A stretch of DNA of 64,000 nucleotides, from positions 62,001 through 126,000 of the forward strand of contig CAJQUW010008671.1 of NCBI GenBank assembly GCA_907163375.1, written 5' to 3'. How positions within the stretch are numbered: the stretch's first letter is position 1; each line of letters begins with the position of its first letter. The notes under the pieces are model-generated. The model saw only the letters and a program-made list of their open reading frames with translations. It was not told where the DNA came from and searched no databases. The DNA is from Prostheceraeus crozeri. Its lineage: Eukaryota; Platyhelminthes; Polycladida; Euryleptidae. The position numbers were made by a program, and so were the translations under genes. Below, piece after piece: positions 1 through 64,000 of this stretch.

Positions 1-3000
1 AAAGTGTTTATTCAGTTCGGCGCTTGATTCAATTGATGACGACGACTCAACCACTAGTTCACGCACTGTAAGAGATCCAGAATAAATTGTTTCGCTGGCT
101 GTTGTGACAAGCTTTCGTTGTTACCGCTCCGCAAGAAGGCTAGTATCTTTTTCATAAGAGTGGAACGTTCGGATATTCTGACATTCCATTGATCGGAAAA
201 AGTAGTGGTGAAATTCTATTTCTAGTTTTATGCTGACGAAGTCATATACTCCAGGATATGACGTCTATGGACGAAGTCAATAACATGTTCCGGGGCTACT
301 AGGTCAACTTCGCGCCGATTGAGACGGACCAAACCGTGGTTACTGGAAGAACTACATGTACATCACACATTTTTTTGAATCGTTTCCAGTTCACTAGAAG
401 GAAACGCACGCGATGCTCAATTCAGTCCCTATCCTGGAAAATTCCTAAATTAGGTTAACTTTGAGCTTGCAAGGCACGCAGTAGGATGAGGACTGAATTG
501 CACATCCTTTCTGATTATTTATCACTACTTTTTTGTGCTGACTGCGTATAAGAGTGAACATCTTGGATGCTACGCCCATGCTTGAAATAAGAGAATGAGA
601 TGGTTAAATTTGGTCGCTCCGGTTGTCACTCCGGTTACAAGGAATTTCTTACTCCACGATAAATGAAAATTTAAAAATAAGAATTAACTTATGTTTACAT
701 TAAGAAAAGAAACAGCGAAAATATCCGTAAAATTTCCGCAGCTCCCCATAGTGATGTTGCTGGTCTCGAATGGGAGGGCGATAACTCCCACGATGAGCCT
801 GCTCCACTTCACATCAAAATTCAAGAATTCTCTGGTTTGATAGACATGACTCCATCACTTTATGATGTTAGATACTTCACAAATGATATAATAATTCTCA
901 TGAAACATTTCAGCTATTCACCATAGCTCATTACTTTTAATCAGGGATGCGGAGTCCTATCATTTTGACGGGACTCCGACTCCGGGGGTTGATAGAACTC
1001 CGGCTTTTGATAGGACTTCGACTCCAGGTGGCAAGTACATAAAGCCTAGTTTTTTTTTAAAAAACTGCTAACTTACATTATAGATAATTATAGGCTTAAC
1101 TGAACCTATCTTTGGTGATCATTGCTGTATCAATTATCAATCATTTTCGATGAAAGTCTGTCAAATGTCGCTTTAATTTGGATGCATGCGACTCGGTTCC
1201 TCCCAACTTGTTGATGTGTGATTCACACATTTTTCTCCACTCCCTACCAGGCAGGGAAATCCACGTCCTTCTTCAAAATATGAGTACACTTTCGATTTTA
1301 ATATGTACTTTGGAGGAGCCATCACACATGATTAACGTGAGGGTTAGAAATAATGCTTTCAAACAAACTAGTATTTCATTTTTGTCTCTGATGTGACCTT
1401 TAGTGCGTAGGTGTGATCGAGGCTAGGAAGGCTTGTCTTCTCTACTAAATCAGCGAGTTAAAAGACAATCCTTATTCGCTGTCACGGTTCCTCAACTATT
1501 ACAAGCTCTGCATTCAGTAGTATCTCCTTACTTCAGTTTGACGGAGAAAGTTGACATCAAGACAGTGACAGCTATATGCACGAAAATAAATAATTTGCTT
1601 GTATTATATTTCGGGTCTAGTTATAGGCCCCGAAATGAAAAGCAAAAATGATAGGACTCCGGGACTCCGACCGCATCTGCATCGATATTATGTCATTCAC
1701 AGTTAACATGAAAAATCATTTTGATCAACAGAGCAGGCGAGTGCATACGAAATTATAGGGAATTTGACTGTCTGTGACATTTCCTGGAATAATTGTTTTC
1801 TCTTGAATAACCGATGTAGTCTTTGGACATTTTTTATAAATTTTGGTTCATTCACAATTCCAGGAATTCTCGAAATATTGAATTGGCGGTTACGTAAGTT
1901 ACTACATATGAACAAACATTGAAACAATTAAGCTCTTAATCATGCTCTTAATTATATATGGTAATATTCATCGCCTGTCTTTCCCTCTAAAATCCAGCGT
2001 TGCTTGGAACGAATTTCGATGGTTTTGGATCGGAAATGTCCGGTTTCGAACTGTTCATTGACACTATGTTGCAACAACAGCTCCACTCACGAAAAAAACT
2101 CATGTTTTCTATGAAAATGAAGAGTTATGCGTTTCAAAAAGAAAGATGTGTGTTGTGTTCTGAGAGAATGCTGAAGCGCACATCTCTGAAGGTAATTGAA
2201 ATGCTCCTTACACGAGAGAGGAAGATATTCCTAATCTTTGTGATTTTACTTCTTCCGATGGTCACCTAAACCATTCGCTTCAAAGAAACTGATTTTTTCT
2301 CAATTAAAAACGCGCACAATTAAAAGCGAATGCAAGGATGATATCTAAATTAAAGCTGGGTTCTGACGCATGTTCATACACATTAAGTACATCTGCAAGG
2401 CATTTGTTTAAATATTTCATATACCGCATTCCTTAGCTGCTGGAGTTGGAAAGACTCCTGCGGCAATTTAAAATTAATACACAATCACATGATTTTTTTT
2501 TGAACAAATTTATGAATGTAAAACGGGTTGACTACATCAAGGTGTTAGCGTGAATTTTCAAATCCTTCCCGGAATAACTTATCATGTTTGATTATTTCAT
2601 TATATCCTGCGTCTTTTGGCTCAAAACATGGCCAAATATATGCATGCCCGTTTTTCCAGGTTGTTGCGCTATTAGAACAACAAAATTGTGCGAACAAAAG
2701 CATCGTATAATTTTTTGTCATAGAGTTTAATTTTCATCATATATGTAATCATCTTTTTACTTGCTGCAGTTAAAATTATTGTCAACTTTGAGATGTTTGT
2801 GAATAATTCGCATTATAACGTGGTAAAAGCATTATTTAATCATCCAACTTTGGACATCACAGTTTATTGATTACTGTCAACTGAACTACTAATGGTGCTT
2901 CAACCTAGTGATCGAAATTTACTTATACTTTGAGAAATCTGAGATTATGCAAAATGGCCCTAATTCAGAAGAAGACTTTTAGTAAAATGTCCTCATCGTA

Positions 3001-3646
3001 GCAATGCAATTTCAAGGTGTAGGCTACATGCGTCAGTCGATGAAAAATTCATCTACAAAATTCATCTACAACGAATGTTGAGCTTTAGCAGACTTTCAGA
3101 AGAACCGCTGCTTGGACAAAATCCGCTTTTATAAATGAAATTATCTCATTGCTAATCCACCACGCCTTGGCTCCACTGTGTGGGAGGGGAGGCTGAGCGA
3201 CGCCCCTATAACGGGCCCCCGATGCCCCCTATGTCTACGCGCCTGGGACAAGATTAAGATAAAACGTGGCAATAACGAATTCGGATGTGACGTACTTCGT
3301 CATGGGTGTGAAGGAATCGACTTGTGAGAGTAATAGAAAAAGAGTAGGACGGACGGACTATAAGCTCTGACTGTGGGAAAAGTGGCACGCTATAAATCGG
3401 AAAGATGCGTGAATGAATGAAAAGTGTGAATGATGCCGCAAGGAACTGAGGGATGTCTATTGCCAATTGATGGAAAAGGTGTCAGTGCTTGAAAAATATA
3501 ATGCAACCTTGATGTATTCTCCAAGAAAGGATTGAATGTGACTGGAATGACTCAGGTCCCTCTGTGCAGTAACGTAATGGCCTTTAGCCGACTTTAAAGG
3601 TACCAACAAGATCTGCCTTGCAATGAGAAGGATGAATGTCAGGTCC
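1..3646. other. Non-coding flank, no supported gene
   Basis: I see no convincing coding exon here. All open frames are short, lack recognisable domains and have no splice context. The stretch holds a candidate inverted-repeat-ended element (947-1677) and a GC-rich patch at about 3165-3245 that looks like a decayed repeat. It lies upstream of the DRC10-like gene, so it could include untranslated exons or promoter sequence that cannot be recognised by eye. Confidence 0.5.
947..1677. repeat. Candidate non-autonomous element with inverted ends
   Basis: The left end carries GATGCGGAGTCCTATCATTT (from 947). The right end (about 1645-1677) carries the reverse complement of a very similar sequence, with one extra GGACTCCG-type unit. 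Extra copies of the GGACTCC word lie just inside the left end (970-1030). The ~730-bp interior has no domain I recognise. This is compatible with a MITE-like element, but I could not identify a clean target-site duplication. Confidence 0.35.
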
Positions 3647-4237
3647 TTACTGTTCATGTGAGTGAACTGCAAGAGATTGTTTGAATAAATGATTTATTAC
3701 CTCGACAAGTCTCTGGATAACCGGAACTAGCCTGCTACCGCCCACTCTAAATATAAAGAAGTCAAAAACTCGAAAACTATCATAGGTGTTCACGTCGTCC
3801 CAAGTTTCGAGGAGTGCTTTAGCCTTGGAATACGTAAGAGCTGGCTCGCGAAGTAGACGTCTCTGAATCTCACCCTCATTGACACCAGCGATGATACGAT
3901 CCTTGAGCTGCGATTGAAGATCAGCACCAAAATTGCATTTGGCAGCTTGCTGTTGTAGTCGAAGTAGGAATTGCCTGAGTGTCTCATCTCCCCGATGCGA
4001 AAGATTGTGAAAGCGCTCACGCTCTGTAGCTTCGAAGTGGACAGGACGCAGATGACTCATCAGTAGTTGCTTCAATTCGGAGACTTTCTTGGTGCCTAGG
4101 TCATCAGGAAAGGCGAGGTCCTTGAGGAGGTCGTAGGCTTCTCCACCAATCATGGTCAGGTAAAACGCTGTTTCGTTCTTAGCGTCGATAGAGTCGTTGG
4201 TTTGGACGTAGTAGGAAAATCTTTCATGCCAGTTCAA
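3647..4237 (-). pseudogene. Ty3/gypsy-type retrotransposon gag fragment
   Basis: About 196 codons resemble the retrotransposon gag family. There is an N-terminal aromatic-rich segment (NWHERFSYYV), then a helical region with GGEAYDLLKDLAFP, and then the conserved core FHNLSHRGDETLRQFLLRL, AAKCNFG and LKDRIIAGVNE. The frame stays open upstream to about 4300 without an ATG, so the N-terminus is missing or diverged. No zinc knuckle, protease, RT or integrase follows downstream on the minus strand, so this is a truncated relic. The family assignment rests on the gag core; the host clade cannot be fixed from it. Confidence 0.72.
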
Positions 4238-6064
4238 ATCTCCGGCTGGGTTATTAACGTCTATCTTCTCTATAGCCGAGAAGCTCCTTTGTACGAGCGT
4301 ATGTCACGTGCCACTTAAAGCAGCCATATCCATGCATAAATCTTGACATAGATACACTACATAAGAAAAGTGTTCCACAGCAAAATGAGATGAAGAGTTT
4401 CAAATATCTAGGCTTGTTGTCATGAATTGCTTCATAGTTGACAGGGAAGCGGGAGCAATTTTTCGTTGGTGAGTGGGCTGTAATTTTGTATTACACTGTT
4501 TTTTTTTACATTCAAGCTCAAGTTTTTTTACCCATCATAACATTGTTGTTGTGCCCATCATAACATCATGCCCATAATCCTTATTTCACTTCATCGTTGT
4601 CATGAGCCAAATGACAAATAGGTTCTCTCCAAAGTAAGACATACGCTTCATGAAATTGGGGGGACATACGCATTGGTGTGTAACTTTGACAAGATTAACT
4701 GTGATTAAGTCAATTGTTAGGAAGCAGGTAATCATTTTTTCTTCTTCCGTTACAGCTAATTTTTTGTCAACGCTTTCTGTTGATATATTAACGCTTTCTG
4801 TTGATATATTATTCTGTTGAAGGTAATACTTAGCTAAGTTTGGAATTATAGGACAATTTATTCTATGTTTTTTAGATGTAGTTGGCTTCTACCACGCATT
4901 CGACGTATGTTACCGATAAAAATATCATAATCAAAAGCTTTTGATGAACTGTGCTAAAATGATCATTGGTGAAGTTTTCGATCGAGATGGAAATTACAAA
5001 CAAAGCTGCTGATGGTAGACTTATAATTTTAAAATTTTCACCGATCAGTTCACATAAAAAAAACTTCTCACTGACTTATCAGTGAAACTTTTTATAACAA
5101 AAGTCTGTCATAAACAGCTTGGTTTATGATTTCTATCTTGATAGAAAACTTTGGAAACAACTGCTTAAAGAGAATTGTATTTTACTACGAGCGTCAATTT
5201 GATATATAATTGTGTGTTCAGCACTAAGAACTAATGCTTTAATAAGCAGTTCCACTTCAGTGTGCGATATTTTGTCGTAGATGGAAGCTTGTAATAAGTT
5301 GACATTAAGAATATTATGTCAGCACAAGCATTAATTATACCAGATGTCTCTAGAATCAATTAGCATTTTTAAGGCGGAAAGTTCATTATCAAAAACATCA
5401 TTTTACTAGCCTGAAATTGAAGGCGCTTTGCAATTAACTAGTAATTATGTCATTTATTATTTTTATGGTTGTAGTCGAGTGCAATGTCTTTCACTAGCAA
5501 CAGAGTGAGAAAGTGAGAGTAATTTGAACACGTCCCGTATAAAGTATTACAGATAAGCTCAAATCCATCAAAAATCATGTGACAATGCCCCATTGAAAAT
5601 ATAAAGACATACAAGGTGATGGATTCAAGCTATATAGACTTAATTAGACATAAAATGGCATGCAAAAAGAACTTGTATTTTTGAACATGCATTCATAGTC
5701 ATCCACAATCAAAATTACCATAGTCACATACCTGGTCAGATTACTAATTGTGAGCAGGATTTTTTGAATGGCTGGTTGACTAACCGACCTATGAAGTGAT
5801 TCCGTAAATATCGAAGTTGGCCGTCATAGAATATTAATAAGAATATTGATATTAATTATTAGCACTTTTGAAAGCACTTGCTGAAAAATTAGTAAGCATG
5901 CTAATCAGACTCGGTTGATTTTTAGGTATTTCATCTGAATGCAATAAGATTGCTCGAGTGGGACTGAAGTCATTGAAATCTAAGTGCTAAGTTACATTTG
6001 AAATTCAAATCAACAATATTGATTGGAATTTTGTTTATTCACGGAAGTAAAATTTGTCTGCTTC
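4238..6064. other. Non-coding, no gene seen
   Basis: AT-rich sequence without long frames. A short tandem duplication of CGCTTTCTGTTGATATATT lies at about 4769-4811. Nothing else could be assigned. Confidence 0.5.
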
Positions 6065-6320
6065 ACGCGATCACATAGATCAGTCATATGAAGGAATTCG
6101 CATTTAATATGTTTCATTTAAATGTCACATGGTCTATTAGATAAAATCAACTCTTAAACTTGAGTACAACTTGGGGGTCAATGTCTTCATAATTATGAAG
6201 ACATTGACCCCCAAGTTGTACTCAAGTTTAAGAGTTGATTTTATCTAATAGACCATGTGACATTTAAATGAAACATATTAAATGCGAATTCCTTCATATG
6301 GCTGATCTATGTGATCGCGT
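6065..6320. repeat. 256-bp spacerless near-perfect palindrome
   Basis: Two 128-bp arms (6065-6192 and 6193-6320) are reverse complements with no spacer; the centre is CTTCATAATTATGAAG. Reading outward I find a single mismatch, in the GATCAGTCATATG / CATATGGCTGATC segment. The outer ends are ACGCGATCAC and GTGATCGCGT. It has no coding capacity. It could be a fold-back transposable element, a head-to-head insertion or an assembly inversion artefact. Confidence 0.85.
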
Positions 6321-7043
6321 AGTTAGTAGTCTCCATTCCTTTAATTGTCTTTCGCATGCGTTGCTGTAGTTGTTGACATATTAAACAAATTCAGTAAATT
6401 CAGATGCTTATAGCCTGTGTTGGAAGTTATTCATGCTGTCAATATAGAAATTTAAAGACGATTACTTTCATTTTTTCATTTCCAATCACACTCGAAAATT
6501 GATACCATCCTCGTTCTGCTCAGAATGCTTGCTATCAGACATTAGATGAATATTTATTTTGATTTTTCTGTCCACAAATCATTAACTTCTGGAGATCGGT
6601 CGGTTTGCGATGAAACAGGCCCTTAGTCCGCCTCCAAGGGGCACAGACATTGCACACATCACGAGCAAGTGCTTTGTATTGTATCCGTGTATCAGCACGA
6701 CTGGAGGTACAATATCACCTTCGAGAGGAACAAAACCAATCCACTCCACACTCACCTCTATAGAGAGAGTCCATGGTCAATTTGTCCACTTGGTGTGAAA
6801 TGATCAAATTGTTCCAAACAGACATCCGCAGCATTTTGAAGATTGATTTTGTGCAACTTGCAGAGTAATAACATTTTCTCTTTTATTTTTTCTGCTGTTA
6901 AGTCAGGTGGCGTGAACACTGGCCTCTTGAACACAGTGGTGCAAAATAATCATTTCAAAAATTAGACCATTTTTATGATTTTTGAGAACTGAATTCAAAT
7001 AGTACCTATCTGAAGGAAGCGCTAGGCTTCATGATTTACTTTC

Positions 7044-7325
7044 TTGCAACCCCGAATATCTGAATATCCAGAAACGCCGGTTCCTCCGAAAGCTCTTGTG
7101 GTGGCTTACAATATGAAGTGCGGAAATTGTAATTGGAAGTATGTTGGTGATAGTGGAAGGATCTTGGAAGAAAGAAGAAAAGATCATGCACGCGCAATTC
7201 GTGAGTTAGACGTAGACCGATCAGAAATGGCTAAGCATGTGGCAGAAAGCGGACATTTGATTGACCATGGCAATGCAACTGTCATTGACCGTGACTGTTC
7301 TTGGAAAGGGCGAGTCGTGAAATAA
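7044..7325 (+). pseudogene. GIY-YIG endonuclease fragment (Penelope-like)
   Basis: The frame has no ATG of its own and no RT upstream. It encodes a Cys-x2-Cys pair (MKCGNC) followed by KYVGDSGRILEERRKDHARAI. This matches the C-terminal GIY-YIG-type endonuclease of Penelope-like elements, where the YVGxTxR and ExRxxxH positions are characteristic. The first GIY-like strand is degenerate and the rest of the element is absent, so it is a 3' relic. Two other Penelope-like copies lie in this window (31261-32019 with 57145-57720, and 62254-64000). Confidence 0.55.
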
Positions 7326-8609
7326 CAATCCAGTGTTAGTTATTCCATTGAGTTTGTTCGCTTTGCATAGTTCTTGGAATAACTAATCTTAGATTTTAGT
7401 CTAAGGATTATCTGTACATGAGATATCTATGACTATGACCTCAATCAGCGCTAACTTCTCCATTGTTCTCATTTTCTCATCACACGAGTGCACACGAGCT
7501 CGATGAGAATTCATCTCGAGGTCGATGAATCAATCACTTGACGAATGGAATACAAATGAATGAAGCTGAAAGAAATAGCATCGACTTTGAACAAAACTGC
7601 ATTAGCAACCCGAACATCGTCTTAGGTACCTCGAAACCATCATTGACGAAACAATGATGGATTTAAGACCCCGCTTGTGTTTAAGAGCATGCAATCCTGT
7701 TCAAAAACTTCTTTTTTCTTGCATCTCTCTTCTCGATTTACCAATGAACGACAACGTTAGTGTATGAGACTGTCGCAGTAGCTTATATCTTATATATAAA
7801 TTACGAATAGTTAGTGGAACAATAATGTTTTTGATCAAATTTGAATAGACTTCTGGTATTCCAAGATGAGAATCAATCAATCATGTAAACGGCATCAAAT
7901 AAGAAATAATTACGCATACATGTATTATATATGTAGTGAAACCCCTCTAACTTGGCACCCAAAGGGACTGTGCCAAAAGAGCTAAGTTATAGGAGTCTAG
8001 GGATAAAGGGGTTCCATCAGGAATACGGATTAAATCGGGACTGGCATCTGTTATTATTCTAATTCGAGGAGTAGCAAGCTTAGCACCTATGTATTTAGTC
8101 AAATTCTTGGTAGATTTTAGATAATAATGATATATTTGCATTCGGTAGCAATTTAACTGTAAGTAAATCCAGTCGTTATTAGGCCACTCTATTCATTACA
8201 TTAATTAGTGTCTAGCTTCTGGTGTTTCTTTTTACTTTGTCATATAAGTGCTCTAAGTGATATGGGCTTACTCCTACACAGTTGCATTAATACCTGAAAT
8301 ATTCTCTATATTTACAAAATTGCTGATATTTCAAAAGTAACATAGTTGTCCCTTTATTTTGATTTTATTCTATGTATGCGATCATGTACAATCACATTTC
8401 TTAAGGACTGAGGTCGTCCATCAATTGCTGGACGATTGATGAACCCAACACCCCTCTTCGCGTTAAAATGTCAACAATGTTAGCCATTCGAATCGTTTTC
8501 ATTCTGCATTGCAACTTACATTCCATTTTGCGCGTCATATTATCTACAACTGCTGCTGAAATTCGCAAAAATTAACAATGCCAGTGTTTTTGTTTTTTCA
8601 GATAGAATC
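7326..8609. other. Non-coding, probable 5' intron or promoter region of DRC10-like gene
   Basis: No coding exon is recognised. The polypyrimidine stretch and acceptor TTTTTTCAG ends at about 8600, eight bases before the first coding ATG. At least one untranslated 5' exon therefore probably lies upstream in this stretch or further left. Confidence 0.4.
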
Positions 8610-9083
8610 ATGGCAACTATTGCTAATATCGCCAGCGCAAAGCAAAAGAGGACGCCCCCTACCTCCAGCAAGGGGATAAGTCGCATCGATGCTGTTCGTT
8701 CTCTAGAGCCAGCTCGAAAAAAATTGACTACGTTGGAGACTCAAAGAGTGATGGCAGTACTTGATGACTGCATTAAACGATCCATGATCTTATCTGCTCT
8801 TCCGTCCTTGTTGGATAATGTCAATGATTATGCAATTGTCCTTGGTCGCGAATTGGTAGCTCTACTTGAAGAGCACAGTCAGATTCGCGTTGAATACGCT
8901 CAGTATTCAGCAAAATTAGACGTTATCCTCGGGCGTGAAAAACCAGCAAAAACTGCAGCCGAACTCATAAGCGAAGAGGACTTCTGGACTCGGCCGCGTT
9001 CCAGGTCAACTGCTAGTAATAAGAGCACGATGAGCAGTAACGTGGTAGTCAATGAAACAGCTGAAGAACTTCGACCACAACAG
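8610..9083 (+). CDS. DRC10: DRC10/IQCD-like protein, first coding exon
   Basis: The ATG at 8610 follows a splice acceptor and is the first in frame. The exon encodes about 158 residues. A basic N-terminal tail is followed by KLTTLETQRVMAVLDDCI, which is the conserved opening of the DRC10 (IQ-domain protein D) family, a subunit of the nexin-dynein regulatory complex of motile cilia. A helical segment and a Ser-rich stretch follow. The exon ends CAACAG and is followed by the donor GTTTGT, in phase 0. The next exon I can support starts at 9912; a weak extra acceptor at 9284 has no in-phase donor. Codon use and composition differ from the Polintons, as expected for a host gene. Confidence 0.75.
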
Positions 9084-9911
9084 GTTTGTACATTATTCTT
9101 TGAGTCCAGAATATACTGTGCAATGATATCAGGACTTGAACTAATAAATTATAAGATTACTGTGATTCAAATAAAGCAACTACTCTGAATAAAGTACCTT
9201 AGAGCCAATGCTTTCTGTCAGTTATCAGAGAAATGTTATCTACGTCTTCGTTGTGGTCTCTCAACTGCTAACGATAAATTTCAGACTGCCGCTTTGCTTG
9301 AGTACAAGTCGCAAATAACCTGTATAGAGGGGATACGACATATTATAGAATTGTGTTTTCGTAGTCAGATGCTCACGTGCGAGTTTAGTCATCAAATTCA
9401 TGCCACGAAATGTGCATTGTGATTATCTACTTAATCTGCTTCATCCATCCGTTGTGTTGGATCTTCTTCGCGTAATTGTTTCTGAAAATTCTAAGGACAT
9501 TACATTTCACGTTGGTTCTTCCTGGGATCAGGCTTAAATTGGCGTTTAATGGAAATATTATCGTTTTTAGTATATCACATTCTAATCAGTGAAGGAGCAT
9601 TATGATGCTCGAATTTTTTATATGCGGCTATCTTATTAATCTACAACCATAGAGCACCTGAATGAAATTTAGATATTCTCTCAAATATACTTTCTCAAAA
9701 CTCATTGTAAGTGCTGATGATGCACACTGTGATGCAATTGAAATCAAGTATCGTTTATAAAAAAAGTAATATCAGCAAATTATCTTGACTCTTTCCAAAT
9801 CCCATCATTATGCTTCACTGTCTATATTAGCCGATGGAATTAAGAATTATATATAATAAGAATAAGAAAGATATAATTAAGAATTATAATAAGAATTATT
9901 ATTATCTTCAG

Positions 9912-10262
9912 CCGGAAATTGAGAGCAAGCTGAGAGAGTTCTTACCACGTTTGCAATTCTCAACTCGTTCAATTCTTCGAGCATTCCGTAACAATCCAGC
10001 AGCCGTCACTGCCGTTATCGGTGGTGGAGCTGCTCAGGTAACTGGCGAACGATTGGAGAGGACAGAGGATTCTCGTGGATTGCTTGAGCAAATGCAATTC
10101 ATGAAAGACATAATGATGCTGCGTCTTATGACCACTCCCGCAGAGAAAGCAGATAAACTCGCATATCTTCGAGAAGTTAGCGAGAGGGAACGAGCCAACA
10201 CCGTCGTCATCGATAAGCTGGCTATGGAACTTCAAAGCGCAGTCAATGACAAAGATATGGAG
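9912..10262 (+). CDS. DRC10: DRC10/IQCD-like protein, second recognised coding exon
   Basis: The exon is flanked by acceptor TATCTTCAG and donor GTAAGG, phase 0 at both ends. It encodes 117 residues, mostly helical, including LRAFRNNPAAV and LMTTPAEKADKLAYLREVSE. The latter corresponds to the DRC10 family segment between the N-terminal motif and the long C-terminal coiled coil. The last codons (NDKDME) continue smoothly into the exon at 59805, so the intron between them is about 49.5 kb and contains both Polintons. Confidence 0.8.
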
Positions 10263-10698
10263 GTAAGGATCTTTCAACATTGTGCTACTCACATTACATG
10301 GTTTTCAAAAAAGAACTTGCGAAGCTTCGAGATTCGATTCGATTAGAAATTGTGATTCGAGAAAATTCGAATCGGTTCGGCTCGACTGAAAAAAATATCG
10401 GTTCAAATTTTTTGCGATTTATGACTCTCGTTCGACACGGCTCAAGCATGGCGATGTAATAAACTTGTGATGTTGTGTTTTCACTGAAAGCGGCTGAAGA
10501 CGTGGGTTGCTAAATATGAGTTAGTCGAAGCCGTTGGTGAGTCTTTCACATGAATGTCAGCATTGTGTTAACTGGTTCTCACGGTTAGCTCGGGCTCCCG
10601 AAAAATATTTGGCGGTATCATGAGTTCGAGCTTCCATGTCTTCATTTCTAAGCCCGGGCAAATCTAAGATTGTATTATGGTGCTTAAATTTGCATGTC

Positions 10699-10704
10699 TT
10701 CGCA
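10699..10704. repeat. Target-site duplication of Polinton 1, left copy
   Basis: TTCGCA immediately precedes the first TIR base; the identical hexamer follows the last TIR base at 30052-30057. Confidence 0.95.
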
Positions 10705-11305
10705 AGTAATGGTCAAAAGACAGTTCCAGGACAGGACACCCATAAAAATAAAAAAAATTGGTATCTTTAAAAACGACATAAATTCATGAATTTAGTCCCT
10801 TTTTCAGGTTTTTAAGACCTGAATTCATGAATTTAGTCCATTCAAAAAGTACCATTTTTCAAAAAATGGTATTTTTAAAAACAACATAAATTCATGAATT
10901 TGAACCCTTTTTCAGGTTATGAAGACCTAAATTCATAAATTTAAGCGTTTTTAAAAATACCCAGTTTTTCAAATTTTTCAAAATCTCAAATTTGAGAATT
11001 ACAATTTTTACCTTGAAAATCATGACCGTTCCAGGACACCGAAAAATCAGAAAAGTTAAGAATCTCAAATTTGTGAATTACAATTTTTACCTTGAAAATC
11101 ATGACCGTTCTAGGACACCGAAAATCATAAAAGTTGAGAATTTCAAATTCATGAGTTTAGACGTTTTTCAGGTTTTTAAAATATATCATGTGACTAAAAA
11201 TATTTCTTTAAAAATGGATGAAACAAAAGTGGAAGGAACTTCAGAAATGAATGAAACAAAAATGGAAGGAACCTCAAGAATATATCCTTCGTTATCTCAA
11301 TTAAA
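10705..11305 (+). repeat. Left TIR of Polinton 1
   Basis: It is the same length as its partner with no indels seen; I noticed one T/C difference near 10770. It contains several copies of the palindrome AAATTCATGAATTT and a ~79-bp internal direct repeat (from about 10996 and 11075) carrying the words AAATCATGACCGTTC and GGACACCGAAAA. The TIR includes the promoter and first ~31 codons of the terminal membrane-protein gene (ATG at 11214). The reading frame is cut off here at the TIR edge, so only the right copy is a full gene. Confidence 0.95.
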
Positions 11306-12254
11306 CTTTTACGGAGCAGCGTGTCTTCTTTCTTTCTTTCTCTCTCTCTCGTTCCTGTCTGTTACAGGAATATTGTATTCACAATGCATTCTTTAAAACA
11401 ATTGCTTGTCTTCAATGAGAATAATTCCCATATGCTTTTAATAGAATGACCTTGAACGCTAATGGAAAAATACACCAACTATCGAACCATGTCGGCACTT
11501 TTTATCGACAAACTTTCTGACATCGGCGCGACAGTTGGTGTATTTTTCCATTCAAGCAATGTCGCATGAATGATTGTTATTGAAACCAAAATGAAGAGAA
11601 ATGCTCAATCATTTCTCTTCTCTCTCATATGTCTATTGTCTTTAGATTGTACTTGTTCTTTTGTTCTCATAGTGTGAATGAGATTTCACAACTCGCATTA
11701 TGCGCTATTGTTTGTGATTTCCTTCACCCCTATCAGCTGAAACAATTTTAACAGCTGCTACACGCTAATTCTTTTGAGAAATGACTGAAATAGATTTTAT
11801 TCCATTTAAAATGAGTAACATTAGAGACATTCTAAAAATATACAGCAAACAAAACCACATGAAATTTCGATTTAAATGAGATTGCTAAGCAATTGGGAAA
11901 AAAAGAATTTTCACATATTGATGAGTAATGAATTACTATTGTTAAAAGATGAGCGAAACAAGAAACTCTATGTAGTTAAACACTAACACAATGCAACAAT
12001 GTAACGTTTAAATTTAGATTAAATTAAATAATTTCAAAATCGAATAAGTAGTAAAGAAAGACATCATTAGAGACCAGTTTTAAATCAATACCCCCCCCCA
12101 AGTAGTAAGGAAAGTCATCATTATAAAAATGTTTTAAATCAATACCCCCTTCTGACTAAGTAGTAAAGAAAGACATCATTAGAGACCAGTTTTAAATCAA
12201 TACCCCCCACCCCTGTCTTCTAGGGGCTCCCTTAAGAAATTTTTTTATTATAAA
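11306..12254. other. Degenerate segment with protease-gene relic, hairpin and repeats
   Basis: Between the left TIR and the protease lies sequence less AT-rich than the rest of the element. It holds a pyrimidine microsatellite (about 11325-11352) and a perfect 20-bp inverted repeat (11461-11480 with 11533-11552, core GGAAAAATACACCAACT). A decayed copy of the protease N-terminus starts at ATG 11811. Three ~50-bp direct repeats ending TTTTAAATCAATACCCCC lie at about 12046-12098, 12100-12149 and 12158-12208. It looks like a partially duplicated and eroded terminus with a possible nested small insertion. Confidence 0.6.
11811..11960 (+). pseudogene. Decayed duplicate of the protease N-terminus
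   Basis: From ATG 11811 the sequence parallels the start of the protease at 12255: MSNI start, a K-rich helix and a later NELxxL segment. Stops and shifts interrupt it within about 25 codons. It suggests that a tandem duplication involving the ~50-bp repeats between the two copies created or erased a protease copy. Confidence 0.55.
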
Positions 12255-12730
12255 ATGAGCAACATAAATGAGTTTTTTAAATTATATGGAACGCAAACTA
12301 CGACAAATTTCGACCTAAAGAAAATCGCAAATGAATTAGGAATAAAGAATTTTCATGTTCTAATGAGAAACGAATTACAATTCCTAAAAAATAGGCCAAC
12401 AGGAACCTTCAGTTCCCGGAACAAAGTTCCATCAATAACTGTAAATTTCATAACGAATCTTCACACTTCAGACCAAAACGGCGTACATTGGTCAGCAGGC
12501 GTTAAAAATCATCAGCAGAACTATTATTTTGATTCATACGGTTTGCCCCCTACAAATGAAGTAAAAGAATTACTTGGAACGGAACATACAATACATTTCA
12601 AATTCAAAAACCGGGAACTACTTACTGTGGTCAATTATGTCTTTATGTTTTATTTAAATTACAAAAAGGAGTACCATTTCTTGATATTATGTTAGAATTG
12701 AATAATAAAAATAATAATAATGATAATTAA
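12255..12730 (+). pseudogene. pro: Adenain-like cysteine protease, frameshifted
   Basis: This is the maturation protease of Polintons and adenoviruses (Ulp1/adenain fold) that cleaves virion precursors. In the ATG-started frame (12255-12695) the catalytic His is in GVHWSAG (residue ~78) and the acidic residue in YFDSYG (~93). The catalytic Cys motif (YCGQLC, Cys codon 12626-12628) lies in the -1 frame. The transition falls around 12595-12615 and that frame ends at 12730. As written, the protein would lose its nucleophile. A missing base in a short T or A run would explain it; so would genuine decay. It overlaps the end of the convergent integrase gene by four bases. Confidence 0.85.
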
Positions 12731-14059
12731 AAATCAGTTCGTTGTAATTCATTTTGATAAAAACGGCCTCTGATATCCTCATTATCTAAATCTTTAATTT
12801 CATAAGTAATCGGATAACTTTGATTTATTTTACAAATTTCAAATATCTCTTTCGTCCAGTATCCGACGAAGCCCTTTTCAAATTTGTTCTTATATTTAAA
12901 TATTCTAACTCTATCTCCAATTTTAAATTTCGGCTTAAGTTTCTGCAAATTCGGATTACTCTCATTCAAATTATTATTCTCGAATATTTTCTTTCGTATC
13001 AAATCAGGGTCGTCAGAAGCATTCTTTGGAGTTTCTTCAATACCAGAATGAACTTTATTATTGTACTCTTCTACAACTCCTGGTAATATCTTCAACCATT
13101 TCTGATTTCCTTGCTGAGTAAATTTTTTGAAAATTTTATTTTTTAACGTTCGATTGAATCTTTCTATCACTATAGCTTTTCCTGCGTTTTCAGTTGAATA
13201 AACAGTTTCAAATAGTGGCTGAACGTTTCTGTTATAAAATTCCGACCCTTTATCAACAAACAATTTTTTTGGCTTTCTTTTACTTTCTTTAAAGATTTCT
13301 TCAAACGCATATTTAACAGATAGACCACTTTTATTTTTTAAAGGTTTTACCCAAGCGTATCGTGTATATAAATCTATAACTGTCAATGCGTATTTGTAGT
13401 CAGACTTTGTCTTAGAACCTTCGGTTCGGTCCCTTTCATTCGGCATATGAATAAGATCAGCACTCCAAATATCATCTTTATTAAATACTTTTACTTTTAA
13501 TAAATATTTAGGCTTTCAATATCTTTATGAATTTCAGATGCATAAACGTCTGAATTATGATTTTCATTTAAACCCTGACCGAATAATATTTTAGCTTGTA
13601 AAGCTTTCTTAAAAAACATTCTTTCAATTTTTTCTCTAAATGTAGGATTTTGAATACTATCTAATTCTTGTATCATCTTCTTATCAGCTGCATGACGAGA
13701 ACTTAGATCATGATTCCGATAAGCTAAATCATGCCTGTAAGCGGCGGCATCTACTCTATTTATTGGTTCTTCACCTGGTTTCGGATTATTATTCTCATCT
13801 AGTCTTATATCTAATCGAGTTCCTGGACCGGTATATGAATGACCAGGAAGATGTTTTTCTTCGAATATTTACTCCAAATAAATCCAGGAAAGTTTTCTAA
13901 TGTTTTTTGTATGTCTCCACCGAAGTGGTGTGGAACTTTGTTCTTGTCACCTCCAATATGCTGACAGTTTGAGTTTTTATTTTTGTTTAATAGATAATTC
14001 AATAAATCTAAATTAGAAATTTTTAATTTAATTAAATTTTCGGAATTTGTAGAATTCAT
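12727..14059 (-). pseudogene. int: PLA2-like domain fused to retroviral-type integrase, two frameshifts
   Basis: Reading from ATG 14059 there is a short N-terminal region, then a parvovirus-VP1-like phospholipase A2 domain. That domain has a Ca-loop-type GPGT (about 13830-13842) and the catalytic HDLAY (about 13719-13737), followed by a helical region. Next comes an rve integrase core: first Asp in WSADL (about 13456), second Asp in FVDKGSEFYN, Glu in ERFNRTLKNK, and a C-terminal SH3-like tail. Two -1 shifts near 13858 and 13512 split it into three frames; the last open piece (13446-12727, 239 codons) lacks the first Asp. PLA2-integrase fusions are known in some Polintons, which supports treating this as one gene. 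Integrase inserts the element with 6-bp duplications; the PLA2 domain could act in membrane breach. Confidence 0.78.
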
Positions 14060-14114
14060 TTTAAAAGATAAAAAAAATTTAAAAGATAAAATAAAATAAT
14101 TGTTTTACCGAATC

Positions 14115-14127
14115 GGAGCGAAGCTCC
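14115..14127. repeat. GC hairpin mini-element GGAGC-GAA-GCTCC
   Basis: Perfect 5-bp stem with GAA loop between two AT-rich genes; a member of the family described under findings. It precedes TCAGG, as in other copies. Confidence 0.7.
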
Positions 14128-14135
14128 TCAGGTTA

Positions 14136-14621
14136 TTACCTTATCATACTAGGACTTAGATATATTCCAGAACCATCTTTAGTTTCTTTAATTTCAATTA
14201 AATCATCAACATTGTGGAGAATATTTTTAAGAACTCGTTTTCCTTCATCAACTAATTTTAATTTACTAATAAAATTATCTACTACTCCTTCGCCCCTAGC
14301 AACTTTCTCTAACTCTCTATTATGTCGTTTTTTTTCTTCTAATGCTGCCTTCTCTGATTTATTTTTATTTACTGCTTGGACAATACCAGCTGTCCCACCT
14401 GCAACACTTCCTGCTGCTGCTATGCCTCCTATTATTAGTGGAATTAATGGGAGAATTCCACCATTCTTTTCTTCTTGTAATTGAATATTCTCTATCATTG
14501 GTTTACTTATGTAATACTTTTTTTTATTAATAGTAATAGTTTTAGGGGTATTTTTGTCAACAATATTACGTAATTTTAATTCAACAGTTTTATTATTAAT
14601 ATTACTTTTCGCTTGCGACAT
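14136..14621 (-). CDS. pX-like virion core protein with hydrophobic Gly/Ala segment
   Basis: 161 residues. After a basic N-terminal half comes NGGILPLIPLIIGGIAAAGS, continuing as a Gly/Ala-rich stretch and then a charged helical tail. The GGxLPLxxPLxxG pattern followed by an Ala/Gly helix is typical of the small adenovirus pX-like proteins found next to capsid genes in Polintons. A role in genome condensation or membrane interaction inside the virion is inferred. It sits head-to-tail downstream of the major capsid gene on the minus strand, consistent with a late structural cluster. ATG 14621 is the only sensible start. Confidence 0.6.
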   Translation of the reverse strand: MSQAKSNINNKTVELKLRNIVDKNTPKTITINKKKYYISKPMIENIQLQEEKNGGILPLIPLIIGGIAAAGSVAGGTAGIVQAVNKNKSEKAALEEKKRHNRELEKVARGEGVVDNFISKLKLVDEGKRVLKNILHNVDDLIEIKETKDGSGIYLSPSMIR

Positions 14622-14853
14622 TTTTAATAAAAAATTTTAAGTTATCAAAAATTTTAATCTATTCTAGTTATGAATAAATTATAAGTTAAGAATTTTTTTA
14701 ATCTATTCTAGTTATGAAAAATTTTAAGTTACCAAAAAATTTTAAGTTACCAAAAATTTTAATCTATTCTAGTTATGAAAAAAAAATTTTAATTAACCTA
14801 TCGGAGAGAAGCTCCTCTGGCTTTAGCCGATCGGACCAAGGGTCCTCAGGTTA
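14622..14853. promoter_or_regulatory. AT-rich repeats and hairpins between capsid genes
   Basis: Three copies of AATCTATTCTAGTTATGAA begin at 14656, 14700 and 14761. Two GC hairpins follow: GGAG-AGAAG-CTCC (14803-14815) and GGACC-AAG-GGTCC (14833-14845). The region separates the MCP gene from the pX-like gene and could hold both the 3' end signal of the former and the promoter of the latter. Confidence 0.4.
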
Positions 14854-16188
14854 TTAACTAATCCTAACCATCTTTCCATTAAGAATTTCAATAGAATATT
14901 TTGCATCTTCTAGCAATAAACCATAAGCCATCAATGAAGTTGTGGAATCTTTCTTTTCAATATTAATTGTTACATCACAACCATTTTTAATAATATCTTC
15001 AGATTGTGCACTTAAATCGAAACAGAAAATTGGATATAAATGTCTCCAATCTCCAGGAGTTAATTGTGGTTCAACTCCAAATTCTATACAAAGATTTCTA
15101 TAAGCATCATATCCTTCCATAAATTGATTATTGGTATCATCGAATCTTAATGGATCAATTGGATATCGAGTTTGATTTAATGAAACTTGTAAACTTCGAA
15201 TTGTATTAATATGAAAAATATTATTGTTCTTATCAAAACTTGGAGAATTATTTCTTTGAAATGTTAGTAATAAATATCTTGGTGTATTCGCAGTTCTAGT
15301 AAAATGCCAGTTAAATCTTTGTTCGGAAAAAGTTACTGAACTAGCAGTTCTCTTTAGAAAATTAACTGGAATTGGTTTGTTAGTATTTAATCTTTTTGCA
15401 ATAGCTGTTTCAACCTCTAAACTAGGAGTAATATGCTTAATCCACCATTCAAGTCTATCAATTTTTAAATATGCTTTTTTTCCAGTCTTACCAAAAAAGA
15501 TTAATTCATTATTTGCTGTACGATGAATTATTAATTTAAATTTTAATTGATATGATATTTTATCATAATCTAAATAACCGAATAATGGAGACAATGACCA
15601 ATTTACTGTCTGTTTACTTTTTTTGTTAAATTCACGTCTTTCTTTATATGCTTCATTATTTGTTTTATTTAAATGTTTTGCAATATTTTCTACATCTTTC
15701 GCAATTCCTGCTGCATCTGTTCCAGCGTGAGTTAAATCCTCAATAATTATGCCATCATTAGTATCAGGAAACCAACCTTCGATTTCATGCTTTTTATTAT
15801 TTTCACCAATTATTACAAATCTAAGCATTGTATCAATTACACCTGGAGAATCACTTATTGTTTCTATATTTTGAGTTGCAACATCTAAACGCATTTGTGT
15901 AAATAAACTTGGGAAAAAATTATTCTCTAGTGTAATATTATCGGTATCTGGTAATGGTGTTGTAAAATTAGCATCAGAATATAGAGAATATTCACAGTGC
16001 AAAAATGAATCAGGTAGATATAAATAACTCTGCTGATTATCAACTTCAAAGATTAAATCTCCTCCAGTATTTACTCTACTGGAAGATCCGGGATTCATAG
16101 CAATTCTTATATAGTCATTCTTTTTTTGATTATAACTGACGAACGGAGGATCGTCTAATCTAAATTTATTTTCGATAAGCGAAGACAT
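14854..16188 (-). CDS. MCP: Major capsid protein (double jelly-roll)
   Basis: 444 residues with no break. The pattern fits the Polinton/adintovirus hexon-like double jelly-roll MCP. There are beta-rich blocks such as LIFEVDNQQSYLYLPDS near residue 50, a loop-rich middle, and a C-terminal block with the conserved LYPIFCFDLSAQ followed by VTINIEKK and VMAYGLLLED-like strands. Neighbours support this: pX-like gene downstream and a pVI-like gene upstream, all on the minus strand. It would form the trimeric capsomers of an icosahedral particle. It is on the short side for Polinton MCPs but similar in length to the one in element 2 (455 aa). Family call is from overall pattern and context, not from a search. 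Confidence 0.78.
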   Translation of the reverse strand: MSSLIENKFRLDDPPFVSYNQKKNDYIRIAMNPGSSSRVNTGGDLIFEVDNQQSYLYLPDSFLHCEYSLYSDANFTTPLPDTDNITLENNFFPSLFTQMRLDVATQNIETISDSPGVIDTMLRFVIIGENNKKHEIEGWFPDTNDGIIIEDLTHAGTDAAGIAKDVENIAKHLNKTNNEAYKERREFNKKSKQTVNWSLSPLFGYLDYDKISYQLKFKLIIHRTANNELIFFGKTGKKAYLKIDRLEWWIKHITPSLEVETAIAKRLNTNKPIPVNFLKRTASSVTFSEQRFNWHFTRTANTPRYLLLTFQRNNSPSFDKNNNIFHINTIRSLQVSLNQTRYPIDPLRFDDTNNQFMEGYDAYRNLCIEFGVEPQLTPGDWRHLYPIFCFDLSAQSEDIIKNGCDVTINIEKKDSTTSLMAYGLLLEDAKYSIEILNGKMVRIS

Positions 16189-16301
16189 TTTTATAAGAAA
16201 TAATTTGACTTTTTGTTTTTCTCACAGATAGAAAAAATTTTTATTAAATATAATTTTAAAATTTTACTAAAAATTACTAAAAAATTTACTAAAATATAAT
16301 T

Positions 16302-16781
16302 TTAGAATTTTGCTAGACCAGCTCCGTTGCTCACGCCATTACCTCTTATTTCTTCAATTGTTTTTTCATTATGTTTACTATCAGACGGAGCTCCGCTCCT
16401 CAAGGTTTCCCCAACAGCTATGTTAGCAATTTTGTTTTTTGTTTCATCTGAAAGTTTTTTTAATTTTTTTAGTTCTTCAGAATCATTCTTGAGTTTACGA
16501 ATAGCTTCTAGTTGTTTTAATTCGTTTTGTGATTTAACAGCATTTGATATTGCACTAGCTGTACTACCTATAGCAGCTGCTCCTTTTGCAGCAGATGTAA
16601 TCAAATCTTTATTATTCTTAATTAAGTTAACGATACTACCAATACCAGAAAAGATGCCATCCCCTTCTTTTTGAACGGTTTCTCTATTATCATAATGATA
16701 AACAGGATTCATACGTGGTTCATGAGCAATTCTTTGATTTGAAGCAAATTGTTTAAGATTGTGTTTATAAATTATAGGCAT
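16302..16781 (-). CDS. pVI-like minor virion protein
   Basis: 159 residues. The N-terminal ~45 residues are polar; then GDGIFSGIGSIVNLIKNN and an Ala-rich amphipathic segment, a charged coiled-coil stretch, and a C-terminus rich in G/N. This arrangement resembles small membrane-active or cementing virion proteins (adenovirus pVI-like) next to MCP in related elements. Residues ~128-134 (RSGAPS) are encoded by a GC hairpin mini-element (16387-16399) that appears to be inserted in frame. Function is inferred from context. Confidence 0.5.
   Translation of the reverse strand: MPIIYKHNLKQFASNQRIAHEPRMNPVYHYDNRETVQKEGDGIFSGIGSIVNLIKNNKDLITSAAKGAAAIGSTASAISNAVKSQNELKQLEAIRKLKNDSEELKKLKKLSDETKNKIANIAVGETLRSGAPSDSKHNEKTIEEIRGNGVSNGAGLAKF
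16387..16399. repeat. GC hairpin mini-element inside the pVI-like gene
   Basis: GGAGC-TCC-GCTCC, perfect 5-bp stem, keeping the host frame open. Confidence 0.65.
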
Positions 16782-16822
16782 TTTTTAGTAATAAATTTGA
16801 CTTTTGGGAAAAATATAAATAC

Positions 16823-16833
16823 GGGCGAAGCCC
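16823..16833. repeat. GC hairpin mini-element, intergenic
   Basis: GGGC-GAA-GCCC followed by TGG and a second imperfect hairpin (GACATC...GATGTC, about 16838-16859). The same composite is found inside the PolB gene at 25625-25656 in the opposite orientation. Confidence 0.65.
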
Positions 16834-16883
16834 TGGAAGACATCTCCGTTGACCCATGAACCGATGTCCATTATAAAAAATGT

Positions 16884-17057
16884 TTATTTTTTGTTCTTAA
16901 CTTTTGCAGATTGCGTTTTTGGTTTAACTTTATCAGGAACCAAACCTGCATCAATCATTATTTTTATTCTATGATTTTCTTTCATAATATTTCTTTCTTT
17001 TATTAACTCTTCTAATTGTTTAATTCTTTTAAAATTATTAGCTCTAATTTTATCCAT
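16884..17057 (-). CDS. 57-aa protein paralogous to the N-terminus of the gene at 25999
   Basis: A short ORF of 57 residues that starts MDKIRANNFKRIKQLEELI. This is nearly the same as the first ~28 residues of the 25999 gene (MDKVRADNFKRIKQLDELI). It then diverges into a short basic tail. It sits between the fibre-like gene and the pVI-like gene on the minus strand. The shared part is a charged helix. It could be a real small protein or the remnant of a partial duplication; conservation of the frame over the shared part favours recent coding status. Confidence 0.5.
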   Translation of the reverse strand: MDKIRANNFKRIKQLEELIKERNIMKENHRIKIMIDAGLVPDKVKPKTQSAKVKNKK

Positions 17058-17206
17058 TTTTAAAATTATATACTTTTATATATTTATACTTTTATATTTT
17101 TAAAAATTATATTTATACTTTTATATTTTTAAAATTATATTTATATTTTTTATGATTCTTATTTTTTGTAGGTAAAAATATTTAAGTTAATATTTACAAT
17201 ACTCGT

Positions 17207-18094
17207 TTAAGATTTACGTTTATGAATATCTAACAACTTCGAGATAACTTTATTAATTGCCTGTTGCACTTTATCTATTGCGTCAAGTAGCGTGTGATGT
17301 ACTTTAATTTCTTTTCTATTAACTTGCATTTTCTGCTGATTAATCTTCCACGCCGTTTTAAGAGCATTTAACTTAATTTTAAGAACATCTAATTGTATTT
17401 TAACAGCATCTAACTGTTCTTTATTTTCTTTAGAGTTTTCTTGTAAATTTTTCTTTAATTCATTTTCTAAATTGATTTTAAGAGTTTTCATTTTATCAAC
17501 TTTTTCATTAAGTGAGTTTACTTCATTTATTATTCTATTCATCTTTTTCATTTGTTGAGTAATTTTAGAACTCAATTCATCAACACTTTTTTGTAATGTA
17601 GTTTGCAACTGCTTTAAATTTTTTTTAATTCTTTCAGGTAGTTTTTCTATTTCATCTTCTAATTGTTCTTTTAACATTTTTATCTGATGTTTATTTTTAA
17701 TGACTGCAGATTTTAAATTTAAAGAAAGTAATATTAAAATTTTTGATTGTTCTGAAATCTTTTTAAAAAGTTTTGCTATATCTGCTTCTAGCTCTCTGTC
17801 CTTTTTATCAAGTTTTAATAATTTTTCGTTTAATGATTTATCATTAAGTTTAAGCAACTTTAATTCATTCATCAGTGGAACCATAACATCGTTTATATAT
17901 TTTTCCTTTAAGTCATTGATTTGTGTATCAACATATTGTTTATTTGTTAACTCTGTATTTTGTTGCGGAAGAATAGAAAGATGCAATGGACCAGATAAAA
18001 CGTCTCCAGTTTTCATAATATAATTTTCTATCTCTATTTCTAACTCACGATTATTCGGGATATATGCACCTCCACCAACATTTGGTAACATCAT
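17207..18094 (-). CDS. Fibre-like coiled-coil protein with phage-tail-fibre-type collar motif
   Basis: I place the start at ATG 18094 (MMLPNVGGGAYIPN...); the upstream in-frame part is AT-rich untranslated-type sequence. About 295 residues. Residues ~25-60 contain TGDVLSGPLHLS, then a spacer and TNKQYVD. This G-x-LSGPL-x(n)-TKQYVD arrangement is characteristic of trimeric tail-fibre and collar proteins of bacteriophages. The rest (about 200 residues) is long heptad-type coiled coil. Together they suggest a trimeric fibre or spike. It is transcribed divergently from the zinc-finger gene. No fibre has an assigned place in most Polintons, so receptor binding is inference only. Confidence 0.5.
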   Translation of the reverse strand: MMLPNVGGGAYIPNNRELEIEIENYIMKTGDVLSGPLHLSILPQQNTELTNKQYVDTQINDLKEKYINDVMVPLMNELKLLKLNDKSLNEKLLKLDKKDRELEADIAKLFKKISEQSKILILLSLNLKSAVIKNKHQIKMLKEQLEDEIEKLPERIKKNLKQLQTTLQKSVDELSSKITQQMKKMNRIINEVNSLNEKVDKMKTLKINLENELKKNLQENSKENKEQLDAVKIQLDVLKIKLNALKTAWKINQQKMQVNRKEIKVHHTLLDAIDKVQQAINKVISKLLDIHKRKS

Positions 18095-18215
18095 TTTTAA
18101 ACAATAAAAATAAAATTTTTTCTGATTATAAAAAATACATAAATTATAAAAATACATAAATTATAAAAATACATAAATTATAAAAAATAAAATTTTCCTA
18201 ATAAAAATAAAAAAA
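18095..18215. promoter_or_regulatory. Bidirectional promoter region at the centre of element 1
   Basis: This short gap separates the minus-strand left arm from the plus-strand right arm. It contains about three direct repeats of AATACATAAATTATAA (18134-18188). Low complexity prevents naming a TATA box with certainty. Confidence 0.45.
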
Positions 18216-19063
18216 ATGGAAATGACTCAAATTTGTCAAGTTTGCAATATGCGTTTTTTAAATCAAACACTATTATATTCTCATATGAAAAACACACCAT
18301 GTGGTATGCATATGAATCAATTACAACCTAATAATAGTATGCAACCTAATAATAGTATTCAGAATAATATTCAACCTAATAATAGTATTCAGTATAATAA
18401 TATTCAATCAGAGCAACCATTACAAAGATTAAAGCATTTATTTATTTCAGATAAAGAACAAAATCTTTATACTGCTAGAATAAATACACCTAGGCAAAAT
18501 ACACCTAGGCAAAATAATAATAATCCTTTTGTTCAAAATAATAATGTAGCACAAAATAATCCTTTTGTTCAAAATAATAATGTAGCTCAAAATAATAATG
18601 TAGCTCAAAATAATTATATTGATAAAAATCAATTTGTTGAAAGTAATAACAAAAAAATATGTACCGGATGTAATAAAAATATAACATCAAAAAATTTTGC
18701 ACGTCATTTAAAATTATGCGAACAAACAGAAGAGGTTAAAAAGAAAAAAAAGATAAATTAAAAGATCAGTTATGTCGTAATTGTAATAAATATTTTACAA
18801 ATCAAGGAATTACTAATCATTATAATTCTTGTATAAGTTCTACAAGACAATGTACAAGTTGTCAAAATACTAAACCTAAGACAGAGTTTTATGATAGTAA
18901 ATATCAGTGTAAGGATTGTTTAAAAGAAAAAGTTAAATGTAGAGGTTGTCAAAAAATTATATTAAAGAAAAATTTTCAGCGACATGTAACACTATGTCCA
19001 AAACTTAATCAACATAATAATCAACATAATAATAATTTATATCAAAATAATAATTTATATTAG
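18216..19063 (+). pseudogene. Multi-zinc-finger protein split by a -1 shift at an A run
   Basis: The first frame (18216-18761, 181 codons) has a C2H2-like finger (CQVC...HMKNTPC), a long Asn/Gln-rich low-complexity region with QPNNS and QNNNVA repeats, and a second C/H motif (CTGCN...HLKLC). The -1 frame downstream, to stop 19061-19063, continues with several more CxxC/CxxH modules (CRNCN, CTSCQ, CKDC, CRGCQ, HVTLC). The break lies in an A-rich run at 18738-18752 that contains A_AAA_AAG in the correct phase. Either a base is missing or -1 ribosomal slippage joins the two. Nucleic-acid binding is likely; the role is unknown. Confidence 0.65.
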
Positions 19064-19100
19064 TATTTCTATTAAAATAGACTTATATATTTAAATAATT

Positions 19101-19300
19101 GTATTTCAACTAAAATAGTTGTATTTCAACTAAAATAGTTGTATTTCAACTAAAATATTTGTATTTCAACTAAAATAGTTGTATTTCAACTAAAATAGTT
19201 GTATTTCAACTAAAATAGTTGTATTTCAACTAAAATAGTTGTATTTCAACTAAAATAGTTGTATTTCAACTAAAATAGTTGTATTTCAACTAAAATAATC
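19101..19300 (+). repeat. Ten-copy 20-bp tandem array
   Basis: The unit is GTATTTCAACTAAAATAGTT, ten head-to-tail copies, with a variant (ATATTT) in the third copy and a degenerate last copy. There are no spacers, so it is not a CRISPR array. It lies just past the zinc-finger gene and before the structured pair at 19367. It could be a binding array, an enhancer or an internal replication-related repeat. Confidence 0.9.
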
Positions 19301-19366
19301 TTATATATATTAATATATTATTTTTTTATAAAGAATAAAATATTATTTTATTAAAATATTCTTAAG

Positions 19367-19494
19367 CATTCCGGAAGAGAGGAGAGGTATAAAAATACTT
19401 CTTTTGAGTATAGGAACAAAAAGTCCGACACATTCCGGAGGTTCTACAGAGGTTAAAAACACTCATAAGAGTGTAAGAATGCTAGTCCGGAATC
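19367..19494 (+). ncRNA. Tandem pair of 64-nt structured motifs
   Basis: Copies at 19367-19430 and 19431-19494 are the same length. They share CATTCCGGA at the start, GAGG.T.AAAAA in the middle, and AGTCCG near the end. Each contains an internal hairpin whose stem differs but stays paired: ATACT/AGTAT in copy 1 and ACACTC/GAGTGT in copy 2. An outer ATTCCGGA/TCCGGAAT stem closes copy 2. Paired changes suggest selection on RNA or cruciform DNA structure. I cannot match it to a known ribozyme or cis-acting RNA family. Confidence 0.5.
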
Positions 19495-19536
19495 AACAAA
19501 TAATAACTCCTAAATTTTTTATTTAAAAAATAATAA

Positions 19537-20025
19537 ATGAATAAAAGCGAAAATTTGGAAGATTTATATTCACCGGTTATAATTAAAAGTGATAAAAGTA
19601 ATAAAAGTAATCTAAGTCGTCATAAATCTCTTAATGCAATAAACGAAATAATAAATAATTATATGAATAACACTGAGTTTCAAGATACACTAACCCCTCA
19701 AGATCCGAATCTCAAAGATATTAATAATATTGTAGATAATCCTATATATAATACTAAATATAATAATAATATAGATAAAAATATATATAATAATAATATA
19801 GATAAAAATATATATAATAATATAGATAAAAATACATATAATAAAAGATATTTAGAGACACTACCCCCTAATTCATCTCTTAATAAAAAAATACCACAAT
19901 CAGATCTTACACGTCTTTGGAATTTTTTAAAATTTCATTGTATAAAAATATTGTTAGCATGTATTTTAATATTTTTTATTTATCATCTTGTTATATGTAT
20001 TGGTAATCAATGGGTTACTTTCTAA
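19537..20025 (+). CDS. Single-pass membrane protein with Asn-rich repeats
   Basis: 162 residues. The N-terminal ~125 residues are polar and Asn/Ile/Lys-rich, with repeats of NNIDKNIYN. A hydrophobic segment follows (KILLACILIFFIYHLVICIG, residues ~136-156), leaving only a few residues after it, so it looks like a tail-anchored or type II protein. No homology recognised. It lies upstream of the first ATPase and overlaps the N-terminal extension frame of that gene (ATG 20010). Confidence 0.5.
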   Translation: MNKSENLEDLYSPVIIKSDKSNKSNLSRHKSLNAINEIINNYMNNTEFQDTLTPQDPNLKDINNIVDNPIYNTKYNNNIDKNIYNNNIDKNIYNNIDKNTYNKRYLETLPPNSSLNKKIPQSDLTRLWNFLKFHCIKILLACILIFFIYHLVICIGNQWVTF

Positions 20026-20143
20026 CAGAGGAACAAAAGAGAATAAATTTTTATAAACAAGAAAAAAAACTTTTGAAGGATGGAAGACTGAGGAAGATAA
20101 GATTAAGGATAAAACTAATAATAAAAATATTAAACAAGGTAAA

Positions 20144-21094
20144 ATGTATCAAGAAAATTTACATTTCATTGTTTACGGTAAAACTGGAAGTGGTAAGACT
20201 ACGTTTATTAAAAAATATATAAACCAATATTATAAGGATGAAACAAAAGTACATATTTTTTGTATGCATACTTCTGAATGGCCAACTTTTACAAACGTCT
20301 ATAATGATAAACAATTAGATGAGTTACAAGATATGGAAAGTTTTGCTGGTACACCTGAAAATAAATCTTTATTAATTTTAGATGATGTTGCAAGTTTATC
20401 AAAACAAAAAAATATGTCAGAAATATTTACAAAAGGAAGACATCAAAATATTGAAATAGTTGTATTAGCTCATAAAGCTTGTGATGTAGATAATAAGATT
20501 AGAGAAAACATTCAAACATTTTTTACAACTACACAAAATAATGCAGCATTCTTTAATGATATTAATAAAAATTATAAAATGAATATGCCTTTATCATATT
20601 ATACACAACATAAATATGGAATAATACGTGTTGACACCATAAGAGGACATATGCAAGTATATGATAAAGATTTAAATATATTAGTAGATACCGAACATGA
20701 AATCTATAATAACTCTCAAGATTTTGATATTAGAATGTATGCAAATGCAAAACATTTATCAAATCAAGTTATAGAACAAATAATTATCTTTTTAGAGTCT
20801 GAAGCAAAAGTACCACTAAAAATTATTCCTGATACATTTTATTTTTATTTTGATCATTATTTAAATGCAAAATTTGGTATACCAATACCTAACAGATTAC
20901 AAGATAATGAAACATTAAACTATTTAAAAATTGCAATAAATGATGTTAGAAACGGATTAAGAAAAGCAACCCCAATAATATCTGATGTTAAATCTACATT
21001 TTCTGATGCTAAATCTACATTTGATGAAGCCAAAAAAACATATAATGATATAAAACCATTAATAAATGGTGTAAGTGAAATACTTAATAATTAA
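20144..21094 (+). CDS. A32/FtsK-type packaging ATPase, first copy
   Basis: 316 residues from ATG 20144. Walker A is GKTGSGKTT (residues 12-20), Walker B LLILDD (76-81), and KGRHQN (97-102) matches the GRH sensor of the A32-like genome-packaging ATPases. The C-terminal ~140 residues are extra and end in repeats of SDVKSTF/SDAKSTF. A frame opening at ATG 20010 could supply an N-terminal extension through a -1 shift at an 8-A run (20062-20069). A second, more canonical A32-type ATPase lies at 27818. Whether this copy packages DNA or has been recruited to another step is unknown. Confidence 0.72.
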   Translation: MYQENLHFIVYGKTGSGKTTFIKKYINQYYKDETKVHIFCMHTSEWPTFTNVYNDKQLDELQDMESFAGTPENKSLLILDDVASLSKQKNMSEIFTKGRHQNIEIVVLAHKACDVDNKIRENIQTFFTTTQNNAAFFNDINKNYKMNMPLSYYTQHKYGIIRVDTIRGHMQVYDKDLNILVDTEHEIYNNSQDFDIRMYANAKHLSNQVIEQIIIFLESEAKVPLKIIPDTFYFYFDHYLNAKFGIPIPNRLQDNETLNYLKIAINDVRNGLRKATPIISDVKSTFSDAKSTFDEAKKTYNDIKPLINGVSEILNN

Positions 21095-21237
21095 ACAAAT
21101 TTATCATAATCAAACCGAAGGTACTAGGGCTTCGCACGATTTTGCAGATATATTAGTATTTTTTTCTCTAAAAATTAAAACATAAATTTTTTTTCTCTAA
21201 AAAATTAAAACAAAAATTTTTCTTTAAAAAATAAAAA
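21095..21237 (+). promoter_or_regulatory. Leader with repeated TTTTTCTCTAAAAATTAAAACA before polB
   Basis: Two to three copies of the word TTTTCTCTAAAAA(A)TTAAAACA (about 21164-21211) lie directly before ATG 21238. They are likely to be part of the polB promoter or leader. Confidence 0.4.
21127..21136. repeat. GC-rich mini-element upstream of PolB
   Basis: GGGCTTCGCA embedded in CCGAAGGTACTAGGGCTTCGCACG; an imperfect member of the hairpin family in the ATPase-PolB gap. Confidence 0.45.
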
Positions 21238-24200
21238 ATGAAAACATTTTATTGCAACTTATGTAAAAAAAAGTTACAAACAAAAAGAAGTTATCAATCT
21301 CATCTACAAAGTAAAATGCATTTACAAAATGTAGAACGAGTTGATGAAGGAAATATATTAAAATTAAATAGTTATAAAAACTATATAGAAACATTGCCTA
21401 CTGATATAAAAGTTAAAAAAATATTTTATGATTATTCACATTCGGAATATAAAAAAGTTTTTAATAGTGAAGATGAAGCCGTAACAGATATAAAATATTT
21501 ATTTAGCGATACTGATGAATTTAACGAAATAGATGAATTTAACGAAATAGATGAATTTGATGAAGCTGAACGAACCGATGAAGCCTTAGCAAATATAAAA
21601 TATTTATTTAATCAGTCTTTTGAACATAATGAAACCGATAAAACTTTTTCTGATATTCTAACCAACTTTTCTAATATATTTAAGAAATCTTTCAAATGTT
21701 ATATGAATGTAGAAGTACTTTATACAAAAAATGGACCTGATGGAATTCCTGAAGAAATAATACAAGGACATTTTACAAAGTCACAAGAAATTCATAATGT
21801 AAATGATATACAACCCATATTTGAATCGATGATACTTAAATTAGAAAATTGTATAATTGAAGCCCAGTTACGTGAATCTGGTTGGAGATTTGTTAAAATA
21901 ATATCTAAGAAAATAGTAATTGATAAATATAAAAATAATACTGGTGGTAGTTATGTTCCTTTACCTTTCAGTTCACCTCAATTAATCAACATAAAAAATG
22001 AAGATGATTATTGTTTTCTGTGGAGTATTATAGCACATTTACATCCTGCAAAATATCATAAAGAAAGACTAAGTCATTACAATAAAGAAGAATACATAAG
22101 TGAATTTGATCTTTCTGATGGCTTAGATGAATTTCCATATGATTATAATAGGTTACTAAAGTTTCATAAAAAGAATAAAAATTTAATTGAAGTAAATGTT
22201 TTTGAATTAAATGTGAATTATGTTTCTATTGGTAAAATTACTCCACTTTACTCAGATTCAAAAAAATTTTATTTGAATAATAAAAATTTATGTCAATCAG
22301 AAATAGTATATAATGATAGAGGAAATTACATGCATCATAATATTTTTTACCAAGGAAATATAATATGTACTGAAAAATTTGAACTTGTTAAAACACTATC
22401 ACCAATAATGATTAATCATAATAATTATAAAGGACGTACTGATGATTATAATTACAAATATTCATCTTTATCTTCAGAATACCAACAAAAATTAGAAAAT
22501 TTAAATAAAAGTTTACAAAAATGTAAAATAGATTATCAACAACAAACAAAAATGTTACTACAAGAATATCACCATAAATATCAAAATAAGATAGAAACAA
22601 TTCAAAAATTAAATGAAGAAAATAATAAAGAATCGGCTAAAGCCAGAGGAGCTTCGCTCCGATTAAATAATGAAGAATTAAATAATGAAGAAAATGAAAC
22701 CAAACAAAAAATAAATGAATGTTTAAAAAAATGTCTACAACAATATAAAGAACAATATGATAAAGAATATAGTTATCAGTTACAAATATTAAATCAAAAT
22801 TATTATCAAAATACATTTAATCTTACAAAAGAAATTAATGAAACATATGAAATATATAAAGATGAATTTGAAAAACTAGAACAGTCAAAACAACCAGCAC
22901 AAGCGAATATATTATATTATCAGGGTCATTTTATATTGTGTAAAGATGTTTCTATATTTACAAAAACTTCAGATAATAAAAATTTTCCTTGTCTTCAATG
23001 TATGACAAGTTTTAGAACTTTAGAAGAAATGAATAGACATTTGGAGAATTGTCAACAAAACGAAGCAGTTCAAAATACTTTTCCTAAAGATGATTATTTA
23101 GAATATAATAAATGGTATTTTAAAAATAAAGTACCCTTTACTATTTATTGTGATTTTGAAGCATATAATGTTAATATGACACAAAATCAAACGGAAAGTT
23201 CCAGGGCTTCACCCGATTCTGAAAATTATAATTCTGAAAATTATAATTCTGAAAATTATAATTCTGAAAATTATAATTCTGAAAAAAGTGCGCCTGAAAA
23301 AAGTGCGCCTGAAAGAAGTGCACCTGGAAAAAGTTCAACTGAACAAAGTAAAGAAAAATATTTATTTGAACAAAAACCATTATGTTGGGGAATGTACATT
23401 CATTCAAATTATCCTGAATTATTTAAATCAGAATATTTACAATACTATGGTGAAGACAGTTCAGAAATGTTTACAAAGAAAGTAGAAGAATTACAAGGAC
23501 GTTTTTCACAATTGCTTGAAACAAATAAACCAATGATACCATTAACGGATGAAGAAAGAAAAGAATTTTATGATGAAATAAATTGTTATTACTGTGGAAA
23601 AGGTTTTACAAATAAATATAAAACTGGCAGAGGTAGATATATTGATAAAGTAAAAGATCATGATCATCTAAATGGATTATATAGAGGTGCAGCACATAAT
23701 TCTTGTAATCTTAATGCTAACAAATTTAAATATAACTTTGTTCCTTTATATTTCTACAATGGTTCTAAATATGATTTCCATCTAGTAATGAAAGATTTAT
23801 TTTCATCTGAAAAATTACAACAACAAAAAATAAATGTACTATGTAAACAAGAAGAAGAATATTTTTCAATGCAATTAGGTTGTATTAGAATTTTAGATGC
23901 ATTTAGATTTTTTACTCCTTATTCATTAGATGTTATGGGAAAAACTTTGAAATCTGAACAATGTAAAATATTAAATAAATATAATTTAAAACCTTTAAAA
24001 GGAATATTTCCGTATGAGTATATAGCCTGCGGCTCACAGTCGAAGACTGATTTTAATTCTGTGAATAAAATTATGGAAGAAGAACAACTTCCTCCAATAA
24101 ATAAATTTAAATCAACATTAAAACAATCACAATTATCTGACGAAGACTATGCAGAAGCTGAAAAGAATTGGAGAGAGTTAAATTGTAAAACAATGTATGA

Positions 24201-25890
24201 TTATACAATGAAATATCTACAGATAGATGTATTAATACTAGCTGATCTTTTTGAAAACTTTCGTGATATGTGTTTAGAATATTACGGAATAGATCCATGT
24301 TATTGTTATTCTACACCAGGTTTAACATGGTTAGCAGGATTAAAACATACAAATGTTCAAGCCGATGGCTCTAGGAGAAAGTCCGTTAAACTTAAACATT
24401 ATAAAGAAAATACATATGATAAATTATTATTTTTTGAATCTGGAATTAGAGGTGGAGTTTCATCAGTTTTAGGTAATAGATATGTTAAATGTTATAATAA
24501 GAAAGTAAATCCACAAGAATATGGAATAATAAAACCTTTATCTCCAGAAGAAAAAGAAAAAATATTAGAAATTTTTCGAACGAAACGAGAAGGAGTAGAA
24601 CGTGAAAAAGCAATTGATGAATTCATGAGAGAAAACTATTTATTATATTATGATTTTAATAGCTTATATTCTTCTTGCATGATACAAGAATTACCAACAG
24701 GTGAAATGACATGGTGTAATAATCTAGATTATCAAAGAACATATGATGGTGAAAATAATTTTGGTTATGTATATGAAGTTGATTTAGTATACCCTGATTA
24801 TATAAAAGAAGCAACAAAATATTATCCTTTCTGTCCAGAAAACAAAATTCCCAATATAGAAGATTTTTCAGATTATCAAAAATCTATAATTCCGAAAAAA
24901 TACAGACCAACAAAAAAACTTATGTTAACACAAAGCAATAAAGGAAAGTATGTTGTTGAAGGAAGAATGCTAGATTGGTATTTAGATCATGGTATGATTC
25001 TCACCAAAATACATCGAAAACTAGAGTATAGAAAATCTAAATGGTTAAAAAATTATATAGAGTTCAATATTGAAAAACGTAAAATAGCTAAAAGAAATAA
25101 AGATGATTTTGGAAACGTTTTCTTCAAATTAATGAATAATGCATTTTATGGTAAGACTTTAGAAAATGTGCGTAATAGACAAAATATTGAAATAGTTTTT
25201 GATAGAGATAGATTTCAAAATTTAACAAGGAAACCTACATATAAAAGAACTACTAGATTCAGTGATGAACTTTGTGCTGTTCATCTAAGAAGAAGCATTG
25301 TAAAACATGATAAGTTTAATTTCATTGGTTTCACTATATTAGAATTAGCTAAACTATTTATGTATAGTTTTATATATGATTATTTAGCACCTGCTTATGG
25401 CAAAAACTATAAATTACACTTTACAGATACCGATTCTATTTTCTTAGAATTAACAGTACCATATGGTTCTTCACTAGATAAAGAAATTAATAAAATAAAA
25501 GATATCATTCATCCTTCTGATTTATGTAAAGTAAAAGATGAATTAGAAGGAAATGAAGATTTCATAACAGAAGCTATATTTTTAAAATCTAAATGTTACT
25601 GTTATGATACAACTAATAATATTAGGACATCGGAGATGTCTTCCAGGGCTTCGCCCGTTAAAACACATAAAACATTGAAAGGAATTTCAAAGGCATCAGT
25701 GGCTAATCAAATAACATTTCAAGATTATAAAAATGCATTATTTAATAATGAAATAAAAACAGCATATAATTATAGACTTAATTCAAAAAAACATAAAATG
25801 TATTTAAAAGAAGAACATAAATTAGCATTAGATCCATTTGATGATAAAAGAAAAATTTTACCTGATGGAATAACTACTTTACCTTTTTAA
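21238..25890 (+). CDS. polB: Protein-primed DNA polymerase B
   Basis: 1550 residues with no break. A C2H2-like finger opens the protein (CNLCKKKLQTKRSYQSHLQ). A Polinton-typical middle domain (DDYCFLWSIIAHLHP, ~250-275) and a second finger (CLQC...HLENC) follow. The exonuclease motifs are YCDFEA (~637), NGSKYDFHL (~841) and YLQIDVLILADL (~995). An HNH-like Cys/His block (CYYCGKGF...DHDHLNG) precedes motif II. Polymerase motif A is YYDFNSLYSS (~1137), motif B NNAFYGKT (~1302) and motif C FTDTDSI (~1397). It replicates linear element DNA from a terminal protein. Hairpin mini-elements are embedded in frame at 22648, 23204 and 25646 along with a five-copy SENYN repeat, all placed in linker regions. 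Confidence 0.96.
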   Translation: MKTFYCNLCKKKLQTKRSYQSHLQSKMHLQNVERVDEGNILKLNSYKNYIETLPTDIKVKKIFYDYSHSEYKKVFNSEDEAVTDIKYLFSDTDEFNEIDEFNEIDEFDEAERTDEALANIKYLFNQSFEHNETDKTFSDILTNFSNIFKKSFKCYMNVEVLYTKNGPDGIPEEIIQGHFTKSQEIHNVNDIQPIFESMILKLENCIIEAQLRESGWRFVKIISKKIVIDKYKNNTGGSYVPLPFSSPQLINIKNEDDYCFLWSIIAHLHPAKYHKERLSHYNKEEYISEFDLSDGLDEFPYDYNRLLKFHKKNKNLIEVNVFELNVNYVSIGKITPLYSDSKKFYLNNKNLCQSEIVYNDRGNYMHHNIFYQGNIICTEKFELVKTLSPIMINHNNYKGRTDDYNYKYSSLSSEYQQKLENLNKSLQKCKIDYQQQTKMLLQEYHHKYQNKIETIQKLNEENNKESAKARGASLRLNNEELNNEENETKQKINECLKKCLQQYKEQYDKEYSYQLQILNQNYYQNTFNLTKEINETYEIYKDEFEKLEQSKQPAQANILYYQGHFILCKDVSIFTKTSDNKNFPCLQCMTSFRTLEEMNRHLENCQQNEAVQNTFPKDDYLEYNKWYFKNKVPFTIYCDFEAYNVNMTQNQTESSRASPDSENYNSENYNSENYNSENYNSEKSAPEKSAPERSAPGKSSTEQSKEKYLFEQKPLCWGMYIHSNYPELFKSEYLQYYGEDSSEMFTKKVEELQGRFSQLLETNKPMIPLTDEERKEFYDEINCYYCGKGFTNKYKTGRGRYIDKVKDHDHLNGLYRGAAHNSCNLNANKFKYNFVPLYFYNGSKYDFHLVMKDLFSSEKLQQQKINVLCKQEEEYFSMQLGCIRILDAFRFFTPYSLDVMGKTLKSEQCKILNKYNLKPLKGIFPYEYIACGSQSKTDFNSVNKIMEEEQLPPINKFKSTLKQSQLSDEDYAEAEKNWRELNCKTMYDYTMKYLQIDVLILADLFENFRDMCLEYYGIDPCYCYSTPGLTWLAGLKHTNVQADGSRRKSVKLKHYKENTYDKLLFFESGIRGGVSSVLGNRYVKCYNKKVNPQEYGIIKPLSPEEKEKILEIFRTKREGVEREKAIDEFMRENYLLYYDFNSLYSSCMIQELPTGEMTWCNNLDYQRTYDGENNFGYVYEVDLVYPDYIKEATKYYPFCPENKIPNIEDFSDYQKSIIPKKYRPTKKLMLTQSNKGKYVVEGRMLDWYLDHGMILTKIHRKLEYRKSKWLKNYIEFNIEKRKIAKRNKDDFGNVFFKLMNNAFYGKTLENVRNRQNIEIVFDRDRFQNLTRKPTYKRTTRFSDELCAVHLRRSIVKHDKFNFIGFTILELAKLFMYSFIYDYLAPAYGKNYKLHFTDTDSIFLELTVPYGSSLDKEINKIKDIIHPSDLCKVKDELEGNEDFITEAIFLKSKCYCYDTTNNIRTSEMSSRASPVKTHKTLKGISKASVANQITFQDYKNALFNNEIKTAYNYRLNSKKHKMYLKEEHKLALDPFDDKRKILPDGITTLPF
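22648..22660. repeat. GC hairpin mini-element in polB (linker)
   Basis: GGAGC-TTC-GCTCC, flanked by CGGCTAAAGCCAGA and CGATT. It encodes RGASLR within a low-complexity coiled region. Confidence 0.7.
23204..23214. repeat. GC hairpin mini-element in polB (after exonuclease motif I)
   Basis: GGGC-TTC-ACCC with one mismatch, encoding SSRASP. It is immediately followed by the tandem SENYN codons. Confidence 0.6.
25625..25656. repeat. Composite GC hairpin mini-element in polB (C-terminal part)
   Basis: Two adjacent hairpins, GGACATC-GGA-GATGTC and GGGC-TTC-GCCC, encode MSSRASP again. The same composite occurs in reverse orientation in the intergenic copy at 16823-16859. Confidence 0.7.
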
Positions 25891-25998
25891 TTTTCTAATT
25901 TCTATTTTCTAAATTTAACAATATAACAATATAACAATATAACAATATAAAATATTATAAAATAAAATAAAATAATAATATAAAATTATCATATAAAA
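25891..25998 (+). promoter_or_regulatory. AACAATAT repeat leader
   Basis: About four copies of the 8-mer AACAATAT (25917-25948) followed by A/T-only sequence up to ATG 25999. Confidence 0.35.
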
Positions 25999-26831
25999 AT
26001 GGATAAAGTTAGAGCTGATAATTTTAAAAGAATAAAACAATTAGACGAATTAATAAAACAAAGAAATATTATGAAAGAAAATCATCTTCAACATAGAATG
26101 ACAAAAGCTGGTATTCAATCTGATATGTTTGATAAATTAAAATTAACTGAAGAAGTAAAAACTGATTATGAAAAAACTGTCGAACCATTTAAAACTCTTG
26201 AAAAGGAACTTAATGAAAAACGTGTTGATATAGCGGATCCTGTACTTAAAACACTATTAGATGACTATGGTTTATTAGAGGCAAACATAGATAAAAAATT
26301 ACCAAAATCTATGTTATTCGAACATTCTACTTTCTTTTTAGATAAAAAATTATTTGCAAGATTTTATCTTGGTGGTAAAGAAATATTTCCACAACCTTTA
26401 CGAGGATTAATTTTTACTCCAGATAAAAAACCTATTAGTTTAGATAGAAATTTTGTTGATCTTTTAAGAGGAGCAGATTTAAAAAATTATGCTGTAGAAG
26501 ATCTCATAAAATATAAAACTATATTAGATAGAGTTGGCACAGTAAAAACTCTTAGACGTTATAAACAATTAGAAAATTTATTATCAACGGGAGTTAAAGT
26601 AGGGAAAGGTTTATCTGAAAAACAGAAAACAAAAAACAGAAAACTGAAACAACTGTATTTTTACCAGATGATCCACAAGAATTACTAAATAGATTAAATA
26701 TTTTAATATCGGCAATAAAAGAAGGACATAATTCTAGTTTCAATGAAATTCATGCTATATTGAAAAGACTGTTAGAAAAGAAGATTCTAAATGAAGAGGA
26801 TTATAAAAGTATAACGAACCGAGTGATCTAG
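25999..26831 (+). pseudogene. Conserved Polinton protein of unknown function, -1 shift near the C-terminus
   Basis: The ATG-started frame runs 229 codons to 26688. It has an N-terminal charged helix shared with the 57-aa ORF at 16884, a helical middle, and a compact segment GGKEIFPQPLRGLIFTP followed by DLLRGADLKNY and IKYKTILDRVG. This last part recalls a protein widely kept in Polintons and adintoviruses next to capsid genes, whose role is unknown. The -1 frame then carries a helical tail (PDDPQELLNRLNILI) to a stop near 26831. The transition is in A-rich sequence near 26640. The shift may be a consensus error or real truncation. Confidence 0.55.
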
Positions 26832-26924
26832 GACTTCGCCCGTAGCTGAAATATGTTGTTGTTTTTAATTTTTTATAAAAAAAATATTTCATAAAAAAAT
26901 ATTTATTTAATTTTTAGTTTAAAA

Positions 26925-27713
26925 ATGTGTTCAGCAGATTTAGACAAAATTAATAATCATTTAGAAAATTTGATAGAGATTTTGGGTTCATCAAAATTTA
27001 GTACGACGTTAAAAATTATAACAACTACTTCATCACACACTTGTAATTTAGAACCCATTCTACATTTAGAACAAAATAAAAATTATCAAATTGCATTGAC
27101 TAGTTTCTCCACATTTAACACTATTCAAAACGTTATCAAAGATGTGAATGATCAATTTAGATATTCTACTGATAAAGGTAAAACATGGAAAATACTAACT
27201 TTTCTTCCTGGTTCTTACGAAGTTGAATCAATATCAAATGAAATTAAGAGACATTTAGGTATACCATTTAAAGATAAGAAACAATTACATTTTGCAGTTG
27301 AACCGGCAGTTAATAAATTTTCTCTTACTTTAGACGAAAATCATCAAGTTGATTTTAATCATGATAGATCATTGTCAAAGCTACTAGGATTTAATAAACA
27401 AACCTATAGTCAAGGTTATCATTTAGGTGAGAAGATTCCAAAAATAACTGAAATAAATTCAATTGTTGTACATTGTGACATTATTGAAGGAGGTTATATA
27501 AATGGTAAATTATCAAATTTAATATTCAGTTTTCCAGCTTTTACTGTACCCATTGGTTATAGATTAAATGTAATTCCACAAACATTAATATATTTTCCTA
27601 TTACAAGAAAAACTATTAACAACATTGGCATTAGAATCACTGATGAAAAAGGACAAGAAATAAATTTTGGAGGTGAAGAGATTATGATAGATCTTTTGGT
27701 TCGGGAGGTATAA
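26925..27713 (+). CDS. mCP: Minor capsid (penton-like single jelly-roll) protein
   Basis: 262 residues. The signature matches the Polinton minor capsid protein. FLPGSYEVESISNEI (~92-106) is followed by a strand block, then LSKLLGFNKQTY (~150-161), NSIVVHCDIIEGGYING (~186-202) and a C-terminal ITDEKGQEINFGGEEIMIDLLVRE strand pair. It would form the pentameric vertices. It lies between the conserved unknown gene and the second ATPase. The same family signature (VYCNIVxxxxVGG plus a terminal DDGxxIPIxxGRSY) is seen in element 2 at 47154-48875. The stop is followed by two GGGAGGTATAAACTCCC-type hairpins. Confidence 0.8.
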   Translation: MCSADLDKINNHLENLIEILGSSKFSTTLKIITTTSSHTCNLEPILHLEQNKNYQIALTSFSTFNTIQNVIKDVNDQFRYSTDKGKTWKILTFLPGSYEVESISNEIKRHLGIPFKDKKQLHFAVEPAVNKFSLTLDENHQVDFNHDRSLSKLLGFNKQTYSQGYHLGEKIPKITEINSIVVHCDIIEGGYINGKLSNLIFSFPAFTVPIGYRLNVIPQTLIYFPITRKTINNIGIRITDEKGQEINFGGEEIMIDLLVREV

Positions 27714-27742
27714 ACTCCCGTTCGAGAGGTATAAACTCCCAC
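27698..27742. repeat. Twin GGGAGGTATAAACTCCC hairpins at the end of mCP
   Basis: CGGGAG-GTATAAA-CTCCCG and a second GAG-AGGTATAAA-CTCCC overlap the stop region of the mCP gene; they may act in 3' end formation or be insertions of the mini-element type. Confidence 0.5.
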
Positions 27743-27817
27743 GCGAAGCTAGAGAAGTTTAATTTTCTTCTTCTTTAAAAACAAAAATAAAATAAAAATA
27801 AATTTTTTTATTAAAAA

Positions 27818-28585
27818 ATGAGTGAAGTGCTACCATTTAATAAAAAAAAACTTAAATTTAGTCATCATCCAAATTTATCTAATAAAGTTTTGGCAGTTAT
27901 TTGCGGAAGATCAGGTTGTGGAAAAACATATCTATTATTTAAAATTTTAACGACTCCAAATTTTTTGGATTATAACAATCTTATAATTTATACAACAACA
28001 GCAGAACAACCCATCTATCAATTTTTAAAATATGGATTTGAAAATAATCTTAAAAAAACAGCAATTGCTTCCCTATTCGAAGAATACGAAAAATCTGAAT
28101 ATGAAGAAGAAATAAGTTCATGGTGTGAGGAAGCAGTAGAAAATAGTCAGTTAGTCGAAACCAATAAAAATAACCATATAAAAATACAATTAATAGATGA
28201 TAGTGGTAATATGCAAGATCCTAGTAAACTAGATAAAACAATGAAACATTGTGTAATTTTTGATGATTGTGTTAATGATAGAAATCAGTCAGTTCAGAGA
28301 AATTATTTTACAAGAGGTAGACATAATAACTGTAGTGTATTTTATTTAACACAAAGTATGTATTCATTAGACGGAAGTGTTATTAGAAAGAATGCAAATA
28401 TATTTATACTATTTGAAATAAATGCAAGAAACTTAAGTGATTTGCTAAGAGATTTATGTATAAGAGATAAAGATGAATTTAAACAATCGTGTAATAATGC
28501 TTGGGCAAAAGATTATGGATTCATTACAATTAATATTGATAAAAAAATTCATGATAGAGTTATCGAACAATTGTTCTCTGACTAG
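27818..28585 (+). CDS. A32/FtsK-type genome-packaging ATPase, second copy
   Basis: 255 residues. Walker A is GRSGCGKTY (30-38) and Walker B CVIFDDC (145-151). TRGRHNN (166-171) and FYLTQSMYSLDGSVIRKNANI (175-194) are the signature of Polinton and NCLDV packaging ATPases. It is compact, without the C-terminal extension of the copy at 20144, and sits next to the minor capsid gene, the usual place. This is the better candidate for the packaging motor. Confidence 0.9.
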   Translation: MSEVLPFNKKKLKFSHHPNLSNKVLAVICGRSGCGKTYLLFKILTTPNFLDYNNLIIYTTTAEQPIYQFLKYGFENNLKKTAIASLFEEYEKSEYEEEISSWCEEAVENSQLVETNKNNHIKIQLIDDSGNMQDPSKLDKTMKHCVIFDDCVNDRNQSVQRNYFTRGRHNNCSVFYLTQSMYSLDGSVIRKNANIFILFEINARNLSDLLRDLCIRDKDEFKQSCNNAWAKDYGFITINIDKKIHDRVIEQLFSD

Positions 28586-28610
28586 GCTTCGCCTCGAGGG
28601 GCTTCGCCCC
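28584..28610. repeat. Twin GC hairpins after the packaging ATPase
   Basis: AGGC-TTC-GCCT (28584-28594) and GGGGC-TTC-GCCCC (28598-28610) stand back to back directly around the ATPase stop codon. The stems differ by paired changes, so pairing is preserved. Confidence 0.7.
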
Positions 28611-28861
28611 GACTGAAAGTCGATCGAAGATTTGTTTACTGAGTAATAAAAAATATACAACATAGTGGTATAATATTTTTTTGTTATTATCAGCTTTAAT
28701 TTTATCTATTTTTTAAAATATAATATTTGAATTTTGTGGTAACATTGGAATACAGCAAAAACATTTTACTGAACAAATTATTTTTTTATTGCTTTGTTGT
28801 TTGCAATCTTTTCGTTTAAAGTTTTCTCGTTTAAAGTTTTCTCGTTTAAAGTTTTCTCGTA

Positions 28862-29542
28862 TTAAGTTTTGTTTAATAAAGTTTTGTCTAATAAAGTTTT
28901 TAGCTCTTCTAAAAAAATTTTATCATCACTAAAAGTTTTACCATCACTAGAAATTTTACCATCCTTTTTATTTTTATCATTAACTTTTTCTGTCTGTGAT
29001 TGAAATGATATTTGATTTACTTCATTAGCTATTTGATCAAATTTTTCAATCTCATCTAACGTAATAACATTATCATCACATACTCTTTGAAAGTAGTAAT
29101 GTAGTTTATCATAGACTTCTTTAATATGTAAATGCTTAGTTTTTAATGATTTTCGTTTCTTAGTTATTAAAGATTTATCTAACATTGTAGCAAGTGAAGT
29201 TGCAAAAACACCCGTACCTGTTAAAGCTGTAGCAACTACTGGAATTACTAAAACACCTGAAGATATAACAATTGTTAAAGCACCTAAACTTATTGTTAAG
29301 AATATGCCAATTCCTTGTGTTACATTCTTAACTTTACTCCATCTCTTTCTTAATTTTTTATAATGCTCTAATCTTAATAATAATTGGGATTCCTTATCTT
29401 TCATATAACGTACTCTATCTTTGTGTTTTTCAATATTTAATTCACTTATTTTTAATTGAGATAACGAAGGATATATTCTTGAGGTTCCTTCCATTTTTGT
29501 TTCATTCATTTCTGAAGTTCCTTCCACTTTTGTTTCATCCAT
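28862..29542 (-). CDS. Membrane-associated protein starting inside the right TIR
   Basis: I take ATG 29542 (MDETKVEGTSEMNETKMEG...) as the start: the longer frame to 29764 runs through TIR repeats and shows no protein-like character. About 226 residues. A charged helical N-terminal part is followed by a long hydrophobic region (about residues 75-130: GIGIFLTISLGALTIVISSG, VLVIPVVATAL, then a polar stretch), giving two probable membrane helices, and a charged C-terminal tail with DGK(I/T)(S/F)SD repeats. Two-TM proteins of this kind occur in Polintons (PTM-like) without known function. The left TIR carries only its first ~31 codons. Confidence 0.5.
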   Translation of the reverse strand: MDETKVEGTSEMNETKMEGTSRIYPSLSQLKISELNIEKHKDRVRYMKDKESQLLLRLEHYKKLRKRWSKVKNVTQGIGIFLTISLGALTIVISSGVLVIPVVATALTGTGVFATSLATMLDKSLITKKRKSLKTKHLHIKEVYDKLHYYFQRVCDDNVITLDEIEKFDQIANEVNQISFQSQTEKVNDKNKKDGKISSDGKTFSDDKIFLEELKTLLDKTLLNKT

Positions 29543-30051
29543 TTTTAAAGAAATATTTTTAGTCACATGATATATTTTAAAAACCTGAAAAACGTCTAAA
29601 CTCATGAATTTGAAATTCTCAACTTTTATGATTTTCGGTGTCCTAGAACGGTCATGATTTTCAAGGTAAAAATTGTAATTCACAAATTTGAGATTCTTAA
29701 CTTTTCTGATTTTTCGGTGTCCTGGAACGGTCATGATTTTCAAGGTAAAAATTGTAATTCTCAAATTTGAGATTTTGAAAAATTTGAAAAACTGGGTATT
29801 TTTAAAAACGCTTAAATTTATGAATTTAGGTCTTCATAACCTGAAAAAGGGTTCAAATTCATGAATTTATGTTGTTTTTAAAAATACCATTTTTTGAAAA
29901 ATGGTACTTTTTGAATGGACTAAATTCATGAATTCAGGTCTTAAAAACCTGAAAAAGGGACTAAATTCATGAATTTATGTCGTTTTTAAGGATACCAATT
30001 TTTTTTATTTTTATGGGTGTCCTGTCCTGGAACTGTCTTTTGACCATTACT
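29451..30051 (-). repeat. Right TIR of Polinton 1
   Basis: Reverse complement of 10705-11305. The homology stops exactly at TTTAATTGAG (29451-29460). It contains the start codon (29542) of the adjacent minus-strand gene. Confidence 0.95.
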
Positions 30052-30057
30052 TTCGCA
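30052..30057. repeat. Target-site duplication of Polinton 1, right copy
   Basis: TTCGCA, matching 10699-10704 exactly. Confidence 0.95.
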
Positions 30058-31260
30058 TATTTGTATGACATTGGGTAATGAACATTATTATTGACCTTCT
30101 TGGTAGATTGTTAAGCAATTCGACATAAGTTTGTTCACAAGTGGGCCTACTTTCGGCCAAACGCATTCCATTGCACCGCAGAGTCATCTACATGTGGAAA
30201 CTTTGACGGCTCTCTTCAAAATATTTGGGCCATCTTCCAAATAAGGAACATTAAACGATACCATTGTTTTTGAAGCATGTAGTATGTATGATCACGCCCC
30301 CAATTGATGATTTCCAGATTTTTATCTGAACTCCCTGAACATCATACGTGTAGACATGTTTTCTCGCTTCAACACATTATTGGTTCTTACTATAATTCCT
30401 CTCTTAAAAATTCATGGTTATTTTATAAGTGCCTCATTTTGAATAAAATATTTAGAAGTAGTTTTGAAATACATGCATACTTCTTAAGAAGTGTATTTTT
30501 GGTATAAAAAAATTTTGGTTCAATTTGGAAGTATCCAACTGTATACGATTATATTGATTGATGAATATTAGAGGGTTGACAGCTAGGTGGTTGAATCATC
30601 TCGTCCGCCCGGCAGCACGAATTTCTTCAGCGGAACGAGGCTGAAAATAGGACTTTCGGAGAATGCAGTACACCCTATATATTGCTTCTACGAATCTGCG
30701 CGTCTGCCATGTTCTACCTGTTTCCTATTCTTATCAGATAGGATAAAAAAAGTAAACACGTAAATCCAACTGGGTGTGGATTGAAGTTTTTGAAAATCTT
30801 TTCAATGTGACCGATGTGTCTGACTATAATGCCTCTTTCATTAATGATGCCTCACTCTGCAAGAATGAAATACTTGTTCTCGTCTCTGATTATGAGCTTG
30901 AGAGTGGTCGTGGTAGGGACACGACCAGAGACAATTCGATCAGTTCCCTATAATCAGAGAAAATTTTCATGGCTCCCACTCTGACTAACTCCTCATAAAA
31001 AAGCTTTAAGCGGGAAGCACCAGCTAAGTCATTAGTCATGATTTTTTGCATGGAATATCTTCAGGTCATTTTCTATGCGGTACTAATGTGTCTATGCCCA
31101 CGATCGGTGATGTATCGTATACGAAAATGCATTTAAATACAGTAAGTTTCAGCCAAAATTCAATTAAGATGCTGTGTTTGACGCTAAAAATAGCGATTTG
31201 ATAAATGTAGATATGTTTAGCTTCTTGAACAATGGCATGTATAGTTCACCATTTTTCTTT
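30058..31260. other. Intronic sequence between Polinton 1 and the Penelope-like relic
   Basis: No gene seen. About 30738-30800 resembles the dispersed repeat found at 58173, 60484 and 60829 (ATCAGATAGGATAAAA, ACACGTAAATCCAA words). About 30600-30650 resembles 60150-60200 (GTCCG-CC-GC words). Confidence 0.4.
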
Positions 31261-32019
31261 TTAGTGATGGATGGATCCTGATTTAATTCGCTTCAGCCAT
31301 TCTAGTACGAATAGGGTTGCTGAAGCGATCGATGATATCGACATCAAATCGTCTATAGAAAAAGAACAATCAGAATGACGTAGTACAATATGACCTAAGA
31401 TGACACTCGTACTGTCTAGATTATCAATGCTTCTTCGATGTTCAGCAAAACGGACGCCGAAGGGTCGATTCGTAGAGCCAATGTAGCAATCATTGCATAG
31501 TCTCCTCGCAAATCGATATACAACATAGCACATGCTACAATTATACCTATTAGGAAGCGTTTGACAAACTTTGTAGTCACATTTTTCAGTATAACTAAAA
31601 TTGAAATTGCTGCAAATTTTGGTACCGGGTTGATTTATGACTCTGATAGGTAAATCGCAATTCTTAGTTAATTTGTTGATTTTACGGGTAGTTGCGTTGC
31701 TCACGAAATTCAATTTTAAATTGATTTTGTTGGGATAGTTATGGTTACTAGTCGTAGGCTTATCAACGTTAGGGTACTGGAAAGGGTTGAACCCATTGAG
31801 TTTTAGTTTAAGATCCATTTTAGTTTTACTATTTTTCAAGTTGTTTGCGTCTGAACAACGGTTTTCTAGATATTTGTAACTATTGCTAACGAACTTCGAT
31901 TTTATATGAGACGGTACCCAGCTATCTATATGCATAGAATTACCGGAGTGACATTCTTTATTATACCAGGTGAAGTCAATGCGGTCATTGACAGTTATAC
32001 TAAGATCTAAAAAGTTGAG
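31261..32019 (-). pseudogene. Penelope-like element, C-terminal (GIY-YIG) part, split by Polinton 2
   Basis: The frame enters at the Polinton 2 junction and ends at 31261. It encodes the connector after the RT core, then a GIY-YIG-type endonuclease: C-x2-C pair in CSMCYVVY, CYIGSTNRPFGVRFAEHRRS, and a terminal helical tail. Its N-terminal RT half is on the other side of the Polinton, at 57145-57720, and the reading frame continues exactly across the 6-bp duplication. The element is an EN-positive Penelope-type retroelement, already decayed at the 5' side (in-frame stop near 57405). Confidence 0.85.
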
Positions 32020-32025
32020 AACGTT
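32020..32025. repeat. Target-site duplication of Polinton 2, left copy
   Basis: AACGTT. The hexamer is itself palindromic, so it can be mistaken for part of the TIR; continuity of the interrupted RT frame with one copy removed shows it is the duplication. Confidence 0.93.
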
Positions 32026-32277
32026 AGTAGCAAAGTCTGGCCCCCGTCCGCAGCATTTGCACTAAAGTACATGACCTTGCCCCGGGCATCGGAGCACACG
32101 CCCACGCATCAGAGCACGGGGTGGCTAAGAGGACAGGAAACGGAGCACACGCCCACGCATCGGCGCACTTGGGGGCTAAGAGCACGGAGCACCAATCGGA
32201 GCACGCGGCGCCGAGCACGTGTGATGAGTCACAGCAAGGTATATAAGTAAGGCGCTGTCAGAGAAAATCATTCTCAT
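32026..32277 (+). repeat. Left TIR of Polinton 2
   Basis: It contains GC-rich direct repeats of CGGAGCACACGCCCACGCAT and related GGAGCAC words, then GTGATGAGTCACAGCAAGGTATATAAG. It has fewer copies of the 20-bp repeat than the right TIR, so the two have changed length independently. Open frames across it are by-products of the repeats. Confidence 0.93.
32240..32247 (+). promoter_or_regulatory. TATA box in left TIR
   Basis: TATATAAG, 41 nt before ATG 32281; the identical core promoter in the right TIR drives polB. Confidence 0.75.
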
Positions 32278-32280
32278 CAT

Positions 32281-32706
32281 ATGTCGACAACATTAACGGG
32301 TAGATTACGCCCTCTGGCTGAGACACGTCATCCCAAGGAGGAGATATCCTATACACCTTATTCATCGAAAGACTTTATTGTGGAACGAGACTGTAATACA
32401 CTGTATATTATTCCGACAAAGGAGAAGATTGTGTCGTTAGAGAAGATTATTGCAGAGCTTCGTATTCAGTTGCTGAATGTAATACTGTATGGACCACGCT
32501 TCTTGTTTGATATTCGAACATCTGCAAAGTTCCCCAAAGGTGCACTGGACGTGTCCTATCGCTATTTGAACATTGGTGACGATTGGGACGTGGAAGAACT
32601 GATTGATTCGTTGCAGAAGAAGTTACGTTCTCAACTGGAGTGTCGTTATTTTGGGGGAATCTTGTGTATGCAGATTGACATTGGGTTTGGTTCATTGTTT
32701 ACGTAA
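32281..32706 (+). CDS. Hypothetical 141-aa protein next to left TIR
   Basis: Unrecognised. The N-terminal half is polar, with a helical segment KEKIVSLEKIIAELRIQLLN (~48-67); the C-terminal half has mixed strands and VEELIDSLQKKLRSQL. It is the first gene after the TIR promoter and so is probably expressed with polB from identical promoter copies. It ends 25 nt before the next ATG (32732). Confidence 0.6.
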   Translation: MSTTLTGRLRPLAETRHPKEEISYTPYSSKDFIVERDCNTLYIIPTKEKIVSLEKIIAELRIQLLNVILYGPRFLFDIRTSAKFPKGALDVSYRYLNIGDDWDVEELIDSLQKKLRSQLECRYFGGILCMQIDIGFGSLFT

Positions 32707-32731
32707 GATACATTATCTGAACCACGATATA

Positions 32732-33646
32732 ATGGAGCCACCAACAAAGAAGAGGCGAACCACAGTCCGTCCCCGCCCTCAACCCTATTATGAGTGCGAG
32801 TTTTGCAATAAACGCTTCCGACTGTTTTCACAATGCATCCGTCATGGACGCAAGGAGATAGGGAAGGAGTATTGCGATCGTTGTGGGAAATGGTGGACTA
32901 CCGATCATTGCTGCTCTCTGGATAGAGGTTACTGGGGCGACAAGGAGAGTGAGTTCACCTGCCTGCTTTGCAAACAAGACTATAATATGGAAGCTTACCA
33001 TAAACACCCATGTGTGGGTCGGTGCAGGTACTGTGATGAGAAGATTCAGGAGGAGGAGAATGAATGGAATGAACATTTATGTCCCTATTTGAGCATGTAT
33101 ATGCCCACCGAACCCTTGGACCCGAATCGCCCAGTGGAGTCGGAGAGTACGAATTCATATCCGTACGACTTGTCAAAAGTGAAGTTGGCACGCTGTCCCT
33201 GGTGTCATAACATGTACCAAGCATTCTTCTTATGGGAACATGTTTGCAAACATCATAAGGAGGTGCGTGGAAGCAATCCGACGTGGAGCAAGACGAATGA
33301 GGCATGCGACAACTTTGTCTATATGTGTGTCTGTGGTGAGATGCTGCACCGTGACGTGGAGGAAGAGAAGGTCCGTCAATTTGTCTCGTTGCATAAGGAG
33401 CATATGGGCAAGAAAATATGGAAAAATCAGCGCGAAAAGTTGAAACGGATATATGAGAGTCAACCGAATCCGCCCAAGGAAGTGAATAGTGTCCCCCAAG
33501 CCTCGCTTCGACCAGAGAATAGAAATCGGGACCCACGCAAATATTTATTTGACTTTAGTAAGAAACGAGGGAGACCTCTGAAACCCATTGTTTTTAAGAA
33601 CCAATTGAATTGGTTCACGTATAATGTAGATTTGGATGATGAATAA
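32732..33646 (+). CDS. Zinc-finger protein paralogous to the N-terminus of PolB
   Basis: I choose ATG 32732, just after the upstream gene's stop; an earlier in-frame extension overlaps that gene. 304 residues. After a basic tail come YECEFCNKRF...HG, CDRCGKWW..DHC, CLLCKQDYNMEAYHKHPC and GRCRYCDEKI...EHLCPYL. This is clearly the same module, in the same order, as the first ~115 residues of PolB on the opposite end (EAYHKHACVGRCRYCD in PolB). A further CPWC...H/CVCGE unit resembles the protein at 37525. A duplicated PolB zinc module as a stand-alone protein could act as a DNA-binding or terminal-protein-related factor. The stop codon overlaps an AATAAA. Confidence 0.8.
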   Translation: MEPPTKKRRTTVRPRPQPYYECEFCNKRFRLFSQCIRHGRKEIGKEYCDRCGKWWTTDHCCSLDRGYWGDKESEFTCLLCKQDYNMEAYHKHPCVGRCRYCDEKIQEEENEWNEHLCPYLSMYMPTEPLDPNRPVESESTNSYPYDLSKVKLARCPWCHNMYQAFFLWEHVCKHHKEVRGSNPTWSKTNEACDNFVYMCVCGEMLHRDVEEEKVRQFVSLHKEHMGKKIWKNQREKLKRIYESQPNPPKEVNSVPQASLRPENRNRDPRKYLFDFSKKRGRPLKPIVFKNQLNWFTYNVDLDDE

Positions 33647-33676
33647 ATGTAGTGATCAATCTCCTATTTTTGTGAC

Positions 33677-33685
33677 TAAGTTATG
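33677..33685 (+). promoter_or_regulatory. TAAGT-class promoter motif
   Basis: TAAGTTATG, 32 nt before ATG 33709. Confidence 0.55.
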
Positions 33686-33708
33686 ATTGGGAAGCGTAAA
33701 CATTAATC

Positions 33709-33990
33709 ATGACACGCCGTAAACGACGCCAGAGAGGAGGAACTGTAAGACATGTGAAACGGTATATAAAATCTCAACTGCATCGTAGAGGGCGTGAAGC
33801 TCTTCAGAGACATAAAGGCGAATTGATTCGACGTCATTTGGGCAATACGTTGTTGCCAGCAGCGTGGCGACCACGTTATAAATCCAATAATCAAATGATA
33901 AAGGAAGAATGGCAACGGTTGAAACACGATCTAAATAGGAACAAGTTGGGAAAGTTAAAGACGTTAGGGAAACTATTAATGAAGAACTAA
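33709..33990 (+). CDS. Small basic core-like protein
   Basis: 93 residues, very Arg/Lys-rich from the start (MTRRKRRQRGG), helical, with no acidic clusters. Probably DNA-binding in the virion. It is followed at once by the pX-like gene. A TAAGT-class motif precedes it. Confidence 0.6.
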   Translation: MTRRKRRQRGGTVRHVKRYIKSQLHRRGREALQRHKGELIRRHLGNTLLPAAWRPRYKSNNQMIKEEWQRLKHDLNRNKLGKLKTLGKLLMKN

Positions 33991-33992
33991 GT
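33988..33992 (+). promoter_or_regulatory. TAAGT-class promoter motif overlapping a stop codon
   Basis: TAAGT overlaps the stop of the upstream gene and lies 32 nt before ATG 34020. Confidence 0.55.
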
Positions 33993-34019
33993 AGGGACAT
34001 CTAGTCTATCACGGTAATC

Positions 34020-34289
34020 ATGCAACGTGGAGGTATTTATCGCGGAAGCCGTCGTCAAAAAGGGGGTATTTACCGTGGTAGTCGTAGACAAAAAGGTGGA
34101 ATCTACCGCGGGAGTCGTAAACAAAGAGGAGGCATCCTCCCATTTTTAGCCCCCCTCATCCCTGCACTTATTGCCGCAGGGAAAGCTGCAGCGTTGGGAG
34201 CAGCGGGTGCAGCCGGTGCCGCAGGCGTAAGCGCTTTAACGAATAAAATGTCAGGAGGAAAACGTCGAAGGAGACGTCATCATCGCTAA
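34020..34289 (+). CDS. pX/mu-like condensing protein with three GGIYRGSRRQK repeats
   Basis: 89 residues. Three near-identical repeats of RGGIYRGSRRQK (residues ~3-36) lead into GGILPFLAPLIPALIAAGKA, an Ala/Gly helix and a terminal KRRRRRHHR. The hydrophobic centre flanked by basic arms matches adenovirus pX-like proteins of Polintons, as at 14136 in element 1. The repeats are in the DNA too (34026-34130), so they arose by recent tandem duplication. Confidence 0.75.
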   Translation: MQRGGIYRGSRRQKGGIYRGSRRQKGGIYRGSRKQRGGILPFLAPLIPALIAAGKAAALGAAGAAGAAGVSALTNKMSGGKRRRRRHHR

Positions 34290-34322
34290 ACCAATCATGT
34301 TGTACACCACCCTAGGGACGGG

Positions 34323-34330
34323 TATATAAG
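34323..34330 (+). promoter_or_regulatory. Internal TATA box
   Basis: TATATAAG within GGGTATATAAGTC, 39 nt before ATG 34362; same core as the TIR promoters. Confidence 0.7.
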
Positions 34331-34361
34331 TCGAGACACACAAGGTGAGATTCATTTCACG

Positions 34362-35363
34362 ATGCGTCGGATTCAGCATTTGGGCGAGCTCATGCAAGGT
34401 TCTTATACCATTACATTTGATCATCCTAAAGTACAACAATGGTGGGTGGAGCAGAAGAAGCCGGTGCGCAATTTCATCGTATTTGATACGGAAGGAGATC
34501 CCATGCAGGAAGTCGCTGCCATTTGGTGTCATTATACGCCCAGAGACGATAAACCGACCGGATATGTGACCATTACATCGCGCTTCCATGACTTTATCAA
34601 ACATGAGACATCGGGGTGTGATGTTTTTGCGACTAATTTTATTCATGGTCTCAACCCACGTGTGATTGGGAAATGTGGTGCAGAAGAGAGTGTGATTATT
34701 CACCGTTTTAATTGCTGGGTCCATGAAATGACACGCGAGTATGGAGACGCGGAACTGATTGTAGGGAATGGATTATCGGAGATGGAAAGAGCTTGGTTGA
34801 AAAGCATAAAACTCTTGGAAAAAGTGACAATGGATAGTATTTCTCTCCCCGAATGGTCTCAACGCATTGACTCTCATTGGAATATATTCGCCTCATGTAT
34901 GCGGGATAGTGAACTGTATAGGATTGGCTACAAGGAACATATGCGTCGCGGATGTCACTGGATGAATCATTCCCAGTATGAAGGGAAAGAAGCTTACCGT
35001 CGAGCCCTGTTACATTTACGCCGAGGGAAAGCACTCACAGAAACTCAAGCTGCCAAGGTACAGTATGGGTACCACTGTGCGCTGTCAGATGTGGTCGAGA
35101 TTCTCCTTCATTATTGCTTTGAACTACACTATCGACTTTATGTGCATACACTGTATTTAAATTATGATTCCTGTGAAGCTGCATGGGCCTGGACCAAGAT
35201 TGACCACATCACTGTGATGCATGAATCAACCACGGTGGACAATGGACAACTCCACAAGTCTTACATTGTTCATTATTGTAACTTCAGTGACTATGCCGAA
35301 CATCGTACCTTGTGCAAGAATAATGCATGTTGTGAAATGACTCAAGAAAGTGCATCTCTATAA
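34362..35363 (+). CDS. DEDDh-type 3'-5' exonuclease candidate
   Basis: 333 residues. NFIVFDTEGDP (Asp42, Glu44) matches exonuclease motif I (DxE) of the RNase-H-like DEDD superfamily. YHCALSDVVEIL (His238, Asp243) matches motif III of the DEDDh class (HxAxxD). The middle motif would be IVGNGLSEMERAWL (~133-146), with Glu in place of the usual Asp. This would be separate from the proofreading domain of PolB. It has its own TATA box, so it is likely expressed with the replication set. The stop overlaps AATAAA. A role in DNA processing is inferred. Confidence 0.6.
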   Translation: MRRIQHLGELMQGSYTITFDHPKVQQWWVEQKKPVRNFIVFDTEGDPMQEVAAIWCHYTPRDDKPTGYVTITSRFHDFIKHETSGCDVFATNFIHGLNPRVIGKCGAEESVIIHRFNCWVHEMTREYGDAELIVGNGLSEMERAWLKSIKLLEKVTMDSISLPEWSQRIDSHWNIFASCMRDSELYRIGYKEHMRRGCHWMNHSQYEGKEAYRRALLHLRRGKALTETQAAKVQYGYHCALSDVVEILLHYCFELHYRLYVHTLYLNYDSCEAAWAWTKIDHITVMHESTTVDNGQLHKSYIVHYCNFSDYAEHRTLCKNNACCEMTQESASL

Positions 35364-35641
35364 TAAATGTTATTCCAATCACCTGTTATTTTCAATGATC
35401 ATTGACTTGGGAATATAGCACTTGTCAATTTTATGAACCATTTTCAACATTAAAATAATGCTAACTTGTAAATTTTATGAACGATTTCCAATCTTTAAAT
35501 TCAATCTTTAACATTAATTTTAACTTCTATTCTATCATGATATGTCCTATAACCCATTTCACCCTTGAATAAAATAGTCATAGCTTACCATGTATGTTTA
35601 TTGAGAAGAAATCAAGATAGAAAGAATAATTACACATACAT
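35364..35641. other. Convergent 3' region
   Basis: AT-rich gap between the exonuclease-like gene (plus) and the proline-rich gene (minus). It contains AATAAA words on the plus strand at about 35362 and 35568 and no gene. Confidence 0.5.
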
Positions 35642-36220
35642 TTAAAAAACCCAGTCACTGACTTCACTTATAAAGTCCACTGCATCCAAGTTGGCGATGG
35701 CTTCGTCAATGTTCTCCAATTCAGTGCGACGATTGAATCTACTGCTTAAGTTGGTCAAGGGCTTACGGAAAGGTTGACGATAAAGGTCCAGTTCGGGATA
35801 GTCGTCGGAATTGGGGGGCGTATTCTCCTTCTCATCTGTCAAATAGTCCTCCACCTGTTCTTCACTCAAACTTGGTGGTCCGGGATCGGTGACAGAGGTT
35901 GATAATGTAGGTGACGGTGGGATGTGAAATGGTCCATCGATGGTGGGTGGTGTTGGCGGGAGGGAATACGGTCCATCGGGATCGGGAATGGAGCCCCAGT
36001 GGGATGGCAGATCCGTTGGAAAGTCGTCATCACTGGTCGAAGGTAATGGACTGGCTGGTGAAGACGGTAGAGGGTTTGGACTTTCTGGAGTCGGTGGTGG
36101 AGTGTCAAGAATCATTTCAGGTTCGCTATCACTATCTTGTAATAAAATGTTACGCTGTAAAATAGCACGTTGCCTAAGATCACTGGGATCCACTTGTCGG
36201 AATTGGCGTTGGTAAATCAT
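35642..36220 (-). CDS. Proline-rich acidic disordered protein
   Basis: I place the start at ATG 36220 (MIYQRQFRQVDPSDLRQR), because the longer frame runs through promoter repeats. 192 residues. Residues 30-145 are Pro/Ser/Asp-rich (PPPTPESPNPLPSSP and similar) and surely disordered; the C-terminus is mixed charged. A TATA-like CTATAAA lies ~40 nt upstream on the minus strand. No family recognised; an adaptor or transactivator-like role is conceivable but unsupported. Confidence 0.55.
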   Translation of the reverse strand: MIYQRQFRQVDPSDLRQRAILQRNILLQDSDSEPEMILDTPPPTPESPNPLPSSPASPLPSTSDDDFPTDLPSHWGSIPDPDGPYSLPPTPPTIDGPFHIPPSPTLSTSVTDPGPPSLSEEQVEDYLTDEKENTPPNSDDYPELDLYRQPFRKPLTNLSSRFNRRTELENIDEAIANLDAVDFISEVSDWVF

Positions 36221-36259
36221 GTTCACGAGTGTTATGAAGGTGGAACATTTTCGGCTTGG

Positions 36260-36386
36260 CTTTATAGTTTTGCAAATACCCCATCCCCTGCTCCGAGCAT
36301 TAGACGTGCCCCATTCCATGCTCGGAGCACAGAACGGAGCATTGGGTGTGCCCCATTCCATGTTCGGAGCACCTATCGATTGGAGA
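36260..36386. promoter_or_regulatory. Divergent promoter with GGAGCAC repeats
   Basis: Between genes at 35642-36220 (minus) and 36423-36818 (plus) are two copies of GTGCCCCATTCCATG(C/T)TCGGAGCAC (about 36308-36332 and 36348-36372) plus other GGAGCA words. The GGAGCAC core is shared with the TIRs and with 39917-39945, so it is a candidate activator site common to TATA-class genes. Confidence 0.6.
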
Positions 36387-36422
36387 ACTAGGTAAAAATG
36401 GAGAAACGATCAAGACACATAC

Positions 36423-36818
36423 ATGATGGAAGACTTTCACGTGTACACCTATCCAAATCAGCTCATTATTTATCCGAAAACGACATGTCAACCGCACGCG
36501 ATGTTGGAGAAAGTGATTCCATATGTGAAGGAGAAGATCAAAGTAAAGCCTGAATGTGAACTCTCCATGGATACATTCACGATTTATGAATACAAAAGAA
36601 ATGGTTCTCCACCATTGATGGGCGCCAGTGAACGTTATTATGAAAGTGACATCCAAGAAATGGATGACTATTTATCCTCACTGAAGAACGTATGGGACTA
36701 TGAATTTATGGACAGTGTTAACAAAGAGATTCTTGGTGTCTATTGTATAACGTTTAATTTTGAATATATCTCTGTTGGATGGACATCAGAAGAAGAATAT
36801 GTAAGCGATACAGACTAA
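36423..36818 (+). CDS. Hypothetical 131-aa acidic protein
   Basis: No family recognised. It starts MMEDFHVYTYPNQLIIYPK; beta-rich N-terminal half and an acidic C-terminus (SEEEYVSDTD). Divergently transcribed from the proline-rich gene through the GGAGCAC repeat promoter. Its stop is followed closely by GAATAAAG. Confidence 0.55.
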   Translation: MMEDFHVYTYPNQLIIYPKTTCQPHAMLEKVIPYVKEKIKVKPECELSMDTFTIYEYKRNGSPPLMGASERYYESDIQEMDDYLSSLKNVWDYEFMDSVNKEILGVYCITFNFEYISVGWTSEEEYVSDTD

Positions 36819-36975
36819 GTATGAATAAAGAAAATGTCGTCGTATGAATCATGTTGCTTTTCCATATTATAAGCATTCTGCTATTGGGGTTGATAGATTT
36901 GGAAAAACATGCTACTTGTACTCCTTTTTCTTCTGAGAGAGATTGTACGCATACTCACCGCGATGAGTGACTATT

Positions 36976-36984
36976 TAAGTTATG
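36976..36984 (+). promoter_or_regulatory. TAAGT-class promoter motif
   Basis: TAAGTTATG, 36 nt before ATG 37012; identical to the motif before ATG 33709. Confidence 0.55.
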
Positions 36985-37011
36985 GATCCTCACACTCTCT
37001 CAAATAAGATC

Positions 37012-37149
37012 ATGTTACTCCTGCCCTATTATCGAAAAAGACGACATCGCCCTATTCGGACAAGACACCCTCGAAAAAGACGACAACGTGGAAGATGGAC
37101 ATCACGCCCACAGAAAGTTCGACATCTCCTTCGCACCAAGCGCGGATGA
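37012..37149 (+). CDS. 45-aa arginine-rich protein
   Basis: A short ORF, 45 codons, with YYRKRRHRPIRTRHPRKRRQ: almost a protamine-like sequence, over one third Arg/Lys. The start is supported by a TAAGTTATG motif at the usual distance and by the ATCATG context seen in other late-class genes. It overlaps the start of the next gene (37095) in a different frame. A mu-like or protamine-like DNA-condensing protein is the obvious reading, by composition only. Confidence 0.55.
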   Translation: MLLLPYYRKRRHRPIRTRHPRKRRQRGRWTSRPQKVRHLLRTKRG

Positions 37150-37544
37150 AGATCCTTATTGATTTTTGGTTCGATGAACGCATCCGAGGCAATGATATCC
37201 CCAAATTAGAAGAGTTTACCGACACGTCCACAGTCTATTTGAATCAATTGGTACTGAATGACCACTATTCCATCGTGGGACGTGTGTATTTACTCATGGC
37301 TATTTTTGAGGATGATGTTTTGTATGAGGAAACACTATGGAGGTTTATGAATGAGAAACATTTGAAATATTTACAAGAGCTGTATCATAAACGTGTGATT
37401 TCAGCAGCAAGTCTTATTTATATCAAAGAGACATTGAATCGTATCTGTGCTCATTTCAGTGTTTTGTTTCAATGGCCAACGAATGTATTTAAGCATGCAC
37501 AGGAACACACAACAAAAATCAACCATGAAGGGAGGAACGCGTGA
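37095..37544 (+). CDS. Hypothetical helical 149-aa protein
   Basis: Starts MDITPTESSTSPSH then becomes helical (KILIDFWFDERIRG, VYLLMAIFEDDVLYEETLWRF). It has no recognisable family. It overlaps the 45-aa arginine-rich ORF upstream and the zinc-finger gene downstream by 20 nt (ATG 37525), a tight overlap typical of viral gene packing. Confidence 0.5.
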   Translation: MDITPTESSTSPSHQARMKILIDFWFDERIRGNDIPKLEEFTDTSTVYLNQLVLNDHYSIVGRVYLLMAIFEDDVLYEETLWRFMNEKHLKYLQELYHKRVISAASLIYIKETLNRICAHFSVLFQWPTNVFKHAQEHTTKINHEGRNA

Positions 37545-38799
37545 AAGTGAAGAGACACTGACGTTGCGAAAATTGAGAATAACCCTATGTCCTGTCTGTA
37601 AATGCCCTTATCAAAAAGATCGTCTGAGAAGGCATATTTATAATTCACACCATCTAAAATATAAAACAAAAGAAGAGATAAAAGCAAGTCAAGAGTTCAT
37701 CTATGCATGTCTATGCGGGGAAACACTCGATGGAACGGTTGATAGGAAGACAGCTCAACAATTTGCGCGTCAACATACCCATATTTTAAACGAGCGAATG
37801 GAGGGAGAAAATGTGAGTAAACTCAACTATATTATTCAACAGCATGTTCCGAGATCCTCTTTGAAGGTGTCATCTACGTTGACAGGACAAGATCGACAAT
37901 TATCACCCACCTCACGTCGTGCAACCCCCTTGCGACCCCCTCAACCTATGAATACAGATTTGGATGCAGACGATAGTCTAGAAGCACTCATTCGACCCTC
38001 TCCAGCTGATCATCGCGCCTTAACACAAGCAACACCTGATAATGCTCACACTATGCTGCAAGCTGTCGTGAAAAGTATGGTTGAAGATCGAGCCAGAGTG
38101 GATGCTCCCCCTGATCCCACCCATACGGTCCATCAAATACAAGAAGAATTGAATCGATTGCCGCCAGATGTTTTAGCCATGGCTGCTAATGAGATTGATA
38201 TGAGTCCTATATCGTTAGAGAATATTCAACCTACACTAAGTCATGTGACATTTGATAACTACCCAGGTCCTGTCAATGATCACAACAGTTATGTCCAAGC
38301 CATGTCGAACACAGTGGGAAATCCAGAGGTTGATCAACAAGAATCAAGAGAACCTCTCCAACAACACTCGGTGGGGGTAGGAACCCCTCAACAACAACAC
38401 TCAGTGGGGGTAGGAACCCCTCAACAACCCATGGACGCACACCCCGTGGAGGAAAGAATGTTTTACCCAGTCAATTCACCTGTCATTGACAACTCCCACG
38501 AGTACATTATTCAACTGAACAATTTGAAAAACAGCGCCATTGTTCAACTGTTGAACGATTCTATTCGTCTCCATGAACGTCATTTAAATGCTCGCAAACG
38601 CATCTTGCACGTGTTGGAAGATGCATTTAATCAACACATTCATGAACCCAATCGTACAGATGGCAATGGAGACTATTTGGATGAGACATTGGAAAGCATG
38701 CGTGACTTGCTGACTCAAAAGGAAGAGTTTATTGCCCACTTAACCAACCAAAATGCAGACGTCCACGCACGCTACATGAATTTGGTGAACGCCATGTAA
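37525..38799 (+). CDS. Zinc-finger protein with disordered middle and coiled-coil C-terminus
   Basis: ATG 37525 is chosen because upstream in-frame codons belong to the overlapping gene. About 424 residues. An N-terminal CPVCKCPY...H...H finger is followed by FIYACLCGETLDGTV, which aligns with FVYMCVCGEMLHRDV of the protein at 32732, so the two are paralogues. Residues ~110-310 are low complexity, including two direct repeats of QQHSVGVGTPQQ (DNA 38364-38424). The final ~110 residues form a coiled coil. Likely nucleic-acid binding. Confidence 0.65.
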   Translation: MKGGTRESEETLTLRKLRITLCPVCKCPYQKDRLRRHIYNSHHLKYKTKEEIKASQEFIYACLCGETLDGTVDRKTAQQFARQHTHILNERMEGENVSKLNYIIQQHVPRSSLKVSSTLTGQDRQLSPTSRRATPLRPPQPMNTDLDADDSLEALIRPSPADHRALTQATPDNAHTMLQAVVKSMVEDRARVDAPPDPTHTVHQIQEELNRLPPDVLAMAANEIDMSPISLENIQPTLSHVTFDNYPGPVNDHNSYVQAMSNTVGNPEVDQQESREPLQQHSVGVGTPQQQHSVGVGTPQQPMDAHPVEERMFYPVNSPVIDNSHEYIIQLNNLKNSAIVQLLNDSIRLHERHLNARKRILHVLEDAFNQHIHEPNRTDGNGDYLDETLESMRDLLTQKEEFIAHLTNQNADVHARYMNLVNAM

Positions 38800-38801
38800 A
38801 C

Positions 38802-38810
38802 TAAGTTATG
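38802..38810 (+). promoter_or_regulatory. TAAGT-class promoter motif
   Basis: TAAGTTATG, 33 nt before ATG 38835, just after the previous stop. Confidence 0.55.
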
Positions 38811-38834
38811 TGGGATAGAGGATGATATACAAGA

Positions 38835-39230
38835 ATGACGTGTCAGTGTGAAACATGTTCAAGTCGACGTCAGGACTTTACCAATGTACTGAAATCCCTA
38901 AGTTCAGGGATAGGATGCTCGAAAAAGAAAATTAACCGTCATGTCGATCAATTGCCTGAGGAATATGTCAAGGATATGCAAGCACTCATGAGCAAAATGC
39001 GAGAGAATCCAGGGAAATTAACACCTTTACAGCACGAGTTTATTCAATCTTACAAAGGAATTCTCCGCAAATTTGTGAAACCACCCCCTCAAACTCGCAA
39101 ATACTTGGGTCAAAAACGGAAATTTAACAAGAAACAAACTCCCTTCGCACAAGCCTATGCCATGGCATATCACGATAATCCAGCAGCTTTCAAACAAGCC
39201 TTACATGCATCGATCGGCTCCAAACACTAA
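38835..39230 (+). CDS. Hypothetical 131-aa Cys-start basic protein
   Basis: Begins MTCQCETCSSRRQ with three closely spaced Cys; then helical, ending in an AQAYAMAYHDNPAAFKQAL segment. No family recognised. Promoter class and neighbours suggest a virion component. Confidence 0.5.
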   Translation: MTCQCETCSSRRQDFTNVLKSLSSGIGCSKKKINRHVDQLPEEYVKDMQALMSKMRENPGKLTPLQHEFIQSYKGILRKFVKPPPQTRKYLGQKRKFNKKQTPFAQAYAMAYHDNPAAFKQALHASIGSKH

Positions 39231-39232
39231 GT
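39228..39232 (+). promoter_or_regulatory. TAAGT-class promoter motif overlapping a stop codon
   Basis: TAAGT at the stop of the preceding gene, 36 nt before ATG 39264. Confidence 0.5.
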
Positions 39233-39263
39233 AAACCATACCCACGTCATCAACAGCATCATC

Positions 39264-39626
39264 ATGGACAATGTTCAATCCATAGTGAACACACTTTCAA
39301 CAGCCAACGGAGGAGATTTAAAATGTTCACTCATTGGTTCATTCAAAGAAACCCTATCACAATTCTTTACACTCGTCATATTCATTTTGGTTTCCCTCTT
39401 ATCTGGTCGAAAAATGATGAAAGATATCAAAAAACGTAAAGATAGTAGAAAACCCTTACTAGATATGGAAGTCGTCAACTATGATATGTCCAAAACGCCT
39501 ATACTCAATCCCACCAAACCGCACAATGAAATTCCCATGAAATCGAACGATTTACCGAAGAGTGTGAATAAGTCACGTTCACACAGTAAAATTCCTATGA
39601 AATCAAACGATGTACCGAAGATTTAA
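39264..39626 (+). CDS. Single-pass membrane protein with repeat tail
   Basis: 120 residues: polar N-terminus, one transmembrane helix (FFTLVIFILVSLLSG, ~34-48), then a basic tail. The last ~35 residues contain two copies of IPMKSND(L/V)PK. The underlying DNA repeat (ATTCC(C/T)ATGAAATC) continues after the stop in decayed form (39640-39860), so the 3' end of the gene is part of a larger repeat tract. Possible virion membrane protein. Confidence 0.55.
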   Translation: MDNVQSIVNTLSTANGGDLKCSLIGSFKETLSQFFTLVIFILVSLLSGRKMMKDIKKRKDSRKPLLDMEVVNYDMSKTPILNPTKPHNEIPMKSNDLPKSVNKSRSHSKIPMKSNDVPKI

Positions 39627-39860
39627 AGGTTGATTTTCCCATGACATCGTTAAAAATACTACGGATTTGATGTGTTATTTTCCCATGATATCAATCGATT
39701 CACTGTGACTTTGAAGAACACACTCTGTTACAAATCCTCGTAAAATCAGGTGATTTATCGAGAATTCTGAGGTACTTTTCCACACCAAATCGACCGATGT
39801 TATCGTAAAATGACTCAGCAAATTCCCATGAAATCAAGCGTTATCTCGTGAATTTGACCT
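39530..39860 (+). repeat. Degenerate ~60-bp repeat tract crossing a gene end
   Basis: CCCATGAAATC, CCTATGAAATC, CCCATGACATC, CCCATGATATC and again CCCATGAAATC recur together with CGA(T)TTACCGA(A)GA-type words. The first two units are coding, the rest are not. Confidence 0.6.
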
Positions 39861-39916
39861 ACAAAAAGGGACAAGCCCCGTACACCACCAAAAATGAATG
39901 ATTCATCGAGAATTTC

Positions 39917-39996
39917 ACGGAGCACCAATCAGAGCACTTGTATGCGTGGGTGTCAACCAATGAGAAGAAATTTTCCCACGCTCAACTCTATATAAA
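39917..39996 (+). promoter_or_regulatory. Upstream GGAGCACCAATC site and TATA box for the 40027 gene
   Basis: CACGGAGCACCAATCAGAGCAC (39917-39938) is nearly the same as the CACGGAGCACCAATCGGAGCAC of the TIRs. TATATAAA (39989-39996) stands about 38 nt before ATG 40027. The layout copies the TIR promoters. Confidence 0.7.
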
Positions 39997-40026
39997 CTGA
40001 GCCATTTCAGTCATTTTCATTCAGTC

Positions 40027-41548
40027 ATGGGTAAACGTACGAACACGTTGGAAGCTCCTCTCGCGAAGAAGGTGAAAGTCACGTATTCGTCAGATACACC
40101 GACATCGAAGCCAGTCTTTGTTGAAGCGACGGAACCCTATTTCCATACGAATGGGAAAGCCGAGAAGAACTACCTTACCAAGGCACAACCACAGTTGGAG
40201 CCTCTGCCCATCACACGTCTGGTATTGGGTAAGAAATGGAATAACACTGGATATTATCCCATTCGCGGAGAGAATGCGACGATGGATGCGATGGATTGGC
40301 AATCACGACGAGACATCTCAAAACTCGTGTTTGCCACGGGATTTTATGGATGGCGTGCACAAACGTACAATAACACTGGGTACGGTTCCGATCAAATCTC
40401 TCAGATCAATCTCTCAGGCCGTCTCACGCGATCTGGAGACGTTGGAAGATGCGATACAATCCCTCTACAAACAAGTCCAACCCGAATCTGCCTACAACTT
40501 CATCTCCTGTCTCGGTTATGTACACAAGAAATCGGCCTACGACAGTGTCTTTATGAAGCTGAAGCAGGACACGCCCATCTTCCTGATGAAGGAGAATGGA
40601 AAGAACAAGAAGGTTAGTTTGGCCAATATTGGACATCTTCTTTCCAATCTCAAGGAGAATACCTTCCTTCAAGCAAATACCATCTTCCGCGTCACAGGCA
40701 TATACTGTAATCCACAGACAAAGACTCTGAAACTGTGTTTTACTGTGGATCAAATCCAAGTCCGTATCAAACAGGCGGAGGAATGTCAGAGCACAGCGGT
40801 GGAGGAAAAGAAGAAGAAGAAGACAAAGCTGACACTCGATATAAAGAAGGCACACATTCCCTCCAGTGGTTTATTTAATCTGATACACATGGTGCAACCT
40901 AAACAGGACATTGATTGGGAGGAACTCAAACACTTTATAGATGATCTCGATCATCTATCCCAATCAGAGGACAGCACTGCACTTATGAAACAAAAGGAGG
41001 ATGAGATGACAAACATGCTTTCTCAGAGGTGGAGTGCTCAACCCACGGAGGAGGAGGATTGGAGGATGATGCGGACGGATTATGCCAAGGCGCAAGCACT
41101 CGGTGTGTACATTCGCATCCGGGAAGAGTCACACGCGCTGCATATCTTTGACGGTGATCAAATACAAGCCGAGAAATGGATCAATCGATTCCTCGAAATG
41201 TTCAAGGATATGGTGGAACATAACCAGGAGAGTCAGTGGTATGTGTCATCCTCATGGTACAAAGCAGGACAGTGTGTCAATGAGAAGTGGTCTGTGTTGA
41301 ACTATATTGAACATTATTTCATTGTTCGTAGTGCCTACGAAATCCATCGTCGCGCCTTTCCCACTATGTTGAAGGAAGCATTTGCACGGTACAATATGAA
41401 TCCTCTTACCAATGACATGGAAAGGACATTGATGAGTGAAATGGTGACTGCTCTTGAAAACTCACTCTTTAAGACATGTACACGTGGACGTTTTATTCCA
41501 CCTCTTCTTTATTCTGGAAATGATTCTATGTTCTGGAAACAATTTTAA
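40027..41548 (+). pseudogene. Large protein of unknown function broken by a 13-bp tandem duplication
   Basis: The frame from ATG 40027 is open with sensible protein until about 40417, and then the coding continues in the +1 frame to 41548; together about 500 codons. At the switch, ATCAAATCTCTCAG (40391-40404) is followed at once by ATCAATCTCTCAG (40405-40417), a 13-14-bp tandem duplication whose length explains the frame change. The second part has LETLEDAIQSLYKQ, a KKKKTKLTL stretch, and a helical C-terminus. No domain recognised. It has a TIR-like TATA promoter, so it may belong to the early set. Here the break looks like a true mutation rather than a base-calling slip. Confidence 0.65.
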
Positions 41549-41604
41549 GTTATGTTTAATACATGATGCATGGAATATATGTCTGACTTTTATGATTCGA
41601 CAAG

Positions 41605-42780
41605 ATGGATTTCCGTTTAGAGAATGACTCATCCATGATTGTCTCGGGTCCTAGTAAATCGGGAAAGTCCACGTTTGTGGCGAATATGATCAAGAATCGT
41701 CATACTTTATTTAAAAAGCCCATTCGTAAAGTCTGGTGGTATTATGGGATAGAAAGTCCATTTCATAAAGAGTTACAAGATGTGATCTTGAAAATGGGTG
41801 TCCCTACCCAAGATGATTTTGATCAATTGCAAGAAAATGATTTAATTATTCTCGATGATTTACAACAGGAATCTCAAAACAATGAAACTGTTACGGGATT
41901 ATTTTTAAGAGGATCTCATCATAAACGGTTTTTCGCAGTGCAAATCACACAGTATTTGTATGGTGATAAAGAACAACGTATTCGTAATGGCAATGTCCAT
42001 TATTTGGTCGCGTTCAATAATCCGAGAAATCAACAACAATTGGCTCAATTCATGGGGAAAATGCTCCCGAAAGGCAATATGAGCGTCGTGCATGATATTT
42101 TAACGACATTGGTTCAAAAGTATGGGAATTATGCCTACCTCTTTATTGATTTCACTACAAATTGTCCGTTTGAGTACCGATTTCGCACCAACTTATTTAA
42201 TCCACCTATGATTGTGTTTAAGTTAAGCAAAAGACCCAATAAAACGAAAATGGACTTTAGTGAATTAGTGGTGGTTCCCAAATCTGAAATGAATGAACAC
42301 ACCGGTGGCGGACAGCAAATGGGTGGTGGTGGTGACAGTACCAAACTGATGTCGACCATGTTGCAACGTCAAGCGGAAGATCAGAGGGTGAGAAACATGA
42401 TGATGAATCCTCAACAAGCCCATCTTGACCGTATTGCACGAGATATTGTGCGTTACCGTCCTACTGCCAATAATATCGCTGCATGGAACGCCCGGATGTA
42501 TTTGTTCGATAAAGTTCGTCGCCAATTTTTCAATTTGGACGATGATAGTGGGAAGAGATTGGAAAAAACAACAAAACCTCCGCTCACTCACGTCGCAAAA
42601 CCTCCGCTCACTCACGTCGCAGATCCACCCGTCCTCAAGAGATCTAAAGGGAAAGTCGTCAAACCTTCTGTTGTCACATCTCCCAAGACGAAGCGTTCTC
42701 CATTGAAATCATCCATCAATACTCGTTTAAGTAAAAAAGGAGTTCTTGAATTGGGATCCTATGGCTCACCATTCAAGTAA
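41605..42780 (+). CDS. A32-type genome-packaging ATPase
   Basis: 391 residues. Walker A is GPSKSGKST (15-23), Walker B LIILDD (80-85), and LRGSHHKRFFAVQITQYLY (101-119) is the post-Walker-B sensor region of the Polinton packaging ATPases. After about residue 210 there is a C-terminal extension with a Gly-rich patch, a helical segment and two copies of KPPLTHVA (42577-42624). The stop TAA overlaps the ATG at 42780 (TAATG). The integrase frame follows in the same frame as the ATPase, so suppression of the stop would fuse the two. Confidence 0.88.
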   Translation: MDFRLENDSSMIVSGPSKSGKSTFVANMIKNRHTLFKKPIRKVWWYYGIESPFHKELQDVILKMGVPTQDDFDQLQENDLIILDDLQQESQNNETVTGLFLRGSHHKRFFAVQITQYLYGDKEQRIRNGNVHYLVAFNNPRNQQQLAQFMGKMLPKGNMSVVHDILTTLVQKYGNYAYLFIDFTTNCPFEYRFRTNLFNPPMIVFKLSKRPNKTKMDFSELVVVPKSEMNEHTGGGQQMGGGGDSTKLMSTMLQRQAEDQRVRNMMMNPQQAHLDRIARDIVRYRPTANNIAAWNARMYLFDKVRRQFFNLDDDSGKRLEKTTKPPLTHVAKPPLTHVADPPVLKRSKGKVVKPSVVTSPKTKRSPLKSSINTRLSKKGVLELGSYGSPFK

Positions 42781-44055
42781 TGGCAACGGCAGCCGCGCCA
42801 ATTGCCTCCTCATTCTTATCGCGTATCTTTGGGCGTTGTTGCGGCCAAGGCAACGCAGACGACAGCGCAGAGACACAGTACACCATCACGGCGAGCTTTA
42901 ATTGTTGTTCCAACGGGAATACCGCCTATCTTCAACCCCCACGTCAATTCCAAGCAGATTGTGTCGATGGAGGAAGTGTTGCACAAGATTTATTACAATC
43001 CCAAACATCCCGCTGGCTACGGAAGCGTCAATGCACTTGCTGCTGCTTCACATTATTCAAAAACAAAAGTCAAACAATGGTTAATGCGTCAACCGACCTA
43101 CACCCTTCACAAATCTCGATTGCATCGTATTAAGCCCTTGCACCCGTATCGTGTACGCGGTCCGCAAATTCAATTTCAAGCGGATATTGTCGATTATCAA
43201 AAGTATGCACAGCATAATCGTGGCTACAAGTATATTCTCATGGTGATGGACATCTTTACACGCAAAGCCTGGGCATTCCCTCTCAAGACCAAGAGTGCCA
43301 AAGAAGTGTCGGGGGTTTTAGAAGCCATTTTCGCAACCATTCCCACCCCGCAACGACTACAAACGGATCAAGGCCGTGAATTTTATAACCGACCGGTGAA
43401 AGAAGTCTTGGACAAGCACGCTATTGAATTGTTTTCCATCTACAGTCCCTATAAATGTGCTCATGTCGAACGATTGAACCGTACTGTCAAGAATAAATTG
43501 GAACGTATCTTTACAGCCACCAATAACAAGAATTGGGTGGATTATATCGCAGATGTCATGTATGCATACAATCACAGCACCCATTCATCCACAGGTTTCA
43601 CCCCGATGGATGTGAATGCCTCCAATACCGAGGAAGTGAAACGAAACAATGCGAAACGTCTCCGACAAAACTATAAAAAGTTTGCAGTCCCGGGAAAGTC
43701 TATCCCTGTGGGAGCACGTGTACGTATTTCACGTGATAAAGGAACGTTTGGACGAGGGTATGAAGCGAATTGGTCGACGGAAGAGTTCATTGTCTCCAAC
43801 ATTCTCAAGAACCCTCATGGTACCAAAATGTACAAGATCAAAGACTTGAGTGGAGAAGAGATCAAAGGATCCTTTTATGCTCAGGAATTACAAGTGATTC
43901 ATCGGGAGGAAGAAGTATATCAAGTGGACAAAGTGCTCAAGACCCGACGTCGGAATGGACGTACAGAATATTTTGTGCACTGGCAAGGATATCCGGCCTC
44001 GATGAACTCATGGGTGACAGACTTAGAACCTCTAGGTAATGTACGCCGCTATTGA
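42780..44055 (+). CDS. int: Retroviral-type integrase with C-terminal chromodomain
   Basis: The integrase frame is open from 42781; its clear coding part starts by about 42890 and there is no ATG before it in that frame. ATG 42780, which overlaps the ATPase stop, is in another frame and would need a shift downstream, so the true start is uncertain. The rve core is complete: QADIVDYQ, LQTDQGREFYN and HVERLNRTVKNK give D,D,E. An SH3-like tail precedes a chromodomain (YQVDKVLKTRRRNGRTEYFV, then HWQGY and NSWVTDLEPL) at about residues 370-412. Integrase with a chromodomain is a classical Polinton arrangement and may target histone marks. No PLA2 domain is present, unlike element 1. Confidence 0.9.
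44033..44040 (+). promoter_or_regulatory. TAGGT-class promoter motif
   Basis: TAGGTAAT, 33 nt before ATG 44066, inside the end of the integrase gene. Confidence 0.5.
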
Positions 44056-44065
44056 TTTTGTAATC

Positions 44066-47000
44066 ATGCAGGAACTGCATGAGGAACAACATGTGTACTT
44101 GTTGAGCAATACTCAACCCCATTTGTATGACAATAAAGCCAATCATTTCTTTACACGACTGGAAAATCCACTTTTTATTCCTAAAGGAGAAACATGGGAA
44201 GTAGGCTTGAAAGAGTTTGGGTATGTGAATAATGTGGATACGATTCCCGAAGATTGTTATATTACCGTGGGGAAAATGGTGGATACGAAAGATTTGAAGA
44301 CCTATTTGCCTTATTATACGATGGAAGGGACCAATGTGGTCCGTCGTCACACCATTTTTGAATCCGATGAGGAAGTGAAAAGAGTACCCATTATCACAGC
44401 GTTGGAATTATATACACGTCGTACCATTTCCAACATGATGACTGTCACGACACATCCATCCTACTTGTATTATGGATGCAATGGCATAGAGGAAGCAGAT
44501 GTCTATGTGATTGACATTGTCCCATTTTCCCTGTTTCAAATCAAGGAATTCTCCGCTTTTCATTACGTCCTTGTGTTTCCCCTCATTTGGCGGCCTCACT
44601 CTTATTGGACAAATGTGTCTATCATTTATCGTTGAAGGATGTCGTTCGGATCCATACACGACTCTCCATTCATCGAAAGGAATGTGACGTAAAGAAATAT
44701 CCCGCCCATGACTATTGGTTCAGTGTGATTCCCTTACACCGCTGTCATTTTGCCAAACATGGGATTGAAAGGATGTTGGGAAATGAAATCTCAGTGCTCA
44801 ATTTATTCAAACAATTAGAATGGTTTGGTGTGGGGAAATTAGTGTTTCATTCATCCAACAGATTGTCCTTTCATGTGAAGCATGCTTCCAGTTATACATT
44901 GTCTGCTATGGATTATGGGATCCTATCCGAATTGCAGAAAATAGCCACTGTTTACATGGCTCCCCCAGTGACCTATAAGGATATACAACCCCTGAGTGAT
45001 GATACGACACGTGCTGTGTGGATGAGGACCGATACCTTTGTGAGCTCTCTCAAACGCAATGCAAAGGCACCTCCTATTCCCAGAGGGTATATAGGCCTGT
45101 TTCATAATCTTCGCATCCTTCTTCCTAAACTGAGAGAGTTGATGAAAGCAGTGAGAATGTATCAACGCACCTTTTTCCGATTGCAACATTTGGCCTCTAA
45201 AAAATGGATTGCTTTACCAACACGCACCATGAAAAATCAATTTATTTTCCCAGTGGAGTTCCTAAATCCACTCACTCCAAAAGAACGTGAAAAGGAGTAT
45301 CAACATCCCAAGAAAAAACATTTGCCATCTGTAAACTCTACCGCCTTAGACGTCACCGTCTTAGTCGCTACATCAAACTCCGTGCCATGGTTCAGAAAGC
45401 GTATTGATCAATTGTATGACAAGATTGATACACAGTTACACAAGATCGATCCTACCATCAATATAGCCGATGCTCCTGATTTAGTCACCTCCCGTTTCTT
45501 GCATACCTATATCAACACACTGAATGCAAAGTACCGCAACATGATGCGAATCCTACGTCAACACAAGATGGAAGGTGTTTTAGTCTCTAAACGATTCGGA
45601 GCCAAGAAGCGATTGTTTGATACTGTCTTATTGAAAAATTTTCGAAAATCGATTCAAAAGGAACAAGTCACAAAACGGCCTATTATTCATCATTTAGTTC
45701 ATTCCCATCCTAAAGATGGGAAAGAAAATGTATTGGCCAGTGGTGCGGATATGCAGCATGAAACGGGGCAACATGCACTTCCCTTCACACCTACGGAAAA
45801 GTATCATATCTACAACACTTATAATGTATTTGCCTATCATAGTTTGGTGGATTTGATGGAGATGTATGGGAATATTCTCCATGATTTTGAAGTGAAACAG
45901 GAACGGTTGACAACGTTAAGAAGGAGGGTGAAAGAATTCAAACCCACTGCAGGAACTGATCATCTTGACGAGAACGTTCGTGAACGAGATAGGGTGAATG
46001 CAGAAGTGACTGTGTTGAAAACGGATCTTTGTCAATTAACCAAGGAGAACAAACTGTTATTTTATGTGTCTAGACCTGAATCGTTTTATTACAAGAATTT
46101 AGAGAGTGATAAGACGTGGAGTTCTATCGTCCCCACAGGTTATTATTCGTTGGAAACCTATTTGAATACCATCTTCCCCGCCCCCATGACATGGACCATC
46201 ACATCCATGTCCTATCATTATGAACTGACCATCGATTGCACGGACGATATGGAAATCAAGATGGACCGGCAATCTAAAGCCTATGAGATTTTCAAAGCAG
46301 AACAAGTAGCTACCTACGTGTGGGACGAATGGATCTTGGAATTCCCCCTCAGCACGATTCATGTTCCCTCCTTTATCCTTCAGAAACAAACCATGGAATT
46401 GGACGCTCTCTTTGAAAAGAAGAGTGTCCCCTATGCATTGAATGGGACCCATGTCTTGCTTCGAAACGGAAAACCGACACAACAGTATAAGACCGAGGAT
46501 AGGAAGCATCCCAATATTCTCAACATCAAACATGGCGACTATTTTGAGATTTTTCATACCCTATCTCATCTCCCTAGTCCATTACGATTCAATTTACCCA
46601 CGAAATACTATACCCTCCAATCCTTTGTGCAAGCTTTCAATCAAGCCATCCCCCTGCCTGATATGGTGTGGGTGACGTATACAACAGTGGGCGTCTTTCA
46701 CGTGCTTCACTTTAAAATCGCGGAAGGGTATTTGTTGAAAATCAATCCCCCACAACTCTGGCAACACATGTTGAATCATAGTCATGAATATGGTATGTTC
46801 ACCTATCATGAACAAACCTGTATACACTCGGAAACGCCGGAACATTGTTCTGCAAGTTACCGTCGGTATCAACAACGTCCAAAACATGTCACCCATGGGA
46901 TGACATTACACATCTATGGTTTACCGGAATATACCTTTGATTATGCCAAAGGATGGAACCACACCCTCGACACCCTCTTCCCATGGAAAGGGAAGGAATT

Positions 47001-47951
47001 GGATCGCTTGTTTCAGAAATCCTATTTCCCTTATGCTTACGAATCGAAAGAGCTGTTGGCCAATACGTGTTTACAATCCTACTTGTTTGGAGATAGACTC
47101 TCTAATAAGAAATTGTATTCACCCCTGTAGCGTATGTAGTCTGCAAAGATAGATTGACTTCCTTTATTGGATGGCTCAGTGATGATATGCAAGGGCTCAT
47201 GACGACCATGATGGAACGCTGGCAAGAAAACATGTTTTATCTAGTGGATGGTATGGTGTTGGGAGTGGATGTGGGAAAACAAGATATTCAATCGGTTATG
47301 GTGAATACACATCCCACACCTCGCCCTTTTCTTCATCTCTATAGCAAGACCATGAAACCTTTGCAAATCTATGAACACATGATTCGGCAAGGTTACATCA
47401 ACCCCACCCTGGACATTTCTACCTCGTTTCATCGTGTCCGCATTCCCAAAGGGAGTTATACCTTGGAAGGACTCTTTTCTAAACTCCAGGTGAATTTACA
47501 GATGTGGACTGATGTATCCCTCTCTCTCTCGAAAGACCATTATTTGACGGTGAAAACCGCGGAACATGCCTTTATTGATTTTGGAGAAGCGTTGAGTTAT
47601 CGTATGGGTCTACCCCAATCCTATTATGGACCCAATACACAGATGACAACACTCTCTCCCCTCAGCATGACTCCCAATTCCTTCAACATTATCGTCTATT
47701 GTAATATTGTGGCGGAAAGTATTGTGGGAGGACAACGTGAACAAATCTTGAAAATTCACCCCATTGAAGAGAAACAACGTTTGGGGGAAATGGTGTCGTA
47801 TGAAGTGTCCAATATTGATTATTACCCCATTTTTACATCAGCTATTGATGAGATTGAAATTCAGTTGCGTGGTGATGATGGCGAATTTATTCCGATTCAT
47901 GAAGGACGATCCTATTTCAAACTCCATCTCCGTCGTAGGGAGACTAGGTAA
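44066..47951 (+). pseudogene. Giant protein with repeated penton-like modules, two -1 shifts
   Basis: Start at ATG 44066 (MQELHEEQHVYLLSNTQPHL), supported by the TAGGT motif and by similarity to the start of the gene at 47976 ([16 protein letters not shown]). Three consecutive open frames (to 44635; 44587-47130; 47154-47951) each shift by -1, near an ATTT run (44585-44589) and a CCCC run (47122-47125). The C-terminus (CNIVAESIVGG, GDDGEFIPIHEGRSYFKLHL) is again like that of 47976. Between them, segments such as PTGYYSLETYLNTIF, PTKYYTLQSFVQAFN and PKGSYTLEGLFSKLQ repeat the first strand-helix unit of the penton-like fold, so several such modules seem strung in a row. A coiled coil lies near 45890-46040. 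A spike or vertex protein is plausible. Confidence 0.6.
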
Positions 47952-47955
47952 TTGT
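47946..47955 (+). promoter_or_regulatory. TAGGT-class promoter motif
   Basis: TAGGTAATTG at the end of the giant gene, 30 nt before ATG 47976. Confidence 0.5.
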
Positions 47956-47975
47956 ATACAGAGTGACTATCAACC

Positions 47976-48875
47976 ATGCATGAGGAAACGATTCACTTGT
48001 TGAGTAATGCTCAGCCCAATTTGTTTCCTGAAAATAGAGCCAATCATTTCAAAAATCGCTTGGTTCCTTCCATCCCCATGGTCCATGGGGATCAATGGGA
48101 AGCCGGTATCTCCGTCGTCAACTTCATCAATACCCTTCAGACAATACCCGTGGATGTCAGCTTTAGTGTGGGGACATTGAATGATCATCCTGAGACGATT
48201 CCGACCGTCTTTACGTCCTCTATCATTCCCATCAAAACGGATTCACCGCGAGGAGAACGCGGTAAACAGGGAGAGCAAGGCAAACAAGGCAAACAAGGTG
48301 AACAAGGCAAACAGGGAGAGCAAGGCAAACAGGGAGAGCAAGGCATGTTTACGCGCTTCAACATTCCACGCGGTATTTATTCGGAGAAGACGTTGATGCA
48401 GTGTTTGAATCAGAATCGACACCATGGACACAATTTCCACTTTTCTATCACTACATTGGCGTCTAATGTCCATGTTGTCTCAGTGGTCGTACCCACACAC
48501 TATAGTATGAAACTCCATCCTTTGCTCAAAGACATTCTTGGGTTTAAAACAGACTTACTCACTTCCTCACAGCAAGCGACTGCCCCTTTGAATTTGAATG
48601 CCTTTACCTACAATATTCTACTGTATTGTAATATTGTAGGCTATAATTATGTAGGGGGTATGAAAACAAACTGTATGTGTGTGATTCCCTACACGGGGAA
48701 AGATTATGGAGATAGTATTCATCATGAATTCCAGAATGTCACCTATCTCCCTGTGAAAAGTCAACATGTGCAAGATATTGAAATCAAACTCATGTCGGAT
48801 GATGGTCATCCCATCCCTATGACAGACGGACGGTCCTATGTAAAAATGCATCTTCGACGTCGCGCAATTAAGTAA
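47976..48875 (+). CDS. mCP: Penton-like minor capsid protein with collagen-like insert
   Basis: 299 residues. The N-terminus ([19 protein letters not shown]) and the C-terminal part ([14 protein letters not shown], ~213-226; [19 protein letters not shown], ~275-293) match the penton-like minor capsid family. Residues ~93-123 are ten uninterrupted Gly-X-Y triplets rich in GEQ and GKQ, i.e. a collagen-like triple-helical segment. It is inserted before [20 protein letters not shown], the module's first strand-helix unit. A trimer-forming stalk in a vertex protein would be unusual, since pentons are pentamers. Expressed from a TAGGT-class motif. Confidence 0.72.
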
Positions 48876-48878
48876 TTG
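48869..48878 (+). promoter_or_regulatory. TAAGT-class promoter motif
   Basis: TAAGTAATTG overlapping the previous stop, 36 nt before ATG 48905. Confidence 0.55.
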
Positions 48879-48904
48879 TCTTTTCCCAAGCACATCAAGA
48901 CACG

Positions 48905-49564
48905 ATGACGAATCTCTTTTTAATCCGTAACCGAACAAATTCCTCTGGACGATTGTTTGGAAGAGGTTCATTTATGCAACGAGGTGGATGGAATAAAGTG
49001 ATTGGACAGAAAACACGCATGATTAGACCACGTGTCACTGGTGTCAAGAAATCATCCATCCGTCTGCCCAAATCACTCAAAAAGAGAGTTCCCAGAAAAA
49101 CATTTCGAAAACCATCTCGAAAAACCCCTCGACAACCCTCTCGACAACCCTCTCGAAAACCATCTCGACAAGCATCGCGAAAAACATCGCAAAAAGGACT
49201 TGTACATACGGTACAGAAAACGTTGGGAAAATCGTTACGTACGACAGAGTTTCTCAATTCTGCGAAACAAGCTGTCACGGATGCTGTCAGCTCTACCGCA
49301 CAAGAAGGAGTTGATCGTCTCAAAAAGGGTGTGAAAGCGCTCGCCAAACGCACCTTACAGACTGCTCCCGAACGTGTTGTAGAAGCTATTCAAAATAAAG
49401 TGAGTCGGAAACGCGTCTTCACGGATGAAGAAGGAGATAGGGTGGAAGCACCTGCTCCTAAACGTCGCCGTGGTCATGTGAACATTGCCCATCATACGAA
49501 ATGGGGGAAAGGAAGTTTGATGGGGCGTTATCGCGGAGGTGCTAAACAACGCATGCTCTTTTAA
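48905..49564 (+). CDS. Basic core protein with PSRK/PSRQ repeats
   Basis: 219 residues. Residues ~60-95 are Ser-Arg/Lys repeats (KPSRKTPRQPSRQPSRKPSR), flanked by a basic N-terminus and a helical Ala-rich segment; the C-terminus has KRRR and RYRGGAKQ. The composition is that of a DNA-condensing virion core protein (pVII-like role) or a pVI-like protein, placed just upstream of MCP. The repeats are short and may expand or contract. Confidence 0.6.
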   Translation: MTNLFLIRNRTNSSGRLFGRGSFMQRGGWNKVIGQKTRMIRPRVTGVKKSSIRLPKSLKKRVPRKTFRKPSRKTPRQPSRQPSRKPSRQASRKTSQKGLVHTVQKTLGKSLRTTEFLNSAKQAVTDAVSSTAQEGVDRLKKGVKALAKRTLQTAPERVVEAIQNKVSRKRVFTDEEGDRVEAPAPKRRRGHVNIAHHTKWGKGSLMGRYRGGAKQRMLF

Positions 49565-49568
49565 GAAC

Positions 49569-49574
49569 TAAGCA
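49569..49574 (+). promoter_or_regulatory. TAAGC variant of the TAAGT-class motif
   Basis: TAAGCA, 32 nt before the MCP ATG 49601. Confidence 0.45.
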
Positions 49575-49600
49575 ATCTTAGGACATCAGTCCCATCAAGC

Positions 49601-50968
49601 ATGGCGGAAACACCTGCATTATTGGATGCTCGTTACGATGTATTCCAAAGTGATAAAGTCGATGTCTCGAGTACTTCTCAGCATACGAGCGTTCTGACGC
49701 CAGTCAATGGATTGGAAAATCCCGGTACCATTCAATTCACAGTCCCTCGACTAGCCATTCATTGGATGGATGTATGCAATGCCTATTTTCGCGTGGAAGT
49801 ACAACTCATGAAACATGATGCGGCTAAAGGAGCAGACGTGCCATGTGAGTCGTCAGACAAGGCGATTATTATCAACAATACGGCCCACTCCCTCTTTTCC
49901 GACATTACTATCCGCTTGAATGAACGCACCATTGAAGGAGGCAATGACTTGTATTATTTGAGAGCTTACCTTAGCAATCTTTTACAATACACCAATGATG
50001 TGAAGAATACACACATGGTCACACAAGGTTTTACTGTTCCTCAAGTGATGTATGACACGGAGTTTGATGCAGCGAGTAAGACGGTGAAGTCTAAGGCGGT
50101 AGAGTTTACAGATAAAGAGAATGCACTCAATCAAGCCATTCTCAAACAATGGGCAGACCACAAATTTAAACGTACCTTTGACTTTCCCCTGAAATGTAAT
50201 TTGTTCCAACAAGTGATTGCTCTGCCCCCAGGCATGCAACTGGATCTCATTTTCACCTTGAATAAACCGGAATATGCCATTTATGATATGGCACATGCTG
50301 CAGGGACGACCTCTACAAAGTACAGGTTCAAAATCACCTCTTTCCAATTGTATATGCCCATGCTCACACCGAATGCAGAACTGCAATTGAAAACTGCGAA
50401 TCGACGCAAGACAGAAGCCATTTATTATCGCTACAATGGCATGACCGTCCAACGACAAACGATTGAACGTGGAATACAAAAGAAGACGTTTTCCAATGTG
50501 GCCGCTCTATTGAGTCCTAAACTCATCTTTTTCGCTGTTGTTCCCAGTAACTCTTGGTTTGATCCAGGAAGTCGTAAACTCTATTTTGAAAGGCATGGAC
50601 TCTCTCAAGTCACCATGACCACCAATGGAGCCATCATGACAGGAGGCACCATCAATTGCAAAGATGACGTGATTGCCTACAGTCAATTCAATCGTGCGAT
50701 TCAAGTCTATAACACGAATGAATCGTGTGGTATTGATTTAGAGAGTTTTACCAAATACTGTTACTTTATCGCCTTTGACTGTACCTTGGATAAACAAATC
50801 GATAGTGTTCAACCCACCAATACACGTCAATATGGACTGGAATTGCAATTTGAGAATACGACCACGCAAAATATGGATTTATTAATGTTTGTCATTCATG
50901 ACGAACAATTCTCCGTCACACCGGAGAATGCTGTCATCTCCAGTGCGTATATCCCACCCGCTATTTAA
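49601..50968 (+). CDS. MCP: Major capsid protein (double jelly-roll)
   Basis: 455 residues, uninterrupted. Beta-rich throughout: GTIQFTVPRLAIHWMDVCNAYFR (split strands near 50-70), ADLT-like SLFSDITIRLNERTIEGG (~100-117), FDFPLKCNLFQQVIALPPGM, LYMPMLTPNAELQ and a C-terminal AFDCTL / YGLELQFE / LLMFVIHDEQFS block. This is the pattern of Polinton hexon-like capsid proteins, and the gene sits between core-protein and protease genes. It would form the capsid shell together with the penton-like proteins. It shares little obvious sequence with the MCP of element 1, as expected for separate lineages. Confidence 0.78.
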   Translation: MAETPALLDARYDVFQSDKVDVSSTSQHTSVLTPVNGLENPGTIQFTVPRLAIHWMDVCNAYFRVEVQLMKHDAAKGADVPCESSDKAIIINNTAHSLFSDITIRLNERTIEGGNDLYYLRAYLSNLLQYTNDVKNTHMVTQGFTVPQVMYDTEFDAASKTVKSKAVEFTDKENALNQAILKQWADHKFKRTFDFPLKCNLFQQVIALPPGMQLDLIFTLNKPEYAIYDMAHAAGTTSTKYRFKITSFQLYMPMLTPNAELQLKTANRRKTEAIYYRYNGMTVQRQTIERGIQKKTFSNVAALLSPKLIFFAVVPSNSWFDPGSRKLYFERHGLSQVTMTTNGAIMTGGTINCKDDVIAYSQFNRAIQVYNTNESCGIDLESFTKYCYFIAFDCTLDKQIDSVQPTNTRQYGLELQFENTTTQNMDLLMFVIHDEQFSVTPENAVISSAYIPPAI

Positions 50969-50970
50969 GT
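50966..50970 (+). promoter_or_regulatory. TAAGT-class promoter motif overlapping the MCP stop
   Basis: TAAGT, 34 nt before ATG 51000; this spacing is the main reason to place the protease start at 51000. Confidence 0.55.
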
Positions 50971-50999
50971 GTTGGCGCGCATTGACATCATCATAAGAC

Positions 51000-51720
51000 A
51001 TGTTGAAGGAGCCCGAGTATCACGTTCCTCCTATCGCTTGGACACCTCTTTATCAACATCGTCTCATTAAAGCTCAGCGTTGGTTGAATGGGAGACTGGT
51101 TAAGCAACACGGAAATCGAAGGAATCATGCAGGGTATGAATCAATTACAAGAGAAACATTTACTCAATGCCTGCATGTGCGAAGATGATTTTCTCTGTGC
51201 TATTCAGTGTAGTTGTCAAACGTTTGCTCATCGCCTCCTCCAATCTTCTTACGTTCCCTTCCAAGGTGTGTTTCCTGCTGATCTACTTCCTGCTCATTCC
51301 CCGGAATCAAAGACACTTATTGTCAATAGTGATCGCTCTCATCAACCTGGCAAGCATTGGCTGGCCTTTTATCAAAATGCGGATCAACGCGTGTGCGAAT
51401 TCTTTGACTCTTATGGACTCACTCCATCTCACTATCCACATGTTACCGAGTGGTTATCGACAACACCTTATCCTTTAGACTATCGTCGCCCTCTGCGTAT
51501 ACAAGGTCCTAAAGCCTATTGTGGTGCTTACTGTATTTACTTTTTAAACCATCGCCCTTTTAACACGTCTATGGATAAAACACTGACCTTCTTTCGAACA
51601 TTGGATGCTCACGAGAAAGATCAAGAACTCATTAAAACCTACTTGTCCTTCAATGATAAAATTGTCTATTCCTATTTGTATTCTACATTATCCCATGTTT
51701 TGAAGTCAATAAAGAAATGA
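51000..51720 (+). pseudogene. pro: Adenain-like cysteine protease, frame change near its start
   Basis: All catalytic residues are present in the frame 51088-51720 (210 codons): His in GKHWLAFY (~90), Asp in FFDSYG (~107) and Cys in YCGAYC (~145). This frame can start at ATG 51088 (MGDWLSNTEIEGIM). The TAAGT motif, however, points to ATG 51000, whose frame runs smoothly to RWLNG and then needs +1 at the GGG run near 51087 to join the rest. The shorter start would still give a complete protease core, so the gene may be functional as written. It ends with AATAAAG overlapping the stop region. Confidence 0.82.
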
Positions 51721-51873
51721 ATCATGTCAATGATTGTATTTTTATTTCAATGGAATCCTTGAACTTTTTTCAGACAGAGGTTAATACTACAAGGTTTTGT
51801 ACATGAAACAGAGTTCAGTCACTCGTTATAGCACACTATACACTATACACTATACACAGAGCTTTTCCGTGCA
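51721..51873. other. Convergent 3' region with CACTATA repeats
   Basis: Separates the protease (plus) from the RING gene (minus). Short repeats of ACACTATAC lie at about 51831-51858 and no gene is seen. Confidence 0.5.
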
Positions 51874-52368
51874 TCATGCACGATATACAGTGACTGTTGA
51901 AGCTATGTCTTGATCACAAAGGGGACAAGATGACGTTTCAAAGGGAACATAACATGTAGAACACATAACACTATGAGAACATGGTAAAAAGAGAAGGGAC
52001 CGTTCCTGTTTAAAACATTTAACACAGTTCCGTTCACATAATAATTTAAATGTCTCTTCTTCCAATTTCTTTCTAAAGTCACTTTTATGGGTAGAGTTAT
52101 CTGACACATCAGTTGCAAATGTCACTTTTTTCACTCTAGATCGCGCCAATGTCATTGCATTGCAGTGTAGCATGGAGAAATCCTCTATCCACCTACGATC
52201 CAAATGGTGATTCATAGCATGCTCATCGAGATCCATTAGTCGATCCAGTAATTCACCAGCGGTGATCTTTTCACTGAGATGTGTTACAGTTTCTATAGCT
52301 TTGAACGAATATCCAAGGTCTCTTGCGACAACCCACGACGTTGGGATACTAGTCACTGTCCGATTCAT
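51874..52368 (-). CDS. IAP-like protein with UBA-like and C-terminal RING domains
   Basis: Start at ATG 52368 is chosen because the longer frame lies inside the upstream TBP-like gene; 164 residues. After ~10 residues comes a UBA-like helical segment (ARDLGYSFKAIE ... TAGELLDRLMDLDE), as in the middle of cellular IAPs. The C-terminus is a C3HC4 RING: CVKC, FLPCSHSVMCSTC, CPLC, ending DIASTVTVYRA like IAP RINGs. BIR domains are absent. It would be an E3 ubiquitin ligase that could modulate apoptosis or other host pathways, probably acquired from a host. It overlaps the end of the TBP-like gene by about 20 nt. Confidence 0.75.
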   Translation of the reverse strand: MNRTVTSIPTSWVVARDLGYSFKAIETVTHLSEKITAGELLDRLMDLDEHAMNHHLDRRWIEDFSMLHCNAMTLARSRVKKVTFATDVSDNSTHKSDFRKKLEEETFKLLCERNCVKCFKQERSLLFLPCSHSVMCSTCYVPFETSSCPLCDQDIASTVTVYRA

Positions 52369-52924
52369 TGAGGGAATCTCCTTCGAATAGGGATTTGAGA
52401 ATGTCTTCCACCAACGATTCCGCTTCTGCAATCGATAAGACACCCGTCACAATCACACTTCCGTTGGAAAAGAAGGAACAATGTAAATTACCTTTGCGTA
52501 TTAACGTTCCGGGAAACAGCTCGCGCTCGTTGGAAATCACCGATGTCGATGGCAACTGTTGAATGGTTTGCATGCGGTCTTTTGTATAGTTCCATTGACA
52601 TTGAACTGTGCAGGATTTTGTGATTGGGTCGCTCACGTCCAATCCGTAGGGGGCGAGTAATTGGCGCATCTCTTTACAAATACGATCGTAGGTTTCCAGA
52701 GAGTGGTTGCCCAAAATTTGGATACACCCCCGTGGAAAAATCTGTACAGTGACCGAAGAGTTCCATTTCCAATAGACTCGACAAGGGCGTGATGCTCGGT
52801 ATGTGGCCAGAGGGAGTTGCGGTAACAATGTCTGCAGTGGTATTGCGGAGGATGCTCTGAGCTCCACCATGCGGTTGCAGATCCTTGACATCTTTGACAG
52901 CGGGGTGTAGATACCCTTCTTCAT
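52349..52924 (-). CDS. TATA-binding-protein-like factor
   Basis: 191 residues from ATG 52924. It shows the two-fold repeat of TBP. Repeat 1 has VTVQIFPRGCIQILG (~58-72) and a following helix (YDRICKEMRQLLAPYG). Repeat 2 has ERELFPGTLIRKG (~133-145), LHCSFFSNGSVIVTG (~147-161) and a helix (AEAESLVEDIL). The ELFPGLIYR-like and FxSGxVxxTG patterns are signature positions of TBP core repeats. Several DNA-contacting positions differ, so binding specificity may have changed. Its first ~84 codons overlap the 3' end of the polB frame. TATATAAG boxes in this element fit a self-encoded TBP, which is inference. Confidence 0.72.
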   Translation of the reverse strand: MKKGIYTPLSKMSRICNRMVELRASSAIPLQTLLPQLPLATYRASRPCRVYWKWNSSVTVQIFPRGCIQILGNHSLETYDRICKEMRQLLAPYGLDVSDPITKSCTVQCQWNYTKDRMQTIQQLPSTSVISNERELFPGTLIRKGNLHCSFFSNGSVIVTGVLSIAEAESLVEDILKSLFEGDSLNESDSD

Positions 52925-55900
52925 ATAGGCGATGGTTACCGTATGGAAGGCTCTGATTGGGTAAATACCAACACCGCTTGTCCTCCCAGATACTTAAGGC
53001 CTTCTTCACTTGCGTCACCGTTCTCATCTCGTGGTGTTGGGATTGGAGGAGGGTTTGTGACACTGTGGTAATTGAATGTTTTTCGAATGCGTCCACATAA
53101 TTCTGATGTTTCACTTGTCGCTTCTTCGCTTGACACACTCCCTTCATGCGACAGTCGTGGATTTCTTCCTCATTGCCTTTGAGGACAATGTAAGAGTACA
53201 TCTTGGCACTCAAACATACAAACTCCTTCACCCTATCCCCCACACACTCATCCTTGAAACATCCCAAACGATTCGCATTCTCGGTACGTCTCTCTGGATG
53301 ACTCACGGGATAATTTGAGGTATCGAGAACACCTTTCGCCTCCGTATCAATAAAATTTGGGATGTTTTCAAACGAACGCAGCACTTCTTCGCGTGTATAC
53401 CGGCTGCGGACTTTGAGGAAGAAGGAGTCTGTGTCCCCACCAATGAGTTCCACTGAGGTGCACGTCTTGTTGGCTTTCCACTGGTCAAACAGCTTGTACA
53501 TAATAATCTTGCTGTTGTCCAGGATGCATTGCCCGATATAAATGGGCTTGTTCAAGTCTACCTTGGTCTTGCGCACATTCACCACCACGGCTTTGTCGCT
53601 GATGTTGAAGAAGGATTGACAATAGGGATGACGTGTCCATTTGCTAAACAAATTCGGTGATCGTACAAAATAGTGCTTCCCATATTTCCGCACATTCTCC
53701 ATCGTCTTGCCGTACAGTGCGTTCACCATCAACTTGTGGAGATTGCGGCGCATTTTCGTTGTTGCCTTGGCGCGTTCTTGCGTATGGTATTGAACATAGG
53801 GGCGAATATACGGTTCTTGATTGAAGGAGATCCCGTAATGAACCTTGGTGATATGTAAGCCCTTCTCCACATAATACTTGAGAGCAGCGATATGTACCAC
53901 ATACTCTTTGCGATTCTCGTGCGTCATCATTAACTTGTTGGCTGAGTGAAAGGGTCGGTTCCCGTTCAACTCTTGCCATAGCTCTTGCATATAGGGAGAC
54001 ATGTCCTCCCATTTCGCCGTCCCGCGGTAAGGAGCCAATGGTAAATCTTCCGTGGCATCTTGGACGTGTGGGGGATACTCCAAATCGACGCACAGTACAT
54101 GACCCGTGGTGCCATTGACATTGTATCGTCTCACCCATTCGTCGTTGATGTCCACCAAGACCTCCGGTCGTACCCAGGCAAAACAATCCTTCGGCAAAGG
54201 TCCCATCATGGCCGCACCGTATAAATTGTTAGCATCTACATAAAACAGGTGAGTACCTTCTTCTGCTTGCGCGCGGTGCTGATTCACAAATGTCATCCCT
54301 CCACGAATCCCTGCTTCAAACACGCGGTACATATCCACGTCACGCAATTTCTCCAACTTGACCTGTGTCTTTTTAAAGAAAAATGAATAGGTCAAGCCAG
54401 GTGTGCCGAAATAGTGGATGGGGTCCAATGCAGACACGTCGCGTATTTCACTTCGAAAGTGTTCGAAGATGTCTGCGAGCAAGGCTACATCCACTGTCAA
54501 ATAATAGTGGATATAATCTTCAAACGTGCTGCACCCCGTCTCTGTCCACGCCTTTTGTGCCACAGCATACTCATCCTCTTCCAACTCCTTCTCACTCAAA
54601 TCATTGTAAAATGCTTCCTTCGGAGGCAATTGAGTCTCGTGGATACGATCCCAGCAGTCAAAGTATGTATAGGGAAAATATCCTTTCCGAATAGATGTGT
54701 GATCGCAATTCGGATAGACGTTGCTCAATATGTGATTTGAGTGAGGAAAGTCACTGATGGTCGTTGACAAATTGTTTAGAGAGTCTTTCAAAAACTGACA
54801 CGAATCGATGAATCGGAGTTTATATAGGGTATTGGATGGCATGGGAAGAAAGATGGTCACTCCCAACGTCTTGTCTCCTGACACATAAATGGGCTCGATC
54901 TTATACTTGTGATCCAGCTTGGTAAACCCTTGTACAATCACCTGGTGACTGTCATATCCCTTCCAATTGTGAAACAAGATGTTTAATGTGGTCCGGGATT
55001 GACGTCGTCGCAGGTTACATGCATTGCACAGGGTTTGCAGATATTTGCCCGTGATATGATCGTGGTCTCGCACCTTTGTCGTAGGCCCATTCTTTTCACC
55101 TTGCTTCGGGGGTTTCACATCACATCCGCACATGTTACATTGAGCTGTCTGTTCATAGTCCCGCATATCATCCTCCGTCGGCTTCATGTTACTGTTTGTC
55201 GCTTTCATGTGATCAAACATAGACCAGATCACCTGTCTGATGTGTGCAATAAAGGCAGGAATACACTCGTCCCCCTTATGGATCACCACAGATTCTTTCA
55301 TGTCCAGCGCCGGATGCCACACCACATAGGATCCCACATACGCTGCCGTATGCTTCTTGGACACGGCATCAATCATGCTCTCAATGTCCGCATACATCAC
55401 AGCGAGGGGTTGAGTGGTTTTCGCGTGGTCGATAAATTCGTGCGGTTTCGTATCTTCCGGGGTCGTTTCCATCTGAAAAAATCCTCCATCGCATTTGGCT
55501 TGATGCTCCAGACGTTCTTTGTGTGCCATGACCTTTGTCTTTCCATACTTTACGGCCTTCTCGTAGAAATTGAATCGTAAACTACATAACTCACATGTTT
55601 CAAAACGTTTCACTTGTGTTTGGTTCATGTTCCGATACCACATGCGAGCACATTTCTGAAAATCCGTCACGGGAAGAAAATGTCCAGACTGATCCTCCAT
55701 ATCGTACCGCGTCACCATCACCAGATGAACGATGCGTGTGTTCTCCTTCACAGCTTGACGGACCGGGTATAATTGGCCCACAAATCCTTTACCGTCATGT
55801 ACGTGGATACGAACAATGACATTGTTCTTCTTTTCGAACTCCTGAATATCCCGTGTATTCATCAACCCCTCTGACGTCATCATGGAAAAGTCTAGATGAT

Positions 55901-56861
55901 AATACTGGTTCAAATTCAACTTGCGCACTGCAGGAAGTCGATTCTGATAACTGTCATAGGATGTCTTGGTGCGGGAATCAACACGTCCACGTCGAGGAAT
56001 GCGATTGTCTTGGTAGGCAAGTGCATAGAGGACACTGTCTTGAAAACAATGCGATGTATACGTGTTGCGCTCAAACACACATATGCCTTTGCAGAGCTTG
56101 ATATCTCGGTGGATAGGAATCGGTGCGCCCATGCGAAAATTAGGGAAGGAACTTGTTTGAACCAGTAACTCCAACACTTCCTTCACCGCAAATCCTGATC
56201 CGTCTTCTCGATAGTCTTCAATAAATTCTTCAAACTTTGACACAATGTCACCGAACCATGTATCAAAGTTACGTGCTTGGACGCCTTCGTGAATGTATGA
56301 GGGTGTGGTGATGTCTCTCACTTCCTCTTCGCCCGTCGACATATCCATCTTGGCAAACCTGAGTCTCATACTCACAAACACTTTCACGTCCTCGTGGGGG
56401 TGTTGTTGCACAATGACACGATACAAGTCCGCATACATTGAATTCAAATATGTCTTCCATTCATTCGTGGCTTGAGGAGGGGTAAATCGATAATTATGTC
56501 CGCGACCGTCCATGATACGTTCTTCTTCCACAGCTGCACCGCCCTCTTGTATGAACTCAAACAGGTAGGGACACAAATGCTCATCCCATCCTTCCGCTTC
56601 AGCATTCACCACTACATCACAGTAGCGACACCGTCCCACACACGCATGCTTATGGTACGCCTCCACGTCGAAACTTCCGTCGCAATCCAAACACAGCAAG
56701 TCATTGTCGTCGCCATAATTAAACGCGCGGCAATCGTGTTCGTCTCCATACCATTTACAGCATGTCCAACAATAGTTGCGACCCGTCTCCGCTGCTCCAT
56801 GGGCAATACAGTCTTGAAACCGAGAGAAGGACTGACAGCAGAATTCACACGTGTACTGCAT
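52674..56861 (-). CDS. polB: Protein-primed DNA polymerase B
   Basis: 1395 residues, uninterrupted. The N-terminal ~115 residues form a multi-Cys/His module (CEFCCQSF, CWTCCKW, CLDCDGSFDVEAYHKHAC, CRYCD, EHLCPYL). A Polinton-typical middle domain follows. The exonuclease motifs are YADIES (~489), HNWKGYDSH (~630) and YLTVDVALLADIF (~785), with a DHDH HNH-like block between. Polymerase motif A is FYVDANNLYG (~872), motif B VNALYGKTMEN (~1045) and motif C GGDTDSFF (~1142). PolBs of this type usually end soon after the LPYGNHR-like motif. Here the frame continues ~85 more codons over the TBP-like gene. Driven by the TIR TATA box. Confidence 0.95.
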   Translation of the reverse strand: MQYTCEFCCQSFSRFQDCIAHGAAETGRNYCWTCCKWYGDEHDCRAFNYGDDNDLLCLDCDGSFDVEAYHKHACVGRCRYCDVVVNAEAEGWDEHLCPYLFEFIQEGGAAVEEERIMDGRGHNYRFTPPQATNEWKTYLNSMYADLYRVIVQQHPHEDVKVFVSMRLRFAKMDMSTGEEEVRDITTPSYIHEGVQARNFDTWFGDIVSKFEEFIEDYREDGSGFAVKEVLELLVQTSSFPNFRMGAPIPIHRDIKLCKGICVFERNTYTSHCFQDSVLYALAYQDNRIPRRGRVDSRTKTSYDSYQNRLPAVRKLNLNQYYHLDFSMMTSEGLMNTRDIQEFEKKNNVIVRIHVHDGKGFVGQLYPVRQAVKENTRIVHLVMVTRYDMEDQSGHFLPVTDFQKCARMWYRNMNQTQVKRFETCELCSLRFNFYEKAVKYGKTKVMAHKERLEHQAKCDGGFFQMETTPEDTKPHEFIDHAKTTQPLAVMYADIESMIDAVSKKHTAAYVGSYVVWHPALDMKESVVIHKGDECIPAFIAHIRQVIWSMFDHMKATNSNMKPTEDDMRDYEQTAQCNMCGCDVKPPKQGEKNGPTTKVRDHDHITGKYLQTLCNACNLRRRQSRTTLNILFHNWKGYDSHQVIVQGFTKLDHKYKIEPIYVSGDKTLGVTIFLPMPSNTLYKLRFIDSCQFLKDSLNNLSTTISDFPHSNHILSNVYPNCDHTSIRKGYFPYTYFDCWDRIHETQLPPKEAFYNDLSEKELEEDEYAVAQKAWTETGCSTFEDYIHYYLTVDVALLADIFEHFRSEIRDVSALDPIHYFGTPGLTYSFFFKKTQVKLEKLRDVDMYRVFEAGIRGGMTFVNQHRAQAEEGTHLFYVDANNLYGAAMMGPLPKDCFAWVRPEVLVDINDEWVRRYNVNGTTGHVLCVDLEYPPHVQDATEDLPLAPYRGTAKWEDMSPYMQELWQELNGNRPFHSANKLMMTHENRKEYVVHIAALKYYVEKGLHITKVHYGISFNQEPYIRPYVQYHTQERAKATTKMRRNLHKLMVNALYGKTMENVRKYGKHYFVRSPNLFSKWTRHPYCQSFFNISDKAVVVNVRKTKVDLNKPIYIGQCILDNSKIIMYKLFDQWKANKTCTSVELIGGDTDSFFLKVRSRYTREEVLRSFENIPNFIDTEAKGVLDTSNYPVSHPERRTENANRLGCFKDECVGDRVKEFVCLSAKMYSYIVLKGNEEEIHDCRMKGVCQAKKRQVKHQNYVDAFEKHSITTVSQTLLQSQHHEMRTVTQVKKALSIWEDKRCWYLPNQSLPYGNHRLYEEGYLHPAVKDVKDLQPHGGAQSILRNTTADIVTATPSGHIPSITPLSSLLEMELFGHCTDFSTGVYPNFGQPLSGNLRSYL

Positions 56862-56867
56862 GGTTAG

Positions 56868-57138
56868 AATGAGAATGATTTTCTCTGACAGCGCCTTACT
56901 TATATACCTTGCTGTGACTCATCACACGTGCTCGGCGCCGCGTGCTCCGATTGGTGCTCCGTGCTCTTAACCCAAGTGCGCCGATGCGTGGGCGTGTGCT
57001 CCGTTTCCTGTCCTCTTCGCAACCCCGTGCGCCGATGCGTGGGCGTGTGCTCCGATGCGTGGGCGTGTGCTCCGATGCTCGGGGCAAGGTCATGTACTTT
57101 AGTGCAAATGCTGCGGACGGGGGCCAGACTTTGCTACT
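56868..57138 (-). repeat. Right TIR of Polinton 2
   Basis: Reverse complement of the left TIR with an additional CGGAGCACACGCCCACGCAT-type unit (57015-57075 region). The homology ends about seven bases upstream of the polB ATG. Confidence 0.93.
56899..56906 (-). promoter_or_regulatory. polB: TATA box in right TIR (polB promoter)
   Basis: TATATAAG on the minus strand, about 38-45 nt before the polB ATG at 56861. Confidence 0.75.
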
Positions 57139-57144
57139 AACGTT
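57139..57144. repeat. Target-site duplication of Polinton 2, right copy
   Basis: AACGTT directly after the last TIR base; same as 32020-32025. Confidence 0.93.
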
Positions 57145-57720
57145 GTTCTTTGGTACTTCGAGAGTGAACTGGACGGAATTATGAATCGAATTGAAAGTAT
57201 TTAAAATTTTACTACTTTTACTATCGTTAGTAGGGAATGGTCCCAAGATGATGTCATCAATATAGCGCTTGTAAAGACAAGGAGCAATATTATGCGAAAG
57301 AAGTATTTCCAACGCTCTCTGTTCTATGGTAAACATGAATACAACCGAAAACGCTGGTTCAAAATGTGAGACCATTGGACAGCCACTAATTTGTAAATTA
57401 GTTTTATCTTAGTATTGGATTTCATAATAATAGCTAACAAAATTTAAGAAATCTTCGATATCGGCTACTTTGAAGCCATAGTTATCCACGATATTCCAGT
57501 TAGATCTCGCATAACTAACAACAGCATTCATGCCTTCCATTATGGGAATGCTAGTTAGCATTTTTTCACGTCTGATATGAAAGTTTGATTATTGTGAGGT
57601 GAAATTTTAAGAGAATTTAGATATACCTATAAGATCATCCGTACTGCTGATATTAGTAGGAACCAATTTCACAAGTTGGTTGATAATTTTTCTAAGCAGC
57701 CAATCGATCTTGTCGGTCAG
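57145..57720 (-). pseudogene. Penelope-like element, RT part, split by Polinton 2
   Basis: The RT core is recognisable on the minus strand. There is a decayed SLFT-IPI-like motif near 57550, QISGCPM.SHFEPAFS near 57370, and the catalytic YKRYIDDI (about 57260-57285). The connector then reaches the junction at 57145. An in-frame stop near 57405 and codon changes show it was already dead. The rest of the protein is at 31261-32019. Confidence 0.82.
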
Positions 57721-59804
57721 GTGCCAATAGAGGATGCGATCGGTCTCAGGGGATATCCTGTGGCTGTTGGGGGTTTATGGTCGTTCACGGTGCAATAGAA
57801 CTTCGCCGTTTTGTACTGCAAGATATCAAACTGCTAATGTCAATATCTTTATTTTCACATTTGGATGTAATTAGCGTATTCGCATCCATGAGTAGGAAGC
57901 ACGAATTGATGAGAAGTCATTTTTGATATTTAAACCATCGCTTACCAATGCCAATTTGTCCATAAATAAGTCCGCGGTGGACGAAACGTCGGGCGGTTTT
58001 GACATTTTATTTTTACTTGTCTTATCAATCAAAAGCGTCGCCATCACAAGATAGTGTTTTCGATTTTTCACTCAAAAGAAAAATGGTGACAAAAAGGAAT
58101 TTCCTCCCGTGTAAGGCAATGAGCGGGCATGTACGTGAGCTATATGACCTATAAATGGCTCTACACTTGCGGTATACTTCTCACTTAATCAGAGAAAACA
58201 CAGACAAATGTAATTTTACCGAAAACCTCAGTCTGCTTCCCATTAGATTCATACGTATGTGGTTTCCTTGATTTTGCTTGGCAACATGAAGCACCGCGCA
58301 GACCTCGACAAATGTGCAATTTCAATAGTAGTCATCTGGTGGTAGCCATCTGGGGTTTGAGCCGGAGCCGCCCGAAGCCGTGGTAGAGATTCGGAGCCGT
58401 AGCTGTGGTAGCTGGACCACGGCTCCGAAACCCTGATACACAGTACAACATACATGCATCTACTGTGCATACTATGATGGGATTCATGAATACAGCGTAC
58501 GCACGCATGATCATAATAAATCATGGATTTTGAATTCACGCGCGCCTCTTCTCCCATTGACTCCCATCATTTCCGTCGACTTGCCCTACAAATTTGCTCT
58601 GTTGCCATTGTTCTCATCGAAAAGATGTGACTGGCTAGATGTCCATTGACGAATGATTTAACGAATTACTGAACGGCAAAATGTCATATAGGGAGATGGG
58701 AGATTATTGTCATTTGGGTGGGGGGGGGGGCACAAAATGACAAAATGGGGGTTAAAGATGCAAGTCGGCTGACAAAAGTTCGTTAATGTTTTCGGCTATT
58801 TGCCAATCAATACTTTACTCTATCAAGCAATGAAATAGCAAAAATAACGCCGTAATACCAGTATTCCGCATTTACTGCTGAATAAACAAGATTCCGCCAA
58901 ATACCGCTAGCGGCGCAATCTCCTGGTGTTTGATCATCGCCGCATAGCAAAGTCAGGATAACGCATAAAAGCCTGTTCTGCAGTCATTCAGCTTTTGAGC
59001 CATTCTAGATATTTCAAACTAATTTAAGCCATTCCGAGCAGTATTGAGAGAAAGAGAGAATCGTATATTTTTCAAAAATGGAAATCACATACGGACGTAT
59101 AGTCGATTGCAACTGTACATGGAATGACTACTTACAATACAATGACGATGCAATTCAATGGTACTTTCATGAATACTCAATTTACAGATATATACATAAA
59201 GCACCGAAATAAATATCATAGATAGAACAATAAAAGAGTAAGGAAAAGTACATGAAAAGCCCAAAAATGCAACTTCATTGACAGATAGCATTACATTCGA
59301 AAGGGCACAAATCCAAGGCAAAAAAGCACATGATTCTCCAGCTGTTAAGGACTGTGAAATACTTAATTGGCTGCTTCTTCCGGAATGACATCATGCAGGG
59401 GATGAGCTTGATTGCTTGCTCTTTAAAACAGGAATGAATAGGACGGAATGCTGTACAAGTACATCCGGTGATGAGCCATTGCAAAGCGAAACGCAACATC
59501 TACGGCGGGCAAGGAAGTTTTGCGCTTAACGTACTGAGGTCTTAGAACATATTTGTGTTCTATATCCAGGCGAACTGGTGCTCTACAAGCTTGGTGATCA
59601 AGTTTGCGAAATTATATAATTGGAGAAGAATTTATAGAGCCTGAATTGACGAATTGACATTTTTCAATACTACAGAATTTACAGTTTCTACGAGCACATT
59701 TGCATCTTGAGCTCCACATCAAATTCCATGATTTTTTCGAAATCTTTGATCTAATGCCTAGGTTTCTACAACTGATAATGAAAAGCTTGCTTTCTAATCC
59801 CTAG
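57721..59804. other. Intronic sequence, repeats, no gene
   Basis: The first ~300 bases may be the decayed N-terminal part of the split Penelope-like element. A copy of a dispersed repeat occupies 58173-58250. GAGCCG/CGGCTCC repeats lie at 58357-58432 and a G10 run at about 58722. I see no host exon until 59805. Confidence 0.45.
58173..58250 (+). repeat. Dispersed repeat, copy A
   Basis: TACTTCTCACTTAATCAGAGAA through TTTTACCGAAAAC; aligns with 60829-60908 and, inverted, with 60484-60565. Confidence 0.6.
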
Positions 59805-59940
59805 GTGAAGAAGAAGAATGACGTGATTCGTCGTCTGCAAACCGATATTCATCACATCGAGAAATTCTCTGAGGAAAATATCAAACGCATTAAATCAGAG
59901 GCGGAGAAGCAACAGGCAGCGGATGCCAAGAACAGCGATG
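59805..59940 (+). CDS. DRC10: DRC10/IQCD-like protein, coiled-coil exon
   Basis: Acceptor CTAATCCCTAG, donor GTAAGG. It encodes KKKNDVIRRLQTDIHHIEKF followed by SEENIKRIKSEAEKQQAAD, matching the conserved DRC10 segment with the KFSE..L.R.K.EAEKQQ pattern. It continues the exon ending at 10262 in phase 0 and leaves phase 1, so the next exon should start with two bases completing a codon. Confidence 0.82.
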
Positions 59941-60483
59941 GTAAGGACGATTGTAATGATGAATACTTTATGTATTTTCCTAATTTAATTTAATTACCGT
60001 GTCCAAAGTGCACACATTTCTACGAATTGTTGAGTGTATGCACTGCATGAAGCTGGAACCTTTGAAAATAGCACGTGAACCTTACTCTGTGCTAATGGAA
60101 AAATAACTGCGATATCAGCAGCCCATGCACATAACGACAACGTGAGTCCGATGGTCCGGCCGCCTACACAATTTTCTGGAGGGAGCGAGGCCAAAAATTA
60201 AGCTTTCGCACAATTCCGTACGAGCTCTATAGATACTATCAATTTGCCCGTTTAATATCATGTTTTACTAGGCTCCTCTTTCTGTCATTATATCAAATGC
60301 GGCGTGCTGGCGGCCGGACTATCATCTATAAAATGACTAACTTATGTGATGACACTGCAGTTGTCATGTGTATGTGCTGTAGGCATCACATTTCTCTTTC
60401 CATTAGCACAGACTTAATTTGCCGTCTTATGCCATGTTTTACCCGGCTCCTCTTTTTGTCAGATAGCATCAAATAAAACACAT

Positions 60484-60565
60484 GTAAATCCAATGGGAAG
60501 AAAACTGATGTTTTCGGAAAATCATTATTTACGTGTGTTTTATCTGATTAAGTGAGAAGTACTAA
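60484..60565 (-). repeat. Dispersed repeat, inverted copy
   Basis: Reverse complement reads TACTTCTCACTTAATCAGAT and CCGAAAACATCAGTTTTCTT, matching copies A and C. Confidence 0.6.
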
Positions 60566-60828
60566 GTCTATAGCCACAAATTTTGCACAGAAAGTTTATA
60601 ATTCTTCTACAATGCGTATATGTTGTTTTCATACTTCCGATCGATGATGCATGTGAGGATGTGGTTCAAGGCATTATGTTGCAGCTTAAGTTAAACAAAA
60701 ATATTGCGCTCTCCGAATTCAAAAGGCTTTCAAAATGTAATTGTACTTAGTTTCATAGACAAAGGTATATGAACACATAATCTCATGTTCTCGTGATGTT
60801 TCTTCAAACATTATGGTTCTTGACTGGA

Positions 60829-60908
60829 TACACTTCTCGCTTAATCAGAAAAAGCACAGACACATGTCATTTTACCGAAAATGCCCGTCTGCTTATCATC
60901 GAATTTAC
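60829..60908 (+). repeat. Dispersed repeat, copy C
   Basis: TACACTTCTCGCTTAATCAG through TTTTACCGAAAATG; same family as copy A. Confidence 0.6.
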
Positions 60909-61988
60909 ATGTTGTATTCTTTGATGCTGTCTGACAAGAAAAGGAATCAGGTATAACTCGACAAACGGGTAGATTTGTAGCACCCTCGCAGTGCACACCA
61001 TTCTGTCAAAGTCTCATTTTCATTCTCTGATGAAGCTCGTGTCAGCGGGCGAGATGTGACATAAATCTGCAAACATGCTTGCCGAAAAGATACAATCAGA
61101 TGAAAGTGGATGTGAGCTTTAATGCAATGCATCCCTCAGAGACTGTCTCTCACTATGATTCCTCTGCTTGATATTGGAAGAATAGAATGTATTTCATTAA
61201 TCAATTAGTACGCTTTACTAAATATATTTTTGCACCAGCTTTCACTGGGGACTGCAGTATTGCATTCAAAAGCCGCCCCTGGACGATAGTCCAGCATTTT
61301 CCAAGTAGTCATCAATTTACCATATAAGTAAGGAAGTTAGGACATACTTGGTGACATGATTGAACGTGCAACAGATACAAAAAAGCTCTGAAATTCTTAA
61401 TGTACTTTTTTAATACAAAATCGAGCATTGCATTTTGTGATGCTGTGTAGTAGTCGGCATGTTCAGTCATTCTATAGATCTCGTAAGCTTGCCTGGAAAT
61501 TCTGAACCGCATTGACGAGCCCTTGTAGGGCGAAATGCTGCGTCTTCAAGTCTGAAGACATTTTTCTATCTAATGTTTTATATTGAAATTCTGAATATGT
61601 AAAGACATGCTGATCTATCAGTTGGGTTATAGGGGCACTTCCATGCAACAATACACTCATGTTATAAAATGCTTCTCCTTTTCAAGAGCTCTATAGCTCC
61701 GTCATCATCATGCAGTCCAAAGCTGAAGTTGAACTTACATCGCAAAATGCCTTGGTCTACTGAAGGATCAAATAATTTTTGAGAAACCAATGTGCAAAAT
61801 GTAGCTATTATGAAACCAGAAAGGATAATTTAAGAGATCAGCTAATATCTTAAAATAATTTTTGCGACACATGTGCTTACTACAAGAATTAATATGAATA
61901 ATAATATTCTTAAGTCATCCCAAAATTTCTTCGATTGAAAATCCCTCAACACTTGTGACAATATAACAGGCTATTCGGCAAATTTCAG

Positions 61989-62074
61989 GACAAGGCGTTG
62001 CCCAAACAAATTCAAGAAGCTACCAAGGAATTGCAAGACTTCGGGAAGGAGATTGAGGCGGAGAAGAAGTACTG
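61989..62074 (+). CDS. DRC10: DRC10/IQCD-like protein, further exon (tentative)
   Basis: After acceptor AATTTCAG the frame reads DKALPKQIQEATKELQDFGK and EIEAEKKY to a TGA at 62072. It is helical and similar in character to the family coiled coil. The phase does not match the donor at 59940, so either an exon lies between or this is an alternative or terminal exon. The family protein is normally longer and ends in an IQ motif, which I do not see in this window. Confidence 0.5.
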
Positions 62075-62253
62075 ATTCTCAATGGTGTGGTATAGAAGCC
62101 AATCTTCGACATTTTAACAAATCTAATTTGCAAAAAAGACAGTCCTGCCTCGATAAAAATTGAACATTGCTGATTTCAAAGGCTGAGATACCTGCCAGCC
62201 AGTTTGATAAAACACCTCGCAGCAGCGTAATTAAGCTGTCTAAACACAATTAA

Positions 62254-64000
62254 ATGTCGAGGAAAAATCTGCCCTTGAGCTGGGGTTTTCTATGTCTTGA
62301 CCTTTTTTATAATGAGATTCAATCTCTGAATGTTTTGAATAGTGATGAAATGGATAGAGTCCGCTACAAAATGAAAACTACAGCTATGACCTATGTCAAG
62401 CATAAACTAATGACTATCAAAAATATCAAGCGGCAACTCTCAAATTTGCGCAACCTTGCGAAAGATAAAGATCTCTACGTAGCTAAATATGATAGAGGCA
62501 ATGGTGTTTGTATTCTCGACAAATCGGGAAAAATGCTTAGAAAAATTGTATGAACTGCTGTCTGACAGCAGTAAATTTAAACGCTACAAATATCCTAATA
62601 ATTCTAATAAACATCCGTTTAGTCTGTCGGAAGACGGCTTGAATCGCAAACTTCAAAAATTGAAAAATGATGGTGATATTCCCTCGAAGCAATACAATAA
62701 AATGCGTAGTGTTTGCTCTCAGCCAGCTAGTCTGTACGGCCTCCCGATGGTTCATAAATATAATGTTTCTCCACCCATGCATCCTCTTTTAAGCATGCCT
62801 CAGTCATATTGTACTAATTTAAGTGAATTTCTTGACGAAATCTTGAAACCTCACATAATTGAATTCGTAGAAATTTTAAAATCTATTAACAATGATGGCA
62901 TTGTGCCATTTCTAGTGTCTTATGACATCAAAATTCTGTTTACCAACGTTCCCTTGGAGGACACGATAGACCATATTTGTAATTTGATAGATTTTTCCAA
63001 ATTCTGCATCAATCGTGAGACTTTATCCAGCCTCCTCCGTCTAGCTACTCAATATGTGCTTTTCAATTTAATGATGAATTGTTCGTTCAATTTGATGGAA
63101 TAGCTATGGGCTCTTACCTTGCTCCTACTCTTGCCTCCTTCGCTATGAGTTTAGTCGAAAATAAGATCGATAGATTTCCGTTGTATTATCGCCGTTATGT
63201 TGATGACATATTTGCCATCTTCAAAACTGAATCAGGGACTGATACTTTTCTGAATTTGATAAATTCTATACACGACAGCATAGACTTCACTAGTGAAAAG
63301 GAAGAAAAAATCACAAATTAGCGTTCTTGGATGTGACGGTCAGTTTTGAAAATTCTTCTTTTGCGACTGAGTGCAGAGCTAGACCTACGAATACGGGAGC
63401 TTATATTCCTTTTCAATCTTATGCGCTTATGAAATACAAAAAGTCTGCGGTTCGGTTCGGTCTCTTTTTATCAGGACCAAGCGCCTCAGTAGTTCGCTAG
63501 ATAGTTATGAAAATGCATGCAAACAGATCAAAAATATTTTCATCTCTAATGATTATCCTGTCAAGTTGATAGATTCTATACAACCCAAGTTGATTCTCAT
63601 GCAACAAGCAATGCTAACAGCAACAGAGGCGAGACTGCTAACACTATCTATTGGTCCCATCCTTTTAGAAAGGAAAAAGAGCGTGAAACCTTAAAAAGCG
63701 TCCAAATAATTGACTCTATTTAGAATAAAAACGACAACAAATTACAGGTAGCTTTTAAAACTTTCAAGACCTCAGCAATTTTTCCTAATTTAGATAAAGT
63801 CCCTCCGTGTGTAGCATCCAACGTGATATATTGTTATGCATGTAGTCAGTGCTCAAACTTTTACGTTGGTGAGACACGGAGACACCTAATCACGAGAGTG
63901 AATGAGCATCTGAGAGGAAAGCCGCTCCCTACCGAAGTGAGGTGTTATCCACACGAAGCAAGGCAAGAGGACTTCGAAGTTTTGTTTATAAGTGTTCACA
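62254..64000 (+). pseudogene. Penelope-like element, plus-strand copy, runs off the window
   Basis: Frames at 62254-62553, 62489-63103 and 63079-63321 successively carry the N-terminal region (NLAKDKDLYVAKYDRGNG), the RT fingers and palm (SLYGLPMVHK, SYDIKILFTNVPLED), GIAMGSYLAPTLAS and the catalytic YRRYVDDIFAIF. The GIY-YIG-type endonuclease begins near 63825 (VIYCYACSQCSNFYVGETRR ... VNEHLRG). Frame changes and a stop near 63721 show decay. It is a separate copy from the one split by Polinton 2, more intact over the RT. Confidence 0.85.

Follow-up and report, generated by a model that had tools for sequence, protein, structure and literature searches.

The DNA analysed here (the window; 64,000 nucleotides, C7213:62001-126000) comes from the genome of Prostheceraeus crozeri, which was searched as 2.05 billion bases in 14,165 contigs. 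A Polinton occupies positions 32026-57138 of the window (Table 1). As in Polintons/Mavericks and adintoviruses, terminal repeats and a 6-bp duplication enclose genes for a family B DNA polymerase (polB), an RVE integrase and a putative ATPase, protease and capsid protein, but the P. crozeri element differs from them by the presence of a gene encoding a TATA-binding protein (TBP). We know of no TBP in the Polinton/Maverick and adintovirus gene lists.

Table 1. Genes, terminal features and candidate promoter elements of the TBP-bearing Polinton (positions in the window).
Feature	Position	Strand	Evidence or remark
Target-site duplication AACGTT, left copy	32020..32025	.	Sequence; 6 bp
Left terminal inverted repeat	32026..32277	+	Starts AGT
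TATATAAG, left terminal repeat	32240..32247	+	41 nt before p141 ATG
TATATAAG	34323..34330	+	39 nt before p333 ATG
Late-type element CTAGGTAA	36388..36395	+	35 nt before 131-aa ORF
Late-type element CTAAGTTA	38801..38808	+	34 nt before 131-aa ORF
Late-type element CTAAGTAA	39227..39234	+	37 nt before 120-aa ORF
TATATAAA	39989..39996	+	38 nt before p196
Putative packaging ATPase	41605..42780	+	Pfam AAA-type and Pox_A32 below cut-off; PHROG ATPase E=0.0012
RVE-type integrase with chromodomain	42967..44055	+	Pfam rve E=5.1e-12, Chromo E=2.6e-8
Late-type element CTAGGTAA	47944..47951	+	32 nt before 299-aa putative spike gene
Putative spike or penton-like protein, 299 aa	47976..48875	+	Collagen-like GXY segment
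Late-type element TTAAGTAA	48868..48875	+	37 nt before 219-aa gene
Basic 219-aa protein, possible core protein	48905..49564	+	Sequence composition only
Late-type element CTAAGCAA	49568..49575	+	33 nt before putative capsid gene
Putative major capsid protein	49601..50968	+	Gene order and BLASTP to same-position gene elsewhere
Putative adenain-like protease	51088..51720	+	Pfam Peptidase_C5 E=3.1e-4, 20.9 bits (cut-off 21.3)
RING-finger protein, 164 aa, immediately after TBP	51874..52368	-	Pfam PF13920 E=1.2e-10
TBP-like gene, 191 aa	52349..52924	-	Pfam TBP PF00352
polB, family B DNA polymerase, ORF 1395 aa	52674..56861	-	3' end overlaps TBP gene
Right terminal inverted repeat	56869..57138	-	Ends ACT
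TATATAAG, right terminal repeat	56899..56906	-	45 nt before polB ATG
Target-site duplication AACGTT, right copy	57139..57144	.	Sequence; 6 bp

The polB core shared 49% identity with a protein labelled PF03175 (DNA_pol_B_2) and 28% with the other Polinton polB within the window; as follows from its family, the enzyme is presumably protein-primed. The ATPase and protease were named from Pfam matches below the cut-off and from a gene order that recurs in other TBP loci, where BLASTP matches of the putative ATPase lie near the integrase. The 299-aa putative spike protein matched the Pfam collagen repeat at E=3.9e-6 (27.0 bits, cut-off 27.2) and was weakly similar to genes adjoining TBP in other families. 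The capsid protein, which matched nothing in Pfam or PHROG and nothing meaningful in the PDB, is a putative one, named from gene order and from BLASTP matches in other families, such as one at E=1.2e-20 to its positional counterpart in locus L009.

Inside the element, a 62-nt inverted repeat, 94% complementary, was found at 45327-45388 and 50052-50113. Two ORFs bordering the Polinton (31261-31935 and 56896-57375), read by eye as a GIY-YIG end and part of a reverse transcriptase (YIDD), look like parts of a minus-strand Penelope-like retroelement that the Polinton seems to have interrupted. The window also holds a second, AT-rich Polinton-like element (about 12000-28600) with integrase, polB, ATPase-like and putative capsid genes; there is no second TBP in the window, and the AT-rich Polinton (~12-28.6 kb) is without one.

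The first-pass annotation had described the 191-aa protein as TBP-like, with two imperfect repeats bearing signature positions, and the profile and structural comparisons proposed with it bore this out. The stretches IFPRGCIQILG (residues 62-72), ELFPG (135-139) and FFSNGSVIVTG (151-161) aligned to the corresponding strands of yeast TBP. The ORF matched PF00352 at E=1.4e-11 (44.5 bits, cut-off 22.9) in two stretches, the profile of its family matched TBPs of the PDB at E=8.4e-18, and the predicted fold is a two-repeat TBP saddle; identity to cellular TBPs was about 20%. The homologues near polB for which a search had been recommended were found in the same genome, and it is nearly certain that this TBP is encoded by a Polinton. 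Its ORF overlaps those of polB by 251 nt and of the RING protein by 20 nt. Because three relatives (P0002, P0003, and P0005) start at the position that corresponds to Met12 (52891), this residue may be the true start.

The residues of the saddle were compared, in yeast numbering and by their known roles in yeast TBP, in an alignment (A3) of 46 sequences comprising the window protein and 45 of the 48 matches described below (P0020, P0032, and P0035 were omitted as short). Yeast TBP was aligned to these sequences in two ways, which agree on the counts given here save for one row at N69. Most of these yeast residues are DNA contacts and E188 is a TFIIB contact, as given in the accessible part of PMC12529657. 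F116, F190, F207, P191, T215, and E188 were kept in 46/46 sequences, E186 was Glu in 41 and Asp in 5, so that the TFIIB-contact Glu residues are present in the Polinton protein, and N69 was kept in 31 of the 31 or 32 sequences with a letter there, depending on the method. Three of the four intercalating Phe were kept in all 46 sequences, and the fourth, F99, was lost, being Pro in 44 of the 44 with a letter; the protein is therefore a diverged member of the TBP family, not a canonical TBP. The repeat-1 minor-groove residues L114 and V122 were replaced by Gln in 46/46, T124 was Leu in 45/46, and N159 was Ser in 31, Thr in 1 and kept as Asn in 14. On the DNA-facing surface, Gln61, Gln69, Phe63, Phe137, and Phe152 of the Polinton protein were conserved in all 46, and among 21 loci of the P. 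crozeri genome (19 distinct places) Gln61 was found in 20/20 and Gln69 in 19/20 with a letter. Compared with cellular TBP (archaeal/eukaryotic, PF00352), the protein thus differs in having Pro for F99, Gln for L114 and V122 and Leu for T124, and in being encoded by a transposon.

A first protein search with the TBP returned 8 relatives. With a profile the number was 48 (E<=1e-3), 46 of them carrying a precomputed PF00352 label. P0001, 98% identical to the window TBP, may be the same element. The TBP relative P0031 and the polB relative P0054 both lie on contigs of 14,267 bases; when TBP contig sizes were jittered, a match above 10 kb arose in 0.6% of trials and any match in 25%. Beyond P0054, no polB among the 120 matches listed out of 550 sits on a contig of the same length as that of a TBP. 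Five of the 10 nearest polB relatives (P0051, P0052, P0053, P0055, and P0057) lie on contigs of 18.9-23.8 kb with no matching TBP listed, and TBP may not be universal in the Polinton lineage, although the argument is a weak one because each cluster is represented by its longest contig alone. No relatives were found in IMG/VR, scanned with the TBP itself and with alignments of TBP (three) and of polB (two), in GTDB genome contigs or in a phage collection.

Within the P. crozeri genome, the Pfam TBP search (best 150 of 10,982 candidates scored, all over the cut-off) returned eight loci, of which L001-L003 were read as host genes and L004-L008 were not. Sixteen stretches of 9.5 kb (L009-L024) were added, picked for variety and thus non-random, and, as two pairs of loci coincide, 19 distinct TBP places were available. 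A TBP frame lay among Polinton genes at 19/19 of these other places, and polB was present in 16/16 of the 9.5-kb stretches. Two layouts recur, the capsid and spike genes being named from gene order: in one, integrase, capsid and protease genes are accompanied by TBP on the opposite strand before spike-like genes, and in the other polB stands tail-to-tail with TBP. The window has a third, in which polB, TBP and RING follow one another on one strand. Two further arrangements were observed: L023 (5724-9236) holds two polB C-terminal parts side by side on opposite strands, an inverted duplication in a Polinton copy, and L021 (8787-9500) holds a gene 82% identical to the 262-aa gene of the AT-rich Polinton, about 4 kb from the TBP frame, which suggests nested or adjacent elements.

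The best 150 of 9,623 candidates from a search with the window TBP protein, including the window's own copy and all covering at least residues 1-190, were 97-100% identical and without a stop, in a ranking that favours intact copies; the best 40 of 339 first-look candidates of a DNA search were 98-100% identical over 575-576 bases. With so many near-identical copies, these counts being lower bounds, the window TBP family is highly amplified and recent.

An origin from host TBP, TRF or TLF was also considered. L001 and L003 were read as holding host TBP exons and L002 a TLF-like gene; the L001 repeat-1 exon has the ordinary Leu/Val where the Polinton family has Gln, the repeat-1 frame of L002 is incomplete, and L003 is repeat 2. 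The family is too diverged for its cellular source to be placed, and the yeast TBP end branch reached 5.4 changes per column in the tree described next.

The TBP tree comprised 57 rows, of which 45 came from the 46-row alignment A3 (short P0048 was left out), one was yeast TBP and 11 were frames from the same genome that cover at least 120 model positions, the shorter frames of five loci being omitted. A group of 32 rows (100/98) holds the window protein and its nearer relatives, which fall within P0001-P0033, and the diverged loci of the same genome fall outside it together with P0034-P0047. The polB tree (52 rows: the window, the AT-rich element, 36 of the 120 listed matches and 14 loci of the same genome) grouped the window with P0049-P0058, P0054 included (11 rows, 100/100), opposite a 35-row group (99/95) that contains the loci of the same genome; the AT-rich Polinton, which has no TBP, falls outside. 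The same deep split in both trees was read as vertical inheritance of a TBP that predates it, within the limits set by long branches and by genomic context that is missing for most rows.

Among the 29 of the 40 DNA-ranked copies that were examined, 25 were intact, 3 had a premature stop and 1 a one-base deletion; at least 3 of the other 11 give a 575-base match to the 576-base query and may be broken. Against a neutral N:S expectation of 2.87, variants shared by at least 2 of the 27 full-length copies comprised 16 silent and 8 replacing changes (omega ~0.17, p=3e-5), and singletons 23 silent and 33 replacing (omega ~0.5, p=0.014). That expectation may be a little high, given that singletons ought to be close to neutral; compared directly, shared and singleton variants gave a Fisher p=0.051. 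The half of the gene clear of the polB overlap had 8 silent and 4 replacing shared variants (p=0.003). The shared TBP variants are thus under purifying selection. A count of 24 silent to 5 replacing changes from 30 protein-ranked copies was set aside in favour of the DNA-ranked set because protein ranking favours unchanged proteins. Altogether, there is strong support for TBP as a recurrent, selected and old Polinton gene.

The window contains 7 copies of TATATAAG against 2.79 expected (at least 7 in 2/100 shuffles), and 3 of these 7 lie inside the TBP-bearing Polinton, two of them being the same sequence in both terminal repeats. The first-pass annotation had stated that exact TATATAAG boxes precede several genes; this holds for p141, p333 and polB, but apart from these and p196 (which has TATATAAA) none of the other 20 starts examined, with TBP counted twice, had a TATAWAW within 150 nt, those of the putative capsid, protease, integrase and ATPase genes included. 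The further claim that these boxes would be an obvious substrate is the weak part of that annotation: L114 and V122 are Gln in 46/46 sequences, several structural genes have another motif and no TATA box, and host TBP, which already reads TATA boxes, could serve them, so they are not an obvious private substrate. No obvious promoter was seen for the TBP gene itself. The TATA box of the terminal repeats (32240-32250 and 56896-56906) reads TATATAAGTAAGG, in which a host-type TATA box and a late-type TAAGTAA overlap at both ends; one protein might therefore read both.

The other motif, [CT]TA[AG]G[TC][AT]A, was first spotted by eye in this element and the pattern was then fixed. Where 3.1 copies would be expected on each strand, the element carries 14 on the plus strand and a single one on the minus strand, and 8 of the 14 plus-strand copies lie 32-37 nt before an ATG opening at least 60 codons. 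Of the 24 ORFs of at least 90 aa, 6 have the motif 32-37 nt upstream of their first ATG, against 0.21 expected (P 9e-8), a value that is circular because the motif was composed from the same element. A blind k-mer scan supported the motif in this element only at k=8, where the -45..-20 window reached 8/23 genes and the 15 other windows at most 5; at k=6 another window was higher (5 vs 4), and at k=7 another tied at 9. The second family, L009, was obtained after the pattern had been fixed, and there the motif preceded 3/10 ORFs at 35-39 nt (0.11 expected, P=2e-4), with AAGCAA as the best 6-mer of the -45..-20 window (5/7, and at most 3 in other windows).

L009 is the sole other family that clearly passes this comparison. 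In L011 the motif preceded 1/12 ORFs (P 0.053), L017, L018, and L023 had one motif each at 26 nt, and it was absent before the ORFs of L010, L012, L013, L015, L016, L020, and L024; in L012, L013, L020, and L024, TATGCAA was found 30-38 nt before some ORFs. The motif lay near the start of 0/13 ORFs of the AT-rich, TBP-less Polinton and of 0/7 ORFs of the element flanks. In the element itself, the protease, integrase, ATPase, p254 and p785 genes have no copy 20-48 nt upstream of their first ATG. The promoter motif is the most doubtful step of the interpretation that follows.

We consider, with a probability of roughly 0.55, that the gene encodes a viral TBP of a deep Polinton lineage, made early and directing late transcription through a modified core element. 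The TBP, assumed to be co-transcribed with polB, would probably be expressed early, from a polB transcript starting at the terminal-repeat TATATAAG that host TBP can read. With its saddle, three of four DNA-kinking Phe and the TFIIB-facing loop kept, and its repeat-1 half altered (L114/V122 to Gln, F99 to Pro), the protein would bind [CT]TA[AG]G[TC][AT]A, or a site much like it, some 32-39 nt upstream of the ATGs of capsid and other structural genes and recruit host TFIIB and RNA polymerase II there. In a canonical TBP-TATA complex, it is repeat 1 that lies over the 3' half of the box; we infer that the late-type motif, with a TA-rich 5' half and an invariant G in its 3' half, fits the altered repeat 1. 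Through these changes in TBP and promoters, the protein may switch on the element's own capsid genes. A late-promoter switch with changed specificity is thus a good proposal that lends itself to testing. Its more specific form, in which the TBP is a dedicated factor of a whole deep branch of animal Polintons and its two invariant Gln re-tune the saddle for G-containing late promoters of the TA[AT]G[CT]AA type, is put forward tentatively, at slightly less than even odds.

The viral TBP could instead bind the host-type TATATAAG boxes and generally raise transcription of the element's TATA genes, as the exact boxes before p141, p333 and polB, the TATATAAA before p196 and the F190, F207, P191 and T215 retained in repeat 2 would suggest; we find this unlikely, since the L114 and V122 contacts of repeat 1 are changed in 46/46, the putative capsid, protease, integrase and ATPase genes have no TATA boxes, and such boxes are, as is generally known, already readable by host TBP. 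The kept E186/E188 loop, together with the loss of one of the four Phe, would also suit a protein that lowers host transcription by drawing TFIIB or other general factors away from host TBP, but a pure decoy would not need the DNA-facing surface conserved at Gln61, Gln69, Phe63, Phe137 and Phe152 in all 46 sequences, which makes this role improbable. Slightly less probable again is a replication or packaging factor bending DNA at the terminal repeats, not at promoters: TBP does lie near the polB end in several families and the terminal repeats contain a TATATAAGTAA site, but in other families it is kilobases away from polB, with protease and spike-like genes on either side, and TBPs are transcription factors in every family known to us. 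That the gene is a pseudogene of a captured host TBP, or that the protein has its TBP-like fold by chance and no function, might be imagined from the ~20% identity to cellular TBPs and the 4 broken copies among 29, but is highly improbable given the purifying selection on shared variants, the 25/29 intact copies and the conserved relatives.

The early-to-late switch favoured here would resemble that of the beta- and gamma-herpesvirus vTBP, yet would be simpler and TFIIB-dependent. As described in the accessible part of PMC12529657, KSHV ORF24 has Ser/Asn at the L114/V122 positions, all four Phe and no TFIIB-contact Glu, reads TATTWAA late promoters, extends to residue 752 with N- and C-terminal domains, and works with five other viral activators. 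On that account, both proteins have a viral TBP domain with polar L114/V122 positions and are associated with a non-TATA late core element, which in the Polinton is a candidate one; the Polinton protein differs as a bare TBP core of 191 aa that keeps the Glu and is without the extra N- and C-terminal domains.

A TBP domain is also present in large eukaryotic DNA viruses, the Nucleocytoviricota and mirusviruses, but identity to their TBP-like proteins was 7-18% in 34 structural matches at E<=1e-3 and several of these proteins are longer; the genomes of these viruses are also much larger. In the accessible parts of the two reports, TBP is a mirusvirus core gene (PMC10132985) and TATA-binding proteins occur in mirusvirus-like heliorhodopsin elements (PMC10675990), and the accessible part of the latter does not report a TBP in its Polinton-like viruses. 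The main text of PMC12220804 does not contain the word TBP. In the Polinton/Maverick/adintovirus/virophage literature searched, which took in few subscription papers and no preprints, no title or abstract listed described a Polinton TBP.

Polintons have been proposed as ancestors or relatives of many eukaryotic DNA viruses, and they are now a further virus-like setting with a TBP of its own, besides large nucleocytoplasmic viruses, mirusviruses and herpesviruses. To our knowledge, almost nothing is known of the timing of Polinton gene expression in animals, and a TBP with altered contacts, together with a candidate second class of promoters, makes that timing directly testable. If the reading of a re-tuned saddle is true, the Polinton protein would be a minimal, one-protein viral pre-initiation switch, and such viral TBPs would have arisen, or converged, outside giant viruses and herpesviruses.
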